Assembly (NCBI GenBank): GCA_020055645.1
Contig: CM034546.1
Coordinates: 133,755,875-133,819,874, forward strand
DNA length: 64,000 bases
Reading direction: 5' to 3'
Source of the DNA: Tomocerus qinae
Lineage: Eukaryota; Arthropoda; Collembola; Entomobryomorpha; Tomoceridae
The translations under genes and the position numbers were made by a program. Under the pieces are notes generated by a model, which worked only from the letters and a program-made list of their open reading frames with translations, had not been told where the DNA came from and did not search any database. This document shows, in pieces, positions 1 through 64,000 of the stretch; position 1 is the first letter of the stretch, and every line of letters starts with the position of its first letter.

Positions 1-591
1 GAAATTTTTTATTGACCAATTAGAACGCATTTCATTTAAAAATTTTATATGGTTTTCAAAAACCATTACCAGGGGAAATATTTATTGTAACATTAAATTG
101 ACTTATGAGATATTATGCACTTTAGCATGTAATTTTATTACCATCGGAATTTATAAACAATTGCAAAAATTCCACCACTTGGCATGTAACAGAACACTTT
201 TCACACAGATTAGAATGAGATGATTGACAAAGTCAATTAGAGGTAACTCATTTCGATGGAATTCAGAATGTGCAAAAGTAAGTAGTACTTAGTACTTAAA
301 TGTGACCGAAAAAAGATTGTATACATCTATTGTCACGTTTATTTTATTTTACACGAGAAACGCAGCCCGTCCCACGGACGGGGAAATAACTGTTGGTTAG
401 CGATCAGGGCTTTAGGAATTAATATCATAAAAGATAAAAGTCTGTGATGTCCTAGGCAGAAATTAAAAAGTTACAGTAGACACATAATATTATACTGCAG
501 GGGGACAGAAAAGGTTACGCACCACGCAACAGTGTTTGGTAGCAATCAGTACTTTATTTAAAATCTCATAGTATAAAATTCACAATATTTT
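1..591. other. Non-coding stretch downstream of the zinc-finger gene
   Basis: No gene is visible. A short GC-rich hairpin (CCCGTCC...GGACGGG) lies near 367-383 in otherwise AT-rich DNA. The last part is presumably the 3' UTR of the minus-strand gene that ends at 592. Confidence 0.4.
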
Positions 592-1378
592 TTAAAGCAT
601 TTGATCATTTTCCTCAATTAATGCCATCTCCGCATCACTAATTAAATGGTTTGCTTGATGAGAAGAAGATTCAGGTAGCAATAAATTCTTTTCTTCGGAA
701 ATGGTGGCAACAGTTTTAGAAGTGTCGCTATTTGCGGAGCTAAGTAAAGCATTGTCTTCCTCAATAACGTTACCATTAGAATCCTTGGTCCTTTTTTCTA
801 CAGGGTGGTCCATTTCCGACGATTTTTGATATTTCAAAAATAGATCATCTTTTTCTGCAAAATGTTTTCGATTTAGATCTTTGTTAGCCTTATAGTAGGC
901 TGTACCAATCGTCGTTGGAGAATTGCACACCAAACAGCGAAAATGACCGGGGCGAATAGGTGCAATTTTACATGCCTTACACCATTCCATACCATTGGCT
1001 AAAATTGGCAAATCGTGCTTCAATGCTTTTTTGCACTGTACATGGACACATTCAACTGAAATAAACAAAATACAACATTAAAATTTTTGCATTCTCCTCT
1101 GAAACTTATTTAATATTTTAATTAAAAAAAATATTTAATTTAAGCATTTTTTAAAAATTTATACCCTTACCTTTATCATAATAGTCTCGAATTGTTCTTG
1201 AACAGAAGGGGCAAAATCTATCATTTAATGATAAAGGAAGCTTGCCAAGTTCATGTTTATCCTCAGGAGTTTTGGAAGCTGACCCACTTAACTGTAAACT
1301 GCGTTTAGGAATAACGAATTGGCTCGAAGTCGGTGTGGAGCCCTGATTAGGATTACTTCCCCGACGTTTATTACTCAT
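592..1378 (-). CDS. Cys-rich zinc-finger protein, 2 coding exons
   Basis: Exon 1 is 1378-1171 and exon 2 is 1055-592. The donor is AAAG|GTAAGG and the acceptor TTTCAG. Together they give 672 nt, or 223 residues, in frame. The N-terminus (about 1-50) is basic and Ser/Pro/Gln-rich. Residues 56-113 carry paired cysteines: C56-x2-C59, C72-x4-C77, C95-x2-C98 and C110-x2-C113, a spacing that can hold two or more zinc ions. The C-terminal half is acidic and Ser-rich and looks disordered. I do not recognise the family. The Cys layout is reminiscent of zinc-ribbon or RING-like modules, but no canonical RING is present. The start is the first ATG of the exon. A nuclear or scaffold role is only a guess. 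Confidence 0.6.
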
Positions 1379-1549
1379 TATTAGGCCTAAAAATACAAAA
1401 TCATATCAAAATTAGGGGTTGTTGGGGAGGAGGGCTGGCTAGAAATTTTTTTATTGCGATTGCGGCGGCTGGCCTAAGTGGCAGTGGGAGCTGGCTGCTA
1501 ATAATTCCGAAAGCTATTCTGTAAAACGGCCGTTTATGTCGCATTGAAT

Positions 1550-1741
1550 TCATTTTGTTATCGACTTGATAGAATCTTGTTTATCAATTGCACTGCCAAA
1601 ATTTACTTCCCCTTGCGGTAGTGGAATAGCCGGGCAGAGGTTAACTATGGGGTTTCGGCTGTGACAATTGACGCAATTTTCGGGGGCCTTTTTCAAATAA
1701 TAACCGCAGTGAGAATTTGCTAAAATGTTCCCACCGACCAC
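1550..1741 (-). other. Possible coding fragment with Cys pairs
   Basis: An open frame of about 62 codons follows a splice-acceptor-like CTTATTTAG and holds cysteines in the pattern CGYYLKKAPENCVNC, with one more Cys downstream. It could be an exon of an unrecognised zinc-binding protein or a chance frame. A palindromic element ends just beside it, at about 1750. No partner exon was found. Confidence 0.2.
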
Positions 1742-1749
1742 TAAATAAG

Positions 1750-1915
1750 ACTGTACAATACGACTGCTATTGACGTATTATCCCCATGGTGCAGTTTATA
1801 TACCCACGTGTTAGGGTAACAACCAATAACCAAGGGTAACAAACAATGGCCAAGGGTAAGAACCAATAAGGAAGTTGCAGCTATATCTCAATAGCATTAG
1901 CAGTCTTATTGTACA
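1750..1915. repeat. Short inverted-repeat element (MITE-like)
   Basis: The left end reads TGTACAATACGACTGCTATT. The right end (1887-1915), read in reverse complement, starts TGTACAATAAGACTGCTA, so the ends are imperfect terminal inverted repeats about 25 bp long and 165 bp apart. The interior holds three direct copies of a motif like AGGGTAA.AACCAATA. Confidence 0.5.
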
Positions 1916-2013
1916 GGGACATGTTATAGTCTATGAAATGTTTCCATTTGGGTAATCTATAGTCTGGGGTCTTTTCCCTCATTTTCCCCTCCCCATCTTT
2001 TCCGAAAAAAATT

Positions 2014-2431
2014 GTAACTGTTGACTTTGTTACCGGAGTGACTTAGCCACTAATCCCTTCCATACTAAATTACCACACGGTTAGATCTGGTGTGTGCTAA
2101 AAGTGATTTTAACGTGTGAAAGCCATGTCACGCCCTTCTGCCCTGTACGAAAGTCAAATTTTTTTGAACATGTACAGAGTACAGACTGAAAAAAACGATT
2201 ACCCAATTTTGTTTTTCACATTCCTGCACCGGAACTGGTGGAAACAGCCGGGAGATCATATCCAAAATGACTTCCGTACAGGAATGAAGGGCGTGACATA
2301 GCTTTCACACGTTAAAATCACTTTTAGCACGCACCAGACGGGCGAAAAATCTAACCCTGTAGTAATTTAGTTAGTATAATATGGAAGGGATTACCGGCGT
2401 TGTCACTCCGGTAACAAATTCAACAGTTAAC
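2014..2431. repeat. Long fold-back element, arms about 150 bp
   Basis: The left arm, from GTAACTGTTGACTTTGTTACC, is the near-perfect reverse complement of the right arm ending GGTAACAAATTCAACAGTTAA. The match runs inward through GTGACAT/ATGTCAC and GAAGGGCGTGACA to a short unpaired centre near 2160-2250. The small open frame at 2116-2301 lies inside this palindrome and is not a gene. Confidence 0.75.
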
Positions 2432-2605
2432 TTACTTTCCACAGTTACTATATAGGTCGTATCACAGCATTTTGATCCCCAAGGCTACTCCCCACATACA
2501 GTAATGCCCAACCCAAAATAACAAAAATTTTGCACCCACGTTGAAGGAGCTCATGGCATTGGCAATAGAGGTTTCCCACAATTAGTGACCGGTCACTAAA
2601 TTAAC

Positions 2606-3030
2606 ATGAATAGGTATTGAAATGACTACTGTACCTGCCTGTGTTATATTCTCTGGAATTGTAGGAAACGTCTATTTGGTTGTCGATTCTGCAAACTGCT
2701 ATTACTATTGACTCCACGTGTTGAATAGCCACCCCAAAGAACCTAGAATATAGAAAGAAAGACAAATAATCAAATTTTGATAAAAATTCCATGGCTATTA
2801 AAATTAATAGTAAGTAATGCAAAGCAAACTATATGCATCACGTTATGAGTATCAAATCACGTGTTAATAGGTATTGAAATGACTACTGTACTGTACCTGC
2901 CTGTGTTATATCCTCTGGAATTGTAGGAAACGTCTATTTTGGTGTAGATTCTGCAAACTGCTGTTATCCTCTGGAATTGTAGGAAACGTCTATTTGGGTG
3001 TAGATTCTGCAAACTGCTGTTATTACTGAC
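2606..3030. repeat. Direct repeat, two copies, the second internally duplicated
   Basis: Copy A (about 2610-2712) and copy B (about 2868-3030) share the stretch from AATAGGTATTGAAATGACTA through GTAGGAAACGTCTATTT to CTGCAAACTGC. In copy B a unit of about 57 bp beginning GTTATCCTCTGGAATTGTAG is tandemly doubled. The minus-strand open frames here are by-products of the repeat. Confidence 0.6.
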
Positions 3031-3439
3031 GACGGCAGAGTAGTCGTAGACGCGACACGATGAAATGCTGATTGTTAGAAATAACGTGGCAGATATATGA
3101 ATCTGCCGCAAGAAGCAAAAGTTGGTGCAAGGATGAACGAAAGAAATGTGAAATGGGAAGGCAAGCAGTGCTTGCTTGCTTGTCTTCTCATCTCAGTCCA
3201 GCCAGCCAGCAGCCGAGTGAGTAGGGTAGTAGAAGGCAGAAGAAGCACGGCAAGCAGGCATAAGCACTACACTGCTTATGCCTGGCTCCGCCAAGGGTAA
3301 ACCGTCTCACATTGTTTTTAGCAATGTGTTGCGACACCCCAGATACATTTTTGGTTGACGAAACGAACATACATACGAACGAACTTACATGGACTCTCTC
3401 TTTCTATTATTCAATAGCTACCGAGCAAGTACACTTACA

Positions 3440-3985
3440 ATTCTTGGCGATATGTTGCTGGTAACAGCGTTTTTGGTCTATGGGGAATGTTTTACAAAAA
3501 GTACCGAGTTGAACCTTTAGATAAAACGTGGATTCCATTCTTGAAATCTGTCCAAGTACGTTTACATTACTAATAGCCCAATATTTTACTTAATGTATAA
3601 TATAATAAAGCATTTTTTTGTTTCTCCTACCTCCTATACCCATGTCCGATAATGTGGATCCGTTAGCAATTCTTACCGACGTTGCAGAAATTGCCATGTG
3701 GAACAATTATGGATTACGAAGCGATCGCATGTACTCAGAAATCGCCACAATAATAGTTAACTCCCAACGTTGGCCTTTAATAATCAATCCTCAGGTACAA
3801 ATAATACATGCCTTTTAATTCGTATTGTATTTATCATTTCTGTAACCAATTTTTTTTGGCTGCAGTTGCAAGGTGTGAAGTGGATTCGAAGTATGTATGG
3901 CGGTAATTTAAGAGTTATTCGATTAGGCCAAAAAGGATTTGGATGTCATTGAAGATGTAAAAGGTCGAGTAGTCCCAGTATACTC
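3440..3985 (+). pseudogene. Axonemal dynein heavy chain remnant (AAA5 region)
   Basis: Three exon-like blocks keep dynein heavy-chain sequence. Block 1 (about 3440-3556) reads GDMLLVTAFLVYGECF and then, after a frame change near 3505, TWIPFLKSVQ. Block 2 (about 3627-3794) includes IPMSDNVDPLAILTDVAEIA, WNNYGLRSDRM and RWPLIINPQ. Block 3 (from 3866) reads LQGVKWIRSMYGGNLRVI and GQKGF, then needs another frame change to continue as LDVIEDVKGR. These are the conserved strings of the AAA5 module of axonemal dyneins. Decay is seen in the frameshift in block 1, the lack of an AG acceptor just before block 2 and the frameshift in block 3. The block 2-3 intron still has GT and CTGCAG ends. The rest of this roughly 4,500-residue gene is absent. 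Confidence 0.75.
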
Positions 3986-4871
3986 TGTCTAAGTACAGAG
4001 TACTAAGTACTGCACCCATTCGTTTTCTAATTCTAGTGGAGCCCCCAATTTATAATTGATTGGATCAGCAAAGGAAGTATACGAATGTTCAAGGAATTCC
4101 TCGATTTTCTCTGGAGATTAAAATGATATTTGCGAGCATTTTCGCAAATGTTTCCATGCCTCAATATTCCACTCGTGACAAACCAGTCTGCAAGTTTTCA
4201 GTTCTTCAATTTCACATAAACTTAAAATCCTTTCAGTGATCTGTAAAATATTGCAAAACCTCATGAAAATCCCGAATTAATTTAACGGAAGAATAAGTTT
4301 GGTTCACGCCGAAGAAGCAACAGAAGGAATTGATGGAAATTATTTTGGCTACGGAAACAAAACGGTTGATATCACTTGCCATCATTCGGAGACAGAAAAG
4401 GGCGTTTTGGATTGTGACTACAGCAGCTCTGGACTCTGTAAATATGGTATCTCTTTTATTTTTATTCATAATTTCATAGCAGAAAACAAAATTGGTCTGC
4501 TTCACATCAGCTTATTTTGAAGCTGTTATACGTAAATAGTAAAAAGCAATTCCGCGAATTTTTCTTAAAATAATAGATAGCGTTTCTAGGTAAATTACCT
4601 TAAAATTGAACATTTATCTTAAATTTAAAGGTCCAAATCTGCTGAAGACCACGTGGTATAATTTTGAGAATTTTTTGTAATTTAAGGTAAAAGATTAGAC
4701 ACTAAATGTGGCAATAAATTTTGATTTTAGTGTCCGAATTAGCGCCTGGTCTGACACTTGAAATTTACGGTTTTAAGGTTTTTACTCTTGACACTAAAAC
4801 GCTAAGTACCTAATATGAAACAGTACTCCGTACTAAATCTTTAATATATTAATATATTTTGTTCGTAATAG

Positions 4872-5095
4872 CTGAAAAGAAAGTACACAGCTACATAACG
4901 TACAGTGACAATAAGAACTTGATAGTCGTCATCAAGTGCTTTCCAAATGGAGAATCCGGTTGGATCTCTGCTGCTAAAACTACTTCCCTTACCGAGGAGG
5001 AGAAAAAACAAATTTTAGAACATCTCAAGAAAATTGGCTACGATACTGAAGACGTCGTTTCCTTGTACAACGACAAATGTCCCAAAGCTGCTTAA
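4872..5095 (+). CDS. Lipocalin-like C-terminal exon (partial gene)
   Basis: The frame opens after an acceptor-like TTCGTAATAG and encodes about 74 residues ending in TAA. It resembles the last exon of apolipoprotein-D/Lazarillo-type lipocalins: a Y-x-D-x-x-N strand, a Cys eight residues on, a Trp, a Leu-rich helix (SLTEEEKKQILEHLKKIGYD) and a near-terminal Cys. Lipocalins are secreted carriers of small hydrophobic ligands. I could not find the upstream exons carrying the GxW motif, so this may be an orphan exon beside the dynein relic or part of a gene with long introns. A polyadenylation-like AATAAA lies near 5300. Confidence 0.45.
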
Positions 5096-6548
5096 TATGG
5101 TTTCTTTTTTAGCCTTTTGGCTTGTGATTTTATTTTTGTGTAAAATAACTGAATTTTATATTTTTGCTCGTAAGCTCTTAGAATATTTTAAAATGTAATA
5201 CAAGAAATCATTTTAAAATGTCATTTATAATATTTTGATGGCATTAGTAATCATTTTTTAATATAAATAGGATTTTTACAGTATACATTTTAGTTTGCAA
5301 ATAAACGATATTACTAAAAATATTTTCTGCTCTCCTTTGAAAGTGTTTCTGATGTGTCATTGCCATGCATTATGATGAACCACTATTAATGTGCACTTAA
5401 CTCAGTCATTCAGGACATTGTAAATTAAAGCTGTTGTGAATTTTAAATATTTAAGTCGTTACTACGGCCGCAGTCAGAAAAAATTTCGGGCGGGGGGGCA
5501 CGACGAATTACAGATGATAACAATTTTTTGATTTTCTTTTTTCTTCTCTCTTGTCGTTACATGAGGATATTGCCTAGCTTAAGTTTCAGTCTTTTTGGAA
5601 TATCTACGCCCTTAACGTTCTTTAACTTTTTTCACTCTCACAATGTATAGTTTTATGAAAAGTTTCATTGCATTGGATGATTGGTCGTACTTGATTTATA
5701 AGATTATAAAAAAACTATAAGTTTATGTCCTCATTTAATTTGTTTACACATTTACGGTTTACATTACAATTTCCTCTTTATCATAGACCTATGTTGTTGA
5801 TTGCAACATTGTAAAACGATTTTTAGAAAAGCTAGCTCAATATTTTGGCCTTGTAACAAATTATTATTTTATTGCTGTCACATATAAATGTAGTAAGCCG
5901 AAATTTGAGTCATACTCAGTAGAGATTATAGGAACGGACGTGCGAAAAACAAAAACATCATACTTTTGATATTTTATGAGATAATCTGCTGAGGATAAGC
6001 TTCAATATAACAAAGCAGAACTACACACGACATCGACATCTCCTTATATTGTAACAACAATAAATGCACTTTTCCATAGGCTGGTATATTATACGTATAA
6101 TATGACGGTAGAATGTCAATAATATTTTAACACGTAAAACCTTTAGCTATCAACGACTGCTGCAGGATTGTGTAACCGTTGGCACGTTGCAGACTGGATA
6201 CTTATGTTGACGATATCTTTCATTCGTCCAATTCTTATCTGCTGTCAGCATTTTATTTACTACTTCTCATTGTTCAATCAACCTTTGGATACGGATTTAT
6301 TGACAAGCATTGCATTGAGTATCAATACTACTGACTACTGATCTTGGAAGTTTTTATTAATGAATGCATTTTTCACCTTAACAAGTATTATTGCTTTTGA
6401 AAATGCAACTATTAGTACGTCAATATTTTCTCGTCTAAATAATTCGAGTCGACATTTTTTAGACCGGAATAAAAATCGTCAAAATTAATGAAAGTTTTTC
6501 AGAGAATTTAAGAAAATAGTTTTTCTATGAGTACTTAGATATTTTCAC
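5096..6548. other. Intergenic, no gene seen
   Basis: AT-rich with no credible coding. Around 5465-5520 lies a degenerate copy of the GGCCGCAG.CAGAAAAAATTT repeat also seen at 56.26 and 56.86 kb. Confidence 0.4.
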
Positions 6549-6761
6549 CAGGGAACAAAAAAGGTACTCCCAATCAAAAGAAATAAAAAAGTACTACTTT
6601 TTTAAAGCAGTCTTTTTTTACCTTATTTACATGTAAAGTGAAAGTAAATGGGGCGCGCTGCTACATCAAAAAAGGACTGCTTTTTAAAACGTTTACTCCT
6701 AACTTTTTTATAAGGAAGGCTAAAAAGGTAAAAGGCAAAAATAGTCCTTTTATGTTCCCTG
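6549..6761. mobile_element. hAT-type MITE with intact target-site duplication
   Basis: Terminal inverted repeats CAGGGAACA.../...TGTTCCCTG bound a 213-bp AT-rich element with further internal inverted similarity (AAGCAGTC/GACTGCTTT). It is flanked on both sides by the same 8 bp, ATTTTCAC (6541-6548 and 6762-6769). An 8-bp duplication plus CAGGG-type ends is the hallmark of the hAT superfamily. There is no transposase, so it must be moved in trans. Related copies lie near 27.4 and 50.0 kb. Confidence 0.8.
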
Positions 6762-7375
6762 ATTTTCACGAAATAAATAAATATCCGAAGCATGTTCATT
6801 GCAACCTTTTTGCATTACTGTCTATATTGGCTTTTAGACTAGTTGAGCAATCTGCAAATACAGATATTATAATCATCTAGTCATGACTCATGCCATATGA
6901 ACCGTATCTTGTGTATCTAAGGAAAAATGCATTGATGGTGAGTAATGCAATGTCACAGTCTCAGCACTAAAAGTAAAATGCAAAACAAAGCTATAAAATA
7001 TGACATGACTGTCTGAACCTGCTAATTTAGGTGGTTGAAAAGACGTGATTAATTGTGAACTAGAAAGTTCAAAAGGTTTGACTACTTTTTGTCACAAAAT
7101 AAGTTCCACTTTTAACATTGTTTTATCCTAACAAAATTCTCTACATGAAACGAAAAAGAAAACTGTGAAGTGGGAATTTGTGGCTTATTTTCAATAGTTA
7201 TTTTTCTTTTACGATAGATCAAATCAAGGAATATAGAATATAATATTATAGAAAAGGAATGGCAGATTATTCGATTTATTGGGGGTTCGGAACAAGTGAA
7301 AATGTGTGGAAAATTTACATGACTACAGCCGATCCCTAATTCCCCCCACTTGGGGATCTCAATTTAAATACACAC

Positions 7376-7398
7376 TCGCCAATGACGTCAATTGGCGA
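7376..7398. promoter_or_regulatory. Palindrome with CRE-like TGACGTCA core
   Basis: TCGCCAA and TTGGCGA arms surround the full CREB/ATF-type octamer TGACGTCA (7383-7390). It sits about 400 bp upstream of the ZNFX1 start codon. A regulatory role is inferred from motif and position only. Confidence 0.35.
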
Positions 7399-7802
7399 GC
7401 TTTCCCACCCACTTTTCATTTTTTAATTTTTCCATGGGGATCTGCCACCGGTTGGATCAAATCCAGGATTGTTGTCAAGGAGACGGCCATAAAAATTTAT
7501 GATTTCATCGTACAAAAAATCAGCTTAATTTACTGTCTGTAGTAATGACTACCAGAAATTAAAAAAGGTAATGAATTGTATGTATAAACTGAAAAAAATA
7601 TCAAATATTTTACACTATATTCTCAAATATATTACACTATATTTGAGTTTACTACTTCTACTTAGAACAAATAGACATTTATAATATTGTATACTCATAA
7701 GTTATAAAAAATTAGACCGATAATAATTCGTAACTAAATAATTGAACTCCGAAATAATTTTTCCTGAATTTTTATAAAGTGTAACGGCAAAAGAGCGAAA
7801 TC

Positions 7803-10800
7803 ATGTCTAGTAAAAGACCACGACAAAGTGTTAATAAACGACACATTGAAGCTCATGGAACTGGGCGAAGTAATAGCCGTGTCCAGAAGAGTGGTTTGCA
7901 AACTAATTCCAGTGGCGACAATAATTCCAGTTTAAATCGCCAAAAAAATAATGCCAGGTTTGTAATACACTATTTAAGTTATCTAATATACTTGTAATAT
8001 TTCTAAAAAAATAACATTGCATTCTATTTATTTACAGAATGATGTTGGGATTTGACCAACTATGGCAAATTTTAAAAATGGATGCCGACTCGGCTGTTTT
8101 GGAAATGAATCGAATTTCTTCTCAATTACAAAAACTTATTTTAGGACCTGATATTCCATCTGACGTGCTAACATTGCTAATCCAAGTTATCGGGGATAAA
8201 ATATGCAGTGAAGATATCAACTTGAAGGTCATGAGAAATTCACTCTTGGCTAAAATATGCGTCCCAGAATTTCTAACAAACCTCAAGGAGAATACCTACA
8301 GTCTTATGCACGATGAACATGACACAGACTCGAAAAGGTACATAATAATATTATGTTGTCTAAATACTAAAATTACCAATTAAAATACTATATTGATAAT
8401 AATGTTATATTTTCATACTCGTTCAACGGAATCCTTGATTTATATTTATAATTAAACGAAGCAACTAAATAATAATGAAATCCACAAAATAAAAAATAAC
8501 GATTCCATTTGAAGATGTTTATGTTTGGTTTTTTGTAGGTCTGCTGTTGCTAATGACGTGGACGGGTTGGATAAATCACCTGAGAAAGTATTGTCACATA
8601 TGCTTTCATTCTATAGCGTATTTATGCAAACTATGCCAACATCAGCTAGAGAATTGCTATCTAAGAATTTAAAGGCAACTAAACTGGCTCTGAAAAGCCT
8701 AAAGAACGTCGCAGCGACTGATATCATGAAAGATTCCTATTTGAAATTGGAAACCAGATTTTTGAAGCTAGAAAACTGTAGCCAGGAAACCACCACACCT
8801 GGCAGTTTGGACAAAAATAAGGATTTCCAAACTAGACCAACTAGTAAATCGGCGTTTACCAAAGCAGATGTTGAAAGATTATACATGGAAGAACCACCCC
8901 AGGATTTCAGAACTCTGTCTGTAGCTCCAACTAAAGAAGAACTTCGGAGTGAAGAACAGCCCTACCTACGTCCTTGCATTGAAAAGGGAAATTATCTTTC
9001 AGCAGATGTATACTTAGATGTACAGTTCCGATTGCTGAGGGAAGATTTTGTTGCACCTCTAAGGGAAGGAATTCAATACTATTTGGAACAACAAAGGTTG
9101 TAATTTAAATGGCAAAATTTAATTACATTATATCGCTTTTTGAACAATTATTTGTGACAATTCCTTTTATCGTCTATTATTAGACAAACTGGTAGACAGA
9201 AGAAACGTATGCCTTTCGGTACTGTAAGGATCTACAATGGTGTCCAAATAGTAAATGTCAAACTTAATGGGGATATGACGGTTTATACACTTCAATTTTT
9301 GAAAGATTCGTTCAAAAATATTAAATGGGATAAATCTAAAAGGTACTACTACAAAACAATTGTAGATTATTTTAGAATCTTTCTCGAAATTTAATTAATT
9401 TTGATGTAATATGTAGATTGCTCACCGGATCGCTATTGTGTCTTACTGCTGATAAATTTCAGAGCTTGTACTTAGCCACTGTTGTATTTCGACGCCCAGA
9501 GGATTTGAAACAAGGAATGATCGATGTTGTTTGGGAAGGAAACAAACCGGAAATTGGACAGAAGTCTTACTTAATGATGGAAAGCGAAGTTTACTATGAA
9601 GCGTACAGGTAAACGATAATTGCCCAGTAAATATCCCACAAAATGGTAGAAATGATTATTTGATTATTTTCATATTGATCCGTGAATCCTAAGGCTGGTA
9701 TTTGCATAGTAGCAACGAGATTACATTGTATTTGCATTCATAATACAATATATTAAAATCGCAGGCACACCCTATCTTCTTTGCAAAAGATAGAGCTGGA
9801 TAAATACCCAATGAAGAAATACATTGTCGATGCTAATAATGGAGAGATACCAGAGCCATCATATTTAAGTCCTCAAGAAATGGACCAGTTTTGTGAATCA
9901 ATGCTTAATTTTGTGTCATTTAATGAGTCGAGACAAAACAAAACACAGTCAACAGTAGAAATGGCACATACATCTAAATCATTTCCAAAAAGTGAAGCTG
10001 TGAGTGTCAGGACAATCGTCGAAGAAGATATTGTTTCAAACAGAGCTGAAATTAATAATTCTTCGGAAATAAATAAGGTGGTAGAAGATCCTTTAGATTT
10101 AAACAGTTGGCCAACAGCAGATGAATTGGGCATGGACGATTCTCAGTACGTAGCCTTTCAAAGTGCTGTGACCAAAGAATTATGCGTTATTCAGGGTCCT
10201 CCTGGTACAGGAAAAACCTACATAGGTAATCATAAAGTAATCAAATTTAAGCCAATAATTTGTGCTAGTAATATTTTCAATATATATCTAACTACAGGTT
10301 TGCAAATAGCTAAGTTGTTTTTATCAAATCCACAAATCTACGAAATGGGGCACCCAATCTTAATAGTTTGTTACACCAATCACGCCCTGGACCAATTTTT
10401 GGAAGGAATAATTGATATAATGGAAAAGTTGGAAATTTGTTCCAAAGATAATTTAATTCGAATTGGATCGCGATCAAATTCTGAAAAGTTGAAGGATTAT
10501 AGCATACAGGCTCGTATGCAGGAAGCTCGTAAATTGCGTAAATTCGAACGAAATTATGCAATTTTAAGAAATAAAAAGCGAATCAAACTTCAAGATTTGC
10601 AAAATGAGCGAGATTATTTGCTGGACGAGTTAAAAATACTGTCGAGCTTGAAAGGAGTAGTTGACCTTGATACGCTTTCAGTTGCGAATGAATTGAAGAA
10701 AAAATGTCCACGGTTGAATGCAACACTTTTTGGGAAAACTATTCAAACAGGGCGGTACAAATTTAGCAAACAAATCAAAATATACGATTGGTTGGGATTT

Positions 10801-13800
10801 AATGAATGGGATTTCAACAAACGACACTTTGTGGCTAATCGCCAAATAAGAAAATGGTTTGAAATGTCTACAAGAGTATCAATTGTATCGAACGATTCAA
10901 TAATTATCAACGTACCTGATGAGGCATATCCTGCAATGGTAGAAGAGGGAGAAGTAATTGAAGAAGATTATGACATGAATGAAATCATGCAACATCGTAT
11001 GGAAATTTTCATGGAAATGGAAACTACCCGAAAAAGACCGTGGAAAAAAGAAATGGAATTGAAATACGTCATAGCGACTGAATTTGTTGACCAACAATTT
11101 CAAAATGACTCTTCTTTGGTCGCTAAACAGCAATTTCTAAGGCGTCTTTTGGCAGACTTTTATGATGGAAAATTACAATTAACGGAAATTAGCCAAGAAT
11201 TTCTGGAAAATGTTGAAGAGAAACAATATTTTAGTATTGATGACAGATGGGCGATATATTTTCACTTTGTAGAAGCAGCAAGAAACATCATTTTAACGGA
11301 CATTCAACGTTTAGAAACGAAAATTATAGAAACCCAAAAACAACTTCAGGAAGTCAATATTTTGGGAGAATCACAACTGCTTAATCAAGCTATGTTTGTT
11401 GGACTTACAACCACTGGGGCAGCAAAGTATAACAAAGTCTTAAGAATGATGAAATCTCCTATTGGTAATCTTTCTGAAGGGTTGAAGTAAGGCAGAGGTT
11501 GTACAAATACTTATCAACGTTATTGTTTTAGTTAGGTTAGGTCACTCATAAGCGGGTTCTTGTATATTCTGTATATTTCATGGCGCCATTTTTAAAATGT
11601 GCAATGACTGCCTTACTTCAACCTTCTAAAGTATATTTTAAGTAAAATTATCATGATTTTAATCGGTATATTAATTTTACTGCTGTGGTTTTAATATTTT
11701 AGTGATTGTCGAAGAAGCAGCAGAAGTCATGGAATCCCATATTGTGACTTCACTCACAGAATACTGCGGACATTTGATTCTTATCGGTTTTCTTGTCTCA
11801 ATTAAAAGCAAATTAAAAAACAAATACAAATAGCGATAAAATGTTTTTAATATTTTAAATAGGTGACCATAAGCAGCTACGGCCAAATCCAAACGTATAC
11901 AAATTGGCGAAGGATTACAATTTGGATGTTTCATTATTCGAACGCTTAATTAACAATAATATCAGCTCTTGTCAGCTTAAAGTACGGACCAATTGATAGA
12001 TTCTAACAAGTACAAAGTAATTATAATATTTACGCATGTTATCTTCCACTCAGATTCAGCACCGAATGAGACCAAATATTTGCAAACTCTTGGTACCAAC
12101 AATCTATGAAAATCTTGAAAATCATCCGTCAGTTTTAGAATATCCTAGAATTTTTGGAACCACAAAAACATTGTACTTTATTGATCATGAGGAACTTGAA
12201 ACTTGTGTAGGTTCACACATTTTTATATTATAAAGAATCATATTAACTTTAAGTACAGGTATAACATTTTTATAAGCTATGAGATCTTCAACTTTGATAG
12301 GATGATGATGACGCAACAAAATCCAATCCTCACGAAGCATCTTTTTTGGTGAAGCTGTGTCGCTACTTGATTCTACAAGGGTATTCAGCATCACAAATAA
12401 CTATTTTAACAACTTACAAAGGTCAAATGTTTCTTTTGAAAAAGGTACGATAAATCTTTGATAAATTTTGATTATTAGTTCGTACTGTAAGCAAAAATTT
12501 CATGATGATGAAAAAATGAAAATATAATTGGTAATTAATAACAGCTAAATACCCAAGATTCCCAAATAAGTGCGGGCGTTCGCATTACAGTTGTTGATAA
12601 TTTTCAAGGGGAAGAGAATGATATAATTCTATTATCTCTCGTTAGAAGCAATTCCAAAAACAACATTGGATATTTGAGAACGGACAATCGAATTTGCGTC
12701 GCTTTATCACGAGCCAAGTAAACAAAAACAATTACATGTGCAAATAACATTAAAATGAAAGGATACTAAAGAATGAATTACTTTGTTTCGCAGACATGGT
12801 TTGTTTGTGATTGGGAATATGAATGGCATGGTAAGCTCATCTTCTACTTGGACAAAAATTCGCGAAGACCTTGAAAAAGAAAATAATATTGGAAGTCAAT
12901 TGGAATTGAAATGCGAAGTCCATGGAGTTGTCACTCTAGTGAAAAATAAAGACGACTTTCAAAAAGTTCCAGAAGGAGGATGTTTACGAGTGTGTGAAAA
13001 AGTTCTCCTCTGCGAACACAATTGTCAAATGGTTTGTCACTCCTACGACAGAGACCACAAGGAATACAAATGCAAATTTCCTTGCAAAAGAATGTGTCCA
13101 AATGATCATCCTTGCAGAAAACCTTGTTACATTGAATGTGGGAAATGTACGGTCAAAATGGACAAACTTCTTCCCTGTAAGCACACAATTAATATGGAGT
13201 GTCACATTTCTGTTCGAGATTTTAAGTGCGAGACTCGCGTAGAGAAAAAACTACCCTGTGGACACAAAAAATTATTAAAATGTAATATTGACCCAAAAAA
13301 ATATGATTGCTATGAAAACGTCATAAAAGTTCTTCCTTGTGGTCATTCGTTGACTTCCAATTGTTACATAAAAGTAAAATCAATCAAATGCAAAATTCTC
13401 ACGCCACAAATAATGCCAAATTGCGGCCATGAGGTAAAATAATATTTTTTAATTTAATTTTAACTCCATAATGGGTAGTAATTGCTTACTACGTATTACA
13501 ATTAGGTAATGGTGCACTGCTACATGAAAGAAGATAATAAATTGTGGAAATGCCAAAACCCTTGCGACATTCAACTGGACTGCGGTCACACTTGTGGACA
13601 AAAATGCCATTTCGAAATTAATCGAGATCATGTAGGTCACATTTGTACAAAACCATGTGGTCGCGTATGTTACTCTGGACACACGTGCCAAGCAAATCAC
13701 AAATGTTGCCACCCTTGTCCAAAGTGTGAGGTTGTTGTCGACAGAGTACTTCCATGTAGTCACGTTACACAGATAGAATGTCATATTGACACGAACAGCG

Positions 13801-16396
13801 TTTTCTGTGGACAGATTTGCCGTAGAAAATTAGACTGTGGACACGAATGTCAAAAAAGATGTTCAGACGCATGTTTATGTGAGGTAAGGTCCAACACAAT
13901 TGCCATTTGAGCTGGGAAATTGTACCTTTATATCTTACTTGGGAATTTTTCTGTTTAGATGAAGGTAAAGAAGATGTCTATAGATTGTAGTCATGAACTT
14001 AGCCTGAAATGCCATCAACATCCTAGTAGAGAGTTTTGTCAAACTTTGGTGCCAGGAAATTCCGTCTCTCCATGTGGACATGCAGTTATGATTCCATGCA
14101 CCATAGAAAATACAGGTAGGCATCTTCAAAAATTAAAATGTTAAGTCGGATTCCAATTAATAATCCGATTAGTTGTCAAAAGAATTATTAATCTGTATTT
14201 AGCCACACCTCAAGATTGTCTGATGCATTGCAAACATCCATGCGACGAAATCATCACGGAAGGAAATTGTGGCCATAAATGCAGTGGAAATTGTTTTTCT
14301 TGCTTTCAAGGACGTATTCACAAACGATGCACCGAAAAATGTGAACGAAACTTACCCTGCGGCCACTCGTGAGTATAAATCCTAAAACATATTCAAATAA
14401 TATATTCTAACTTTAGCCGCAATCTTAATATTTATATCTACACTCTATTGTCTTACAATTGTATTTAGATGCAAGTTTCCTTGTGCTGCGTTGTGTCCTC
14501 CTTGCCAAAAGCCGTGCAATAATAAATGTGAGCATTCAAAATGCAATCGAGAATGTGGCTTTCCATGTTCAGGATGTAATGTGAGTCTAAATAAATTAAA
14601 AAATACAATTAATCAAGTATAATCTTAAAAATAATTTTTAATTCTCAATCAATTATGTAAGGAACCTTGTAACTGGGAATGCAGTCATGAAAAGTGTACC
14701 AGACGCTGTCGTGAAAAATGCGATCGAAAACCATGTAGGAAAGTTAAATATAAACTCCTTTTTAATAACTTTTAATAATAATTACGTTTAACTATATAAA
14801 TTCATATTATACTAATTTTATTATGCATGTAACTTAATTTTGTTTTTGTTCTTTAGGTAACTTTCCTTGTACGATCCCTAAAAAATGCGGCCATTTATGC
14901 ATTGGTTTGTGTGGAGAGGCTTGTCCTCCTCAATGCAAAATTTGTAATGCCGAGGAGGTGGTAGAAATATTGTTTGGGAATGAAGATGATCCTGATGCAA
15001 GGTTTTATATTATTAAAATAATTTAATCTAGAAGGTTCTTGTAACTTCAATCATGAAATCCCTATTTTTCTGTACAGGTTCATCTACTTGGAAGATTGCA
15101 AGCATATTATTGAGGTAGAAGCCATGGACAAGCATATGACAACAACTGTCGTCGAAAATGGGATTTCTGTCAAGAAGTGTCCCAAGTGTAATTCTGTCAT
15201 TCAGAATTGCAAACGATACGGTGATATTTTGCGTAAAGGAAAGGACGATATTTTAGAAATCAAAGCAAAAATTCATGGTTTATGTCAAGGCATCCAGGTT
15301 AAAATGGAAAAAATGACAAAATACTTTCAAAATTATAAAAAACACGATTCTTTGCAAGATTTTCGCGAATTCCTGCAGAAATATTTTGTTTTTTCTAACA
15401 AAAGACACTGGAATGGGAATTTAATTTTCCTGAAAAGGGTAACGATGCTTTGGATGTAAAATATGCTGGCATAATGATCTTTATCAATACATTTCTAAAA
15501 TATTATACGTAACAGATAGACCAATATTTGTTTGAATCCTTGGACAATATGGTGATGTGGTGGAGGAATGCTTCTGATGACTTGGATATCGCAATAAAAT
15601 TCAATGCGGGGGATCAATTACAGTTGACTCTTAGATACCAAGCATTTTTTGCTGAAGTGATGAAACGGTTACTTCCATTGAGTCAAAGGGAGATCATGGA
15701 TTTTGATAGAGAACTCCAAAAAATATCTGCACGGCAGAAATTGTATAGAAGAGCTGCAATTGACAATTTTTATTCACTTTCGGTTGCAAACGAAAAGTAT
15801 GCTACGATCTTTAAATTCCTTGAGGATTTAGAGTTAAAACCTTTCACGTCAAAAATCAAGGAGCAATTTTTGAATTACCTTGCCGTATATTTTTTTAAAT
15901 ACGTTGCAGAAAATAACTATAACCATTAACTTAAACATTGTATTAAATTTTATTAATGTATAAATATTATTTGTTACAATTAGGATCTAGACAGTGTAAT
16001 AATTCATGATGTAAAACTTTGGAGGGAAGAAGAGAGATCACGTAAAGAAATATTTCAGGCGGTAGGATTTGGAGCTCATCACTGGTACAGATGTCCTAAA
16101 GGTAATTAATTATACAATTTGTTATTTCCTAACTTCGTTATTATTATGTTGTAGCTAGCCTATATATATATTTGGCTCGATATTTCTTTTTACAAAACTT
16201 GTTTATAGGCCATTTGTACGTGATTGGGGATTGTGGACAGCCTAACCAAACTGCAATTTGTCCAGAATGCAAGGAAAACATTGGCGCTTCAGGTTATCAT
16301 CAATTGGCTCCAGGAAACACACACGCATCTGCAGACATGTCAGAAAGTAACATTCCTGGTCCAGATATTGAATTTCTTGAAAACAACTCTGGTTGA
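7803..16396 (+). CDS. ZNFX1: ZNFX1: SF1 helicase with NFX1-type zinc fingers, complete
   Basis: There are 23 exons: 7803-7957, 8038-8337, 8539-9096, 9184-9342, 9417-9608, 9765-10225, 10298-11464, 11703-11786, 11863-11981, 12054-12206, 12301-12444, 12545-12717, 12794-13433, 13506-13883, 13959-14115, 14203-14368, 14469-14580, 14662-14734, 14857-15001, 15078-15438, 15516-15884, 15984-16101, 16209-16396. They sum to 6,372 nt (2,123 aa) with every phase consistent. Order of parts: N-terminal [10 protein letters not shown]...YLRP block; Walker A GPPGTGKT (about 599-606); Walker B-like [10 protein letters not shown] (about 998-1005, Glu for the usual Asp); [14 protein letters not shown] (about 1067-1072); [10 protein letters not shown] (about 1182-1190); ALSRAKHGL; a long Cys/His array of NF-X1 fingers; and a C-terminal RZ finger, CPKGH...CPECKE (about 2059-2085). 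Vertebrate ZNFX1 is an RNA-binding antiviral sensor, and nematode ZNFX-1 acts in small-RNA inheritance. The role here is inferred from the family. Confidence 0.95.
11480..11623. mobile_element. GGTTGAAG-family MITE in ZNFX1 intron 7
   Basis: Terminal inverted repeats GGTTGAAGTAAGGCAG.../...CTGCCTTACTTCAACC, 144 bp. It lies wholly inside the intron 11465-11702, starting 16 bases after the donor site. Internal landmarks (TTAGGTTAGGTC, AGCGGGT, CATGGCGC) match the UGT copies in inverted orientation. Confidence 0.8.
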
Positions 16397-16478
16397 GAGT
16401 ATGAAGTATCAAAATACTATGATTAACCTACTTTCTCTATAACATAAATATAAATATATGTTAGCTATGGAAATTGCC

Positions 16479-16484
16479 AATAAA
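16479..16484 (+). terminator. Polyadenylation signal of ZNFX1
   Basis: AATAAA lies 83 bases after the stop codon, a normal spacing for a short 3' UTR. Confidence 0.5.
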
Positions 16485-16499
16485 ATGAATTAGAATGTT

Positions 16500-18700
16500 T
16501 TACTTTATTTTTGCATTATTTAATCAGTTACAGTAACATGGGCAGTTTCACAAAGTCCCTACAATTTGGCATGTACAGGGTCTCATGGCTCACATTACGT
16601 CAGACCTATTTCATCAGGTAAATAATTACCAAAGTATCTCTTGAATGAAACAAATCGCATTATACCATTTTTTTCTCAATTTTCATGGTCTTATATAGTT
16701 TATTATTTATGTGCGTCGTTTTATCACGACTGTGTAAAATTATAAATAAAATAAATTACTGTAGATTTTTGCATTTACTACAATGTTTTTAAATGGTTTA
16801 TTTGTGATTTGGAATTTTATGACAATTAAAGAAAACTAGGATTTCATTGGCTCCTGAGAAAAGCTTACCAAGCTAAGTGTTTTGAATACTCAACACTATT
16901 TGCTCGTAAACTAGTTAAGATACAAAGCAAAAGTTCTGGCTAAATGATGGCAAAATTGTGAGTGTAAGATGAGCCTAGGTGAAATGTGGGGAAATTGAGA
17001 CTGGTAAAGAACTTAACATTCTGGAGAGTTTTATTTACAAAACTGAGAGATGTGTAGACAGCTATAGTCGAGAGGCAAGTGTATAATGATTGCATGTAAG
17101 TCGCACATATTTATATAATATTTGGATTTTATAATATTATGTAGAATTAGACTTTTAATTACAATTCTTTATAAACATTTTTATTTAGAAACTATGAAGG
17201 AAAAATAATTAATAATAGTAAATAATAGAACTTGGGCATCATTAAAGATAAATTTGTGTTACAGGAAAATGATATAAATCGTAGAGGGCGTAATCAGACA
17301 GATTTTTATCTGTAATCGGAGCATTTCGTTAGGATTAGATTTTGATTTAATTTACGATACTGTCATCGTATTTCTGTAATATCACACTCGGAATATAAAT
17401 GTCAGCTTATGGTATATACCATGATATTATATTACATATAAAAAATGTCGTCAGTCGGTTTACCTACAGCAGAATATTTGTTTAATGACACAAATGATGA
17501 TAAGAATAACCTTGTTAAAGTAAACATCATGCAAAAGTGATGGGACGAACAACAGATACTTTTGAGGTGAACCTTTTGATCAACAAAGTATACAAAAATT
17601 CATTTCTACGCCAAACAATTTCTCACTGGTATGTTCTAATTTGAGATCTGACATGCAGTTAATGTTATCTGTAAATTTTTTTAAATGTAAGTTTATTAAA
17701 TCATGCCATTCGGGGTATAATTAAAAAATAGATTATAACAAAATCCAAACGAATACATTTTATTTACTATAAGTAATCTTTTAAATAAAATACTGATTGG
17801 TACATTTTATTTGATTAATTTGACTTCAGTTATATTGAGGTGAGAGAGAAGAATATAATATTATGGATCACTTATTGTATGGCAGTTTCATATAATAAGT
17901 GTCTAAGTTTTTCACAAGTTTAACCTAAAATCACTGAGGTAACAATTAATGTTTTCAATAATGTATGCCAACACTTACCTCCATGTACTAAATTTAGCAC
18001 ATGAAGGTATGCGCAGGGGTACGTTATTGAAAATATTATTACATTTCAGTTGCATCACCACTGTGATGCGTGTGAATGAAAGTAGTATGAAAGGTGACAA
18101 TTTAAAACGTGGATTATATAATTGTAAGAATTATAGGGATCATGTCTGTTAATTATAATCTTTCTTTTTGTATCAATGCATGGTTAACTAATAAAATGTT
18201 CCAATATTCTATTGACAAATACGTTAAGTAAGAGCACACTGGAGGACACTAACACCAATTTATAAATATTATTCAGTTGCTATTTAATATATTTGTACTA
18301 TACGGCTGGTTGTATTAAATTAAATGGATTAATATGTAGAACTACAAACAGGTAGGAAATTTTTGGTGTCTGCTCAGCATATGATTATCCACATTAAATT
18401 TTCGTGGAAATTAATAAATATTGGGACCGCTTTTATATATGGTCTCCTTTTTAAAATTATTGTTAAAAACATATCAAGCTTGCTGTTGTAAGCTTTTATA
18501 TCCATTAGATCTGCCACAAATGGTTTGCCATTTCCCAATTGACGCAATACTAATTCGAACATTTACATAACTGTAAGTAATTAGGGAATTCCAAATGTAC
18601 CATTCTGCCGGAGCCTGATAGATACGGGTCCAATGACCATGGGTTAATTTGCTGATCACAGATACCTACGTGACTAAAACAGGACATCTTTCACATACGT
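16500..18700. other. Intergenic, no gene recognised
   Basis: Only short, compositionally AT-driven open frames are present. At 17444 a short frame starts MSSVGLPTAEYLF with no recognisable continuation. Upstream of the GILT-like gene, TATAAAT near 18714 and a donor (CCTACGA|GTAAGG, 18828) suggest a 5' UTR exon and intron. Confidence 0.35.
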
Positions 18701-18930
18701 GGTTGTTGTAGATATAAATATTAACATGCAGATTACATGCATTTGAGATTATAGTTAAATAACCATAATTTCCCTATTTAAATCTGTTCCAGTTCTGCGT
18801 CCTTTCATTTCATCTGAAATCCTACGAGTAAGGTGTTTGTTTATTACAATTAAAGTGTATCTTTATTTTGTTTATTATTATTGTTTTATTTATTAATTAC
18901 ATTCTTGTTTTTATTATGTAGATTGCCATC

Positions 18931-20141
18931 ATGAAATACTCTTCAGCACTGTTTGTTGCCATTGCATTGGCACTCGTCTCATCCTCATCTGCTCAAGAAG
19001 TACATACATTATTAGTTTTTCTTTTTACATTGCGCGTTTCATTTTAAATTTAATAGATTTGTAAAATTCGATTGTTTTACGGTCGTATATTGCGCATTAC
19101 ATTTTAAAGTTTATTTAAATCTGCATGCGGCGAATTCCTTAAAAATTAAATAATATTAAATCTATTTATTTTATTTTACAGGCACAGTTGACGCTGTCTG
19201 TATTTTTTGAATCTTTATGCCCCGATAGCATTCGGTTCATTACGAGACAACTGTTCCCTACCTTTAACCGTTTGGGTGCTCTTGGAAATCCCTACTTGGC
19301 CGTGGACTATGTCCCTTATGGAAAGGCTAATGTAAGATAGTTTTTAGTATTTAAAACAATGGAGTGAACAAAGTATAAAAATAGAAATTTAGGAATTGAT
19401 TTTTATAAATTGGAAACTATTAGTGCAACAAATCCAAACAATATAGTTTTAGGATTTTTAATTTTATACTTTGCATAATATTTAAAATTTAACAAAATAA
19501 CAAAATAACAAACATAAATAACATAAATAGCAACAAACTAGTTTTATAAATTTTGTTCGACATAAAACCGCCACTAAATATCAAAGCTTCCATTGTTAAT
19601 GCGAAGCCCTTAAGTTTTCGATTAACCTCTTAATTCACCTCGAAAGTAAAACAATTAAAGCATGTAGTAGTAAATATTAAGTTTGATTAAAAATTTGCCT
19701 AATTGTAGTTATGTTTTTTAACAGACAACGGCTGTAAATGGAACGTACACATTTATTTGTCAACACGGAAATGACGAATGTGAAGGGAACAAAATGCAAG
19801 CGTGTGCTTTAGCCATTTACCCGAATTACGCCAAAGGAGCTTTCATTAACTGCACGATGAGTGCCTCCTATCCCCCGAGGGCTGGACCAGACTGTGCCCG
19901 GGAATTGTGGCTGGACTGGGCGCCTGTCCAGGAGTGCTGGGATTCTCTTCGAGGACCGGAGCTTCTAGCTGCCAATGGAAACAGAACCCACTCGCTTAAT
20001 CCAACATTGTACTACGTTCCATGGATTGTCTACAACGGAGTTTGGACCGTAGAAGATATGACCAACAGTCAACTTAATTTGCTCAATGTTGTCTGCTCTA
20101 AATTGCAAAATGGAACTCAGCCAAGTATTTGTAATGCATAG
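18931..20141 (+). CDS. GILT-like lysosomal thiol reductase with altered CxxC
   Basis: Exons 18931-18999, 19182-19331 and 19725-20141 give 636 nt (211 aa), all joined in phase 0. The first 22 residues are a signal peptide. The GILT signature CQHG-N-D-EC-x-GN-K-M-Q-AC is complete in exon 3, and the family's FFESLCP and VPYGKAN strings are present. GILT enzymes reduce protein disulfides in lysosomes using a CxxC pair. Here the second Cys is replaced: C36-P-D-S39. The resolving cysteine is thus absent, and ordinary thiol-reductase cycling is unlikely. The product may bind substrate, work by a one-Cys mechanism or have another role. AATAAA follows at 20176-20181. Confidence 0.88.
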
Positions 20142-20181
20142 GAAAAGATTTGTCATTATTGTTAAATGATTGTTCAATAAA

Positions 20182-20644
20182 ATTAAAAAATAAGACTTAA
20201 TTTGATTATTGTGTTGATATAATCAAAATTGAAAGATGATGCTTGGAATCACTCTGTAGTGCCAATAAAACATCCTGAATGTTTTCTATTATCCTAAAGT
20301 GGAGAAACACTAATGCAACTTGCCTCCCCTAATGGGAAAAAGTTGTCGAAGACAAATCTAAACACCGTTTGGAAGCCTTATTGTTTATATACAAGTTACA
20401 ATGAATTTTTTTCCAATGCTTTTTTTAATTAAAAATCGGGTTTAAAATAAATTTCAGCTGTGCTCAATAAGCACATTTCTTTGCTAAGTAGATGTACCAG
20501 TAACAAATAAAATAGCAGAAGCCAGAATGTTTTAGGTGTTGAATAATAATTTAATGTTTTATTAGATTGAAGATACATTGAAGAATTGAAAGTACTTTCA
20601 AATGAGAAAAGACAAAATGGCAATTCATCGATGAGATGGTATGA
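20182..20644. other. Intergenic, no gene seen
   Basis: AT-rich spacer between the convergent GILT-like and small-peptide genes; the minus-strand open frame here has no recognisable content. Confidence 0.35.
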
Positions 20645-20963
20645 CTAATTTATCATTTTATTGATATCATTATGAGACTGATTATAATGACCTCTCCGGC
20701 ACTCTCCACCCATTCTATGCCCATAGGATCGGCAACATTCTGGGATATTCCGGGTATTTATTGGTACACCTTGGCGACATAACTCATCGCACTCACCTAC
20801 GAACCTGGCCGCATCTACTTTAAAAATAAAATAAATTATATCGGTCAATTATCTGAAATAACTTCAAAAATAATATTTTGAAATTTTGTCTCACCAACTG
20901 TAAATGAGTAAATGCTGTACTGGCAACCAAAAGAAAGACTACAAAAACAAACTTGAAGTTCAT
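20645..20963 (-). CDS. Small secreted Cys-rich peptide
   Basis: Best model: exon 1 at 20963-20921 and exon 2 at 20817-20645, 71 aa, with donor GCCA|GTACAG and a TTTAAAG acceptor, in frame. The N-terminal MNFKFVFVVFLLVA is a signal peptide. The mature part has five cysteines (GECDELC, then ECC, then GGEC) and ends in a His/Asn-rich tail. A stronger-looking donor at 20894 (TTG|GTGAGA) would break the frame, so the exact joint is uncertain. The spacing recalls defensin-like secreted peptides, but I cannot place the family and do not assign a function. Confidence 0.5.
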
Positions 20964-22444
20964 TTTCGGATGGACAAGAATGGATTTAATGATTGAGAGA
21001 GTAATTAATTTAAGGTGTTGGTGACGTGTCTTAACACAATAAATGGCGTAACGATTCCTGTTTGTTTAGCAGTTGCATATCTTTTCTACATTTGAAGCCA
21101 CAGTTGCTTGTTGTTTTACGATTTGCCAATTCCACGAAGTAATAATGACAATATTTTGTGATGTGTTTTAATTTTGTTGCATTCCTTTGCAAGTGATATT
21201 CTCTAAACTACACAATTTTTTATAAATACTTAACCACATACATGAACTCAGTTCCTGCGGACTTTTAATACTTAAATCTACAGTTAACTATCATTATAAT
21301 AATTTATTTTTGTTGCTTATTGATATAGTGATACCCTCTAAACTAAATTTTTTTAACAACACTTAACCACATAAACTCAATTCTTTGTATTATGTATAGA
21401 TGCCAGGCTTTTAATAACATTAAGTGCTATCATTCAAGACTTTATTACTGAGGAAAATGTCAGAAAATTCGTAAACTTGAAACACGAGTTGCGATGGAAC
21501 TAACATTTGCCCAATCGAGAGTGACTAGTTCACTGAACTTTGTCATTTAGTTAGGCAAGAAATAAAACAACTTCTCTTTTAACTATTAATGCTCTAAAAT
21601 CAAATACTTTTGGGGTTTAATGTCATAAATATGTAATTAGACCCCAAACGTATTTGAATGTAAGTATGATAATAATTTTTCAAAAGCGCACAAAATTCCA
21701 AAAAACAAATTACTTCAAATAAAAATGTGCTATGTACATTAGAAATGACATCAAGATTTGGTTCTTGGACTTTTCCTTAGTTGAAAAAAGAATGTGTGTT
21801 TTAAAATTATCTAATATTAAAAATATTCCAAATAATTACTAGCGTAAAATTGGAAAATAATAATCCGCAGACAGAAAAACTACGAAAGAGAAGTAATTGC
21901 TAGGTACTTCACTTTCGGGATTTCCCTGCGACAGTAAATGATATAATATGCAATGAAACTCAATTTCATGTTGGGAATTGAATTGAGAGTAAGAGTAGTA
22001 TCTATAGGTATAATTTATTGATTACTAAGGCCCATGACGTGGAAGCGTTTTAATTTTGTTAAAACCTTGAACGTCTACAACCGAATCCTATCACGCAGTG
22101 CATTTCTTGTGACAATATAATATAATAGCTTACATTGTCTCATTTCCAGTTAACCTGAAAATTGTTTGAAAAATAGGGCAATATTTGGCCAAGGCGAAAT
22201 GGCCGACCCCATCTGATGGATGTCAATTTAATTTGGTGAAAAGCCTGTGGATTCAAGGGTAGACGGATAACTTGTTTTCGAGTGGGTGGGGTCCAACAAT
22301 CAACCGAAATTTGTGGAATTAGAAATAATTTGTTTTTCCTTTAATTTAGAATAAAAATTTACCCGAGGGTTTAACCCCCTTCCGTCTACCCTTGATAACA
22401 ATACAAAATTATATAGGGATGTGCATGCAAATAAACTAAGATGA
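20964..22444. other. Intergenic; one short terminal-repeat element
   Basis: No gene seen. At 22253-22395 a 143-bp segment has 14-bp perfect inverted ends, TCAAGGGTAGACGG and CCGTCTACCCTTGA, consistent with a small MITE. Confidence 0.45.
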
Positions 22445-24240
22445 TCAGTTGTAGATATTAACAGACAACATCATGTTCATTGTGTGCATCATTACCACTT
22501 CCAGGAAGGTGAACGTTGTTGATTTCTTCATGATGAAAAATGGTCCTACAGTATATCGCATTGTGCGACAACTTCTGACAATTCTACTAACAGTAGGATG
22601 ACCTTCTCTCTTACGTTCCTGAATAAAATTCTGGGATTTTGTGTTGAAATACGCCATGGCTGGAATTAGCAAAACTTCTAACATGAGCACCATGACTGCC
22701 GTGAGAGGAAAAACAATATAGCCACCAAATGGAATGATAAGATACATTTTAACAGTAGCAAAATTAAGAAAGATGTTCAGCAAACCAGCAACAAGCAAAC
22801 TGGGTGGTCCTAAAGGGTACACAAGCAAATAATTTACATCGAGATTTATGACTTTTAGTACTGTGTAGATATGCAGAGCAGCTAAGGGTTGTGTTCGAAA
22901 AAATATCTTTGTTTTGAAGTATGCCAATCCTTTTGATTTTTTTGCGGTGATCAATTCCAACCAGAAGATAACAATAATTGCATAAATAATACCACAATAG
23001 ATAATAAACAGAACTGGGAACCATAAATGGATGACTAGGATTGTGAATAAAGGTAGGGCTATTAGTCTGACTAATAATGAATCCAAATTGGTGACTTGAA
23101 GCAGGTGAATTATCGGGTTGAATGGAATGGTGGAGAACGAAATTGACACAAGGACTGATGACGATATTCCCATTGCAGTGATGAGTTTCATTAATTTTGT
23201 TAAAGTTTCATAATTTTCAAAGCTCCATTTTTCCCATCGACTTTTGTATTTGCCTGTAGAATAAATAGTAGTAATCAAAAGTAAAATCGAATCGGATTTG
23301 ATTTAGATTCAGATTGAAGAAAATGGATCAAATCCAACATAGCTTTTGAGTGCTCTGATTAAAATAATTTGACAATATGACGATTCAATAACAAAAGTAA
23401 TGATATTTTACAGCTTAGCCAAGGTGAGTAAAATTGTCATGGTAATTGTCCCCATAATAATTTCACTCACCTTGAGTTTAGCTAAAAAAGTGTGGTTGTC
23501 CCCATAACAACCTGCGATTTTCCAACCAAAATCTTTCTAATCCGAATCTAAATCGTCCCAGGAGACGATTCAAAAAATTCCGATGAGAACGATACGATTT
23601 TCTTGTTCGCGCATGAGCAGACGCAGTTTTGATGCAAAAAAGTAAATCAAATCGGATTCGATTCTACTTTTGATTACTACTAATGATGTTCAATTAATAA
23701 TGCAATACTTAATTCAACTTCATTTTTTGCAAACTATATAATCCCTATCTATACAAAATTAAGCATTGAGGACAAAAATTGTAAATGACTTTAAGGTGCT
23801 ACAGACTGCCAAGCTCTCTTTCTTTGTACGGTTATGATATAAATGATTGAAATATAAAAGCCATTATTTATACTTACTTAAGAGTACTATGTCCAGTTTT
23901 AGAACAGAGTTGATTGTAGAGCAGCGTGGCTTCTGTTGGAGAGTAAAATCACGTTGCAGTACTGCGACAGGGACAGTGCGAGTAGAGTTATGATGAATAA
24001 AATAACTTTTTCGGCAGGGAAAGAAGGTGTGAATATTTGCATTAGCAGATTTGCTATTATGAACGAATTGAGCAAGACTCCGGCGGTAAAAAAGAACGCC
24101 CAAACCGACAATTGCCTTTTGTTCAAATTCAGATCTAAAGTTTTGGTCTGCGAATGCCAAGTGAACAGTGAGGCATAAAATTTGTCTCCATAAATATGGA
24201 AAAAACTATCAAGGGACAGAACCAAAACAGATGAGGCCAT
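22445..24240 (-). pseudogene. Gustatory-receptor-like 7TM gene with a frame break
   Basis: The N-terminal part starts best at the ATG at 24240 (MASSVLVLSLDSFFHIYGDK) and has two hydrophobic helices. The second exon, 23253-22445, adds about five more and ends in a short tail. The exon-1 frame with both helices meets a stop at 23903 before the only strong donor (TTA|A then GTAAGT, 23877). That donor joins perfectly, in phase, to exon 2 only if reading shifts by one base near 23,930 into the overlapping frame encoding CSTINSVLKLDIVLL. So either a 1-nt indel broke the gene, there is a sequence error, or a tiny intron was missed. The multi-helix layout and C-terminal exon resemble insect or springtail chemoreceptors; no ligand can be inferred. 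Confidence 0.55.
23264..23684. repeat. Palindromic element inside chemoreceptor intron
   Basis: The ends AGTAGTAATCAAAAGTA and TACTTTTGATTACTACT are inverted, and the arms continue through AATCGGATT motifs. A second nested palindrome (AAGGTGAGTAAAATT / AATTTCACTCACCTT, near 23420-23475) lies at its centre. The element fills most of intron 23254-23877, and its edge lies about 10 bp from the 3' splice site of the minus-strand gene. Confidence 0.65.
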
Positions 24241-24321
24241 TCTGCAGACTGATAAATTGGGTGACGTGTTTATTGACTTATCAAACAAACACAGTGCATA
24301 CTTTGTTTTGCACTTTTGCAA

Positions 24322-25017
24322 AGAAAAGACCTTTTAAATAACAGATTCTCCCTTCGCATGTTAACTTTAATAGAAACATAACTTCTACCATCTAAATTTA
24401 TAAATTATTCATTTAATTTAAATGTCCATTATAATAACTTATTTTACTTCCCATCAGAAGACTAACGCAAAGAATAATATCCAAAGTATTAAACATAATA
24501 TTATGAGTTACTGCGCTATGATAGTTGTGTACATAATAAGAATTCCTATATTGCAAAAGCTAAGCAATAAAATTGAATATAAATGCTTATAATAACACAA
24601 ACAGCTAACGCCAAAACAATTTCCAGTAAGGAAGTACCTTTGAAATGGACGTTGTCCGAATTGATTACTTCACTAAATTATTTCTAAGTTTTTCTTCTAC
24701 AAAGCGTCATTCGATTTATACTGTATTGGTTTCATTTCAATAGAGTAAAAATAGAAATGCAAAAAGGATATAGCATTAAGCCTGAATCGTGGCTATAATT
24801 ATCTACATTCTATTGAGTAAGTCAGAGAGATGTCCCTTTAAGTTTTTAATAGGTTAGGTAAACTAGTTTGGTTTTCACGTTATCGGAGATCAAATTATGG
24901 CAGATTGAATTAGATACTGTTGTGTTAGGTGTATAAATTTCTCAATGACTCATTTTAAATCAGAACTTTATTTGATGGTTATTTTATACCAATATGCAGG
25001 AAAATAAATCTCTTTCT
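24322..25017. other. Intergenic, no gene seen
   Basis: AT-rich spacer between two chemosensory-type genes on the same strand. Confidence 0.35.
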
Positions 25018-27042
25018 TCAATGTAAAGCACTCTGTGCACTTGAATTCTGACAAGGAGCTACCTTTCGGATAGATTTCCGTCGATACCTTTTCACTAATT
25101 TCTTACAGATGAGTAGATATTTGATTATGTAGTTGAAAAATGAGATCAACTGAGTCTTTGAATGTTTGAATGTGGTTATCGTTATTTGAAGTGCAGAAAA
25201 GAAATATTGCGAAAAGTTAGGAATAGAGAACGAAAGATTCATTTTGTGGCAAAACAGTTCCAGAACAAATGACATGAGCAGCCCTAAGAATAAATATGCA
25301 CAGAGTATAAAAATTGTGTGGAATTTCATTCCCAAGTTGATCCCCACGGGCTGGCTCTCTTCATACATCAATCTGAAATGTGATCGTGTATATGACTCGA
25401 ATTCAATGTATAAATGCTGTTCTTTCAAAATGATTAAAAGTCCATTCTGAAGTATCAGTTGCATAAACGATCGAAAGTTATGACGATAACAATAATAATA
25501 TTCATAATAAGCAGGTGTTGTCTCGACGATATCCTCAGTCACTATGCAGCGTTCTTTTAACGTTGATTTTATTGGCATACTGTAAGCTTGGCTCTGACCA
25601 ATGTCTTTACCAGTGAGGTCAAATATTTTCATGGAATAGTTAGTCAACAATTCCTGTTGTACTCCAAGATGATGTTTAATATTATTCTTTCCTAAGTCAT
25701 AAATGTAAACACTGGTATTCGTCTTTTCCGACATATTGTACTTCACAAATAAGTGGTCTTTATTGTCATCTGTGTTGAATCGACTGTCTATGACCGACAG
25801 TAATTTGTAATCGTTTTCGATGAGTTCCACAAAACCAGAAAATTGTTTTATGTCTGGGGGCGCAATAATTTCGCTAGTAATCCAAGTTGCATAGAGAGTA
25901 GTGATTGTGAATCCCGTGGTTGCTACTATTAAGAATAGACTCCTCCTTCTGTTATAGATAACTCCCTGGTCTAAGAGAACAGCTGCCAAGGACATCAAAA
26001 TCCATTCCAGTTTCCTAGCTAAGGAGGAATTCGTCGATCCGAAGACTAAAACTAAAAAGGAAAGTGGGAAAAGAGAGAAGATGAGGATCCAGCAATAATC
26101 ATCAAATGTATTCTGAATCAACACCGACAGGTGCACCGAGTGGAAATTCGGGGAGGCCTCGCAGTAAAAAGGGACCACCTCATTAAAGTATTCAATGAAT
26201 GTCGTTTGCTCCCACATGTAGGAATATCGTTCAGTAAAATTCAAAAACATTCCAATAAAACCACAAAGTTGTTTCCTCTCTATGAATTCGGTATCGTATG
26301 AATAAATGGGAGTAAAATTTAATTTGTCGGCCATTGCTTCTACAGTTTGAAATGTTGGGGAACAAGGAATCTTGAAGTATGTTTTAATGGCTGAATAAAT
26401 AGAATTTTTGCAATGGGGGATTATAATAGGGGATTTGTATGGAAAATCAATAATACCTGCAATTTGGACGCCTTGCAAATGTCCATTTACAGAATACCAA
26501 ACTCTTTCCCAATTTTCATCTTTGATTTTTATATCTGCGACGAATCTTTTTCGTTTGTATAGTAGTCCAGTATACATTGTATTGTGCGTCGAATTTTCGA
26601 TGACCAATACAAAAAGGGGACTAGTCAGCTCATGTCTGAAATATGAGGAAAATTTTCTGCGCGTCTTAAATTTGCTTCTGTCAATGACAATGATGAATGT
26701 AGAAGACAGACGATTGATTTCCTTCCCAAAATAGTCATTTAAAAAGTCAAACGGGTCGTATTGCTCCATAAGAATGTTTACACTGCAGAGGTTGTTTGAC
26801 AAGTCTCGTGGATAGTTCTTAGCTCGCTTGAAGAGGCTTTTGTCGTAGTCGTGTGCAGCCACAGTCCATGGCTGTAGATGTTGATTGGATAAAATAAAAC
26901 TTGTCGTCCAAACAGAACCAGGAAATGTGACCAGATTGAAATCACAATTCTTGTAAAATATCAAATTTCGGAATCCGTTGACTGTCCAAAGATAAATCCA
27001 AATCCACACAAAGATATTACAACAAAATATTCTGAAATTCAT
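25018..27042 (-). CDS. Ionotropic-receptor-like channel subunit, intronless
   Basis: A single 674-codon frame. It has a hydrophobic N-terminal signal (about 8-24), a long extracellular region with several Asn-glycosylation sites, then membrane segments at about 317-335 (CWILIFSLFPLSFLVLVFG) and about 368-386. The second follows a pore-loop-like stretch (WILMSLAAVLLDQGVIYNRR). A last helix lies at about 598-620, before a short basic cytoplasmic tail. This is the iGluR/ionotropic-receptor topology: part-1 ligand domain, M1, pore, M2, part-2 ligand domain, M3. The canonical glutamate-binding residues are not evident, as in divergent insect IRs. It is probably a chemosensory subunit; the ligand is unknown. 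Confidence 0.7.
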   Translation of the reverse strand: MNFRIFCCNIFVWIWIYLWTVNGFRNLIFYKNCDFNLVTFPGSVWTTSFILSNQHLQPWTVAAHDYDKSLFKRAKNYPRDLSNNLCSVNILMEQYDPFDFLNDYFGKEINRLSSTFIIVIDRSKFKTRRKFSSYFRHELTSPLFVLVIENSTHNTMYTGLLYKRKRFVADIKIKDENWERVWYSVNGHLQGVQIAGIIDFPYKSPIIIPHCKNSIYSAIKTYFKIPCSPTFQTVEAMADKLNFTPIYSYDTEFIERKQLCGFIGMFLNFTERYSYMWEQTTFIEYFNEVVPFYCEASPNFHSVHLSVLIQNTFDDYCWILIFSLFPLSFLVLVFGSTNSSLARKLEWILMSLAAVLLDQGVIYNRRRSLFLIVATTGFTITTLYATWITSEIIAPPDIKQFSGFVELIENDYKLLSVIDSRFNTDDNKDHLFVKYNMSEKTNTSVYIYDLGKNNIKHHLGVQQELLTNYSMKIFDLTGKDIGQSQAYSMPIKSTLKERCIVTEDIVETTPAYYEYYYCYRHNFRSFMQLILQNGLLIILKEQHLYIEFESYTRSHFRLMYEESQPVGINLGMKFHTIFILCAYLFLGLLMSFVLELFCHKMNLSFSIPNFSQYFFSALQITITTFKHSKTQLISFFNYIIKYLLICKKLVKRYRRKSIRKVAPCQNSSAQSALH

Positions 27043-27414
27043 TTTTCGAAAGACTTTGACTACTTAAATCGCCAAGGGCCCAACCCAATGTGAAAGTAGA
27101 CAGAGGAATGGCGTCATTCTGTCCGATACGTAAGGAATACCCGACTTGGCCATGTAGTCGTCCACAGTAGCAAGTTGAAAACACATTTCTTCTATAAGTA
27201 TACCGTAAAACCAAGAATACTTCCTCCGTCTGTTGTACTAATACACTAAATCCCTAAAATATGTAAGCGATCTCTTCATTTAAAATCGGATGACTTCGAC
27301 ATGCACTCATAATACTTTATAAATTCTGCTTTTTTCACTAAGATGAATGTTTACAGAAAAAATTTTCTAATGGTAATTACACATTTTTCAAAAAAATATT
27401 GTGTTGGATAAGTG
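27043..27414. other. Upstream region of the ionotropic-receptor-like gene
   Basis: No clear promoter motif. An open frame overlaps the start of the receptor gene but has no recognisable content. Confidence 0.3.
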
Positions 27415-27632
27415 CAGGGAACAAAAAAGACTTCTTTTTACAATAAAGGTCTACTTATTTTTTTTAAAGCAGCCGTTTTTACCTTTTTGCCTTATTTACA
27501 TGTAAAGCGGAATCAAATGGAGCACTCTAATGCATCAAAGAAAGGTAAAAATGGAAAAGAGGTCTGCTTTTTAAAAAAACTTACTATTATACTTTTAATA
27601 AAGAAGGCAAAAATGTCATTTTTTGTTCACTG
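27415..27632. mobile_element. hAT-type MITE, second copy
   Basis: It opens with CAGGGAACAAAAAAGAC and closes with a decayed end, TTGTTCACTG. The body shares CCTTATTTACATGTAAAG, the GCATCAAA region and CTGCTTTTTAAA with the 6.5-kb copy, in the same orientation. The flanking 8 bases no longer match well, so this copy is older. Confidence 0.7.
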
Positions 27633-30441
27633 TGTAAAAGGGGCTCTTTGACGCCGGGCTATGGGCGAGACGGAAGATTATATTTTCTTAAACTCTCCAT
27701 ATGGAAATATAACGCTAAGGATATTTAGCTATTAAAATACATGCTAAAATTATGAGAATAACAATAGCAAAGAATTGTTAGTACGTACCCAAAACTTTCT
27801 CAAAAACTTTACCCACACAACTCCGACAGTTTCTAATTGCGGTACAAAAACAGCGTTCATGGCATTTATTATTATTTTACCAAAGTATTTCAGGCAGTGA
27901 ATATATAAGTCAAGCATTTTTGCATAACATAATATTAAGTAGAACATTACATTGGTATTCTTCGTCTTTTAGAGTTGAACAAATAGATGTTTCGTGTTTT
28001 CTCTTTTCAAACGTCCATGAGTAGAGCGGAGAGAACTGTTTTGCTATTCCTAGTTTGTCTTAGTGTTGGTAGTCGTATCCAATAGATGTGAATATTATAT
28101 TATCTAAACCATACTAGCCCCTATATACCTATTATATTTAATTATTTATTGACCCCGATACACAATAATCGTCAAAAATTATTGGGGAAATAAGTCAAAG
28201 TATTAAGCATAATAGCATGATTATATTCAAACCTGAAATGGCTGATTATGTACTGTAAGCGGTTAACACAAGTATTATGTTTGGGACGTGGACAGCTCAC
28301 TATAATGTATTTTCAATATGAATAAACCATTCTCATTTTACATTCTTGCATTTAATGTAATGAGTGACATTGGGTTGCTATTTCCAAATAAAATTTTTAA
28401 ATGCTCTACTCTAATAGAATGAGTTTTGGTTAGTTTAGCTCTATTTTGGTGCCACGTCGAATGGATAAACTACGCTAATTTTGATTATGACTATTATAAC
28501 GTATTATAGCCTTTTCTGTACACATACATCACAGTGAAGAAGTAAAGAAACATTTATTTTGTCTATTTTTGATGTTATGACTAATGACGTATCTACTTTA
28601 TAAAGCGTTATAATTTTCTAAGGCAGTCCACCTAGTTGTATATGTATTTTGTTGCAATGTACGTATACTGCTAATGCCATAGAGGGACTTGAATGTGTAC
28701 ATTATGTATCAGCAACATTATATTATGTAGTGAAACTCAGTCTTACTCACAGTTCAAAACTGTATGTAGTTTAAACCTAAAGAATCACTAAAACATTAAT
28801 GCTTTCAACCATACGATTGGAAATATTTGAATTGTTATGATAAAGCAATGTAAATAAATCCAAAATTGCTTTTTAAGGGGTTTACACGGAGGATTGGTCT
28901 ATAACAATTTCGACAAGGTATTCCCAATAACTACAAAGATGATTTCAACAGAAATAAATAAATAAATGAAATAAATGACAATGGTAAATGATTACCGTTG
29001 TCGATATCTATGGCATTACATAGAAGGAATTACATTTTTATTTCGTATCCGTTTTCCAAGTATTAACGGTCAGTTTTTAAGATGCCCAACCTATAATTGA
29101 CGAAAATGAGTCAAAAGTCGCCTAAAAATGGCAAAAAAACTGCGCAGCGCGAAAGCTTTTGCTATTTTTAGAAAAAGTTCTTCTTTTTTTGGATTTCAGG
29201 GGAAGGGAAAGCTCCCCTTCAATATGTCCTTGCTAACAGGTACCGTTCAATTAACATCCGTCTAACTATTTCTTAACCAATTGAGATACATAGTTTTGTT
29301 TTACTTATTCCACAGTCAATATCAAATTCAAAGGTCAACAACATTTGTAATATTCCATTGTCAATACCATTTCTCAAGGTAACACAATTCAGTAATAATA
29401 TAACATCAATATTATATTATAGTACATTTTTCCCTGCGTTGCATTCCATGTCAAAAGCATGTGCAATTCTATTGTTTCACTTTAAATTTGTGTGAAAATC
29501 GGCCTTCGCACCGTCCGCGCCGTCCGCGCTCAAGGGGCGGGGCTAGTGGGCGGAGCATAGTGTGAAATCAGCCAGTGAGCGGGGCCTGTTACACTGGAAA
29601 TTAAAATTTTTTCGATGCCTGCTAATTACTCTATATTCACTCTTAAATAGAACTACGGGGAAAGACTCCAAATGGGCAGTTTATTAATTTATTCATCATC
29701 TCTGCATATTATGGGTCTGTAATGCTCATGTAAGTTTACTACGGATTATAAATATGTTGAATTCCTCTATGACATTATCGATATTTCCTAACCATTATCG
29801 GAATCACCTTTTACCAATTGTCGAAAATGACTTAGACGAATTCACCGACTACCTTATAAGGTTGGGTAGAAATCCGTTTAATTTTTTATTGAATCATAGG
29901 TTGGACAATTTATTAACTTGCATGTAAAAGGTTATATGCCTTAATATAAATGTTTTTACACAATGTGAGTACAAACGGTGACGGCGATGGGTGACAAGGT
30001 GGAATTATATTGGTGATCTCATTTTGAATGTCCACTATATGTACTTAGTTAATGATTTCATCGTTATAATACCTTTCACGTACTTGTGCTGTTTATTGAC
30101 CATTTATGAGATAAGCGATTAGCTTATCTTTAACTTCGTTGTACATATAATATCGAGCAGTAAAATAAGTGGAGATGAATTTACAATCTGCAGATGAATT
30201 TCTACCTGTAGTAACGCTTCACCTCTCGTTGTATGTTGACTTAAACAAAGGATATTTTGCAAGCTGTTATCTTATCAGTATTGTTACTAATTCTGTTCTA
30301 CTTATTCCGCCTCATCGATTCATACACTTTGTATCGTTGACTTCAACGTTGTTAGTTCACCGCCATTTTCATTACAGTTCAACTGACTTTAAATATTGTA
30401 TTTATTTGCTAAAAAAGTTTTGTTAAAATAACAATTTCAAA
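27633..30441. other. Gene desert, nothing recognised
   Basis: About 2.8 kb of AT-rich sequence without credible coding on either strand. There is a small GC-rich island near 29505-29585 (CCGTCCGCGCCGTCCGCG followed by GGGGCGGGG), possibly a repeat end. Confidence 0.35.
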
Positions 30442-31522
30442 ATGCCTATCTCGCAAAATGCAGCGTTTGCCCCCAAAGTACTTAAATTGGTAAGGTTGTG
30501 CACAAATGTTATACAATTTTATTTTTAGCTGTCTATTTCACTTAAATTATAATTTAAAATTGATTTTTTGGCAAAATAGATAATTAATATAGTCGTGCTG
30601 GCTCTTTATCGGGTTGGAGATGTTGGTTACTTCATGGGAGCTTCTTACCTCAAAAATCACGATGCCGAAACTTTGGCCAGTGGCATTTTTATTGGATTTT
30701 TGATTTACAACTGCGTTGGACTGGTTGCTATGTTTTTTGACAAATACACAAATTCTTCTATCACGGTATTTAAACAATTCCAAGCTAATATTATTGATTT
30801 GACATATTTACAACTAATTCTAAAGCAATCTCTCCATTTTAAACAAATGTTAGATTAGAATCACAATAGAATTGAAGTAGGTATACATTTTCTTCAATTT
30901 TTAAAATGATTTGGTATAAGAACAAGAATTTATTTATTGTTTTACTTGGTTTAAAAATAAAATAAAGGGGTGTAGATTCTTGGCTACAATGCAAAGAAAC
31001 AGAGACTGTAAGCCCATCTAGTTCAGAGATATGGACTTTCAAAACAATTCATGCATGTATAAACCTAATACTGATAACGCGATTTATGGGGACGGGAAAG
31101 AAGGAAAAGACACTCAGAATTTGGCTAAATATGAAATTTAAAGAGAAGGCTTTGAAGAGAGCAATAAATATTAATTAAAACTGAAATATTCTATTCTGCT
31201 CTAGATATTTTATTCTAGAGGCCGAGCTTAGGTTGTCTCATCGTTTATGTAAGTTACATATAAACCAAAAAATGATTAATCGCTTGTTTTGTTTATCTAG
31301 GAAACGATCATGAACGTTATCGGAGCAATTATGTGGATAACAACTGGAGCTGTGATTATTCAATTCTGGAATCGTTTTATTCCAGAAAATCATTTCAGTG
31401 ACAGAAACCCAAAGAAGGCGGGCCTTGCCATGGGCTCTCTCACTGTTATCAACTCCTTCGTTTATTTTGGTGAAAGCATACTAACCTATTTGAACTACCG
31501 CGACTCGGATGACAAATACTAA
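30442..31522 (+). CDS. Ssk: Snakeskin (smooth septate junction membrane protein)
   Basis: Exons 30442-30489, 30580-30765 and 31301-31522 make 456 nt (151 aa) in phase 0. Family hallmarks are visible: a first helix ending VVLALYRVGDVGYF, the DAETLASGIFIGFLIYNCVG helix, then DxxTIMNVIGAIMWI and ITTGAVIIQFW, GLAMGSLTVI and a short acidic tail. Four membrane helices are expected. In insects Ssk, with Mesh and Tsp2A, builds smooth septate junctions that seal the midgut and Malpighian tubules. Length is close to the insect protein (about 160 aa). Nothing is missing. Confidence 0.9.
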
Positions 31523-32197
31523 GAAACAGACGAAATCTTAAATGTAAATTATCTTTATTTAAAAGATGTTATCCTTTTCAAAGATCGCTAAATATCTGGA
31601 ATACGAATATAGTAGACATTTGATAGTTAACATCCTTCATCTAATTATTATCATATTATAAATAATAGATGTTATGTTAGTATAGTATTAGTAATGCATA
31701 AATTATATCCAGTAGACAAATCTTTTCATACCTACCTTACATAATGTTTATATTAACCAAAAGTAAAAACCAAATGTATTAGCGTGAATATTGGAAACAA
31801 ACATTTTCGCATGAAGTAATTATTAGGAAATAATAATAACATTATCTTTATTATTCATTCAATGTTCAAATTGTAAATAATTACCACTTCAAGTTATGAT
31901 GCTATTTAATGACAATAAAAACAGTTATATTATTCATGTGAAAATAATTATGGGAATTCAGCAAATCATTTTTCATTTCAGTTGGCATAGTTGGGGAAAG
32001 CTACAGTTTATTAAAAGTACAAAATTGGACTTTAAAATATATAAAATGGTAAATGCAATCATGATTTTCTCAGAATAGTAAATGCAAAATAAAAACACAT
32101 TAACTTTTAAAATATATTTTTTAACTTATAGGGGGCAATTAAAATGGTTTTTATATGCCCAGTTTAAAACGATTTGGAGAAATTTGGAATTCCTTGC
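31523..32197. other. Intergenic between convergent Ssk and UGT genes
   Basis: AT-rich, presumably both 3' UTRs; no other gene seen. Confidence 0.35.
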
Positions 32198-34500
32198 TTA
32201 ATTTTTCTTTTTTATGTTAGGCAATTTTTTCTCTAAGCCACAGCATTTGTGAAGAATGAATTTAAAAATCTTTACTGCAATGTAGATCAGTAGAAGGAAA
32301 ACTCCAACAACAAAAGAAACTGTATCAAATGAATGATACTGAAACCAATTCAAATCTCTTGCTGGAGATCGGAGATGTCTGGCTCCTTTGTGTCTAATTA
32401 CATATTCAATCCAATAAACAGCCATTTCCAGTGGTTTTTTGGGACGATCTTGATAAACTGCTGATATTTCCTTAGCACGCGTTCCGTATCTATTATATCG
32501 AAAAATTGGATATGAAAAAATTGAAACGACGAGTGCAGTTATTATAATTGCAAGATTATTTAAAGATTATTTAAAGATTTAGTTACTTGGGTTCATAGAG
32601 GATTTTGTTAATAGCATCAAAAACAGATTCTTCAGTTAAATCTCTATACTCAAGAGCAATTGCATATCCAAGGTTAGCATTGTTCTTCATGTTCGTATCC
32701 TGATCCGAGAACATTGGAATCCCAACTAAGGGAACGCCGTGATAAGCAGCTTCGACTGTGCTTCCTAAACCTCCGTGGGTAATAAACATTTTAACATTTG
32801 GGTGTCCTAAAATATCTTGTTGAGGTAGCCATTTTTCCAATTTAACGTTTTTGGACAAATCCGCCATGTCTTCACCGTCCCATTTCCACAAAACTCTTTG
32901 CTTTAATTTGGAAAATACGTTGACAAATAATTTTCTGAAGGATTCAGGCGTAATTTTGGAGTGTATTATTGAACCCATACTGAAGTAAATGACGCCCTCC
33001 TTCCCAGCTCCAGTTATAAAGTCATCCAATTCCTAGATGCGGAAACCAATGAATAATTAACCGAGCAGACCTCAAGTAAAGAGACAAACATTTACAAATA
33101 GGATTGACTTTCGGGTTGAAGTAAGACAGTGGTTGCACATTTTAAAAATCGCGCCATGAAATACACGGCATACCAAGACCCGCTTTCGAGGGACCTAACT
33201 CAAGTTAATTAAAACAATTTCATTGATAGATATTTGTGCAACCACTGCTGTACTTCAACCCACTTTCTAAGTGCAAATGATACAGGATATTTTCAACTAT
33301 CAAACTTAAATTTATCTCCAATTAAGCGATTTTACTGGCATATATAATATAAATAATAGATGGTTGCCATATTTATATGAGACACTGTCATTGGCAAATT
33401 ACTGTACATTAGTTTTAAGTTACCTTTGGGAGTGGCTGTGCTGGTGCGCAAGCCATTCCGCCCACTTCCACAATATCTGTAATAGATTTTTTGGTTGAAG
33501 TAAGACAGATGTTGCAAATTTAAAGAAAATCGTGCCATGAAATACACAGGGCATACCAGGACCCGCTTTCGAGGGACCTAACCTAACCTAATTAACACAT
33601 TAACATTGATAAGTATTTGCACAACCTCTGCCTTACTTCAACCGATTTTTTTATACTTTTCGTCGCAAGATGTTTTTAATTTTTGAATTGTGTGCATATA
33701 ATGAGCAGTACTGACAAACCTGGCATGAGTGGCCGTGGAAGATTTAGTGTAGGATGACTATTGGAGAGAATGAGACTGACATTTTTCCTTATTTCATCAA
33801 CAGACGGTGTCCTGTCTCCAAAAAATTCTCTGTAAACGTTTTCCACTTTTGGGATGTAGGAATAATTGAATTCAATGTTCATCATCATCTGGCCAATTAA
33901 ATTGGCAATTCTTTCGAAAAATGTCATTTTGTCTGTGAGGCCAAGGAATATATGTGGGACGAAAGAGAACGGAGACGGAGTGCCTGTTGCAACCGAATTC
34001 CACTGCATTGTAGACATTGGACTTAAGATTATGAAAGGAACTTGCAAATCATGTACCAATCCGAAAGTACATTCGTTCAGTATGGAACTAATTAAAATGA
34101 GGTCGAACTTTTCCTTCCTCAAGGCTTGGACTTCGTCCATTTGGTAGTAAGTTCTGCATAGGTTTTGGCAAATTTGGATTCCAAATGATATGACATTGAG
34201 ACTTTCTTTTTTCGTCCGTTTTTCAAACATGTCCATGTGATCCTTTAGCGACGAGGATGTAAAAGTTGGTCCAACAATTTCCCTAATGTTCGGGTGGGTT
34301 TTTGATTTCAAACCACTTACCATCGTTATCGAATGACCGCGATTGGCTAGCTCGTAGATTAGCGGGTCGTAAACTGCTTTGTTACTTTTGCTTATGAAAA
34401 AAGACAAAAATAGAATCTTCTCTGCTGAGCATTTGGGCAATTCTCTTTCCAGTATGGAAATAAACACAAATGTTGCTACCAGGGAAACGTAAAACTTCAT
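32198..34500 (-). CDS. UDP-glycosyltransferase (UGT), complete
   Basis: Exons on the minus strand are 34500-33720, 33476-33424 (53 nt), 33032-32587 and 32489-32198, totalling 1,572 nt (523 aa) with all phases consistent. A signal peptide (MKFYVSLVATFVF) leads the acceptor-binding half. The C-terminal half has the UGT signature WLPQQDILGHPNVKMFITHG followed by GLGSTVEAAYHGVPLVG and DQDTNM, which bind the UDP-sugar. Residues near 490-510 form a single membrane anchor (VVGVFLLLIYIAVKIF), and the protein ends in KKKN, an ER-retrieval dilysine tail. UGTs conjugate sugars to lipophilic compounds and pesticides in the ER lumen. The micro-exon supplies IVEVGGMACAPAQPLPK, which links the halves. I start at the second Met because the signal peptide begins there. 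Confidence 0.92.
33114..33260. mobile_element. GGTTGAAG-family MITE in UGT intron 2
   Basis: Ends GGTTGAAGTAAGACAGTGGT and CTGCTGTACTTCAACC; core CATGAAATACAC...CCCGCTTTCGAGGGACCTAA. Length 147 bp. It lies between the micro-exon and the catalytic exon. Confidence 0.8.
33493..33643. mobile_element. GGTTGAAG-family MITE in UGT intron 1
   Basis: Same family and orientation as the 33.1-kb copy (151 bp). Its left end lies only 16 bases from the 3' splice site of the 53-nt exon, so the polypyrimidine and branch region of that intron is MITE-derived. Confidence 0.8.
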
Positions 34501-36553
34501 TTTTCCGATTCTAAATAAATTAAAAATAATCGTAAACATTAATAACTATTCAATAGATATAGGTACTCGAAATGTTAATAATTACTTAGGTGTTAGAAAA
34601 AACTTGAATGCATTCGCTCAATTAACACTAAATCGCCAGTAATAATGATCTCTCTATGAGTTGTGATTGGTAAGAGTAGGGAATTCAATAAAATAATGTT
34701 CTGCTTAGTAAAAAAAATTACCTTTAAAATCTCTCGCGGCAGATAATGAAGTTTTGTAAGATGAGCCCCGACAACTTCTAAGATTATTTAAAAAATAAGA
34801 TCTTAGGACTTACAATAGAGACTATTGTAAACTTATAACTTAGGTGCTGTTAATAAACTTCTCCTTTTAGCATTAAATAAATGCATCAATACAGACATAA
34901 GAATTTGAGTTATTAACTATTTACATATCTGTAGTGGACTGTGTCAGTTTACTTTACGGTTCTTGCATGATAATTCTTATCGATGTGTACTATATCACCA
35001 ATAATGCTAATCAGTCAAACTTTTATGTTTCATTTCTTATATACAATAATTTACTTGTGTCAAAACAGAATAGGTACAGTGACTTTTTATAGCGTTCCAT
35101 CGTGTGTCGACTAGGTTAGTAATGATTGAAATAATGAATGACAGGATGGTGTAGGATTGGCGATTCAGATACAGTGAAACTAAGAAGAGTCCAAGAAAAA
35201 TGGGAACATGCTTTATACATTACAGCACTGTATACACAGTTTAATTTTTATAACCCTGGCTAAAAACGAAAGTTTATTCCTTCTGTGACCTTTTTGCAAA
35301 ATCTTTTTCTGATAAGAGTTAATATTTCTGGTTAATACAAATAACATATTATTATAATAAAGTATTACCAATGTGCATATTAACATTTTACTTGTAAACA
35401 TCGATTTAATTGATGCTATATATTTACGTTTTATATTCAATTTTCACTGCGTAGAATAATTAATTAGCAATGTTATTGTATACTAATAGGCTTCAGAGCA
35501 TAGCATGAGTGACTATCGTGGCTTATTTTTTAACCGTTATAATATTGTTTCCTACTTCACATTCATTCATTTATTTGTTTATGTTATTACATCAAGCAAT
35601 CACTATCACCACTCACCACTATAGTATAATCGTGTTGTTCGAGTTGCGCAGTGAAAAATTCCGTAGGTCGGTATGTATGTTTATATCATCGTGTGCTAAC
35701 CTGCCGCTCTGATAACGCAGCTAAGCAAAACTCAATCGTAAACTTTACTTAAATGTGGCAAATCTCAACAAGTCTGTATGTTTCACAACAAAGCAGTGTA
35801 TGACATTCTGTATGCAAATTTCCAACTTTCAATGCATTTAAGGTTTCTATTATTTTCATGTGCGGGAAAATTTAAAATTTGGCCATTTATATTGAAATTA
35901 TGATATTTTTCAATTCGCAAGGACCTAATAGCTTAATTAATTGATCTGGCTATGAAATTCATTACTTGAAAGACAATGAAATTTGTGATTGAAATATTGT
36001 CATGTTTTATGGGCCAAGTGCCAGCAGAAAACATTAATAAAATCAAATCAAAATAGCTTAATTAAAAAACTAAAGATACAAAACATGTTGTAATTTGCGC
36101 CAGAACACACACTACCTTTATCCTAACAGGACCTAGGTCCTGTGACCGGCTAGTATTATAATAATCTTGGTTAGACTTCTTATAAGTAAGTCTGATAAAT
36201 CGAATAAACTAAACTGTTTATTAAAAATGTTTCATATGCTCCCCCCCCATTGAATTATATTATCAACATTTCATTGATTTCATACATAATTTAAGTTTAT
36301 CATCTTTTCGATCTGTTAATTAAAGACACATTGAATATTTACAATAAACTAATTAAAGTAAATGTAAATGCACGAAACTGATATAATGTCTTACCATGTA
36401 GCTATTATTAAAAATTGTAATAGTATTTGGATGTATTCATTCAGCAATTCGCAATTAATGTATTATTCGTTTAATTAGCTTTTACATAAAATTGGTAATG
36501 GGAAGTAAGGGCCATATTATCGATATTCAATGGTGTTGTTTAACCCTATGAAG
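34501..36553. other. Intergenic, no gene seen
   Basis: AT-rich with only chance frames. An octamer run of C occurs near 36241. Confidence 0.35.
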
Positions 36554-37656
36554 CTATTTCTTTTTCTTTTGAGCATGAGCCCACGGAAATCCTCGGTAAT
36601 AAAGTAGATCTTGAACATTATGACTAATGTTATACGCGTTGAGCATCGCTGCCTCTCCAAAAACATCACATATTTCACGATTTCGTCTTCCTAAATTTAA
36701 AAAGGTTTCACACATTATTTCAGTAAATTATCTTAGAAGTGAAATGTTAGTAATAGTTGATAATTTTGATAATAATATGTTTAATCCCTTGGTTATATTT
36801 TCGTGATTGCTACTATCAATTATCAAAACAACTTTTCTGTTAAATAAATTAAATTAAATACTTACCACTTCTGCGATCCTTTTTCTTTGGCTTCTTGCCC
36901 CCTTTTGCATTCCCGTTTCCATTCTGATTCAATTAAACGTTTCTATCAATCTTACATTTGCAATAATGTATATGTACAATATTAATTATTATGTCACATT
37001 TCTTATTTTTCTAACTCTATTCCACCAGATGAGATTTTTGTGTTGTCCAGTTAATTCGGCTTAATCTTTACTCTACATAAACATAAAGTGGGGCATGCGC
37101 ATGGGATTCTTTCACTATTCTTGAATAAATGTTTGTATCTATGTCCGTAATATTTTGTAATTAATGAGTAAGGGTAATATTTTGTAACTAGTTGAATCCT
37201 AGCACACAAAATGTGCTAGAAAATGTTGCAATCAGTAAATTTCTAGCGACTGCGCATTGGCCCGAATTTCACTAATTAATTACAAAATATTACGGACATA
37301 GAAACATACAAACATTTATTCAAGAATAATGAAAGAATCCCATGCGCATGCCCCACTTTATGCTTATGTAGAGTAAAGATTAATGAACAAGGACTAGGCT
37401 ATCAGTACTGAGTCCAATCAACGGTCTATGAAATTCGGGCCAATGCGCAGTCGCTAGAAATTTACTGATTTCAACATTTTCTAGCACACTTTATGTGCTA
37501 GGATTCAACTAGTAAAACAGAAAATGCTTTTTAATTGCATTTTTTGTCAAAATACTACTGAATCGCTCGAGAAATTATGTCATCTAGTCCAATTTTAGAC
37601 ATATATAGTTCGAGAATTAGAAATATGTCATAAACAAATTAAAGTCTTACGTTCAT
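36554..37656 (-). CDS. SMKR1: SMKR1-like small lysine-rich protein
   Basis: Three tiny exons: 37656-37651 (ATG AAC only), 36923-36866 and 36690-36554, totalling 201 nt (66 aa). Donors AAC|GTAAGA and AGTG|GTAAGT and acceptors GAATCAG and AATTTAG join in phase. The N-terminus is Gly/Lys-rich (AKGGKKPKKKDRRSGRR). Then comes the diagnostic core EAAMLNAYNISHNVQDLL with YYRGFPW, and a poly-Lys end. This matches the family pattern of vertebrate small lysine-rich protein 1: AAMLN-x-Y-x-I/S-HNV-x-D-x-L, then RGF-x-W, then a Lys tail, at nearly the same length. The vertebrate gene is expressed in ciliated cells, with no defined function that I know of. The 727-bp first intron is filled by fold-back repeats. 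The 2-codon first exon is the least certain part. Confidence 0.72.
37062..37517. repeat. Two interleaved inverted repeats in SMKR1 intron 1
   Basis: Arm a (about 37062-37165, with GGGGCATGCGCATGGGATTC) pairs with a' (about 37272-37385). Arm b (about 37188-37272, with CCTAGCACACAAAATGTGCT and GACTGCGCATTGGCCCGAAT) pairs with b' (about 37430-37517). The order is a-b-a'-b', so the two hairpins cannot both form in a simple nested way. Each pair is nearly perfect over about 85-105 bp. Confidence 0.75.
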
Positions 37657-38767
37657 GTTGTCAATTTATTGCAATTTGCTGCCTAAAATTTTCGTAAAAA
37701 GATTGTTTGCAAAAGAAAATAGTTCCCTTATTATCAAAACGATTGCTGGGTTGTGGTTGTGCTTATTTAAATTGAGAAATCGTATATAATGTGTATCGAT
37801 TAATAAAAGCCCATCACCACGAGTATTGCATAAAATGTAAAGAATAGAACCACACGACACACCCGACACCCTCATGTAGATGAAGTTTTGTTGAATCAAT
37901 TTTCAAATATCGATCAAACTGAAACCAGCCTAGCCTCGCCAGTTAAACGATTGATTTAAATGGAATAATGATGCAGGTAAAATCTAAGCACGTAATTTTT
38001 GACGGGATGATAATTACCGAATTAGTAAATTATATATTTCTAATAATTCATGTGCATTTTATATATGAAATATTTACACATTATTCCTTTTAAAGGTACA
38101 ATGAAAAACCCATGAAATTCTCATGCTAAGTTTGGTATATCTACAACTGTTTGGGTTTGACACCTAATTTCCCCACAAGAATAGCACAATTTTATGCATT
38201 TATGAAGATTCGCGAAACAAATATTAGTTTTTTAAAACACGGATGTCGTTATTAATTATTTTAATTTTTATGACTATACTATGATTACATTTTTCCGTTT
38301 TCAACACCAATAAATTTCTACTATTTAAATCAAACCAAGAATCCAATTTTGTTATCCCAAAACTTAATTAGTATATATCTATTTATTAGTGGCATTTTAT
38401 TTCCAATACGTATGGTGCTTTTGTACTCATTTAATTAATGGAAACCGTGATGAGAAAATTGCAATTGATAAAAACATTCCAACTGAGTATAATATTCCAC
38501 GAGGTAAACTTTATTATGCATTTTTCATTTTATCTTCTATTTAATAAAAAATTATATAATTGTAAGTAATATATCAATTAATATAAAGTGAGTGCATTAA
38601 TCATGTTACAGGGAATTTCTACTCTGTATAATGAAGTTTGTGAGAGATCAATGGTAGTAGCCAATGGTGCGGTGTTGTTCCACCCCATGCGCAATCGGAA
38701 CAACTATTTTCAATAAAATATCATTTACAGATGTATACATTAAGAATTGTAGCGGATAATTTGATAA
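37657..38767. other. Intergenic, no gene seen
   Basis: Upstream of the SMKR1-like gene; AT-rich, with no recognised coding or clear promoter motif. Confidence 0.35.
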
Positions 38768-39073
38768 TTAATTTGGATTGTGACGCTTACCATTGTAGCC
38801 AAGTCCATAGCCCGAGATTCCCCCAGGGTAGCCAAGATTGTTAATTCCAGCGTTGTATCCGTTTCTGTAGATTCCTTGAGAGTAGACAGTTGAGACTCTG
38901 GGAGAAATTATTGCTCCACTTGGTCCTGCAATAATGGGCTGCCCGGCGGAGTAAGTCTGGACAGTCTGGAGTGGTGAGTAGACTGAGCCGACTGAGCCAA
39001 ACTCGTCAATTGGAGCAGGAGCAGACAGTGCGACTGCGACAACGGATGACAACAATAAAATGATTTTGGCCAT
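38768..39073 (-). CDS. Secreted Gly/Tyr/Ser-rich protein, cuticle-like
   Basis: 101 codons with a clear signal peptide (MAKIILLLSSVVAVALSA, cleavage before PAPIDE). The mature chain is low-complexity: Ser/Val/Tyr repeats (VYSPLQTVQTYSAGQ), then a Gly/Tyr/Asn-rich end (GYPGGISGYGLGYNG). This composition is common in arthropod cuticle or secreted matrix proteins. A donor-like AATG|GTAAGC at about 38791 could splice out the last six residues to a further exon that I did not find; otherwise the gene is single-exon. TATAAAA on the same strand at about 39180-39187 is a likely core promoter. Confidence 0.6.
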   Translation of the reverse strand: MAKIILLLSSVVAVALSAPAPIDEFGSVGSVYSPLQTVQTYSAGQPIIAGPSGAIISPRVSTVYSQGIYRNGYNAGINNLGYPGGISGYGLGYNGKRHNPN

Positions 39074-39179
39074 TTTCTTGGATATTTCCTGGCTGATATG
39101 TCTTCGTCTTTTATTTCTGAAAGTTCTTTTGCTAGTGGTTGTATTGCTTTGCTATGCACTCTTCAACTGCTCGTCTTCC

Positions 39180-39187
39180 TTTTATAC
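39180..39187 (-). promoter_or_regulatory. TATA box of the secreted protein gene
   Basis: Reads GTATAAAA on the minus strand, about 107 bases ahead of the ATG, leaving room for a start site about 30 bp downstream and a 75-base 5' UTR. Confidence 0.4.
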
Positions 39188-40251
39188 CCTTTCGGGATTT
39201 AACCGATTCCAGAATTCTTCAGGTACTTCATTTTTACAAGTTAAAAAACAACCTTAAAGATGTTTATAATTGGAACTGGTAAAATCTGTTAAAAATAGGC
39301 ATCTTTTAGATAATGTTTTGAATAACATGTTTTTACAAAGTTAGTTATCCATGAAGTAATAATAGAAATACCTAAGATACTTAGCTGTGGAGCTAAATTC
39401 TACGTAGTTTTATTTCATGTCTCTACCTAGTGAATCACAAGTTGGGCTGGTGCTGTTCAAGATTTAACTCCGATATCACAATCTTCAGCACTGGAGCTCC
39501 TACAACTATTATACTTGGGATGTTGAGGATAATAACAATTTTAATCACACGGGATTCCTGAGATGTGTCAGTTTTTCATGGATTCTGGTTTTTATGGACT
39601 ACGTACTTTAATTCAAAACAATTTTTTAATTCGTGACTGCGATTTATCCAGTCATTTTTTTATCCAGTCCAGATTTCATTTTTTGTATTTTGTCAGCTTG
39701 AACATGAAATTCACTTTCAACATTCCAACCCCAGAATTGTATAGATGAGCATAATACGTATGAATGATTATGAATCTGCAGACGACTGCCTGTTTATTAC
39801 TATATAGTCCCAGTCACACGTATATAATTCTGTTGAAGGAAATTGATGATTATCTTGAACACGTGTAATGCTTACTTTTATTGCAAGCAAAATAATTATC
39901 TTCTGTTGGCAACGAAAGTTAAGGCTTACTGTTAAGTAAGCCTGTATGTGTATGTATAGGTATAGTAAGACAAAAAAATTTTTTTTTGTTACGAATAGAA
40001 TAGAACGAGAACAAGAAGGTACACCTTTAGTACTCTATTGCATTGAAATAGACAGTTGCGATTAATCTCTGTATCTTTCCTATCATTATTATGCTCTAAC
40101 AGATGCTAATGAATTTTAAAAGTTGTTATTGCAATGGAATGATCTTTCCAGCAATGTTTTTCGCTAACAATCTAGATCTGATTCTTATACTGTACACGTA
40201 ATACTTTGACTTTGGATATAATAATTATAAGTATTAATATTTAACTTTCGC
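39188..40251. other. Intergenic, no gene seen
   Basis: AT-rich with chance frames. A small perfect hairpin, GGCTTACT/AGTAAGCC, lies near 39921-39942. Confidence 0.35.
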
Positions 40252-40700
40252 TCATAGATATTTAAATATCGTAAGAGAATGATTGGGAGGTTCATGATGA
40301 GTTAAATAAAGTTTAAGAGATTCATAAAAAATTAAAGCGGCAATAGAGCCCAAACCATTTATACCAAACGCAAACGCTGCAGACATTTGGTCAAAAGTCA
40401 AAGGGTACACACCAATGCCAAAATTGTAGCAGCTTAGCTTGAAGCAAGAGAAATTCAATTTAGTTGGTTTATATAATAATGCATGCATATCTATTGAAAC
40501 TTAGAATCTTTTTATAATTTTCATACCTCCTGCAGCGAATAAGAGACATTATGAGTGGGTATATCCTATATTCCTTTAATTGTTTGCCAAGTACAACAAC
40601 CTCATTGGATATGACAAACCGTAAATTTAAGCTAAGTGACAAATAATGCCGTGAATATATAAAAGTATATTGCCAAATTGTCATTGATCTATTGCTACAT
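40252..40700 (-). pseudogene. Chemoreceptor C-terminal fragment
   Basis: Two exon-like pieces, about 40700-40527 and 40432-40252, join in phase (AGGAG|GTATGA to GCTAAG). They give a segment with ISNEVVVLGKQLKEYRIYPL, then RCRRSCYNFGIGVYPLT, and a last hydrophobic helix (FGINGLGSIAALIFY). This resembles the last two helices of gustatory-receptor-type proteins, where the C-terminal exon is best conserved. The remaining five helices are not found upstream, so I treat it as a relic or a partial gene. Confidence 0.4.
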
Positions 40701-40720
40701 GCAAACATATCCATGCACAT

Positions 40721-41125
40721 TTTTATAGTATAGGTAGCTACTGTGTTAACTGCAGTTAATGTAAATCAAAGGTCAAATAAAACTTTTTAGATAAAAAAAT
40801 CTATTCACAACGAGCCAACAAGGGAAATATCAACTGATAAAAATAATAAACGTCGCTCTTCACTGCACTCACAAAACTAATCATTTATTTTATCACAAAC
40901 ATACGACAAATTGTTTTTCAATTCAGATAATGTGGTCACTTCAATAGTAAGTGGAGATTGAAAGTATGTTAATTATGGACATGGATTAATATTGAATGTA
41001 CTTCGGCTGAGGTTAACGAAGATGTAATTTGTATGTATAAAACTATTAAACTGTGAGTTGAAATCCATTGAAATACGACCGACCACTTTTACCAATTGTT
41101 TTACCGCAATTTTGGGACATTAGCC
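40721..41125. other. Spacer upstream of the BTB gene
   Basis: No gene recognised; probably contains the BTB gene promoter. Confidence 0.3.
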
Positions 41126-43598
41126 ATGGGTGATTGGAGGGAGGATAAACATTCTATTACAGACAAATTGCGTCACATATTAACGAATAGCACAGGCCAA
41201 GATGTACAATTCATCGTGGGACCCCTCAAAAGAAAAATTTTGGCCCATAGTTTCATTCTAAATTTAATTTCCTTGCAGTTCGAAGAATTAATCAATAAAA
41301 ATAAACAATTGGATAATGAAATTGGACCAATCAAAAGTCGAGTCGAATTGCCTGATGTGAAGACAGAAGCCTTCAAATTCATATTAAAAGTAAATTTGAT
41401 TACGTATATTTATTACTGATTCGTCATTTACTACATAAAATATTAATTATTTGACAATTAAACAATTATAAATAATTAAAGATAAGAGACCAATGATATA
41501 AAATTATTCTGGAGACTAGTAATAGCAATTCAAAATAAAAATTATATTGTATGATTGTATCGGAGACCGGTTGACGCGGTTGATATTTGCTATCTAGGAA
41601 TCGCAATCTAATTTAAGCACTGATTTTTTAGAACATTTATTCAGACGCTCCAGTAGAAGAAATGAAACCAGAAATGATTTTGGATGTTTGGTCTGCAGCT
41701 AAACAATTTGGAATGCATTACTTAGCCAAAAATTTAGAAAAATTGGCATTGACAGTCGATATAAATATTGACAATGCCATTCAGTTTTATAATGAATCTA
41801 TCCACATGGATATGCCGCATTTGGAGGAAAGATCAAAGGATTTCATTCTAAGGTTCTAACAAATTACTTTTCATTATTCAAAAAAATATAGTTATTCTGA
41901 TTCTAATAAGAATAAAGCAAAATTACAACTGTTTTCTTATTTAAAGAAATGCTACAAAAATAGTTGAGAGTCCACAGTTTTACAATGTCAAATACGGAAA
42001 CTTAGTCCAGCTTGTTCAGAATGACAATTTATTCATCGATGAAGTTTTATTATACCAAAAATGTGTTTGGTAAGTCGTCTTAGAATTACAATCCCTTTTT
42101 ACTAGAAAAAATATTTAATTTTGACTTTTATTGAAGCTGGGCGAAAGAGAAATGTAAAAGAGCTTCCGTTGATTCAGACGATGGAGCAAAACTTCGAAAT
42201 GTGCTGGGAAATATTGTTTTTCTGATAAGATATCCATTGATGACAACGGAGAATTTTACTTTGCACGTAGTATCAACAAACATTCTTCTTCCACAAGAGG
42301 TTATTGATTTGTACAAATACTTCAGTATGCATCAAAGTAAAATAAAGAATGTGGTCCAGCTTCCGATCCAAAATCTCATGACTTTTACGTTCGCCGAAAG
42401 AAAATGCTTGCCACTGACAAAAGAAATCACAGACGACAAAAAATGTATTCCCTGTGTGGAAACAAAGAAATCTAACAATTTTCTACTAACTTCAAAATCT
42501 TTCCTTGAGGAAATACGACCAAAAAAATCGAATTCCGTGGCAGATAATGCCAATTGTAATTTTGAACGACCCAGAGCAAAAATTCTAAATATTCAACACG
42601 AGCCAATTTCCTATAATTTCCCTGTCACAAATTCACCAATTTCTATGCCTTCGTCGGTGGCTGTACAATTACAGGCTTCTTCACCTTCTGCCCTATCTGA
42701 AAATTCAATTGCTCCTCCAATCCCAGTTTCTAAAACTTCAACTTCCGTAGCGGTTCCTAAAACTGCAATAACTTCCACAATTTCTGGACCCAGTCAGACT
42801 CCTATATCTGTACCTTCTCTGATTCCAAAAACTTCAGCCGATTCTTCTGCTTCTACGCCACCTCAAGTTGTCTCACCTTCTCCAATTTCTAAAACATCCA
42901 CTTCTCCAGTTTCTGTTCCTCCAACTTCTAAAAATTCCAAAGCTTCTTCTGTTTCTAAATCTTCAACAGCGTCTCCAGTTTCTGCACCTCCGATTTCTAA
43001 TACTTCAACCGCCTCTCCAATTTTTGTACATCCGATTTCTATAACTCCGGTATCTCCAGTTTCTGTAACTCGGATTTCTAAAACTTCTGTTTCAACAAAT
43101 TATCTACCTTCTAAACCTGCTCCAGTTTCTTCCCCAGATTCTAAACTTGTTTCTAGGGTTCCTAGTTCGTATTTGTTTACAGCTGCTACAGTAGAAATAA
43201 ACAATTTGGCTCCCTGCAGAGAGAGTTCTCCCCTTCAAGCAAATTCTATGAGCGACAACACGTATGCATTATCTTCATTATCCTCAGAAAATCAAAAAAA
43301 ATATTGTAACAGTCGTTCTGAATTGCACTATACTACAAAGGCAAGAGGCTTCCTATATGACGGAACCCATCGCCAACCTCCAAATTTGACAACTGTTAAG
43401 CCCCCAAACCTTTTGCTGGAGAATACAATTTCAAAATCTGAGCATAAAATGACTCATCATAAACATATTGACGGGAGAAACTATCATAGCTTTGACCGAC
43501 CATTATGGCAATTAAGCCCCATTGAACAGGTTGTTGTAATGGCGATAGTTGCAATTTGTTTAATCATGAAGTGGCGGGAAATCATGTTTTCCCACTAA
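41126..43598 (+). CDS. BTB-BACK protein with P/S/T-rich tail and C-terminal anchor
   Basis: Exons 41126-41389, 41632-41852, 41947-42069 and 42137-43598 sum to 2,070 nt (689 aa), phases consistent. Residues about 1-110 are a BTB domain (TGQDVQFIVG, KILAHSFILN, ELPDVKTEAFKFILKNIYSD). Residues 120-275 fit the BACK region of the BTBD1/2/3/6 group (CWAKEKCKRAS, LRNVLGNIVFLIRYPLMTTE, EVIDLYKYFS). The usual C-terminal PHR domain is absent. In its place comes about 300 residues of Pro/Ser/Thr-rich repeats (SKTSTSPVSVPPTSK-like units) and a final hydrophobic helix (VVVMAIVAICLIM, about 667-681) eight residues from the end. BTB-BACK proteins are typically Cul3 adaptors. A tail anchor would place this one on a membrane, which is inference. 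Confidence 0.82.
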
Positions 43599-44365
43599 CA
43601 CTGTAATTCAAAAATGTGTTAATTTTTTTAATATTTCGGAGCCACAAGTCCGAAGTATTTACCTTCCGCTACTTTTTGGAAATTTTGAAGACTTTTGGTA
43701 ATTAAATATGGGCTATATTCACTCGAACTATACTCACTTGAACATACACTCGAAGTGCATGTTCAAGTTACCCGGCGCTAGGCGCTATTAACCACCCTTA
43801 ACCGTTTTGATAGTTACATGAAGCTAAAAATTATTATCGAATGAGAAAAAAGAGCTCTCATGTATTCCAACACAGTTATGAGTAAAGATACTACAATGAA
43901 AACTAAAAATGGTTCGATAATTGCTTTCAAATCATATTATCTATCTCAATGTAATTAAAAGATTTATAATTTAATATTGTACACAAAAATGAGTAATCCA
44001 CACTGGTTTCTAATTTCTATCTCCTAGTCTATGTATATGAATTTGTATATTTGTTATTAGGATTATTATAACTGCCCGTCACTATCAAATGTGACTAAAA
44101 ATGAAATAAAATTATTATGATTAAATGATTTGAAGGTATAAGTATGCTAAACACAAGTGAATATACTAAATATTGATTTAATTGTTACTATTTCTACATA
44201 TTCCATGTCTTATAATATGTTATTGTTGTAAAAAAGATATATCTTTAAATCATTTCTTTTAAAAAAATGCATCAATTTCACAAAATGAAAGTACTCTTAC
44301 ATGCCATAACTTGCCGATACAATATCGAGACTTAAGGTATGACTTTTCTGCTCGATGTGCTTGAA
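43599..44365. other. Spacer between convergent BTB and Brd8 genes
   Basis: AT-rich 3' flanks; AATAAA-like sites occur near 44100. No gene recognised. Confidence 0.35.
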
Positions 44366-47300
44366 TCAGCGGTAGAAATTTCTAGTAACAAGTGAGTAAC
44401 TTGTTTTTCGGTTTTTCTCATCTGGAATACCTAATTCGTTAGAGATAGCTCGTCGTTTTCGGTCATTACTCAAGATGTTCTTTTTCTTCTCCGCGATTTC
44501 TTCCACTTCAGCTTCCGAGTCAGATAATAGTGTGCGATTTGTTGTAGACGAACAAGGACTGCTGCTAGGATTCGAGGAGACCATCGCCACAGGAGGCAGT
44601 TGATCAATTACTGCATTGGAGGTGATGGTAGTGGCCACTACAGCTTGACTTCTTTTCTTTGCTTTGTTTTCCATGTCACTGGATGTTTCACGTTCCAATG
44701 AAGGTGTCACATTTTTAGAAGCACTAGTAAATACTGCAGTGCTAGAACTTATCTTGGCTCTGGCTCTGTAAATGGTAAAATAGCATCAAGATTTTGTCAT
44801 TTACACCCAGAAACATTAAAAAATACCGTGTCATTCGAGTGGCGAATCCGTCCCCGGTCAAAGTCTCCAGATCACCATAAATCGAAGATGCCTCTTCACT
44901 GAGATGCTTAACTCGAGTCTGGTGACAAAGACAATGTAAATAAAAATACCAAAATTGCAATTAATATATCAACGTACCAGCGCTTTGCTTTCGCTCGAGC
45001 GTCCAGTTTTACTTTTGGATTTAGAATCCTTCACTGGTAAGGACAAACGGTCCCTGTGACGGAAAGAAGTTTTTTCCTCATTATTTTTTAATTTTGAGTC
45101 AGGTTTTCTAGGCGATGCTTTTGCAGAACGTCTGGTAACAGTAGTTTTCTTTGTAGTTGAATCGTAAGCAGAATCCTATGGAAAAACTTATTCATTTTAG
45201 AGATAATTAGTGTAGTATTATGTTTAATTGTTTAAATAAAGACAGTCGCATAGAAGTTTATGTACTCAATCCTTACCGAGCTGTCATCGTCAGCCCAGTC
45301 TGTTGATTCCAGTCTTTCTTTTCTCGATTTTGGACTCTTTTTAGGACTGATATTTCGCGAGGAGTCACTTTCATCTGCTTTTTCTTCCGTATCACTATTA
45401 TTCTTCGTGTTAATGTTATTTTGTTCCGATAAGACGTCTGAAAACTTCACTATTTGTTTCTCCTTACAAATATTCGTTTCATCTGCCTCCTCAATGGATT
45501 TTGTGGGCAAAACTGTGAATTCCTTTGCTTCTTCACTTGGTTTGGATTCCTTTGCTTCTTCACTTGACTTGGATTCCTTTGCTTCTTCACTTGGCTTGGA
45601 TTCCTTTGCTTCTTCACTTGGCTTGGATTCCTTTGCTTCTTCACTTGGCTTGGATTCCATTGCGTCTTTACTTGGGTTGGATTCATTTGCTTCTTCACTT
45701 GGCTTGGCCTCCAATTTTTCATCACTATCATCTTCTGAAAGAGAATGAACCGTGTAGCTTTCGTCATTATGGTCATTAATTGTTTTTAATGTAATAGAGA
45801 CATCCTCCAAATTAAGCTGCTTTATTTCTGGTACAGAAGTCGAATTTAGATCCTGTATTTTCTCCCCCGTTGGCGATTTATTAGGACTGCTCATTAAAGA
45901 TAGTATTTCAGGCAGAGGTTGTCCTCCCTCTCGTGGGAGAATTTCGGACAACATGGTCAGTGTTGGAGCACTTGCTACTTTGAAACAAAATTCATCATTT
46001 TAGAAACAGAATGTACAACAAATTAGAAAAAATTAAGCAAAGAATACTTGGTGACATGTATTTAGGTCCGTCATCTTCAGAAGATGCCCCAACAACTGCT
46101 GTGTGAACGAGGTCCTTCAGTTGAGGAGAAACGTCAGGGTTGTTAGGTGTAGCTGAAATGCAAAAAAAACATATTTTTACTTTAGTATACTTAAAAGTAA
46201 CAATGCTACAAACCTACTCCACAGTCACTAGCCGACAACTTAAAGCAAACAAAGGAATGTATTGCATTTAAATTCAATGGTGTAAATTATAAAATTAAAT
46301 AAAAGCTCCAGAAAAACATTTAAGCTTACATTTTTCTGGCGTTAATGAGACTTTGGCTCCTGGTTTCTGGAAACAAAAGCAGAAAACGTTTTTAAACATG
46401 ATTGGATACACAATAAACTGCATACTGCATAATGAAATGTTTAATAATGGCAAATTCATAATTTTTATTCAATTTACCTCGCCTATTGACGCATCTATAT
46501 TGTTATCAGTCACGGAAATAACGGATTCATTAACTGGATCTTGAATTTCGGATTCCTCCGGAAGCACAATTTTATCCACAAGGTTTAATAATTTATCTTT
46601 GAGGGTAACGAAAAAGATTAGCTTAAAATTCAATTTTTTGTTTGATTTCCAATTATTGAAAAACTTGCTCTCACCGGCAGGATCTTTTGTGCCTGAATGC
46701 CGAGTGGATGCACTGCTTGATTCAGATACATCTGATTCTATATCTGAATCCAAACTGAAAGAATGACGGCAATATCAATTATGTTTAAATAATTAATGAT
46801 CAGCTGAAACAAATTAAGTTGATTGAATTAAATGCACTATATACTCCATATCATCCGAGAAATCTGACAGATGATCATCATGAATGCCACTCTCGATTTC
46901 CTCAACTTGTTTACACATTTGAACGTACTGATCTTTTCCTTGGGTAATTAGGAATTTCAGTTCTTTAATTCGTTCTGTAAAACAACATACACAAGTAGAA
47001 TGTAATCAAACGTAAAAACTGTAGAATATTTGTATAAATACGTTTGATCGTGCTTTTAAATCAATACAAACCATTACCATCTTTTAAGGTGCTGATAATG
47101 GATTCAACAGTGGACTCGGTACTTCCACGGTTACATTTTGGCTTTTCAACGTTATCCAGCAGTGCATTATACTGCCGCTCACAATTTTTTGGAGAGAACC
47201 ATTCCAATGGTCGTCGCGTTTTTTCAAAATGGGCTTTGATAATACGGCTGACACAATCCCTGAAAAGTAAAAGTGGAGTTTGAGAATCATTTTACTTTAA

Positions 47301-47536
47301 CCGCTGACCACATTCAATGATCAATAAATGTCAACAGAAAAGCCGAACAGAATACGTATTAATATAATTCAGACTAATAATCATTTTAAATAATTACAAA
47401 TGTTATTCAATTTATTGTTAAAAACTTACCAATTCTCTCCACTTTTGGTAACAGCCGAAGCTAAAGCCAATTGTTCTTGAATATTCCAAGTATCCATAGA
47501 CGTAAGGGAATCCTTATTTGTAAGGGAACTGGACAT
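44366..47536 (-). CDS. Brd8: BRD8-like subunit of the NuA4/TIP60 complex
   Basis: Eleven coding exons on the minus strand: 47536-47430, 47259-47078, 46974-46845, 46754-46675, 46596-46478, 46366-46330, 46152-46048, 45977-45277, 45175-44978, 44918-44827 and 44765-44366. They total 2,151 nt (716 aa) with every phase consistent. The N-terminus matches BRD8: TWNIQEQLALASAVTKSGEN then W-DCVSRIIKAHFE (SANT-like), WFSPKNCERQYNALLD, and the coiled ERIKELKFLITQGKDQY. The rest is acidic and Ser/Lys-rich. No bromodomain is present, unlike the vertebrate protein. The 45.5-45.7 kb part encodes a nine-residue tandem repeat. The human protein is a subunit of the TIP60 histone acetyltransferase complex. An upstream 5' UTR exon is likely, because the first exon has an acceptor (CTTACAG) at 47556. 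Confidence 0.88.
45515..45720. repeat. Coding minisatellite, 27-bp unit, about 7 copies
   Basis: On the plus strand the unit is GGATTCCTTTGCTTCTTCAC plus TTGGCTT. On the coding strand it encodes SKPSEEAKE. Outer copies carry point changes (KPSEEANES, KPSKDAMES) and inner copies are identical, as expected from recent slippage. Because 27 is divisible by 3, copy-number change keeps the frame, and other frames on both strands stay open here as a by-product. Confidence 0.85.
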
Positions 47537-47559
47537 GTCTCTATTTAACCAAGGGCTGT

Positions 47560-48464
47560 AAGAAAATCAAAAATGGCGTGAATGTGAGTTCGGGTTCAGT
47601 CAGGAATGTTTTTAGTTATTTAACTGTAACCTATTTAGAAGTTAGAAGTCTCCCTAAACTTTTTTGAGTCTAAATAAGCTGGTACACAATCAAATAACAG
47701 CCGAAGTTTAATCAATTCTCATTTATTTTTAAGTTTTTAACCCACTTCCTCTGTCAGGGGAAGATTATAACCTGTTTAGTAGTATCCGTCATCGTCATCC
47801 GTGAGTGAACAAGCCAACTTTCGTCCTAGATATTAAATCGAAGTTAGGTCAATTGTTTATATTTTTTGAAACCCTTCCCGACCAGGGGGTGTGGCCGATC
47901 CTGCTCATTTGTGAACTTGGTCTTACTTTTTACCTTAAGCTTACCTTTAACTTGAGTTAGACTTCGATACGATGTTAAAAAACCTTTCAAGGCAAGACAG
48001 CACGCAGACTTATTATAACAACCAAGATCCAAACTGACAACTGACCTGACGGAAGAAAGGATGAAGGAAAGGAAACAAATGAAGAAAAATAGCCAATTGA
48101 AATATTTCCCCGATCCAACGTCGGAAGTCCGAAGTATATCCTATAGCCAGTAATATAGTTCACCGACCGACCGTGCCAGTGTACGAAATTCCAAAAGAGA
48201 GATACTTATGAATTTGAATGTTTAGCCCTTCCCACAATAATATTGAAAGCTATACCATGCATGGTGCCATGGACCAAGGAACAAAATATAATGCCTTTGC
48301 TGGGCGCCAGTTCACAATTTTAAACATAAGGTATAAGGTATTTCATATTTAGTAATGCAAGATTATACTAAAGATTTTGAGGACGAAGGAAGGTCAAGTT
48401 ATGTAACAATAATTTTAATATGTACACGTTAACCAATGAAATCGCTCATCAGAGCTCCTTGTCT
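47560..48464. other. Brd8 upstream region
   Basis: No further gene recognised; it should contain the Brd8 5' UTR exon and promoter. Confidence 0.3.
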
Positions 48465-48918
48465 CTATATATAATCGTAGACTTCAATAAATTTACCTGT
48501 CTATATATATATATATATGTACGTGTGGTAGGGAGAACCTAGGGAACCTGCATATATTACGTAAAACAAACCTTCCCCCCCCCCGATGTGTAACGCAAGT
48601 GCTGACTGCAACACTTTTGGGTATCTCTTCCTCCCATCAACTGCTCACGTAATATATGCAGGCTCCTTAAAAGCAAAAAAGCAAAATGCGCAAGCCCAAT
48701 TCTTCTAAATCAACGAAATGAGTCGTTTCACGTTTCATAATATTATTATAAGTCTAAATAAAAATAGAAATTTACATAAGAAGGTTGAATGGTGAGTGGC
48801 GAGTGGGGATCGAATGGAAATGATTAGCGAAAGGGAACATTTCGTAATGATCATAATGTGCGTATTAAATAGCATTTCAAAACTTCTAATCCAAATTGGT
48901 TCTGCTATAATATCGACA

Positions 48919-49312
48919 AACTTAGGCTAGATTTAGACAGCGGGTTATCGTTGCCTCAATTGCCCCCGTTGCCCCCATTGCCTCCGTTGCCCCCTCCCCC
49001 GTTGCCCCTAGTTTAGCCACTTAACCTATTATATTTGCCATTTGCTTCCCGTTACTATTTCTGCCTCTTTTTTGACCTAACCTAATTAAAAATAAGGATA
49101 TTACTTGCTTGTTAGGCTTTAACAATAGAACAGTTTATTTTTTATTAGGTTAGGTCAAAAAAGAGGCAAAAATAGTGACGGGAGGGGATAGGGACAATAT
49201 ATTAAAGTAATAGGTTAAGTGGCAAAACGTGGGGCAACGGGGGAGGGGGCAACGGAGGCAATGGGGGCAATTGAGGCAACGATAACCCGCTGTCTAAATC
49301 CAGCCCAAACTT
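48919..49312. mobile_element. Fold-back element with C/G-rich arms
   Basis: The ends TAGACAGCGGGTTATCGTTG and CAACGATAACCCGCTGTCTA are inverted. The arms continue through GCCTCAATTGCCCCCGTTGC repeats and TTTTTTGACCTAACCTAAT, almost perfectly paired around a centre near 49115. The element is about 390 bp and lies within the larger inverted-repeat region. Confidence 0.75.
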
Positions 49313-50010
49313 ATTCAACATTTTTTAATAGAGCTGGGTTTACTTTTTACTACCCTCTTAATTCTTTTGTGTCAGTTGGGATATCTTTTTGTAGAATTAA
49401 ATAACAGTACTGGGAGCCACTATTTATTCTTTAAAAATATTTATTCGTAAGTTGACTCATGGGGTTTGTACGTTTTTCCAAAATCGTAGAGGGAATCTTA
49501 TTATTTCCATTTTAAAAGGATGAAGGAAGCTTTTTGGTAACTTTGTGGGAGTTTTTTCGAAAATAGTCTTTCATTGTTCCCTGTATTTGATGCTACGATC
49601 TACAGTTAATAGTATTAATTGAAATGTACTTTGCATTTACAAAGTTAACATAACAACCAAATGGGATGTTTTCGAAATTGTTTTTATTACTGTGTGTGTG
49701 TTGGGTGGCCTGGTGAATTTTTCTTGAGTGCTAGATTTGCCCCTTAGCTGGGTTCACTAGTTGTCTATAAACTTCCCTATCTCACACCTCTTTTTTGCAC
49801 TAATTACATTGGACACTTACATTGGACACCGTCCGACGATCTCTCATTGGCTTGCCAAAATAAGACTCTAAATACCGTTTGTCTTATGGAAGGTAGGACT
49901 CTGTACCAGCAACATTGGTATTTAGTCTTCTTTGATAGATATTATTTAGCAGACGGGGTCAATTAACTCTCTGGCTATTAAATAATATGTAAAACAATAG
50001 ATTATATGAT

Positions 50011-50121
50011 CAGGAAACAAAAAAGTAAAAATGAAAAAAAGAATACTTTTTTAAAAACTTACTCCTGATACCTTTTATTATAAAAAAGGTAAAATGCAAA
50101 AAAGGTAATTTTTTGTTTATG
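50011..50121. mobile_element. hAT-type MITE, degenerate third copy
   Basis: Starts CAGGAAACAAAAAAGTAAAA and keeps TTTTTTAAAAACTTACTCCT, TTTTATTATAAAAAAGGTAA and TTTTTTGTTT in the family order, but it is internally deleted to about 110 bp. Confidence 0.55.
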
Positions 50122-51665
50122 AAATATATATTACAGTAAATACCCGTTTAATTCTTATCAACCGATATCAGCACTTAGATTTTTAAAACTGGGCTCTTAA
50201 GATAAGCCCTAAAATGGCCCGCAAATTTTTTGATACGGGAAAGGTGAGAAGGCGGGAATTTTTTTTTGGGGAGCGAGCATGTCTATCTTGGTTGTTTGTC
50301 AATAAGACTTTGAAAATCTAAGCAAGACATGACAAGTCCTATAGTAGGTATCTATTAGACCTCGGACCTATTTTTCATTTCCGTTTAGTATTAATCGAGT
50401 TACGACATATTGAGGTACCTTTCACTCGAAAAAGTGCGTAAAAAGTGCGTGAGAGTGGGAGTCGAGTCATTAAAAATATGGGCCTTAGCCTTAAGCACTA
50501 CTAATTATTTGACACTTTGACAATATTGACAGGTACACACAGAATAGGCCATAGGCCATCTACCGTGTTGTGTCAAGACCTCACTAACGATCTCCATTGT
50601 TAATCTATGGACAGGTACATAAGTTTTCAGACTTCCACTCCCTAGTCACAGAAAATGCCATTTTAAGAAAATGCCATGCCATGCTATATTATATATATAA
50701 TTAATTAATAATAATTATATAATTAAAACCTACTAAATGAATGTAAATCACTAATCTGTAAACATAAGAAGTGTCTAACATTTTTTTGCAAACATTAGTT
50801 ATCACTTATCACACATTGGTACTATCCAATATCCATAATATTAGAATACCATATTACAACTTATCATCACATTATATGCATTAAATGGTTGTGGCAAATA
50901 CGGTAGACTTGCAAACTTTCATGATTTTCGTAGCATAAAAAATTTGGCCAAAAGAATGTTATTATACCCTCATCTAAAGCACAACCATGCCGTTGCCAAA
51001 CTTTATACGAAATATTTGCCAGGATAGTCCTAGTAGATTAGATTAATTTAACATCATTTAGACAACCATTTGGGTATTGCAGCCACTGCAGGATATCATA
51101 TTGATACAGCGTTCTCATTATGTGTGATATATATAGTGTAAAAACATCCAAATCTGAAGAGTTTTAAGAACTATTATATTATAGTTGAACCCAGCTAAGG
51201 GGCGAACCTGGCACTCAAGAGAAATTAAGCAGGCAACCCATCACAGTAATAAAAACAATTCCGGTTCAAATGGGGAGTAATAAAACATTATTTTTATTAA
51301 ACACCCCAGAATGTTCCCCTTTCCGGGATTTTGGAAAACGAATTGCCTTCTTTAGCTAATTATTTCCATTCAATCACCAATAATCATCTTATGTGAATTC
51401 GTATTATTGTTCTGATGTTATAATAATATGAAACAACTCAATTCGTTGGTTTAGAGGGAGGGGCATGCGCATTTTACTTTTTTGCTTTCAAGGAACGTGC
51501 ATATATTACGTTGATAGTTGATGGGAGGAAGCGATGCCCAATAGAGTTACAGCTAGCACTTGCGCTACACTTGAGAAAGGGGGTTTTACGTTACGTAATA
51601 TATGCAGGTTTCCTAGGCGGTCGTACCAAGACATAGATAGTCAGGTATTAGTGCGATTATATTAT

Positions 51666-52669
51666 AGAATTCCCACACTCCTACTACATTAGTTATATTA
51701 TATATGATTGTGTACATTAAGTAAAAACTATCTATTCACTATTTTGTCTCAATAAACAGTCTCTGAGTTGTTTTTAATTTTTTGCTTCACTTGACATTCA
51801 AGGCCAATTTATACTACGATAGTTTAAAGAAATGTCTTATATTAATTACCCTTTTCAGCTATCTTTTTAGCTCATTTTTAATTCTTTTAATTGGTTTTTG
51901 TTTGCCGTCGAATGTGGCAATGATCGAAGCAATGAACTGAGAAGAAATCGTAACCATAAATCGTGAAACACAATTGGCCTGGTGGATGGTATATTGCTTT
52001 TCAGTTAAGATTCCTTCGCGTCTCAGCCATGAAAACAAAATCATTTAACTGGATTAAAAATAAGTTGAAAAATATTGCCGAGAAGAATAATACATACACA
52101 TACGGCATTCAGTAATTAATATAATTATATACATAGTGCATATATGTCCGTATAAAATAACGTATAATAGTACCAACTTAATAAGAATTATTATGATTGG
52201 ATCCAATTGATATATCAATGCATTTAACTACTACCACAGTGTATAACTGTACACAATATAGTAAATTGCTTTGATTTAAATTGAACTCAAACTCAGATGA
52301 TATTATGCATTAAACCAGAGTTATTAAACGTGGTTACGATAAACAATTTTGAGTCGCCGCTATTAACATTTTATATCTTTGCTCAGTATAACTTCTTCAC
52401 TTGAAGACAAAAGTCGAAACAGATTCATTTATTGTGGTATGTAAGAACGTAGCACATTTGCATATTCTTTAAAGTGACATCAATTTTTTGGACAACTAAA
52501 GGTACAGGTATTAAAAATTTCTTTGTACTTTCATACTACATATTCATACATATTTAAGCTGGAAGATAATTTTCATAACAGCAAAGAAATCTAGATCTTC
52601 AAAATTGGAAAGTTCTTAAAATACTTTATTTTATTTTACTAGACAAGATAGAACATCGCCAAGGTCATA
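51666..52669. other. Spacer before the nicotinic-receptor-like gene
   Basis: One minus-strand frame (52044-51859) has a plausible acceptor just upstream and fair composition (FSWLRREGILTEKQYTIHQ), but no recognisable homology; I would not call it a gene. The rest is AT-rich. Confidence 0.25.
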
Positions 52670-53956
52670 ATGAAAGCTCTGGAAGTACTGTTAATTACTT
52701 TGGCCTTGTTTGCCAAAAACTCGGAGCCATCTCCAAATGAAAAGAGATTACTTCATCATCTGCTAGATATGTACAACACTTTGGAACGGCCCGTTGAAAG
52801 CGAATCGAAGCCAGTTGTGGTCAAGCTTGGGCTGACCTTATTGCAAATTATCGATTTATGTGAACAAAGTCAAATTCTGACGACAAATGCATGGTTGCAT
52901 ATGGAATGGTCGGATTCGAACTTGAAATGGAACACTTCAGAGTTTGCGAACATCACAGATATTCGTATCCCGCCCCACCGAGTTTGGAAACCGGATATTT
53001 TAATGTACAACAGTGCAGACATGGCATTCGACTCCACCTATCCAACAAATTTTGTGGTTAAATATGATGGCAACGTTTCCTACATCCCTCCGGGTATTTT
53101 TAAAAGTACTTGCAAGATCGACCTGACATTATTCCCTTTTGAAGAACATCAATGCACGATGAAATTCGGCAGTTGGACCTACGATGGACATACGATGGAC
53201 ATTGTATTGCATTCCGAAGATGGAGGGGATTTGACAAGTTTTACATCTAATTCTGAATGGGAAGTTCTGGAAATGCCAGCAGAGAAGCATACGAATTATT
53301 ATTCTTGCTGTTCGGAACCATATGTAGATGTGACGTTCACAATCCATTTACGACGCCGTGGAGAGGGAGTGCTGCATACTTTAATGTTCCAATTTGTACT
53401 CATCTCTGCTATCTCCTTATTTGGCTTCCTCCTCCCAGTCAACTCCAAAGCCAAGTTATTTCTAAACCTTGCAGCTATTTTCTGCATTATTTTCATGATC
53501 AACACTGTCAACACTACTCTGTCAATCCCTCTTGGCCATGTCCCCTTCTTTTACAAATATTTCTCCGCTTTAATAATTATTGTACTAATATCGATTCTCT
53601 CATCCATTTTAATTCTGAATTTTGTTGCCAACTCAAAAAATTCTGATGAAATACCCCAATGCATTCGTGCTATTTTGTTGAAATTTATTCCAGCTATTTT
53701 ATTTATGACTCAAGGTAAATTAAATGAAAGAAAACGTGGCGGCTGCGAATTGGACGAACAATACTTATTGAATCAAAATTCTGAGCTTTCAGTAATTCGT
53801 AATGAGATTAAAGTCATCACTGACAAACTTCGAAAGGATGAAGCTCAAGAAGATGTTGCCAAAGATTGGATATTCGCAGCCAATGTTGTTAACCGACTAT
53901 CTCTGATTACTTTGACAATCATAACGGTCATTATTACCGGCGCATTTTTAGCATAA
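52670..53956 (+). CDS. Nicotinic acetylcholine receptor-like subunit, intronless
   Basis: 428 codons in one exon. Signal peptide about 1-18. The ligand domain holds the alpha-type set: loop D W75...W80, loop A WKPDILMYNSAD (Y113), Cys-loop C148-x13-C162, loop B GSWTYDG (W169), and loop C YSCCSEPY with the vicinal C213-C214. Four helices follow: M1 about 235-255, M2 about 262-281, M3 about 294-319, M4 about 402-424. M2 is unusual: the normal GEK start reads KAK, so the Glu that forms the cation-selectivity ring is Ala, and the gate leucine aligns with Phe. The M3-M4 loop is short. It may be a divergent channel subunit or a ligand-binding partner. Lack of introns suggests a retrocopy origin, though the protein is full-length with no stops. 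Confidence 0.85.
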   Translation: MKALEVLLITLALFAKNSEPSPNEKRLLHHLLDMYNTLERPVESESKPVVVKLGLTLLQIIDLCEQSQILTTNAWLHMEWSDSNLKWNTSEFANITDIRIPPHRVWKPDILMYNSADMAFDSTYPTNFVVKYDGNVSYIPPGIFKSTCKIDLTLFPFEEHQCTMKFGSWTYDGHTMDIVLHSEDGGDLTSFTSNSEWEVLEMPAEKHTNYYSCCSEPYVDVTFTIHLRRRGEGVLHTLMFQFVLISAISLFGFLLPVNSKAKLFLNLAAIFCIIFMINTVNTTLSIPLGHVPFFYKYFSALIIIVLISILSSILILNFVANSKNSDEIPQCIRAILLKFIPAILFMTQGKLNERKRGGCELDEQYLLNQNSELSVIRNEIKVITDKLRKDEAQEDVAKDWIFAANVVNRLSLITLTIITVIITGAFLA

Positions 53957-55098
53957 ATTTGTTTTCGAATAGAAATCGCCAATTATTACAATTACAAGTA
54001 TTACTACTAAATACGAAAATATTCCCATTCGTTGTAAATCAAATTTCAGTTCCGATGTTAAAATAGAACTTCCCTCAAATATAACAGCAATAAAATATCA
54101 ATCATGTTTCATTTAATATTTCTCTGTTCAACTGTGTCACTTTATTGCAGCTTATAACAATCTCATTCACGGTACTCGATCTTAACAAAAATGCAAAAAA
54201 CATGTACTCAAAAATAGACCAGATATATAATATTCTATACAGTTCAATTTCAACTCATGGAGTTATATTAATAATTTCAGATGACAAATAATAAACTATA
54301 ACAAGTTTCCTCTATTATAACTAGTTAACGCGTATGTAAGTTAATTGGGGCTAATTCATATACATCTGAGCATCTTTGATATTGATACAAACATAATTAC
54401 TATAATATATCTATAATACAATTATTTTGCTAAACTGACTACTAGATGCTTCCCTGTATAAACATCGAACTGAACTGAAAATAAGAAACTATTAGCGGGA
54501 TAAAAATGATATACTTACCCAAGTAATTTCGACCTTTAGTTTGCATGTAACTTTCTGAGAAAATGAATTCATAATTATGGAGCATGATAAGAATACATTT
54601 TCAATATCCTTCTTTGCTTATCCGCATATTCCTAGAATAATACTTGCCACATTAATGGTGCAGAAACTTCAGTTATATTTCAGGTTGTTAATGAGACGTG
54701 ATTGTGACAAATCACTTAATGGTTTGCCTAATTACCTACAAAGACGTATTGAAGGGAGTTTTAGGGGTTTCAACCCCCTTGGAAATCCAATGAAATTTTT
54801 TTCCAAACTAGCAAAAATTTTCGTAGCAAAATTTTATATATAATAGTGAAAATGACTTTGAAATTTAAGCCTCCCCAAAATTCAGTTCTGTATAAGTAGT
54901 ACGTGCTTGATTACCTTTATATATCCATGACTTTTAGTCAGCAGTATCCGCTCGATTCGATCATTGCCCTTTATTTAAATAATGTTCAACCTGTGAATCA
55001 ATCAACTTAATACAAATATCCACTGGCTCTTATATACTGTTCTAAGATTGTATCTATACACACATGCAATAACCAACCTAGTATTTCCTATCCAAGTG
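53957..55098. other. Intergenic, no gene seen
   Basis: AT-rich; an open frame at 54577-54843 has no recognisable content. Confidence 0.35.
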
Positions 55099-55106
55099 TA
55101 TAAAAG
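55099..55106 (+). promoter_or_regulatory. TATA box of the small secreted peptide gene
   Basis: TATAAAAG lies 107 bases ahead of the start codon, matching the spacing seen at the other secreted-protein gene near 39.2 kb. Confidence 0.5.
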
Positions 55107-55205
55107 CTGTAGATGATATTCATCTCATCATCACAAACCATTCTCAGTCCTATTTCGAACAACAATACAAACAACTCTTTCAGTTTCTACGCTTCAAAAC
55201 CAAAA

Positions 55206-55529
55206 ATGAAATCCTTCATTGTCTTCCTCTGCTTCGTTGTCGTCTCATTTGTCGCCGCCGGTGGTCGGTCGGCATACTCCACGCCCCAAGAAATCCCTGA
55301 CGATATTAAAGATTCTCTCCGGGCACCCGAAGTCCCAATTGGCTCTCGATTGACCCGTGCTAATGTGGTAATTTAATATTCGGCATTAAAACATTGTAAA
55401 GCATACATATTTAAATGAAAATTTTTAAATTGGGTCCGTCGTTTGCTGTAATTTTATCTCAAGGGTAATTGTGCTTGCGTCACCAACCCTTGTCCATGCT
55501 CTGGTGATTCCGATCCGTATCCATATTAG
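55206..55529 (+). CDS. Small secreted peptide with CAC and CPC motifs
   Basis: Exon 1 is 55206-55367 and exon 2 is 55464-55529, in phase 0, 75 aa. The signal peptide is MKSFIVFLCFVVVSFVAAGG. The linker contains a possible propeptide with Arg sites (SRLTRANV). The C-terminal exon encodes GNCACVTNPCPCSGDSDPYP, four cysteines in two tight pairs, so up to two disulfides or a metal site. The start is the ATG directly before the signal peptide. I do not recognise the family; an effector, hormone or immune peptide are all possible. Confidence 0.6.
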
Positions 55530-57049
55530 ATTGCTGACTGAGGTACTGATGAGTCCTGGCTTGCTGTGAGATAAATCGTTAAATTCTTTCATTTCTGTTT
55601 ATGGTAACTTTCGGTAACTTTATGGTTTCTGAAATAAAATAGAAAATCGTGCTCTAAAATTTAGTAGTTCTTAATAAGGATTGTCCATATCACAACATGT
55701 TCGCAGGTTCAAGGTTCGTAGAACTGGAAGATCTCCAGAGTATCTGTTGGTTCAGTTCAACATGCCTAACCTAACTTCCCTAGCCTAAATGATTATTTTC
55801 AAATTAATTGGAATGGATCAGCTCTATGAACCCAATGTTTAAAATGCTTTACTTAATTATCATTAGTTTATTTATTTATCAATAGTTAATATTTCTACAC
55901 TTTGTCTGATGAGTAAACGTTACGAACAGCCGTACTTTAACAACTATAGAAAATTCAGAGAAATGATTTGACATAGGTAGTCAATAAAATTAACTATATT
56001 AATAACATTGTTATCATATAAATAATGATGATTGTACCTATGTTGTATGTATCTAACTATCTATCTATGTATGTTCTATGCCATGGACGTTGCCATTTTG
56101 TAGCAATGCGCAACCGCCAATGAAATACAATATTCTAATTCTTTGGAAGGCACCCGACATAGGCACCCGACATAGGCACATTACGTGTGTTGAACTTCGG
56201 GTAAACTGCTTTGGGGTACATTATCTTAAACAGTAACAGATTATAAACAGTAACAGGGCCGCAGCCAGAAAAAAATTTGGGGGGGGGGCGAAAAAAATAA
56301 TTGAAATCAGCACGAGAATTTCTTCCTTTTCCTTTCGATTTTCTGGGGGGGCGGGCACCCACCTGGCACAGCTCCCGACCTGAACATTAATACAAATTAT
56401 TAACCGCTAGATTTCTTTGTGGGATTCAATTTTTGTATAAAATCCAATCCAATAGCAGGACTGGGGGCCTAACAGTACTGGGGGCATAACAGTACTGGGG
56501 GTCTCTAGTATTCTATATAAATAAAATTATTATTTTTCCCTATATGCATGTGCCAGTTTTATTTACACATTAATCTAATGAGGTAATGTAGTGCACTGCA
56601 TTTTGTGCTAACTTCAGATTACGAATTTCGGCTTGCATCTAGAGAAGTGACTCCGAAAAAGTAAAAGGAAGGGGACTTTATTCCTTTTTCCTAGATTATA
56701 TTATCTTTTTCAACACATTCTTCAAATAGAGTGGAAAAGAAGTCTATCCAGCACAGCACACTATAACATAGATAACACTCTAACTGAATTAAATTGCAGT
56801 ATTAATATTTAAAGTTAATTGGTACACGGAGTAACAAAAGTGTTACAATATTTGCAGGGCCGCAGCCAGAAAAAAATTTCGGGAGGGGCCCGGCAAATAA
56901 ATTTTTGGGTTTTAAAGCAAAAATTCCTTTCCTTTCGTCGATTTCGGGGGGGGGCGGGCCCCCGGCCCCCCCCCTCGCTGCGGCCCTGAATATTTGCAAT
57001 ACAATAATACACTACATACATACCTAGTGAAAGTTAGTATGTATTTGTC
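55530..57049. other. Intergenic with two copies of a G-rich repeat
   Basis: No gene seen. The repeat copies near 56255-56375 and 56857-56990 are described separately. Confidence 0.35.
56255..56990. repeat. GGGCCGCAGCCAGAAA repeat, two copies
   Basis: Copies at about 56257-56375 and 56857-56990 both start AGGGCCGCAGCCAGAAAAAA, pass through a poly-G run, then CCTTTCCTTTCG..GATTT and another G run. The second ends GCTGCGGCCCTG, the inverse of its start, so this is a terminal-inverted-repeat element. A decayed third copy lies at about 5465-5560. The minus-strand frames here are artefacts of the repeat. Confidence 0.65.
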
Positions 57050-57430
57050 ATATACTGGGAGAGATATGAGATATCCGTCTAGAGGAGAATCATGGTTCTG
57101 GGCCGTAAGACTGAGAGGGATATCTGTGCTTGTAATTACCTGATAATTACTAAACTGTTAGGTTGGTTGAAGTAAGACAATCGTTGCACATTTTAAAAAT
57201 CGCGCCATTAAATACACAGGGCATACCAAGACATCTCTATTACCAAGACCCGCTTTCGAGGGACTTACACTTACCTAAAACCTAATTAAAACAATAACAT
57301 TGATAGGTATCATCTCTCTAACTAATAATTAGTAATTATCAGGTAATTATAAACACAGATATGCTTCTCAGTCTAGCCAGGCAGAGCCATGATATCTCTC
57401 CCTGGAGGATATCCCTCCCAGTCTACCACA
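57050..57430. mobile_element. Fold-back element interrupted by a GGTTGAAG MITE
   Basis: The outer arms (about 57055-57163 and 57310-57425) pair through GGGAGAGATAT, GATATCC, CTGAGA, GATATCTGTG and AATTACCTGATAATTACTAA. Between them (57165-57310) sits a right-truncated copy of the GGTTGAAGTAAGACA family with its core CCCGCTTTCGAGGGACTTA. The smaller element evidently landed in the centre of the palindrome. Confidence 0.7.
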
Positions 57431-58900
57431 TATACGTAGTATGAATTACAATGATATTGTAAACGATGGATAGTAAAGAAAATAGAAAGCTGAAAGTAAT
57501 TTTGTATTTATATAGTCTACGTAGGTAATTATTTTTACATTGTATTTATCTCACTGTCCTTTACTTTTCAAGCTAAACAACCGATCAGTTAAATTATATA
57601 ATTATATATTTGATACTTATCGAAATAAATAAGTATGAAATTTTCTGTGTTGTTGACAGTTTTAGCTTTAAACAATTTTATTAAGCCGTTTTATTGTGTG
57701 GGTATAAAAATAGCATTTGCAGATCCAACAAAAAATTTAATTTTTAGAGATATAATCACAATGGAATTTATAGAATTCTTCAGTTATCCTCATTCCCCAG
57801 TGGATTTGTTGTATTTGACGATGGTAGAGGAAGATTTATATGCCATTGTCAAAGAGTACATCTCCAAGTTGGACAAAGAGCCGGAATATTTTTTCAAAAG
57901 GTAAGAAATATAAAAAATATATCTCATTAATAGCAAAACAATTCTGAATGTTACCGTCTTAGATATATTGCAGATTATGAGGAGAGCACACTTGTGGCTT
58001 TCAATGATTGGAATAGCACAAATGGGGAAGAAAAACGTTTCCTGATACCAGCCAACCCAATCTGGACGTATAGAATGATATGGCGCTATGTCACTGACTT
58101 TCCTGAAATTAAAAATGTTATACTTTCCAGTGGATATTCTGGTATGTCGCTATAAAATGTATTTGTGTGACCACAAATAAATTTATAAACATCTTATAAA
58201 TTTAATATAACATTTATTTATTTCCAATATTCCAATGTAGAAATATTGGAAAAATATAAAGCCACAGTAAACGAACACTTTGTATTTCCTGACGAGAATG
58301 ACCTAAATGTTTCAATGGGCAATTTACTTAATTTACAGGATGTGTACGACTTAAACGTAACAGAGGTGATGTAATGTTTACAAAGCAATTTAGAAATGTT
58401 CATTTTTAATAAATATTCACTAACGTTTTGAAAATCTTCAGCTTGCAGATGGGATTATTGCAAATGTGACCACGAATGCAAGTCTTTCAGCAATTCATTG
58501 CTATGAAATAGCAAAATTTGCCCTGTGGAATAGCAGTCAATATACATTGGCTGTAGACTGGCTGGGAATTGCATATCGGAAAAGTTTGAATGTTGGTGCA
58601 GATGCACACCCAATATTGGATTATCTGGAAGATGATGCCATAAATAACTTAATGGGCGAAGTTATTAAAGAAGTAAGGGAAGCTGCAATTGCAATATATA
58701 GTAATTAATATAATTAATATAAAGCTTGTTTAAATTGTACAATTAAACGTATATAATTCTGAGAAACTTTTTAATCAAAGGCAATTTTTGACAGCATGAT
58801 GAAAATTGGGTAGAAGAAATGCGGAATAAATTCAATCAATACCAATTTGTTGATAAGATTGATTCGGATTTCATTTTGCTCCCTCTAAAGAAACTTCTTC

Positions 58901-59032
58901 AGCGTGTATATAATCGCAGAGGAGACGCCAAACCTAAACTGTCTTTGAATGATGCAACTGCATTCTAGCGTGTATATAATCGCAGAGGAGACGCCAAACC
59001 TAAACTGTCTTTGAATGATGCAACTGCATTCT
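58901..59032 (+). repeat. Perfect 66-bp tandem duplication in P4HA exon 5
   Basis: The unit starting AGCGTGTATATAATCGCAGA and ending GCAACTGCATTCT occurs twice with no differences seen. The length is a multiple of 3, so the frame is kept, but the junction creates a TAG codon. Confidence 0.9.
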
Positions 59033-60081
59033 CAACGTTATGCAAAGGAGGAAATCTTCAGGTAAAAATACCTGGCCACTAATTATAAATGTAAAATAAA
59101 ATGTTTTATTGGTTTATTATGTCTTTTCCCTTTTTTTAGTCTGAGAAGGAGAAGTCAGAACTTTATTGTTGGTATGAATCCAAAATTAATCCAGCTTGGT
59201 ATATAAACCCACAAAAGATGGAACTTGTCAGCAAAGATCCGTATGTAACTCAAGTTTATGACTTTATTGGGGACGATCTCATTAATTATTTGAAGAGGAC
59301 GGCAATTCCTGTAATGGAAAGAAGGCCTCATCTCAAAAATGCCACCGACCTAATTCGGAAAGAACGTCGAAAGGATTTAATGAACTCTCTCTTCCGAACG
59401 CCATTCTATTCTTGGGCTGATGAACATGAATATGAGCTGAAACTGCCAGCACTTAATCAAAGAATTGGCTACCTTACGGGGCTAACTACGTCATATAGTG
59501 CAATTACACTGCAGATTTCAATTTATGCCACGGGAGGCTATTTCAATATTCATGTAGATTCTGTAAGATTTTAAAACTATTATTAGGTTTATGTCACGAA
59601 ATTTATTATCAATTTATCAGGTGCCTTTATCTTGATTTTATTAGGAAGGCCATAGCGAGCGTTTGGCCACTTTTATGCTATATGTAAGTTATACAATATT
59701 CTGTTAGAAAGGTTTGCTGATTATGAATAACAGGGATTCGATAATTCACAGTCTCCCACTTGTATGCTTTTTGTAAGTGCTTTGTATTTATTTTGTTTAT
59801 ACCTAGCTAAATGATGTAGAGCTTGGTGGGAAAACAGTCTTCACGTCCTCCGGGGTAAGTGTTCCCCCGGTTAAAGGATCGGCAGTATTTTGGTACGTCA
59901 GTAAGCGAAATGGCGAAGTGGACTACAAGCACTGGCATGCAGGTGAATATAAAAATAGCATTATTTATTAAAATACAAGTGTAGACAGCCTGAAGACCAA
60001 AAATATTTACCTAGCAAACAATGCTGGCATTTTGTTAAGACTGTATGAGACAAGAGCTGAAACGTTCTCTTTAAAAAAATT

Positions 60082-60203
60082 TTAAACCATTATCTATGCG
60101 GGGTACTCCCTCCAAAATATGGGAATTAGAAAAGCTTTATAAAACCATTATCTATGCGGGGTACTCCCTCCAAAATAAATTATGGGAATTAGAAAAGCTT
60201 TAA
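60082..60203 (+). repeat. Tandem duplication in P4HA intron 8
   Basis: Two copies of a unit of about 60 bp, AAACCATTATCTATGCGGGG to TTAGAAAAGCTTTA, differing by a 4-base AAAT insertion. Confidence 0.8.
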
Positions 60204-60629
60204 TATCAAACTGGGCATAATATTATTGCCATAATTATTCTCTTACTACAATATATTACGTCAGTCTTTACTATTAAAGACTTTGATTGAGTGTCCAAAG
60301 AGCTAGTGAAGTAACACGTACCTTATCATTATCTTCCTTATAGGTTGTCCTGTTCTACTTGGAGAAAAATGGAGTAAGAAATTGGTTTTTTATTTGGAAC
60401 GAATTAAACATCCGAATTTGTTATGTAACCATGTATGTATGGTTGTGTACTACTTAATAGAAATCATAGATATTATCATCGGTGCGACCTAGTGGAATAT
60501 TTATTTATTTCGGCCATAAAGCAAAACCCAAAAAATAATTCTGGATTTTTTCTTGCAGTTGGGACTAAATGGATTAATAAAAACCCCAATATGTTTCATC
60601 GCAAGTGTACTCAAGATAAAAATGAATGA

Positions 60630-61204
60630 CATTTCAGTTGGACTTAGTTGCTGTACATTAATAAAACAGAATGGTGAAAAATTGTAACTAATTGTTTGGC
60701 ATTCACCCTTTAAAAATTCGAATTAGTATATAGAAATTAATTTAAGCGCATTTACAGATATAAGCGATAAATAAGTACACCTGTAAATACTAACGTATGC
60801 ATCCGTATGCATCTATGAATTATTGTGCCCAAGATTACACGACAAATTGCAATTACATATTACATCTAGTACATCTCTAAAAATAAATGAGATAAACAAC
60901 TAGTCGAATACAACCCATTAGAATGTTTTAAATCTAGTATATAATTATTGGTTTATTCAAATACTTACATATTAAATTTACCCAATTAACAAAATGTCAA
61001 AGTCAGTAGGTACAATTATTGAACTGATGACACTTTCATTATTAATTTATTAATTATTAATTAGCTAAATCTTCTCTTATAAAGTCAATCATTAAGTTGA
61101 GAAACCTAGAAATTAAATCGCACAATATCTGGAATAACAAATTACCGATATTTAATCTAAACAAAAAACACATCATGGCGTCCACAAATCAAAATCTTGA
61201 CTTC
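60630..61204. other. Spacer; matches the spacer before the second SIAH-like gene
   Basis: The stretch from about 61085 onward (AAGTTGAGAAACCTAG and GATATTTAATCTA) recurs at about 63570-63650, so the tandem duplication included 3' flanking DNA. No gene seen. Confidence 0.5.
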
Positions 61205-62744
61205 TTATTCGTCAACTTCTTCGTCCTTATCGTCGCCATCAAATTCAATTGTGACATCCTCGTCGTCATGAATGCACTCCTCGCACTGAATAACAATAAT
61301 AATAATAATATGATAATTAATGCGTTGACAAAAATAATGATATAATAGTTTTCCCATGATGTAATTATTTAGATGTATGCGAAAAAATGTGTTACAAAAG
61401 GTAGCAGATGCAAAATAAATTACTAAATGATGCTGTATAAAAGTAGAGAAATGTCAATGTAAATCAATGACGTGACATACTTACTTCGATGCTGATTTCA
61501 ATGGGCCAAATCAAACGGTTGCTCTCATTTTTTACTAAATATGAAGATTCGACAATCCAAGCAGGTATATCAATGCACTCACACATATCGACGATATCTT
61601 CCATGGGTATGGACAAAGGGTGGACTTCATGGCTGACGATTTTATCTTCTTTCTATTAATAAACATTTCTGTAACTTTTCTTTTCAAATTTTAAATGTAA
61701 AAATGCCACTAAATAAGAATCCAAAAATAAGTTACGATAAAAATTTCTATTACCTTTCCAGCAGAAGCCACGCTTACATCTTTAGGGGCGTTTTGATCTT
61801 CGTCGTCCACAGTTTCGTCGTTTGTAGCATTTCTATCAGCTTCTTCATGTTCGTCTCCATCGTCTTGTGGCTTGTTATACGACATTCGGAATGTAGCTTT
61901 GTACTTCTGGGTGGTAGGTCCATAAATAAGTGAAATCCACATCGCGACTCTTTCTTCGTACTCGTGAATAACCAACGCGAATCTCGCTCGGTAGCAGACA
62001 AACATACATGGCAGGCGTTTTGGATCTACAAACAAACAAATATTCAGGTTTTAATTTCAGTAGAAAGCATTCTTCAATAAAATTATGGCATGATTTTATA
62101 ACTTAAACTATTTCATGGTTGTATAAGACGGACAAAAACAAATTACATCTTTGTCTCACGGATGAGTCGAAAAACAATTCAAGCTGTGAATTGTTGTTAT
62201 CAATGGTGTACACATAATGAAAGTCACTCAAATGGACGTGATAATCTGTTAACTTGTTGCTGATCAAATTACTACAGTTGAGGTAGAGGCATTTTGAAAG
62301 ATCCCTGTAGATATGAAAATGAAATCATTGAAATTTGTTAACAAAGATGCAATTAATTTTAGAAAGATTAATAATGAAATTAAGTTACCTGTATTCACAT
62401 TGATCCAAGTGTTGTTTGATATATTTTCCCATCATCAACATTGGACATCCATTTTCCACATTTGGACAGGTGAAGGTTGAATTTTGGCGAATAAACTGAT
62501 ATAATATACCTTTCGTTGGAGTTTTGATGTAGGACGATTGGCAGATTTGAAGAGGGGACTCCTCAAATTGGCAATATGTTAATTCGTTTATGGAACAACT
62601 CTTGCAAACTGAATGACCTTTTCTGCACATTAGAATCGTAGTGTCAGAGATTTCAGAACATTTGGTGCAGAAGATGTATCTGCGAGCGACTTCCTCCAAA
62701 TCGGGTAATCTAACGGCCTTTGCTCCTTGCTTTTCCATTGTCAT
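61205..62744 (-). CDS. SIAH-like RING E3 ligase with acidic tail
   Basis: Exons on the minus strand are 62744-62389, 62304-62147, 62025-61754, 61652-61485 and 61285-61205, totalling 1,035 nt (344 aa) with consistent phases. The N-terminus has a RING-type Cys pattern, CTKCSE...CRKGHSVCKSC, then further Cys and a SIAH-type zinc finger (FTCPNVENGCPMLMMG followed by HLDQCEYR). The middle fits the beta-sandwich substrate domain (ARFALVIHEYEERVAMWISL, TTQKYKATFRM). The end is unusual: an acidic Asp/Glu insert (DDGDEHEEADRN) and a final exon CEECIHDDEDVTIEFDGD finishing in DEEVDE. The RING has Arg-Lys-Gly-His where a canonical Cys-x-x-His is usual and a weak last pair, so ligase activity is not certain. 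The exon 2-3 joint uses a GTAATT donor. Confidence 0.75.
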
Positions 62745-63708
62745 GCTTTTATCAAAAAATAAAAGATTAAATAGGATGAAAAGCAATAAATTATTCGGTT
62801 CACGATAAAGTTCAATCAAAAAGAGATTTTGGGCGTCCTCACTCTTCGACTACAGCTTCTCGAATGACAAAAACTCTGTTTAGGAAGATTATGTAGAACG
62901 CCCCTTCGACTTCTTTTATTCAGATAACCAAAACTCTGTTCAGGGCGATGTTTTTAGAATAATGGCATCAATGCTGCATGAAATCAAACATTAGCAATTT
63001 CCATAATCACCTTACACTGTTGGGCTAAGAGCTTCTTTGTTCACAATTACCTGGAAGACTTCAGTACCTATCTGCTGCGCAGCCAACAATTCTGCGACCT
63101 TGAAGGTTGTTTAAAATGGAAATAGTGATAAATATTACAATAAAATTAAATAATAATCCTGCACATAATTGTATGAATCGAATAGGAACACTTAGGTGCA
63201 TACCTCGGGCAGCCTTAGTTGGTTATTAACTTTTAATACATGTTCTCATAATAATAAGTATCTGAGTACTTATCTATGGATTCAAATACATGTCAATGCT
63301 TATGTGAATCAAAGAAACGGAATAGAGATACTTAAGTCTTTTTTTGTTGGCTTTATTCAATATGTTGTCATACTCATTTATAATCAATAGAATATCACAA
63401 TCAGTAGACATAATAAGTAAGGACTTTCCAACTCATGACTACCCATTTAATTTACACAGAGCTATTAATTCCCTATAATTATAATCTGTATACCCACTAC
63501 AAAACAAAATAAATAATAATTAAGCAGTCATAATTCAACTGCACCCTAATTAAATTTTTTCGAAGAAAATCATTAAGTTAAGAAACCTAGTTACATTGCA
63601 CAATATTATCTTCCTTGACAAATTAAGGATATTTAATCTACAAAAACACAAAGCATTAAATCAAAGTACATTATTAATTCTCTGCAAATCAAAATGTTTA
63701 AACTTTAC
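62745..63708. other. Spacer between tandem SIAH-like genes
   Basis: Contains a direct repeat of CAAAACTCTGTTTAGG / CAAAACTCTGTTCAGG near 62870 and 62930. No other gene recognised. Confidence 0.35.
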
Positions 63709-64000
63709 TTATTCGTCAACTTCCTCCTCGTCTTCAAGTTCGTCAACTTCTTCATCGTCTTCAAGTTCGTCAAATTCAACTGTGATATCGTCGTCGTCAT
63801 AAATGCACTCCTCGCACTGAATAACAAAACAATTATTAACGCTTTGACAGCAAAAATAAATCTTTCTATGAAGCCATTCAGTAAATGTGTATGAGAACAT
63901 TTTACAATAAAAAAATTATTAAATGACGTTTTGTGAAGAACAAAAATTTTTATCAGATTTTGTATTGAAATTATATTTTTACCTCGATGCTGACATGGAA
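63709..64000 (-). CDS. Second SIAH-like gene, 3' end only
   Basis: The last exon, 63816-63709, begins CEECIYDDDDITVEFDEL and ends EEEVDE, nearly the same as the last exon of the 61.2-kb gene but lengthened by an internal DELEDDEEV-type repeat. The exon before it (from 63983 to the window edge) ends HVSIE before a GTAAAA donor, matching ISIE at the same place in the first gene. The remainder lies outside the window. This is a tandem duplicate, in the same orientation. Confidence 0.75.

What the first reader, a model, noticed from the sequence alone, without database searches (positions are those of the whole stretch)
36554..37656. Arthropod-type SMKR1 micro-protein hidden in three tiny exons
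The core AAMLN-x-Y...HNV-x-D and RGF-x-W, with Lys-rich ends and 66 aa total, matches the vertebrate small lysine-rich protein 1 pattern, yet no single exon exceeds 137 nt and the first codes only Met-Asn. Gene finders would normally miss it. If real, it extends a poorly understood ciliated-cell protein to arthropods. A decayed axonemal dynein remnant in the same window is a coincidence worth noting.
Basis: partly seen in the sequence, partly recalled or inferred. Interest (0 to 1): 0.75.

Follow-up and report, generated by a model that had tools for sequence, protein, structure and literature searches.

The report
Springtail gene for small protein SMKR1
The three tiny exons are a real, probably springtail, copy of SMKR1, a small lysine-rich animal protein linked to testis, but arthropod copies were already named in public databases, so the find is sound and fairly ordinary.

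Summary
On the minus strand, exons 37656-37651, 36923-36866 and 36690-36554 (6, 58, 137 nt) join into 201 nt coding 66 aa plus stop. The family call holds too: a profile from 18 vertebrate SMKR1 proteins scores the product at 61.2 bits against 13.5 for the best of 20,000 shuffles, and marks one of 2,848 six-frame segments of the window. The claimed novelty fails: the closest protein found is named 'small lysine-rich protein 1-like [Folsomia candida]', and many listed insect proteins carry the family name. The exon 2/3 junction is supported by an ORF, apparently unspliced Folsomia DNA, that leaves the annotated Folsomia protein exactly there. The Met-Asn first exon is less certain, though vertebrate models hint at a similarly tiny first coding exon. 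Function is not shown. Published expression links SMKR1 to testis, so a role in sperm flagella or motile-type cilia is the best guess (about 0.5). The dynein remnant is real (DNAH17/DNAH9-like, 3660-3946) but about 33 kb away, probably coincidence.

The parts
37651..37656 (-). Exon 1 (coding part): ATG AAC, Met-Asn, phase-0 donor gtaaga
   Evidence: Sequence. In a scan of 3 kb upstream (first exons up to 300 nt, rough recalled donor matrix, score above 4) there were 4 candidates: two ATGs sharing one donor inside the neighbouring ORF (9.12), this one (5.72) and one at 4.02. Not proven by transcript.
36866..36923 (-). Exon 2, 58 nt: lysine-rich stretch NGNGNAKGGKKPKKKDRRS plus the first base of a Gly codon
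   Evidence: Sequence; 14-residue tblastn match to Folsomia P0001, 78.6% identical (11 of 14), E 7e-4.
36554..36690 (-). Exon 3, 137 nt including TAG: conserved SMKR1 core and Lys tail
   Evidence: The one of 2,848 six-frame segments above the inclusion threshold with the vertebrate-only and with the insect-side profile; junction shared with Folsomia.
36924..37650 (-). Intron 1 (727 nt), phase 0
   Evidence: Inferred from GT-AG ends and frame.
36691..36865 (-). Intron 2 (175 nt), phase 1, splits the Gly22 codon
   Evidence: GT-AG ends; same position in Folsomia, from P0001 against P0003.
37061..37514 (.). Nested inverted repeats inside intron 1 (fold-back or MITE-like insertion)
   Evidence: 85-nt arms 96% complementary and 78-nt arms 97% complementary; blastn found no further copy in the window.

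Best explanation
[quoted passage not shown] Shown here: the gene anatomy in the sequence, family membership, and the exon 2/3 junction. Inferred: that it is transcribed, that exon 1 is correct, that the host is a springtail, and that the protein works in cells with motile-type axonemes (sperm, and possibly chordotonal sensory neurons). Inferred mechanism: the conserved bent helix and RGF-x-W loop dock onto one specific partner, while the disordered Lys/Arg-rich ends hold it to an acidic surface such as tubulin tails. The confidence below is for identity as a working SMKR1 gene; I hold the ciliary role at about 0.5 and the docking mechanism lower.
For: Folsomia candida 'small lysine-rich protein 1-like', E 6e-22, 83% identity over 61% of the query. 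Vertebrate-only profile 61.2 bits against a best shuffle of 13.5 of 20,000. Profile-profile probability 99.6%, 43 columns. D30, N39, H45, R54, G55 and K63 invariant over the 34 sequences of A5 (arthropod, vertebrate and unassigned). Intron 2 position shared with Folsomia. Model of the exon 3 peptide: helices at residues 12-23 and 25-31 of 44, mean pLDDT 73.6, pTM 0.38. Computed pI 10.3. Springtail sperm have an axoneme (PMC7140630, passages).
Against: No transcript data. Exon 1 has a moderate donor; Folsomia's annotated N-terminus is longer and has no credible match in the window (best E 0.068, 17 kb away). No ciliary localisation in the passages seen. No PDB chain matched by sequence. The exon 3 model is weak and its fold search empty. 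The ant paper reports SMKR1 as a gyne-brain gene (PMC7343836, passage), which does not suggest sperm. Folsomia candida, which carries the best match, is described as parthenogenetic (PMC12190879, passage), so a sperm-only role would not obviously keep the gene there.
Confidence: 0.9

Rival explanations
1. SMKR1 orthologue, but exon 1 is wrong: the true first exon lies elsewhere upstream (or the start is non-AUG) and the N-terminus is longer, as in Folsomia.
For: Folsomia P0001 has 25 residues before KGGKKPKKK; the MN donor scores only 5.72.
Against: Many listed insect proteins begin M plus two residues before the Lys-rich run (MAGKGKKKK, MGGKGKKKK), and short vertebrate forms do likewise (20 of 99 by a crude tally). 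ORFs P0204, P0208 and P0215 look like intron ends read in frame into that point. No Folsomia-like N-terminal exon found in the window.
Confidence: 0.25
2. A recently dead SMKR1 copy (pseudogene) rather than a working gene.
For: Fold-back insertion in intron 1; no expression data; a decayed dynein fragment shows that dead genes occur in this window.
Against: No stop or frameshift over 66 codons, GT-AG ends at both introns, the invariant core residues kept.
Confidence: 0.05
3. Chance assembly of Lys-rich low-complexity ORFs resembling SMKR1.
For: Lys-rich ends alone give weak matches to unrelated proteins (TRPM1, E 7.5).
Against: A 38-residue piece with no Lys (residues 24-61) still scores 43.1 bits with the vertebrate-only profile.
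Confidence: 0.01
4. SMKR1 orthologue whose role is not ciliary (for example RNA or chromatin binding through its basic ends).
For: pI 10.3; reports from ant brain, broiler brain and human cortex (passages) and tumour studies (titles in the listing).
Against: Testis and spermatid association; the core is far more conserved than the basic ends.
Confidence: 0.35

Closest known systems
Small lysine-rich protein 1-like, Folsomia candida (P0001)
   Same: 83% identity over 61% of the product; same exon 2/3 junction; shared core NREICDVFG and NAYNISH
   Different: Longer Asp/Glu/Pro-bearing N-terminus; shorter Lys tail
Insect small lysine-rich protein 1 (for example P0049 Ceratitis, P0050 Linepithema, P0073 Leptinotarsa, P0079 Nilaparvata)
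   Same: D-F, M-x-N-A-Y, H, D, R-G-F and W of the core and a Lys tail (A2)
   Different: C in place of the window's S before the conserved H in the 26 members of A2 other than the window and Folsomia; these four are 84-91 aa against 66, mostly through a longer Lys-rich head
Vertebrate SMKR1 (for example P0123 Gorilla, P0150 Bos, P0193 Pantherophis)
   Same: AAMLN..Y...HN, L, RGF-x-W, Lys-rich ends, 65-69 aa in these short forms; tiny first coding exon suggested
   Different: DILSPAAM in place of DVFGEAAM; 35-45% identity to the window product for the nine vertebrates
GUY1 of Anopheles stephensi (called a small lysine-rich protein in a cited title)
   Same: Descriptive phrase; small protein (56 aa)
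   Different: Y-linked; sequence not compared here

Membership tests
[quoted passage not shown]
   61.2 bits, E 1e-16 with a profile of 18 vertebrate sequences (of 99 found); best of 20,000 shuffles 13.5
[quoted passage not shown]
   hhalign probability 99.6%, 43 columns; the arthropod-side set A2 (28 members) includes the window product and one unassigned JGI protein
[quoted passage not shown]
   66 aa, 10 Lys and 6 Arg, pI 10.3
[quoted passage not shown]
   N39, H45, R54, G55 invariant and W58 at 90% or more over 34 sequences
[quoted passage not shown]
   Exon 2/3 junction shared with Folsomia; first junction only suggested in vertebrates, from protein models
[quoted passage not shown]
   No family that covers SMKR1 turned up: 0 Pfam and 0 NCBIfam families for the window product; among 28 members only scattered weak matches, best E 0.019
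Axonemal or ciliary protein | Presence in a solved axoneme structure | tested here: not met
   No credible PDB chain by sequence with the window product or arthropod-side profiles or by fold (weak model); no PDB search was made with the vertebrate profile, so this does not exclude the role
Axonemal or ciliary protein | Published localisation to cilia or flagella | tested here: inconclusive
   Search SMKR1 + cilia found two papers, neither about its location in the passages seen; 7 of the 22 SMKR1 papers were looked into
Axonemal or ciliary protein | Expression in testis or ciliated cells of this species | not testable with these tools
   No RNA-seq at hand

The most novel reading that the evidence does not exclude
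SMKR1 is an old animal microprotein of the motile axoneme whose odd gene start, a first coding exon of only one or two codons, has been kept from springtails to vertebrates, and which has escaped axoneme structures because it is tiny and mostly disordered.
Probability: 0.25. Interest if true: 0.4.

Novelty: new member of a known kind. Interest (0 to 1): 0.17.

Why it matters
It confirms a correct annotation made from raw sequence alone and adds one orthologue, probably collembolan, to a family for which I found no Pfam model, no solved structure and no established function. The family's presence in laboratory insects such as Tribolium (P0038) makes it testable. It does not extend the family's known range.

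Tried and rejected
Pfam, NCBIfam and PDB searches for a domain or solved structure gave nothing credible. The weak PDB hits (TRPM1, E 7.5; viral main proteases, E 1.6-1.7) are chance. One of 28 members touched the Pfam family SPMAP1-like (sperm microtubule associated protein 1) at E 0.063; I treat it as chance, since the other weak matches there are unrelated enzymes and domains. The fold search with the 44-residue model gave one match at E 7.0 and is uninformative. A Folsomia-like N-terminal exon was looked for and not found. One stronger upstream donor (score 9.12, used by ATGs at 38808 and 38793) was rejected because it lies inside the neighbouring ORF at 38768-39151. Eleven recalled dynein motifs found no dynein, only a helicase P-loop at 9757-11487; six recalled dynein pieces then found the fragment at 3663-3800. 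A link between that fragment and SMKR1 was considered and dropped: about 33 kb apart, with other genes between. The mosquito papers appear there through a cited title on GUY1 (seen for PMC5061544 only); that sequence was not compared.

dN/dS could not be tested, as no Folsomia DNA was fetched. The insect-side set was gathered with a profile that contained the window product; the vertebrate set was not, so I rest membership on the latter. Folding the full 66-aa product was not tried.

Full report
What is there. The minus strand at 37656-36554 holds three short pieces with GT-AG intron ends: ATGAAC|gtaaga...atcag|58 nt|gtaagt, and ...tttag|137 nt ending in TAG. Joined, they are 201 nt and code for 66 residues.

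Is it more than chance. A single-sequence search of about 5.8 billion proteins returned two hits among three candidates. The better is 'small lysine-rich protein 1-like [Folsomia candida]', E 6.0e-22; the other is an unassigned JGI protein, E 7.3e-8. A profile of these three then found 207 proteins, of which 120 were listed. I gathered vertebrate SMKR1 separately, with a human sequence recalled from memory; the database answered with 99 proteins, the top ones named SMKR1 at 98-100% identity. A profile from 18 vertebrate members of those 99 scores the window product at 61.2 bits (E 1e-16). The best of 20,000 shuffles of the same letters reached 13.5. A 38-residue piece without any Lys still scores 43.1. 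In 2,848 six-frame segments of the window, only the exon 3 segment passes the inclusion threshold (E 1.7e-14; next 0.73). A profile of 117 insect-side proteins agrees (E 6.6e-20; next 0.11). Comparing the 28-member arthropod-side set, which includes the window product, with the 18-member vertebrate set gives 99.6% probability over 43 columns.

How sound is the gene model. Exons 2 and 3 each match the Folsomia protein. P0003, a 57-residue ORF from an unnamed source, shares its last 42 residues with the Folsomia protein and departs from it exactly at the Gly whose codon the window's intron 2 splits. The simplest reading is unspliced Folsomia DNA read from the intron into exon 3, so this intron is shared. 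Exon 1 is less sure. In a scan of 3 kb upstream with a rough recalled donor matrix, four candidates scored above 4; two share one stronger donor that falls inside a neighbouring ORF, this one scores 5.72 and the last 4.02. In favour of exon 1: many listed insect proteins begin M plus two residues before the Lys-rich run. Several mammalian models carry unrelated N-termini that meet the common sequence at the same early point (P0125, P0128, P0130, P0140, P0141, P0158), and P0204, P0208 and P0215 look like intron ends read in frame into that point. A regular-expression tally over the 99 gave 20 short starts, 64 extended and 15 without the pattern. It is crude: in some 'extended' rows the pattern fell in the C-terminal tail (P0188, P0191, P0200, P0210, P0214, P0218, P0219). 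This is inference from protein models, not DNA, and the exact phase of the vertebrate junction is not established.

Intron 1 is lengthened by nested inverted repeats (37061-37514) with no other copy in the window, probably a fold-back transposable element.

What it is. It is SMKR1, from a springtail or close relative: the nearest relative found is Folsomia, with shared core residues. The species was not identified; the own-genome search did not complete. Arthropod SMKR1 is not new. Entries named for it include Folsomia, Adelges, Microplitis, Ceratitis, Linepithema, Anoplophora, Leptinotarsa, Nilaparvata, Sitophilus and Halyomorpha, and an ant transcriptome paper names it (PMC7343836, passage only). 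The window's own protein was not in the listings, so it counts as a new member.

How it may work. No mechanism is established. SMKR1 appears in 22 held papers, by their titles mostly expression or association studies; I looked at passages in seven of them. None of these passages links it to cilia. A 2025 structural study of mammalian axonemes does not mention SMKR in its main text but reports unassigned densities (PMC11779644, passages). The 44-residue model shows a bent helix (residues 12-23 and 25-31) with loose ends at modest confidence (mean pLDDT 73.6, pTM 0.38). My reading is a small adaptor: the helix and RGF-x-W loop bind one partner and the basic ends bind an acidic surface, in cells with motile-type axonemes. 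I hold the identity at above 0.95, a working gene at about 0.9 and the ciliary role at about 0.5. Against the last, the gene is annotated in Folsomia candida, described as parthenogenetic (PMC12190879, passage), and is reported from ant gyne brain. A role in sensory cilia would reconcile these but is untested.

The dynein remark. Of six recalled probes, the AAA5 piece hit 3663-3800 (+) at E 9.6e-8; every other hit had E of 0.34 or more. The 48-aa reading matches DNAH17 (E 2e-12) and DNAH9 (E 2.3e-10) among solved structures. A following piece at 3866-3946 matches the next residues of DNAH9 and DNAH17 (E about 8e-4), after which the frame is lost. So a decayed axonemal dynein fragment is present, about 33 kb from SMKR1.

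Verdict. The claimed extension to arthropods is already in the databases. Interest is low.

Noticed in passing
window 3660-3946 (+): Decayed axonemal dynein heavy-chain fragment, closest to DNAH17/DNAH9, two exon-like pieces with the frame lost in the second; no other convincing dynein hit in the window with six recalled probes.
   Followed up: partly
window 37061-37514: Nested inverted repeats (85-nt and 78-nt arms, 96-97% complementary) inside intron 1 of SMKR1, probably a fold-back element; single copy in the window.
   Followed up: partly
window 52652-53953 (+): Cys-loop ligand-gated channel subunit, 434 aa in one open frame (Neur_chan_LBD E 6e-72), with a YYSCC motif recalled as typical of nicotinic alpha subunits; a single-exon copy could be a retrogene.
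   Followed up: no
window 8015-15929 (+): Run of ORFs, one with an AAA_11 helicase domain, others Cys-rich, by eye like an NFX1-type zinc-finger (ZNFX1-like) helicase gene.
   Followed up: no
window 32198-34545 (-): UDP-glucosyltransferase gene pieces (PF00201 on 33679-34545; the other two pieces by eye).
   Followed up: no
window 25021-27063 (-): Single open frame of 681 aa without a Pfam match at E 0.001; by eye like a divergent ionotropic receptor.
   Followed up: no
window 45232-45999 (-): ORF with tandem ESKPSEEAK-type repeats.
   Followed up: no
P0204, P0208, P0215 and mammalian models: SMKR1 of vertebrates and unassigned sources seems to have a first coding exon of one or two residues, where alternative N-termini join; could be checked directly on genome annotation.
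   Followed up: partly
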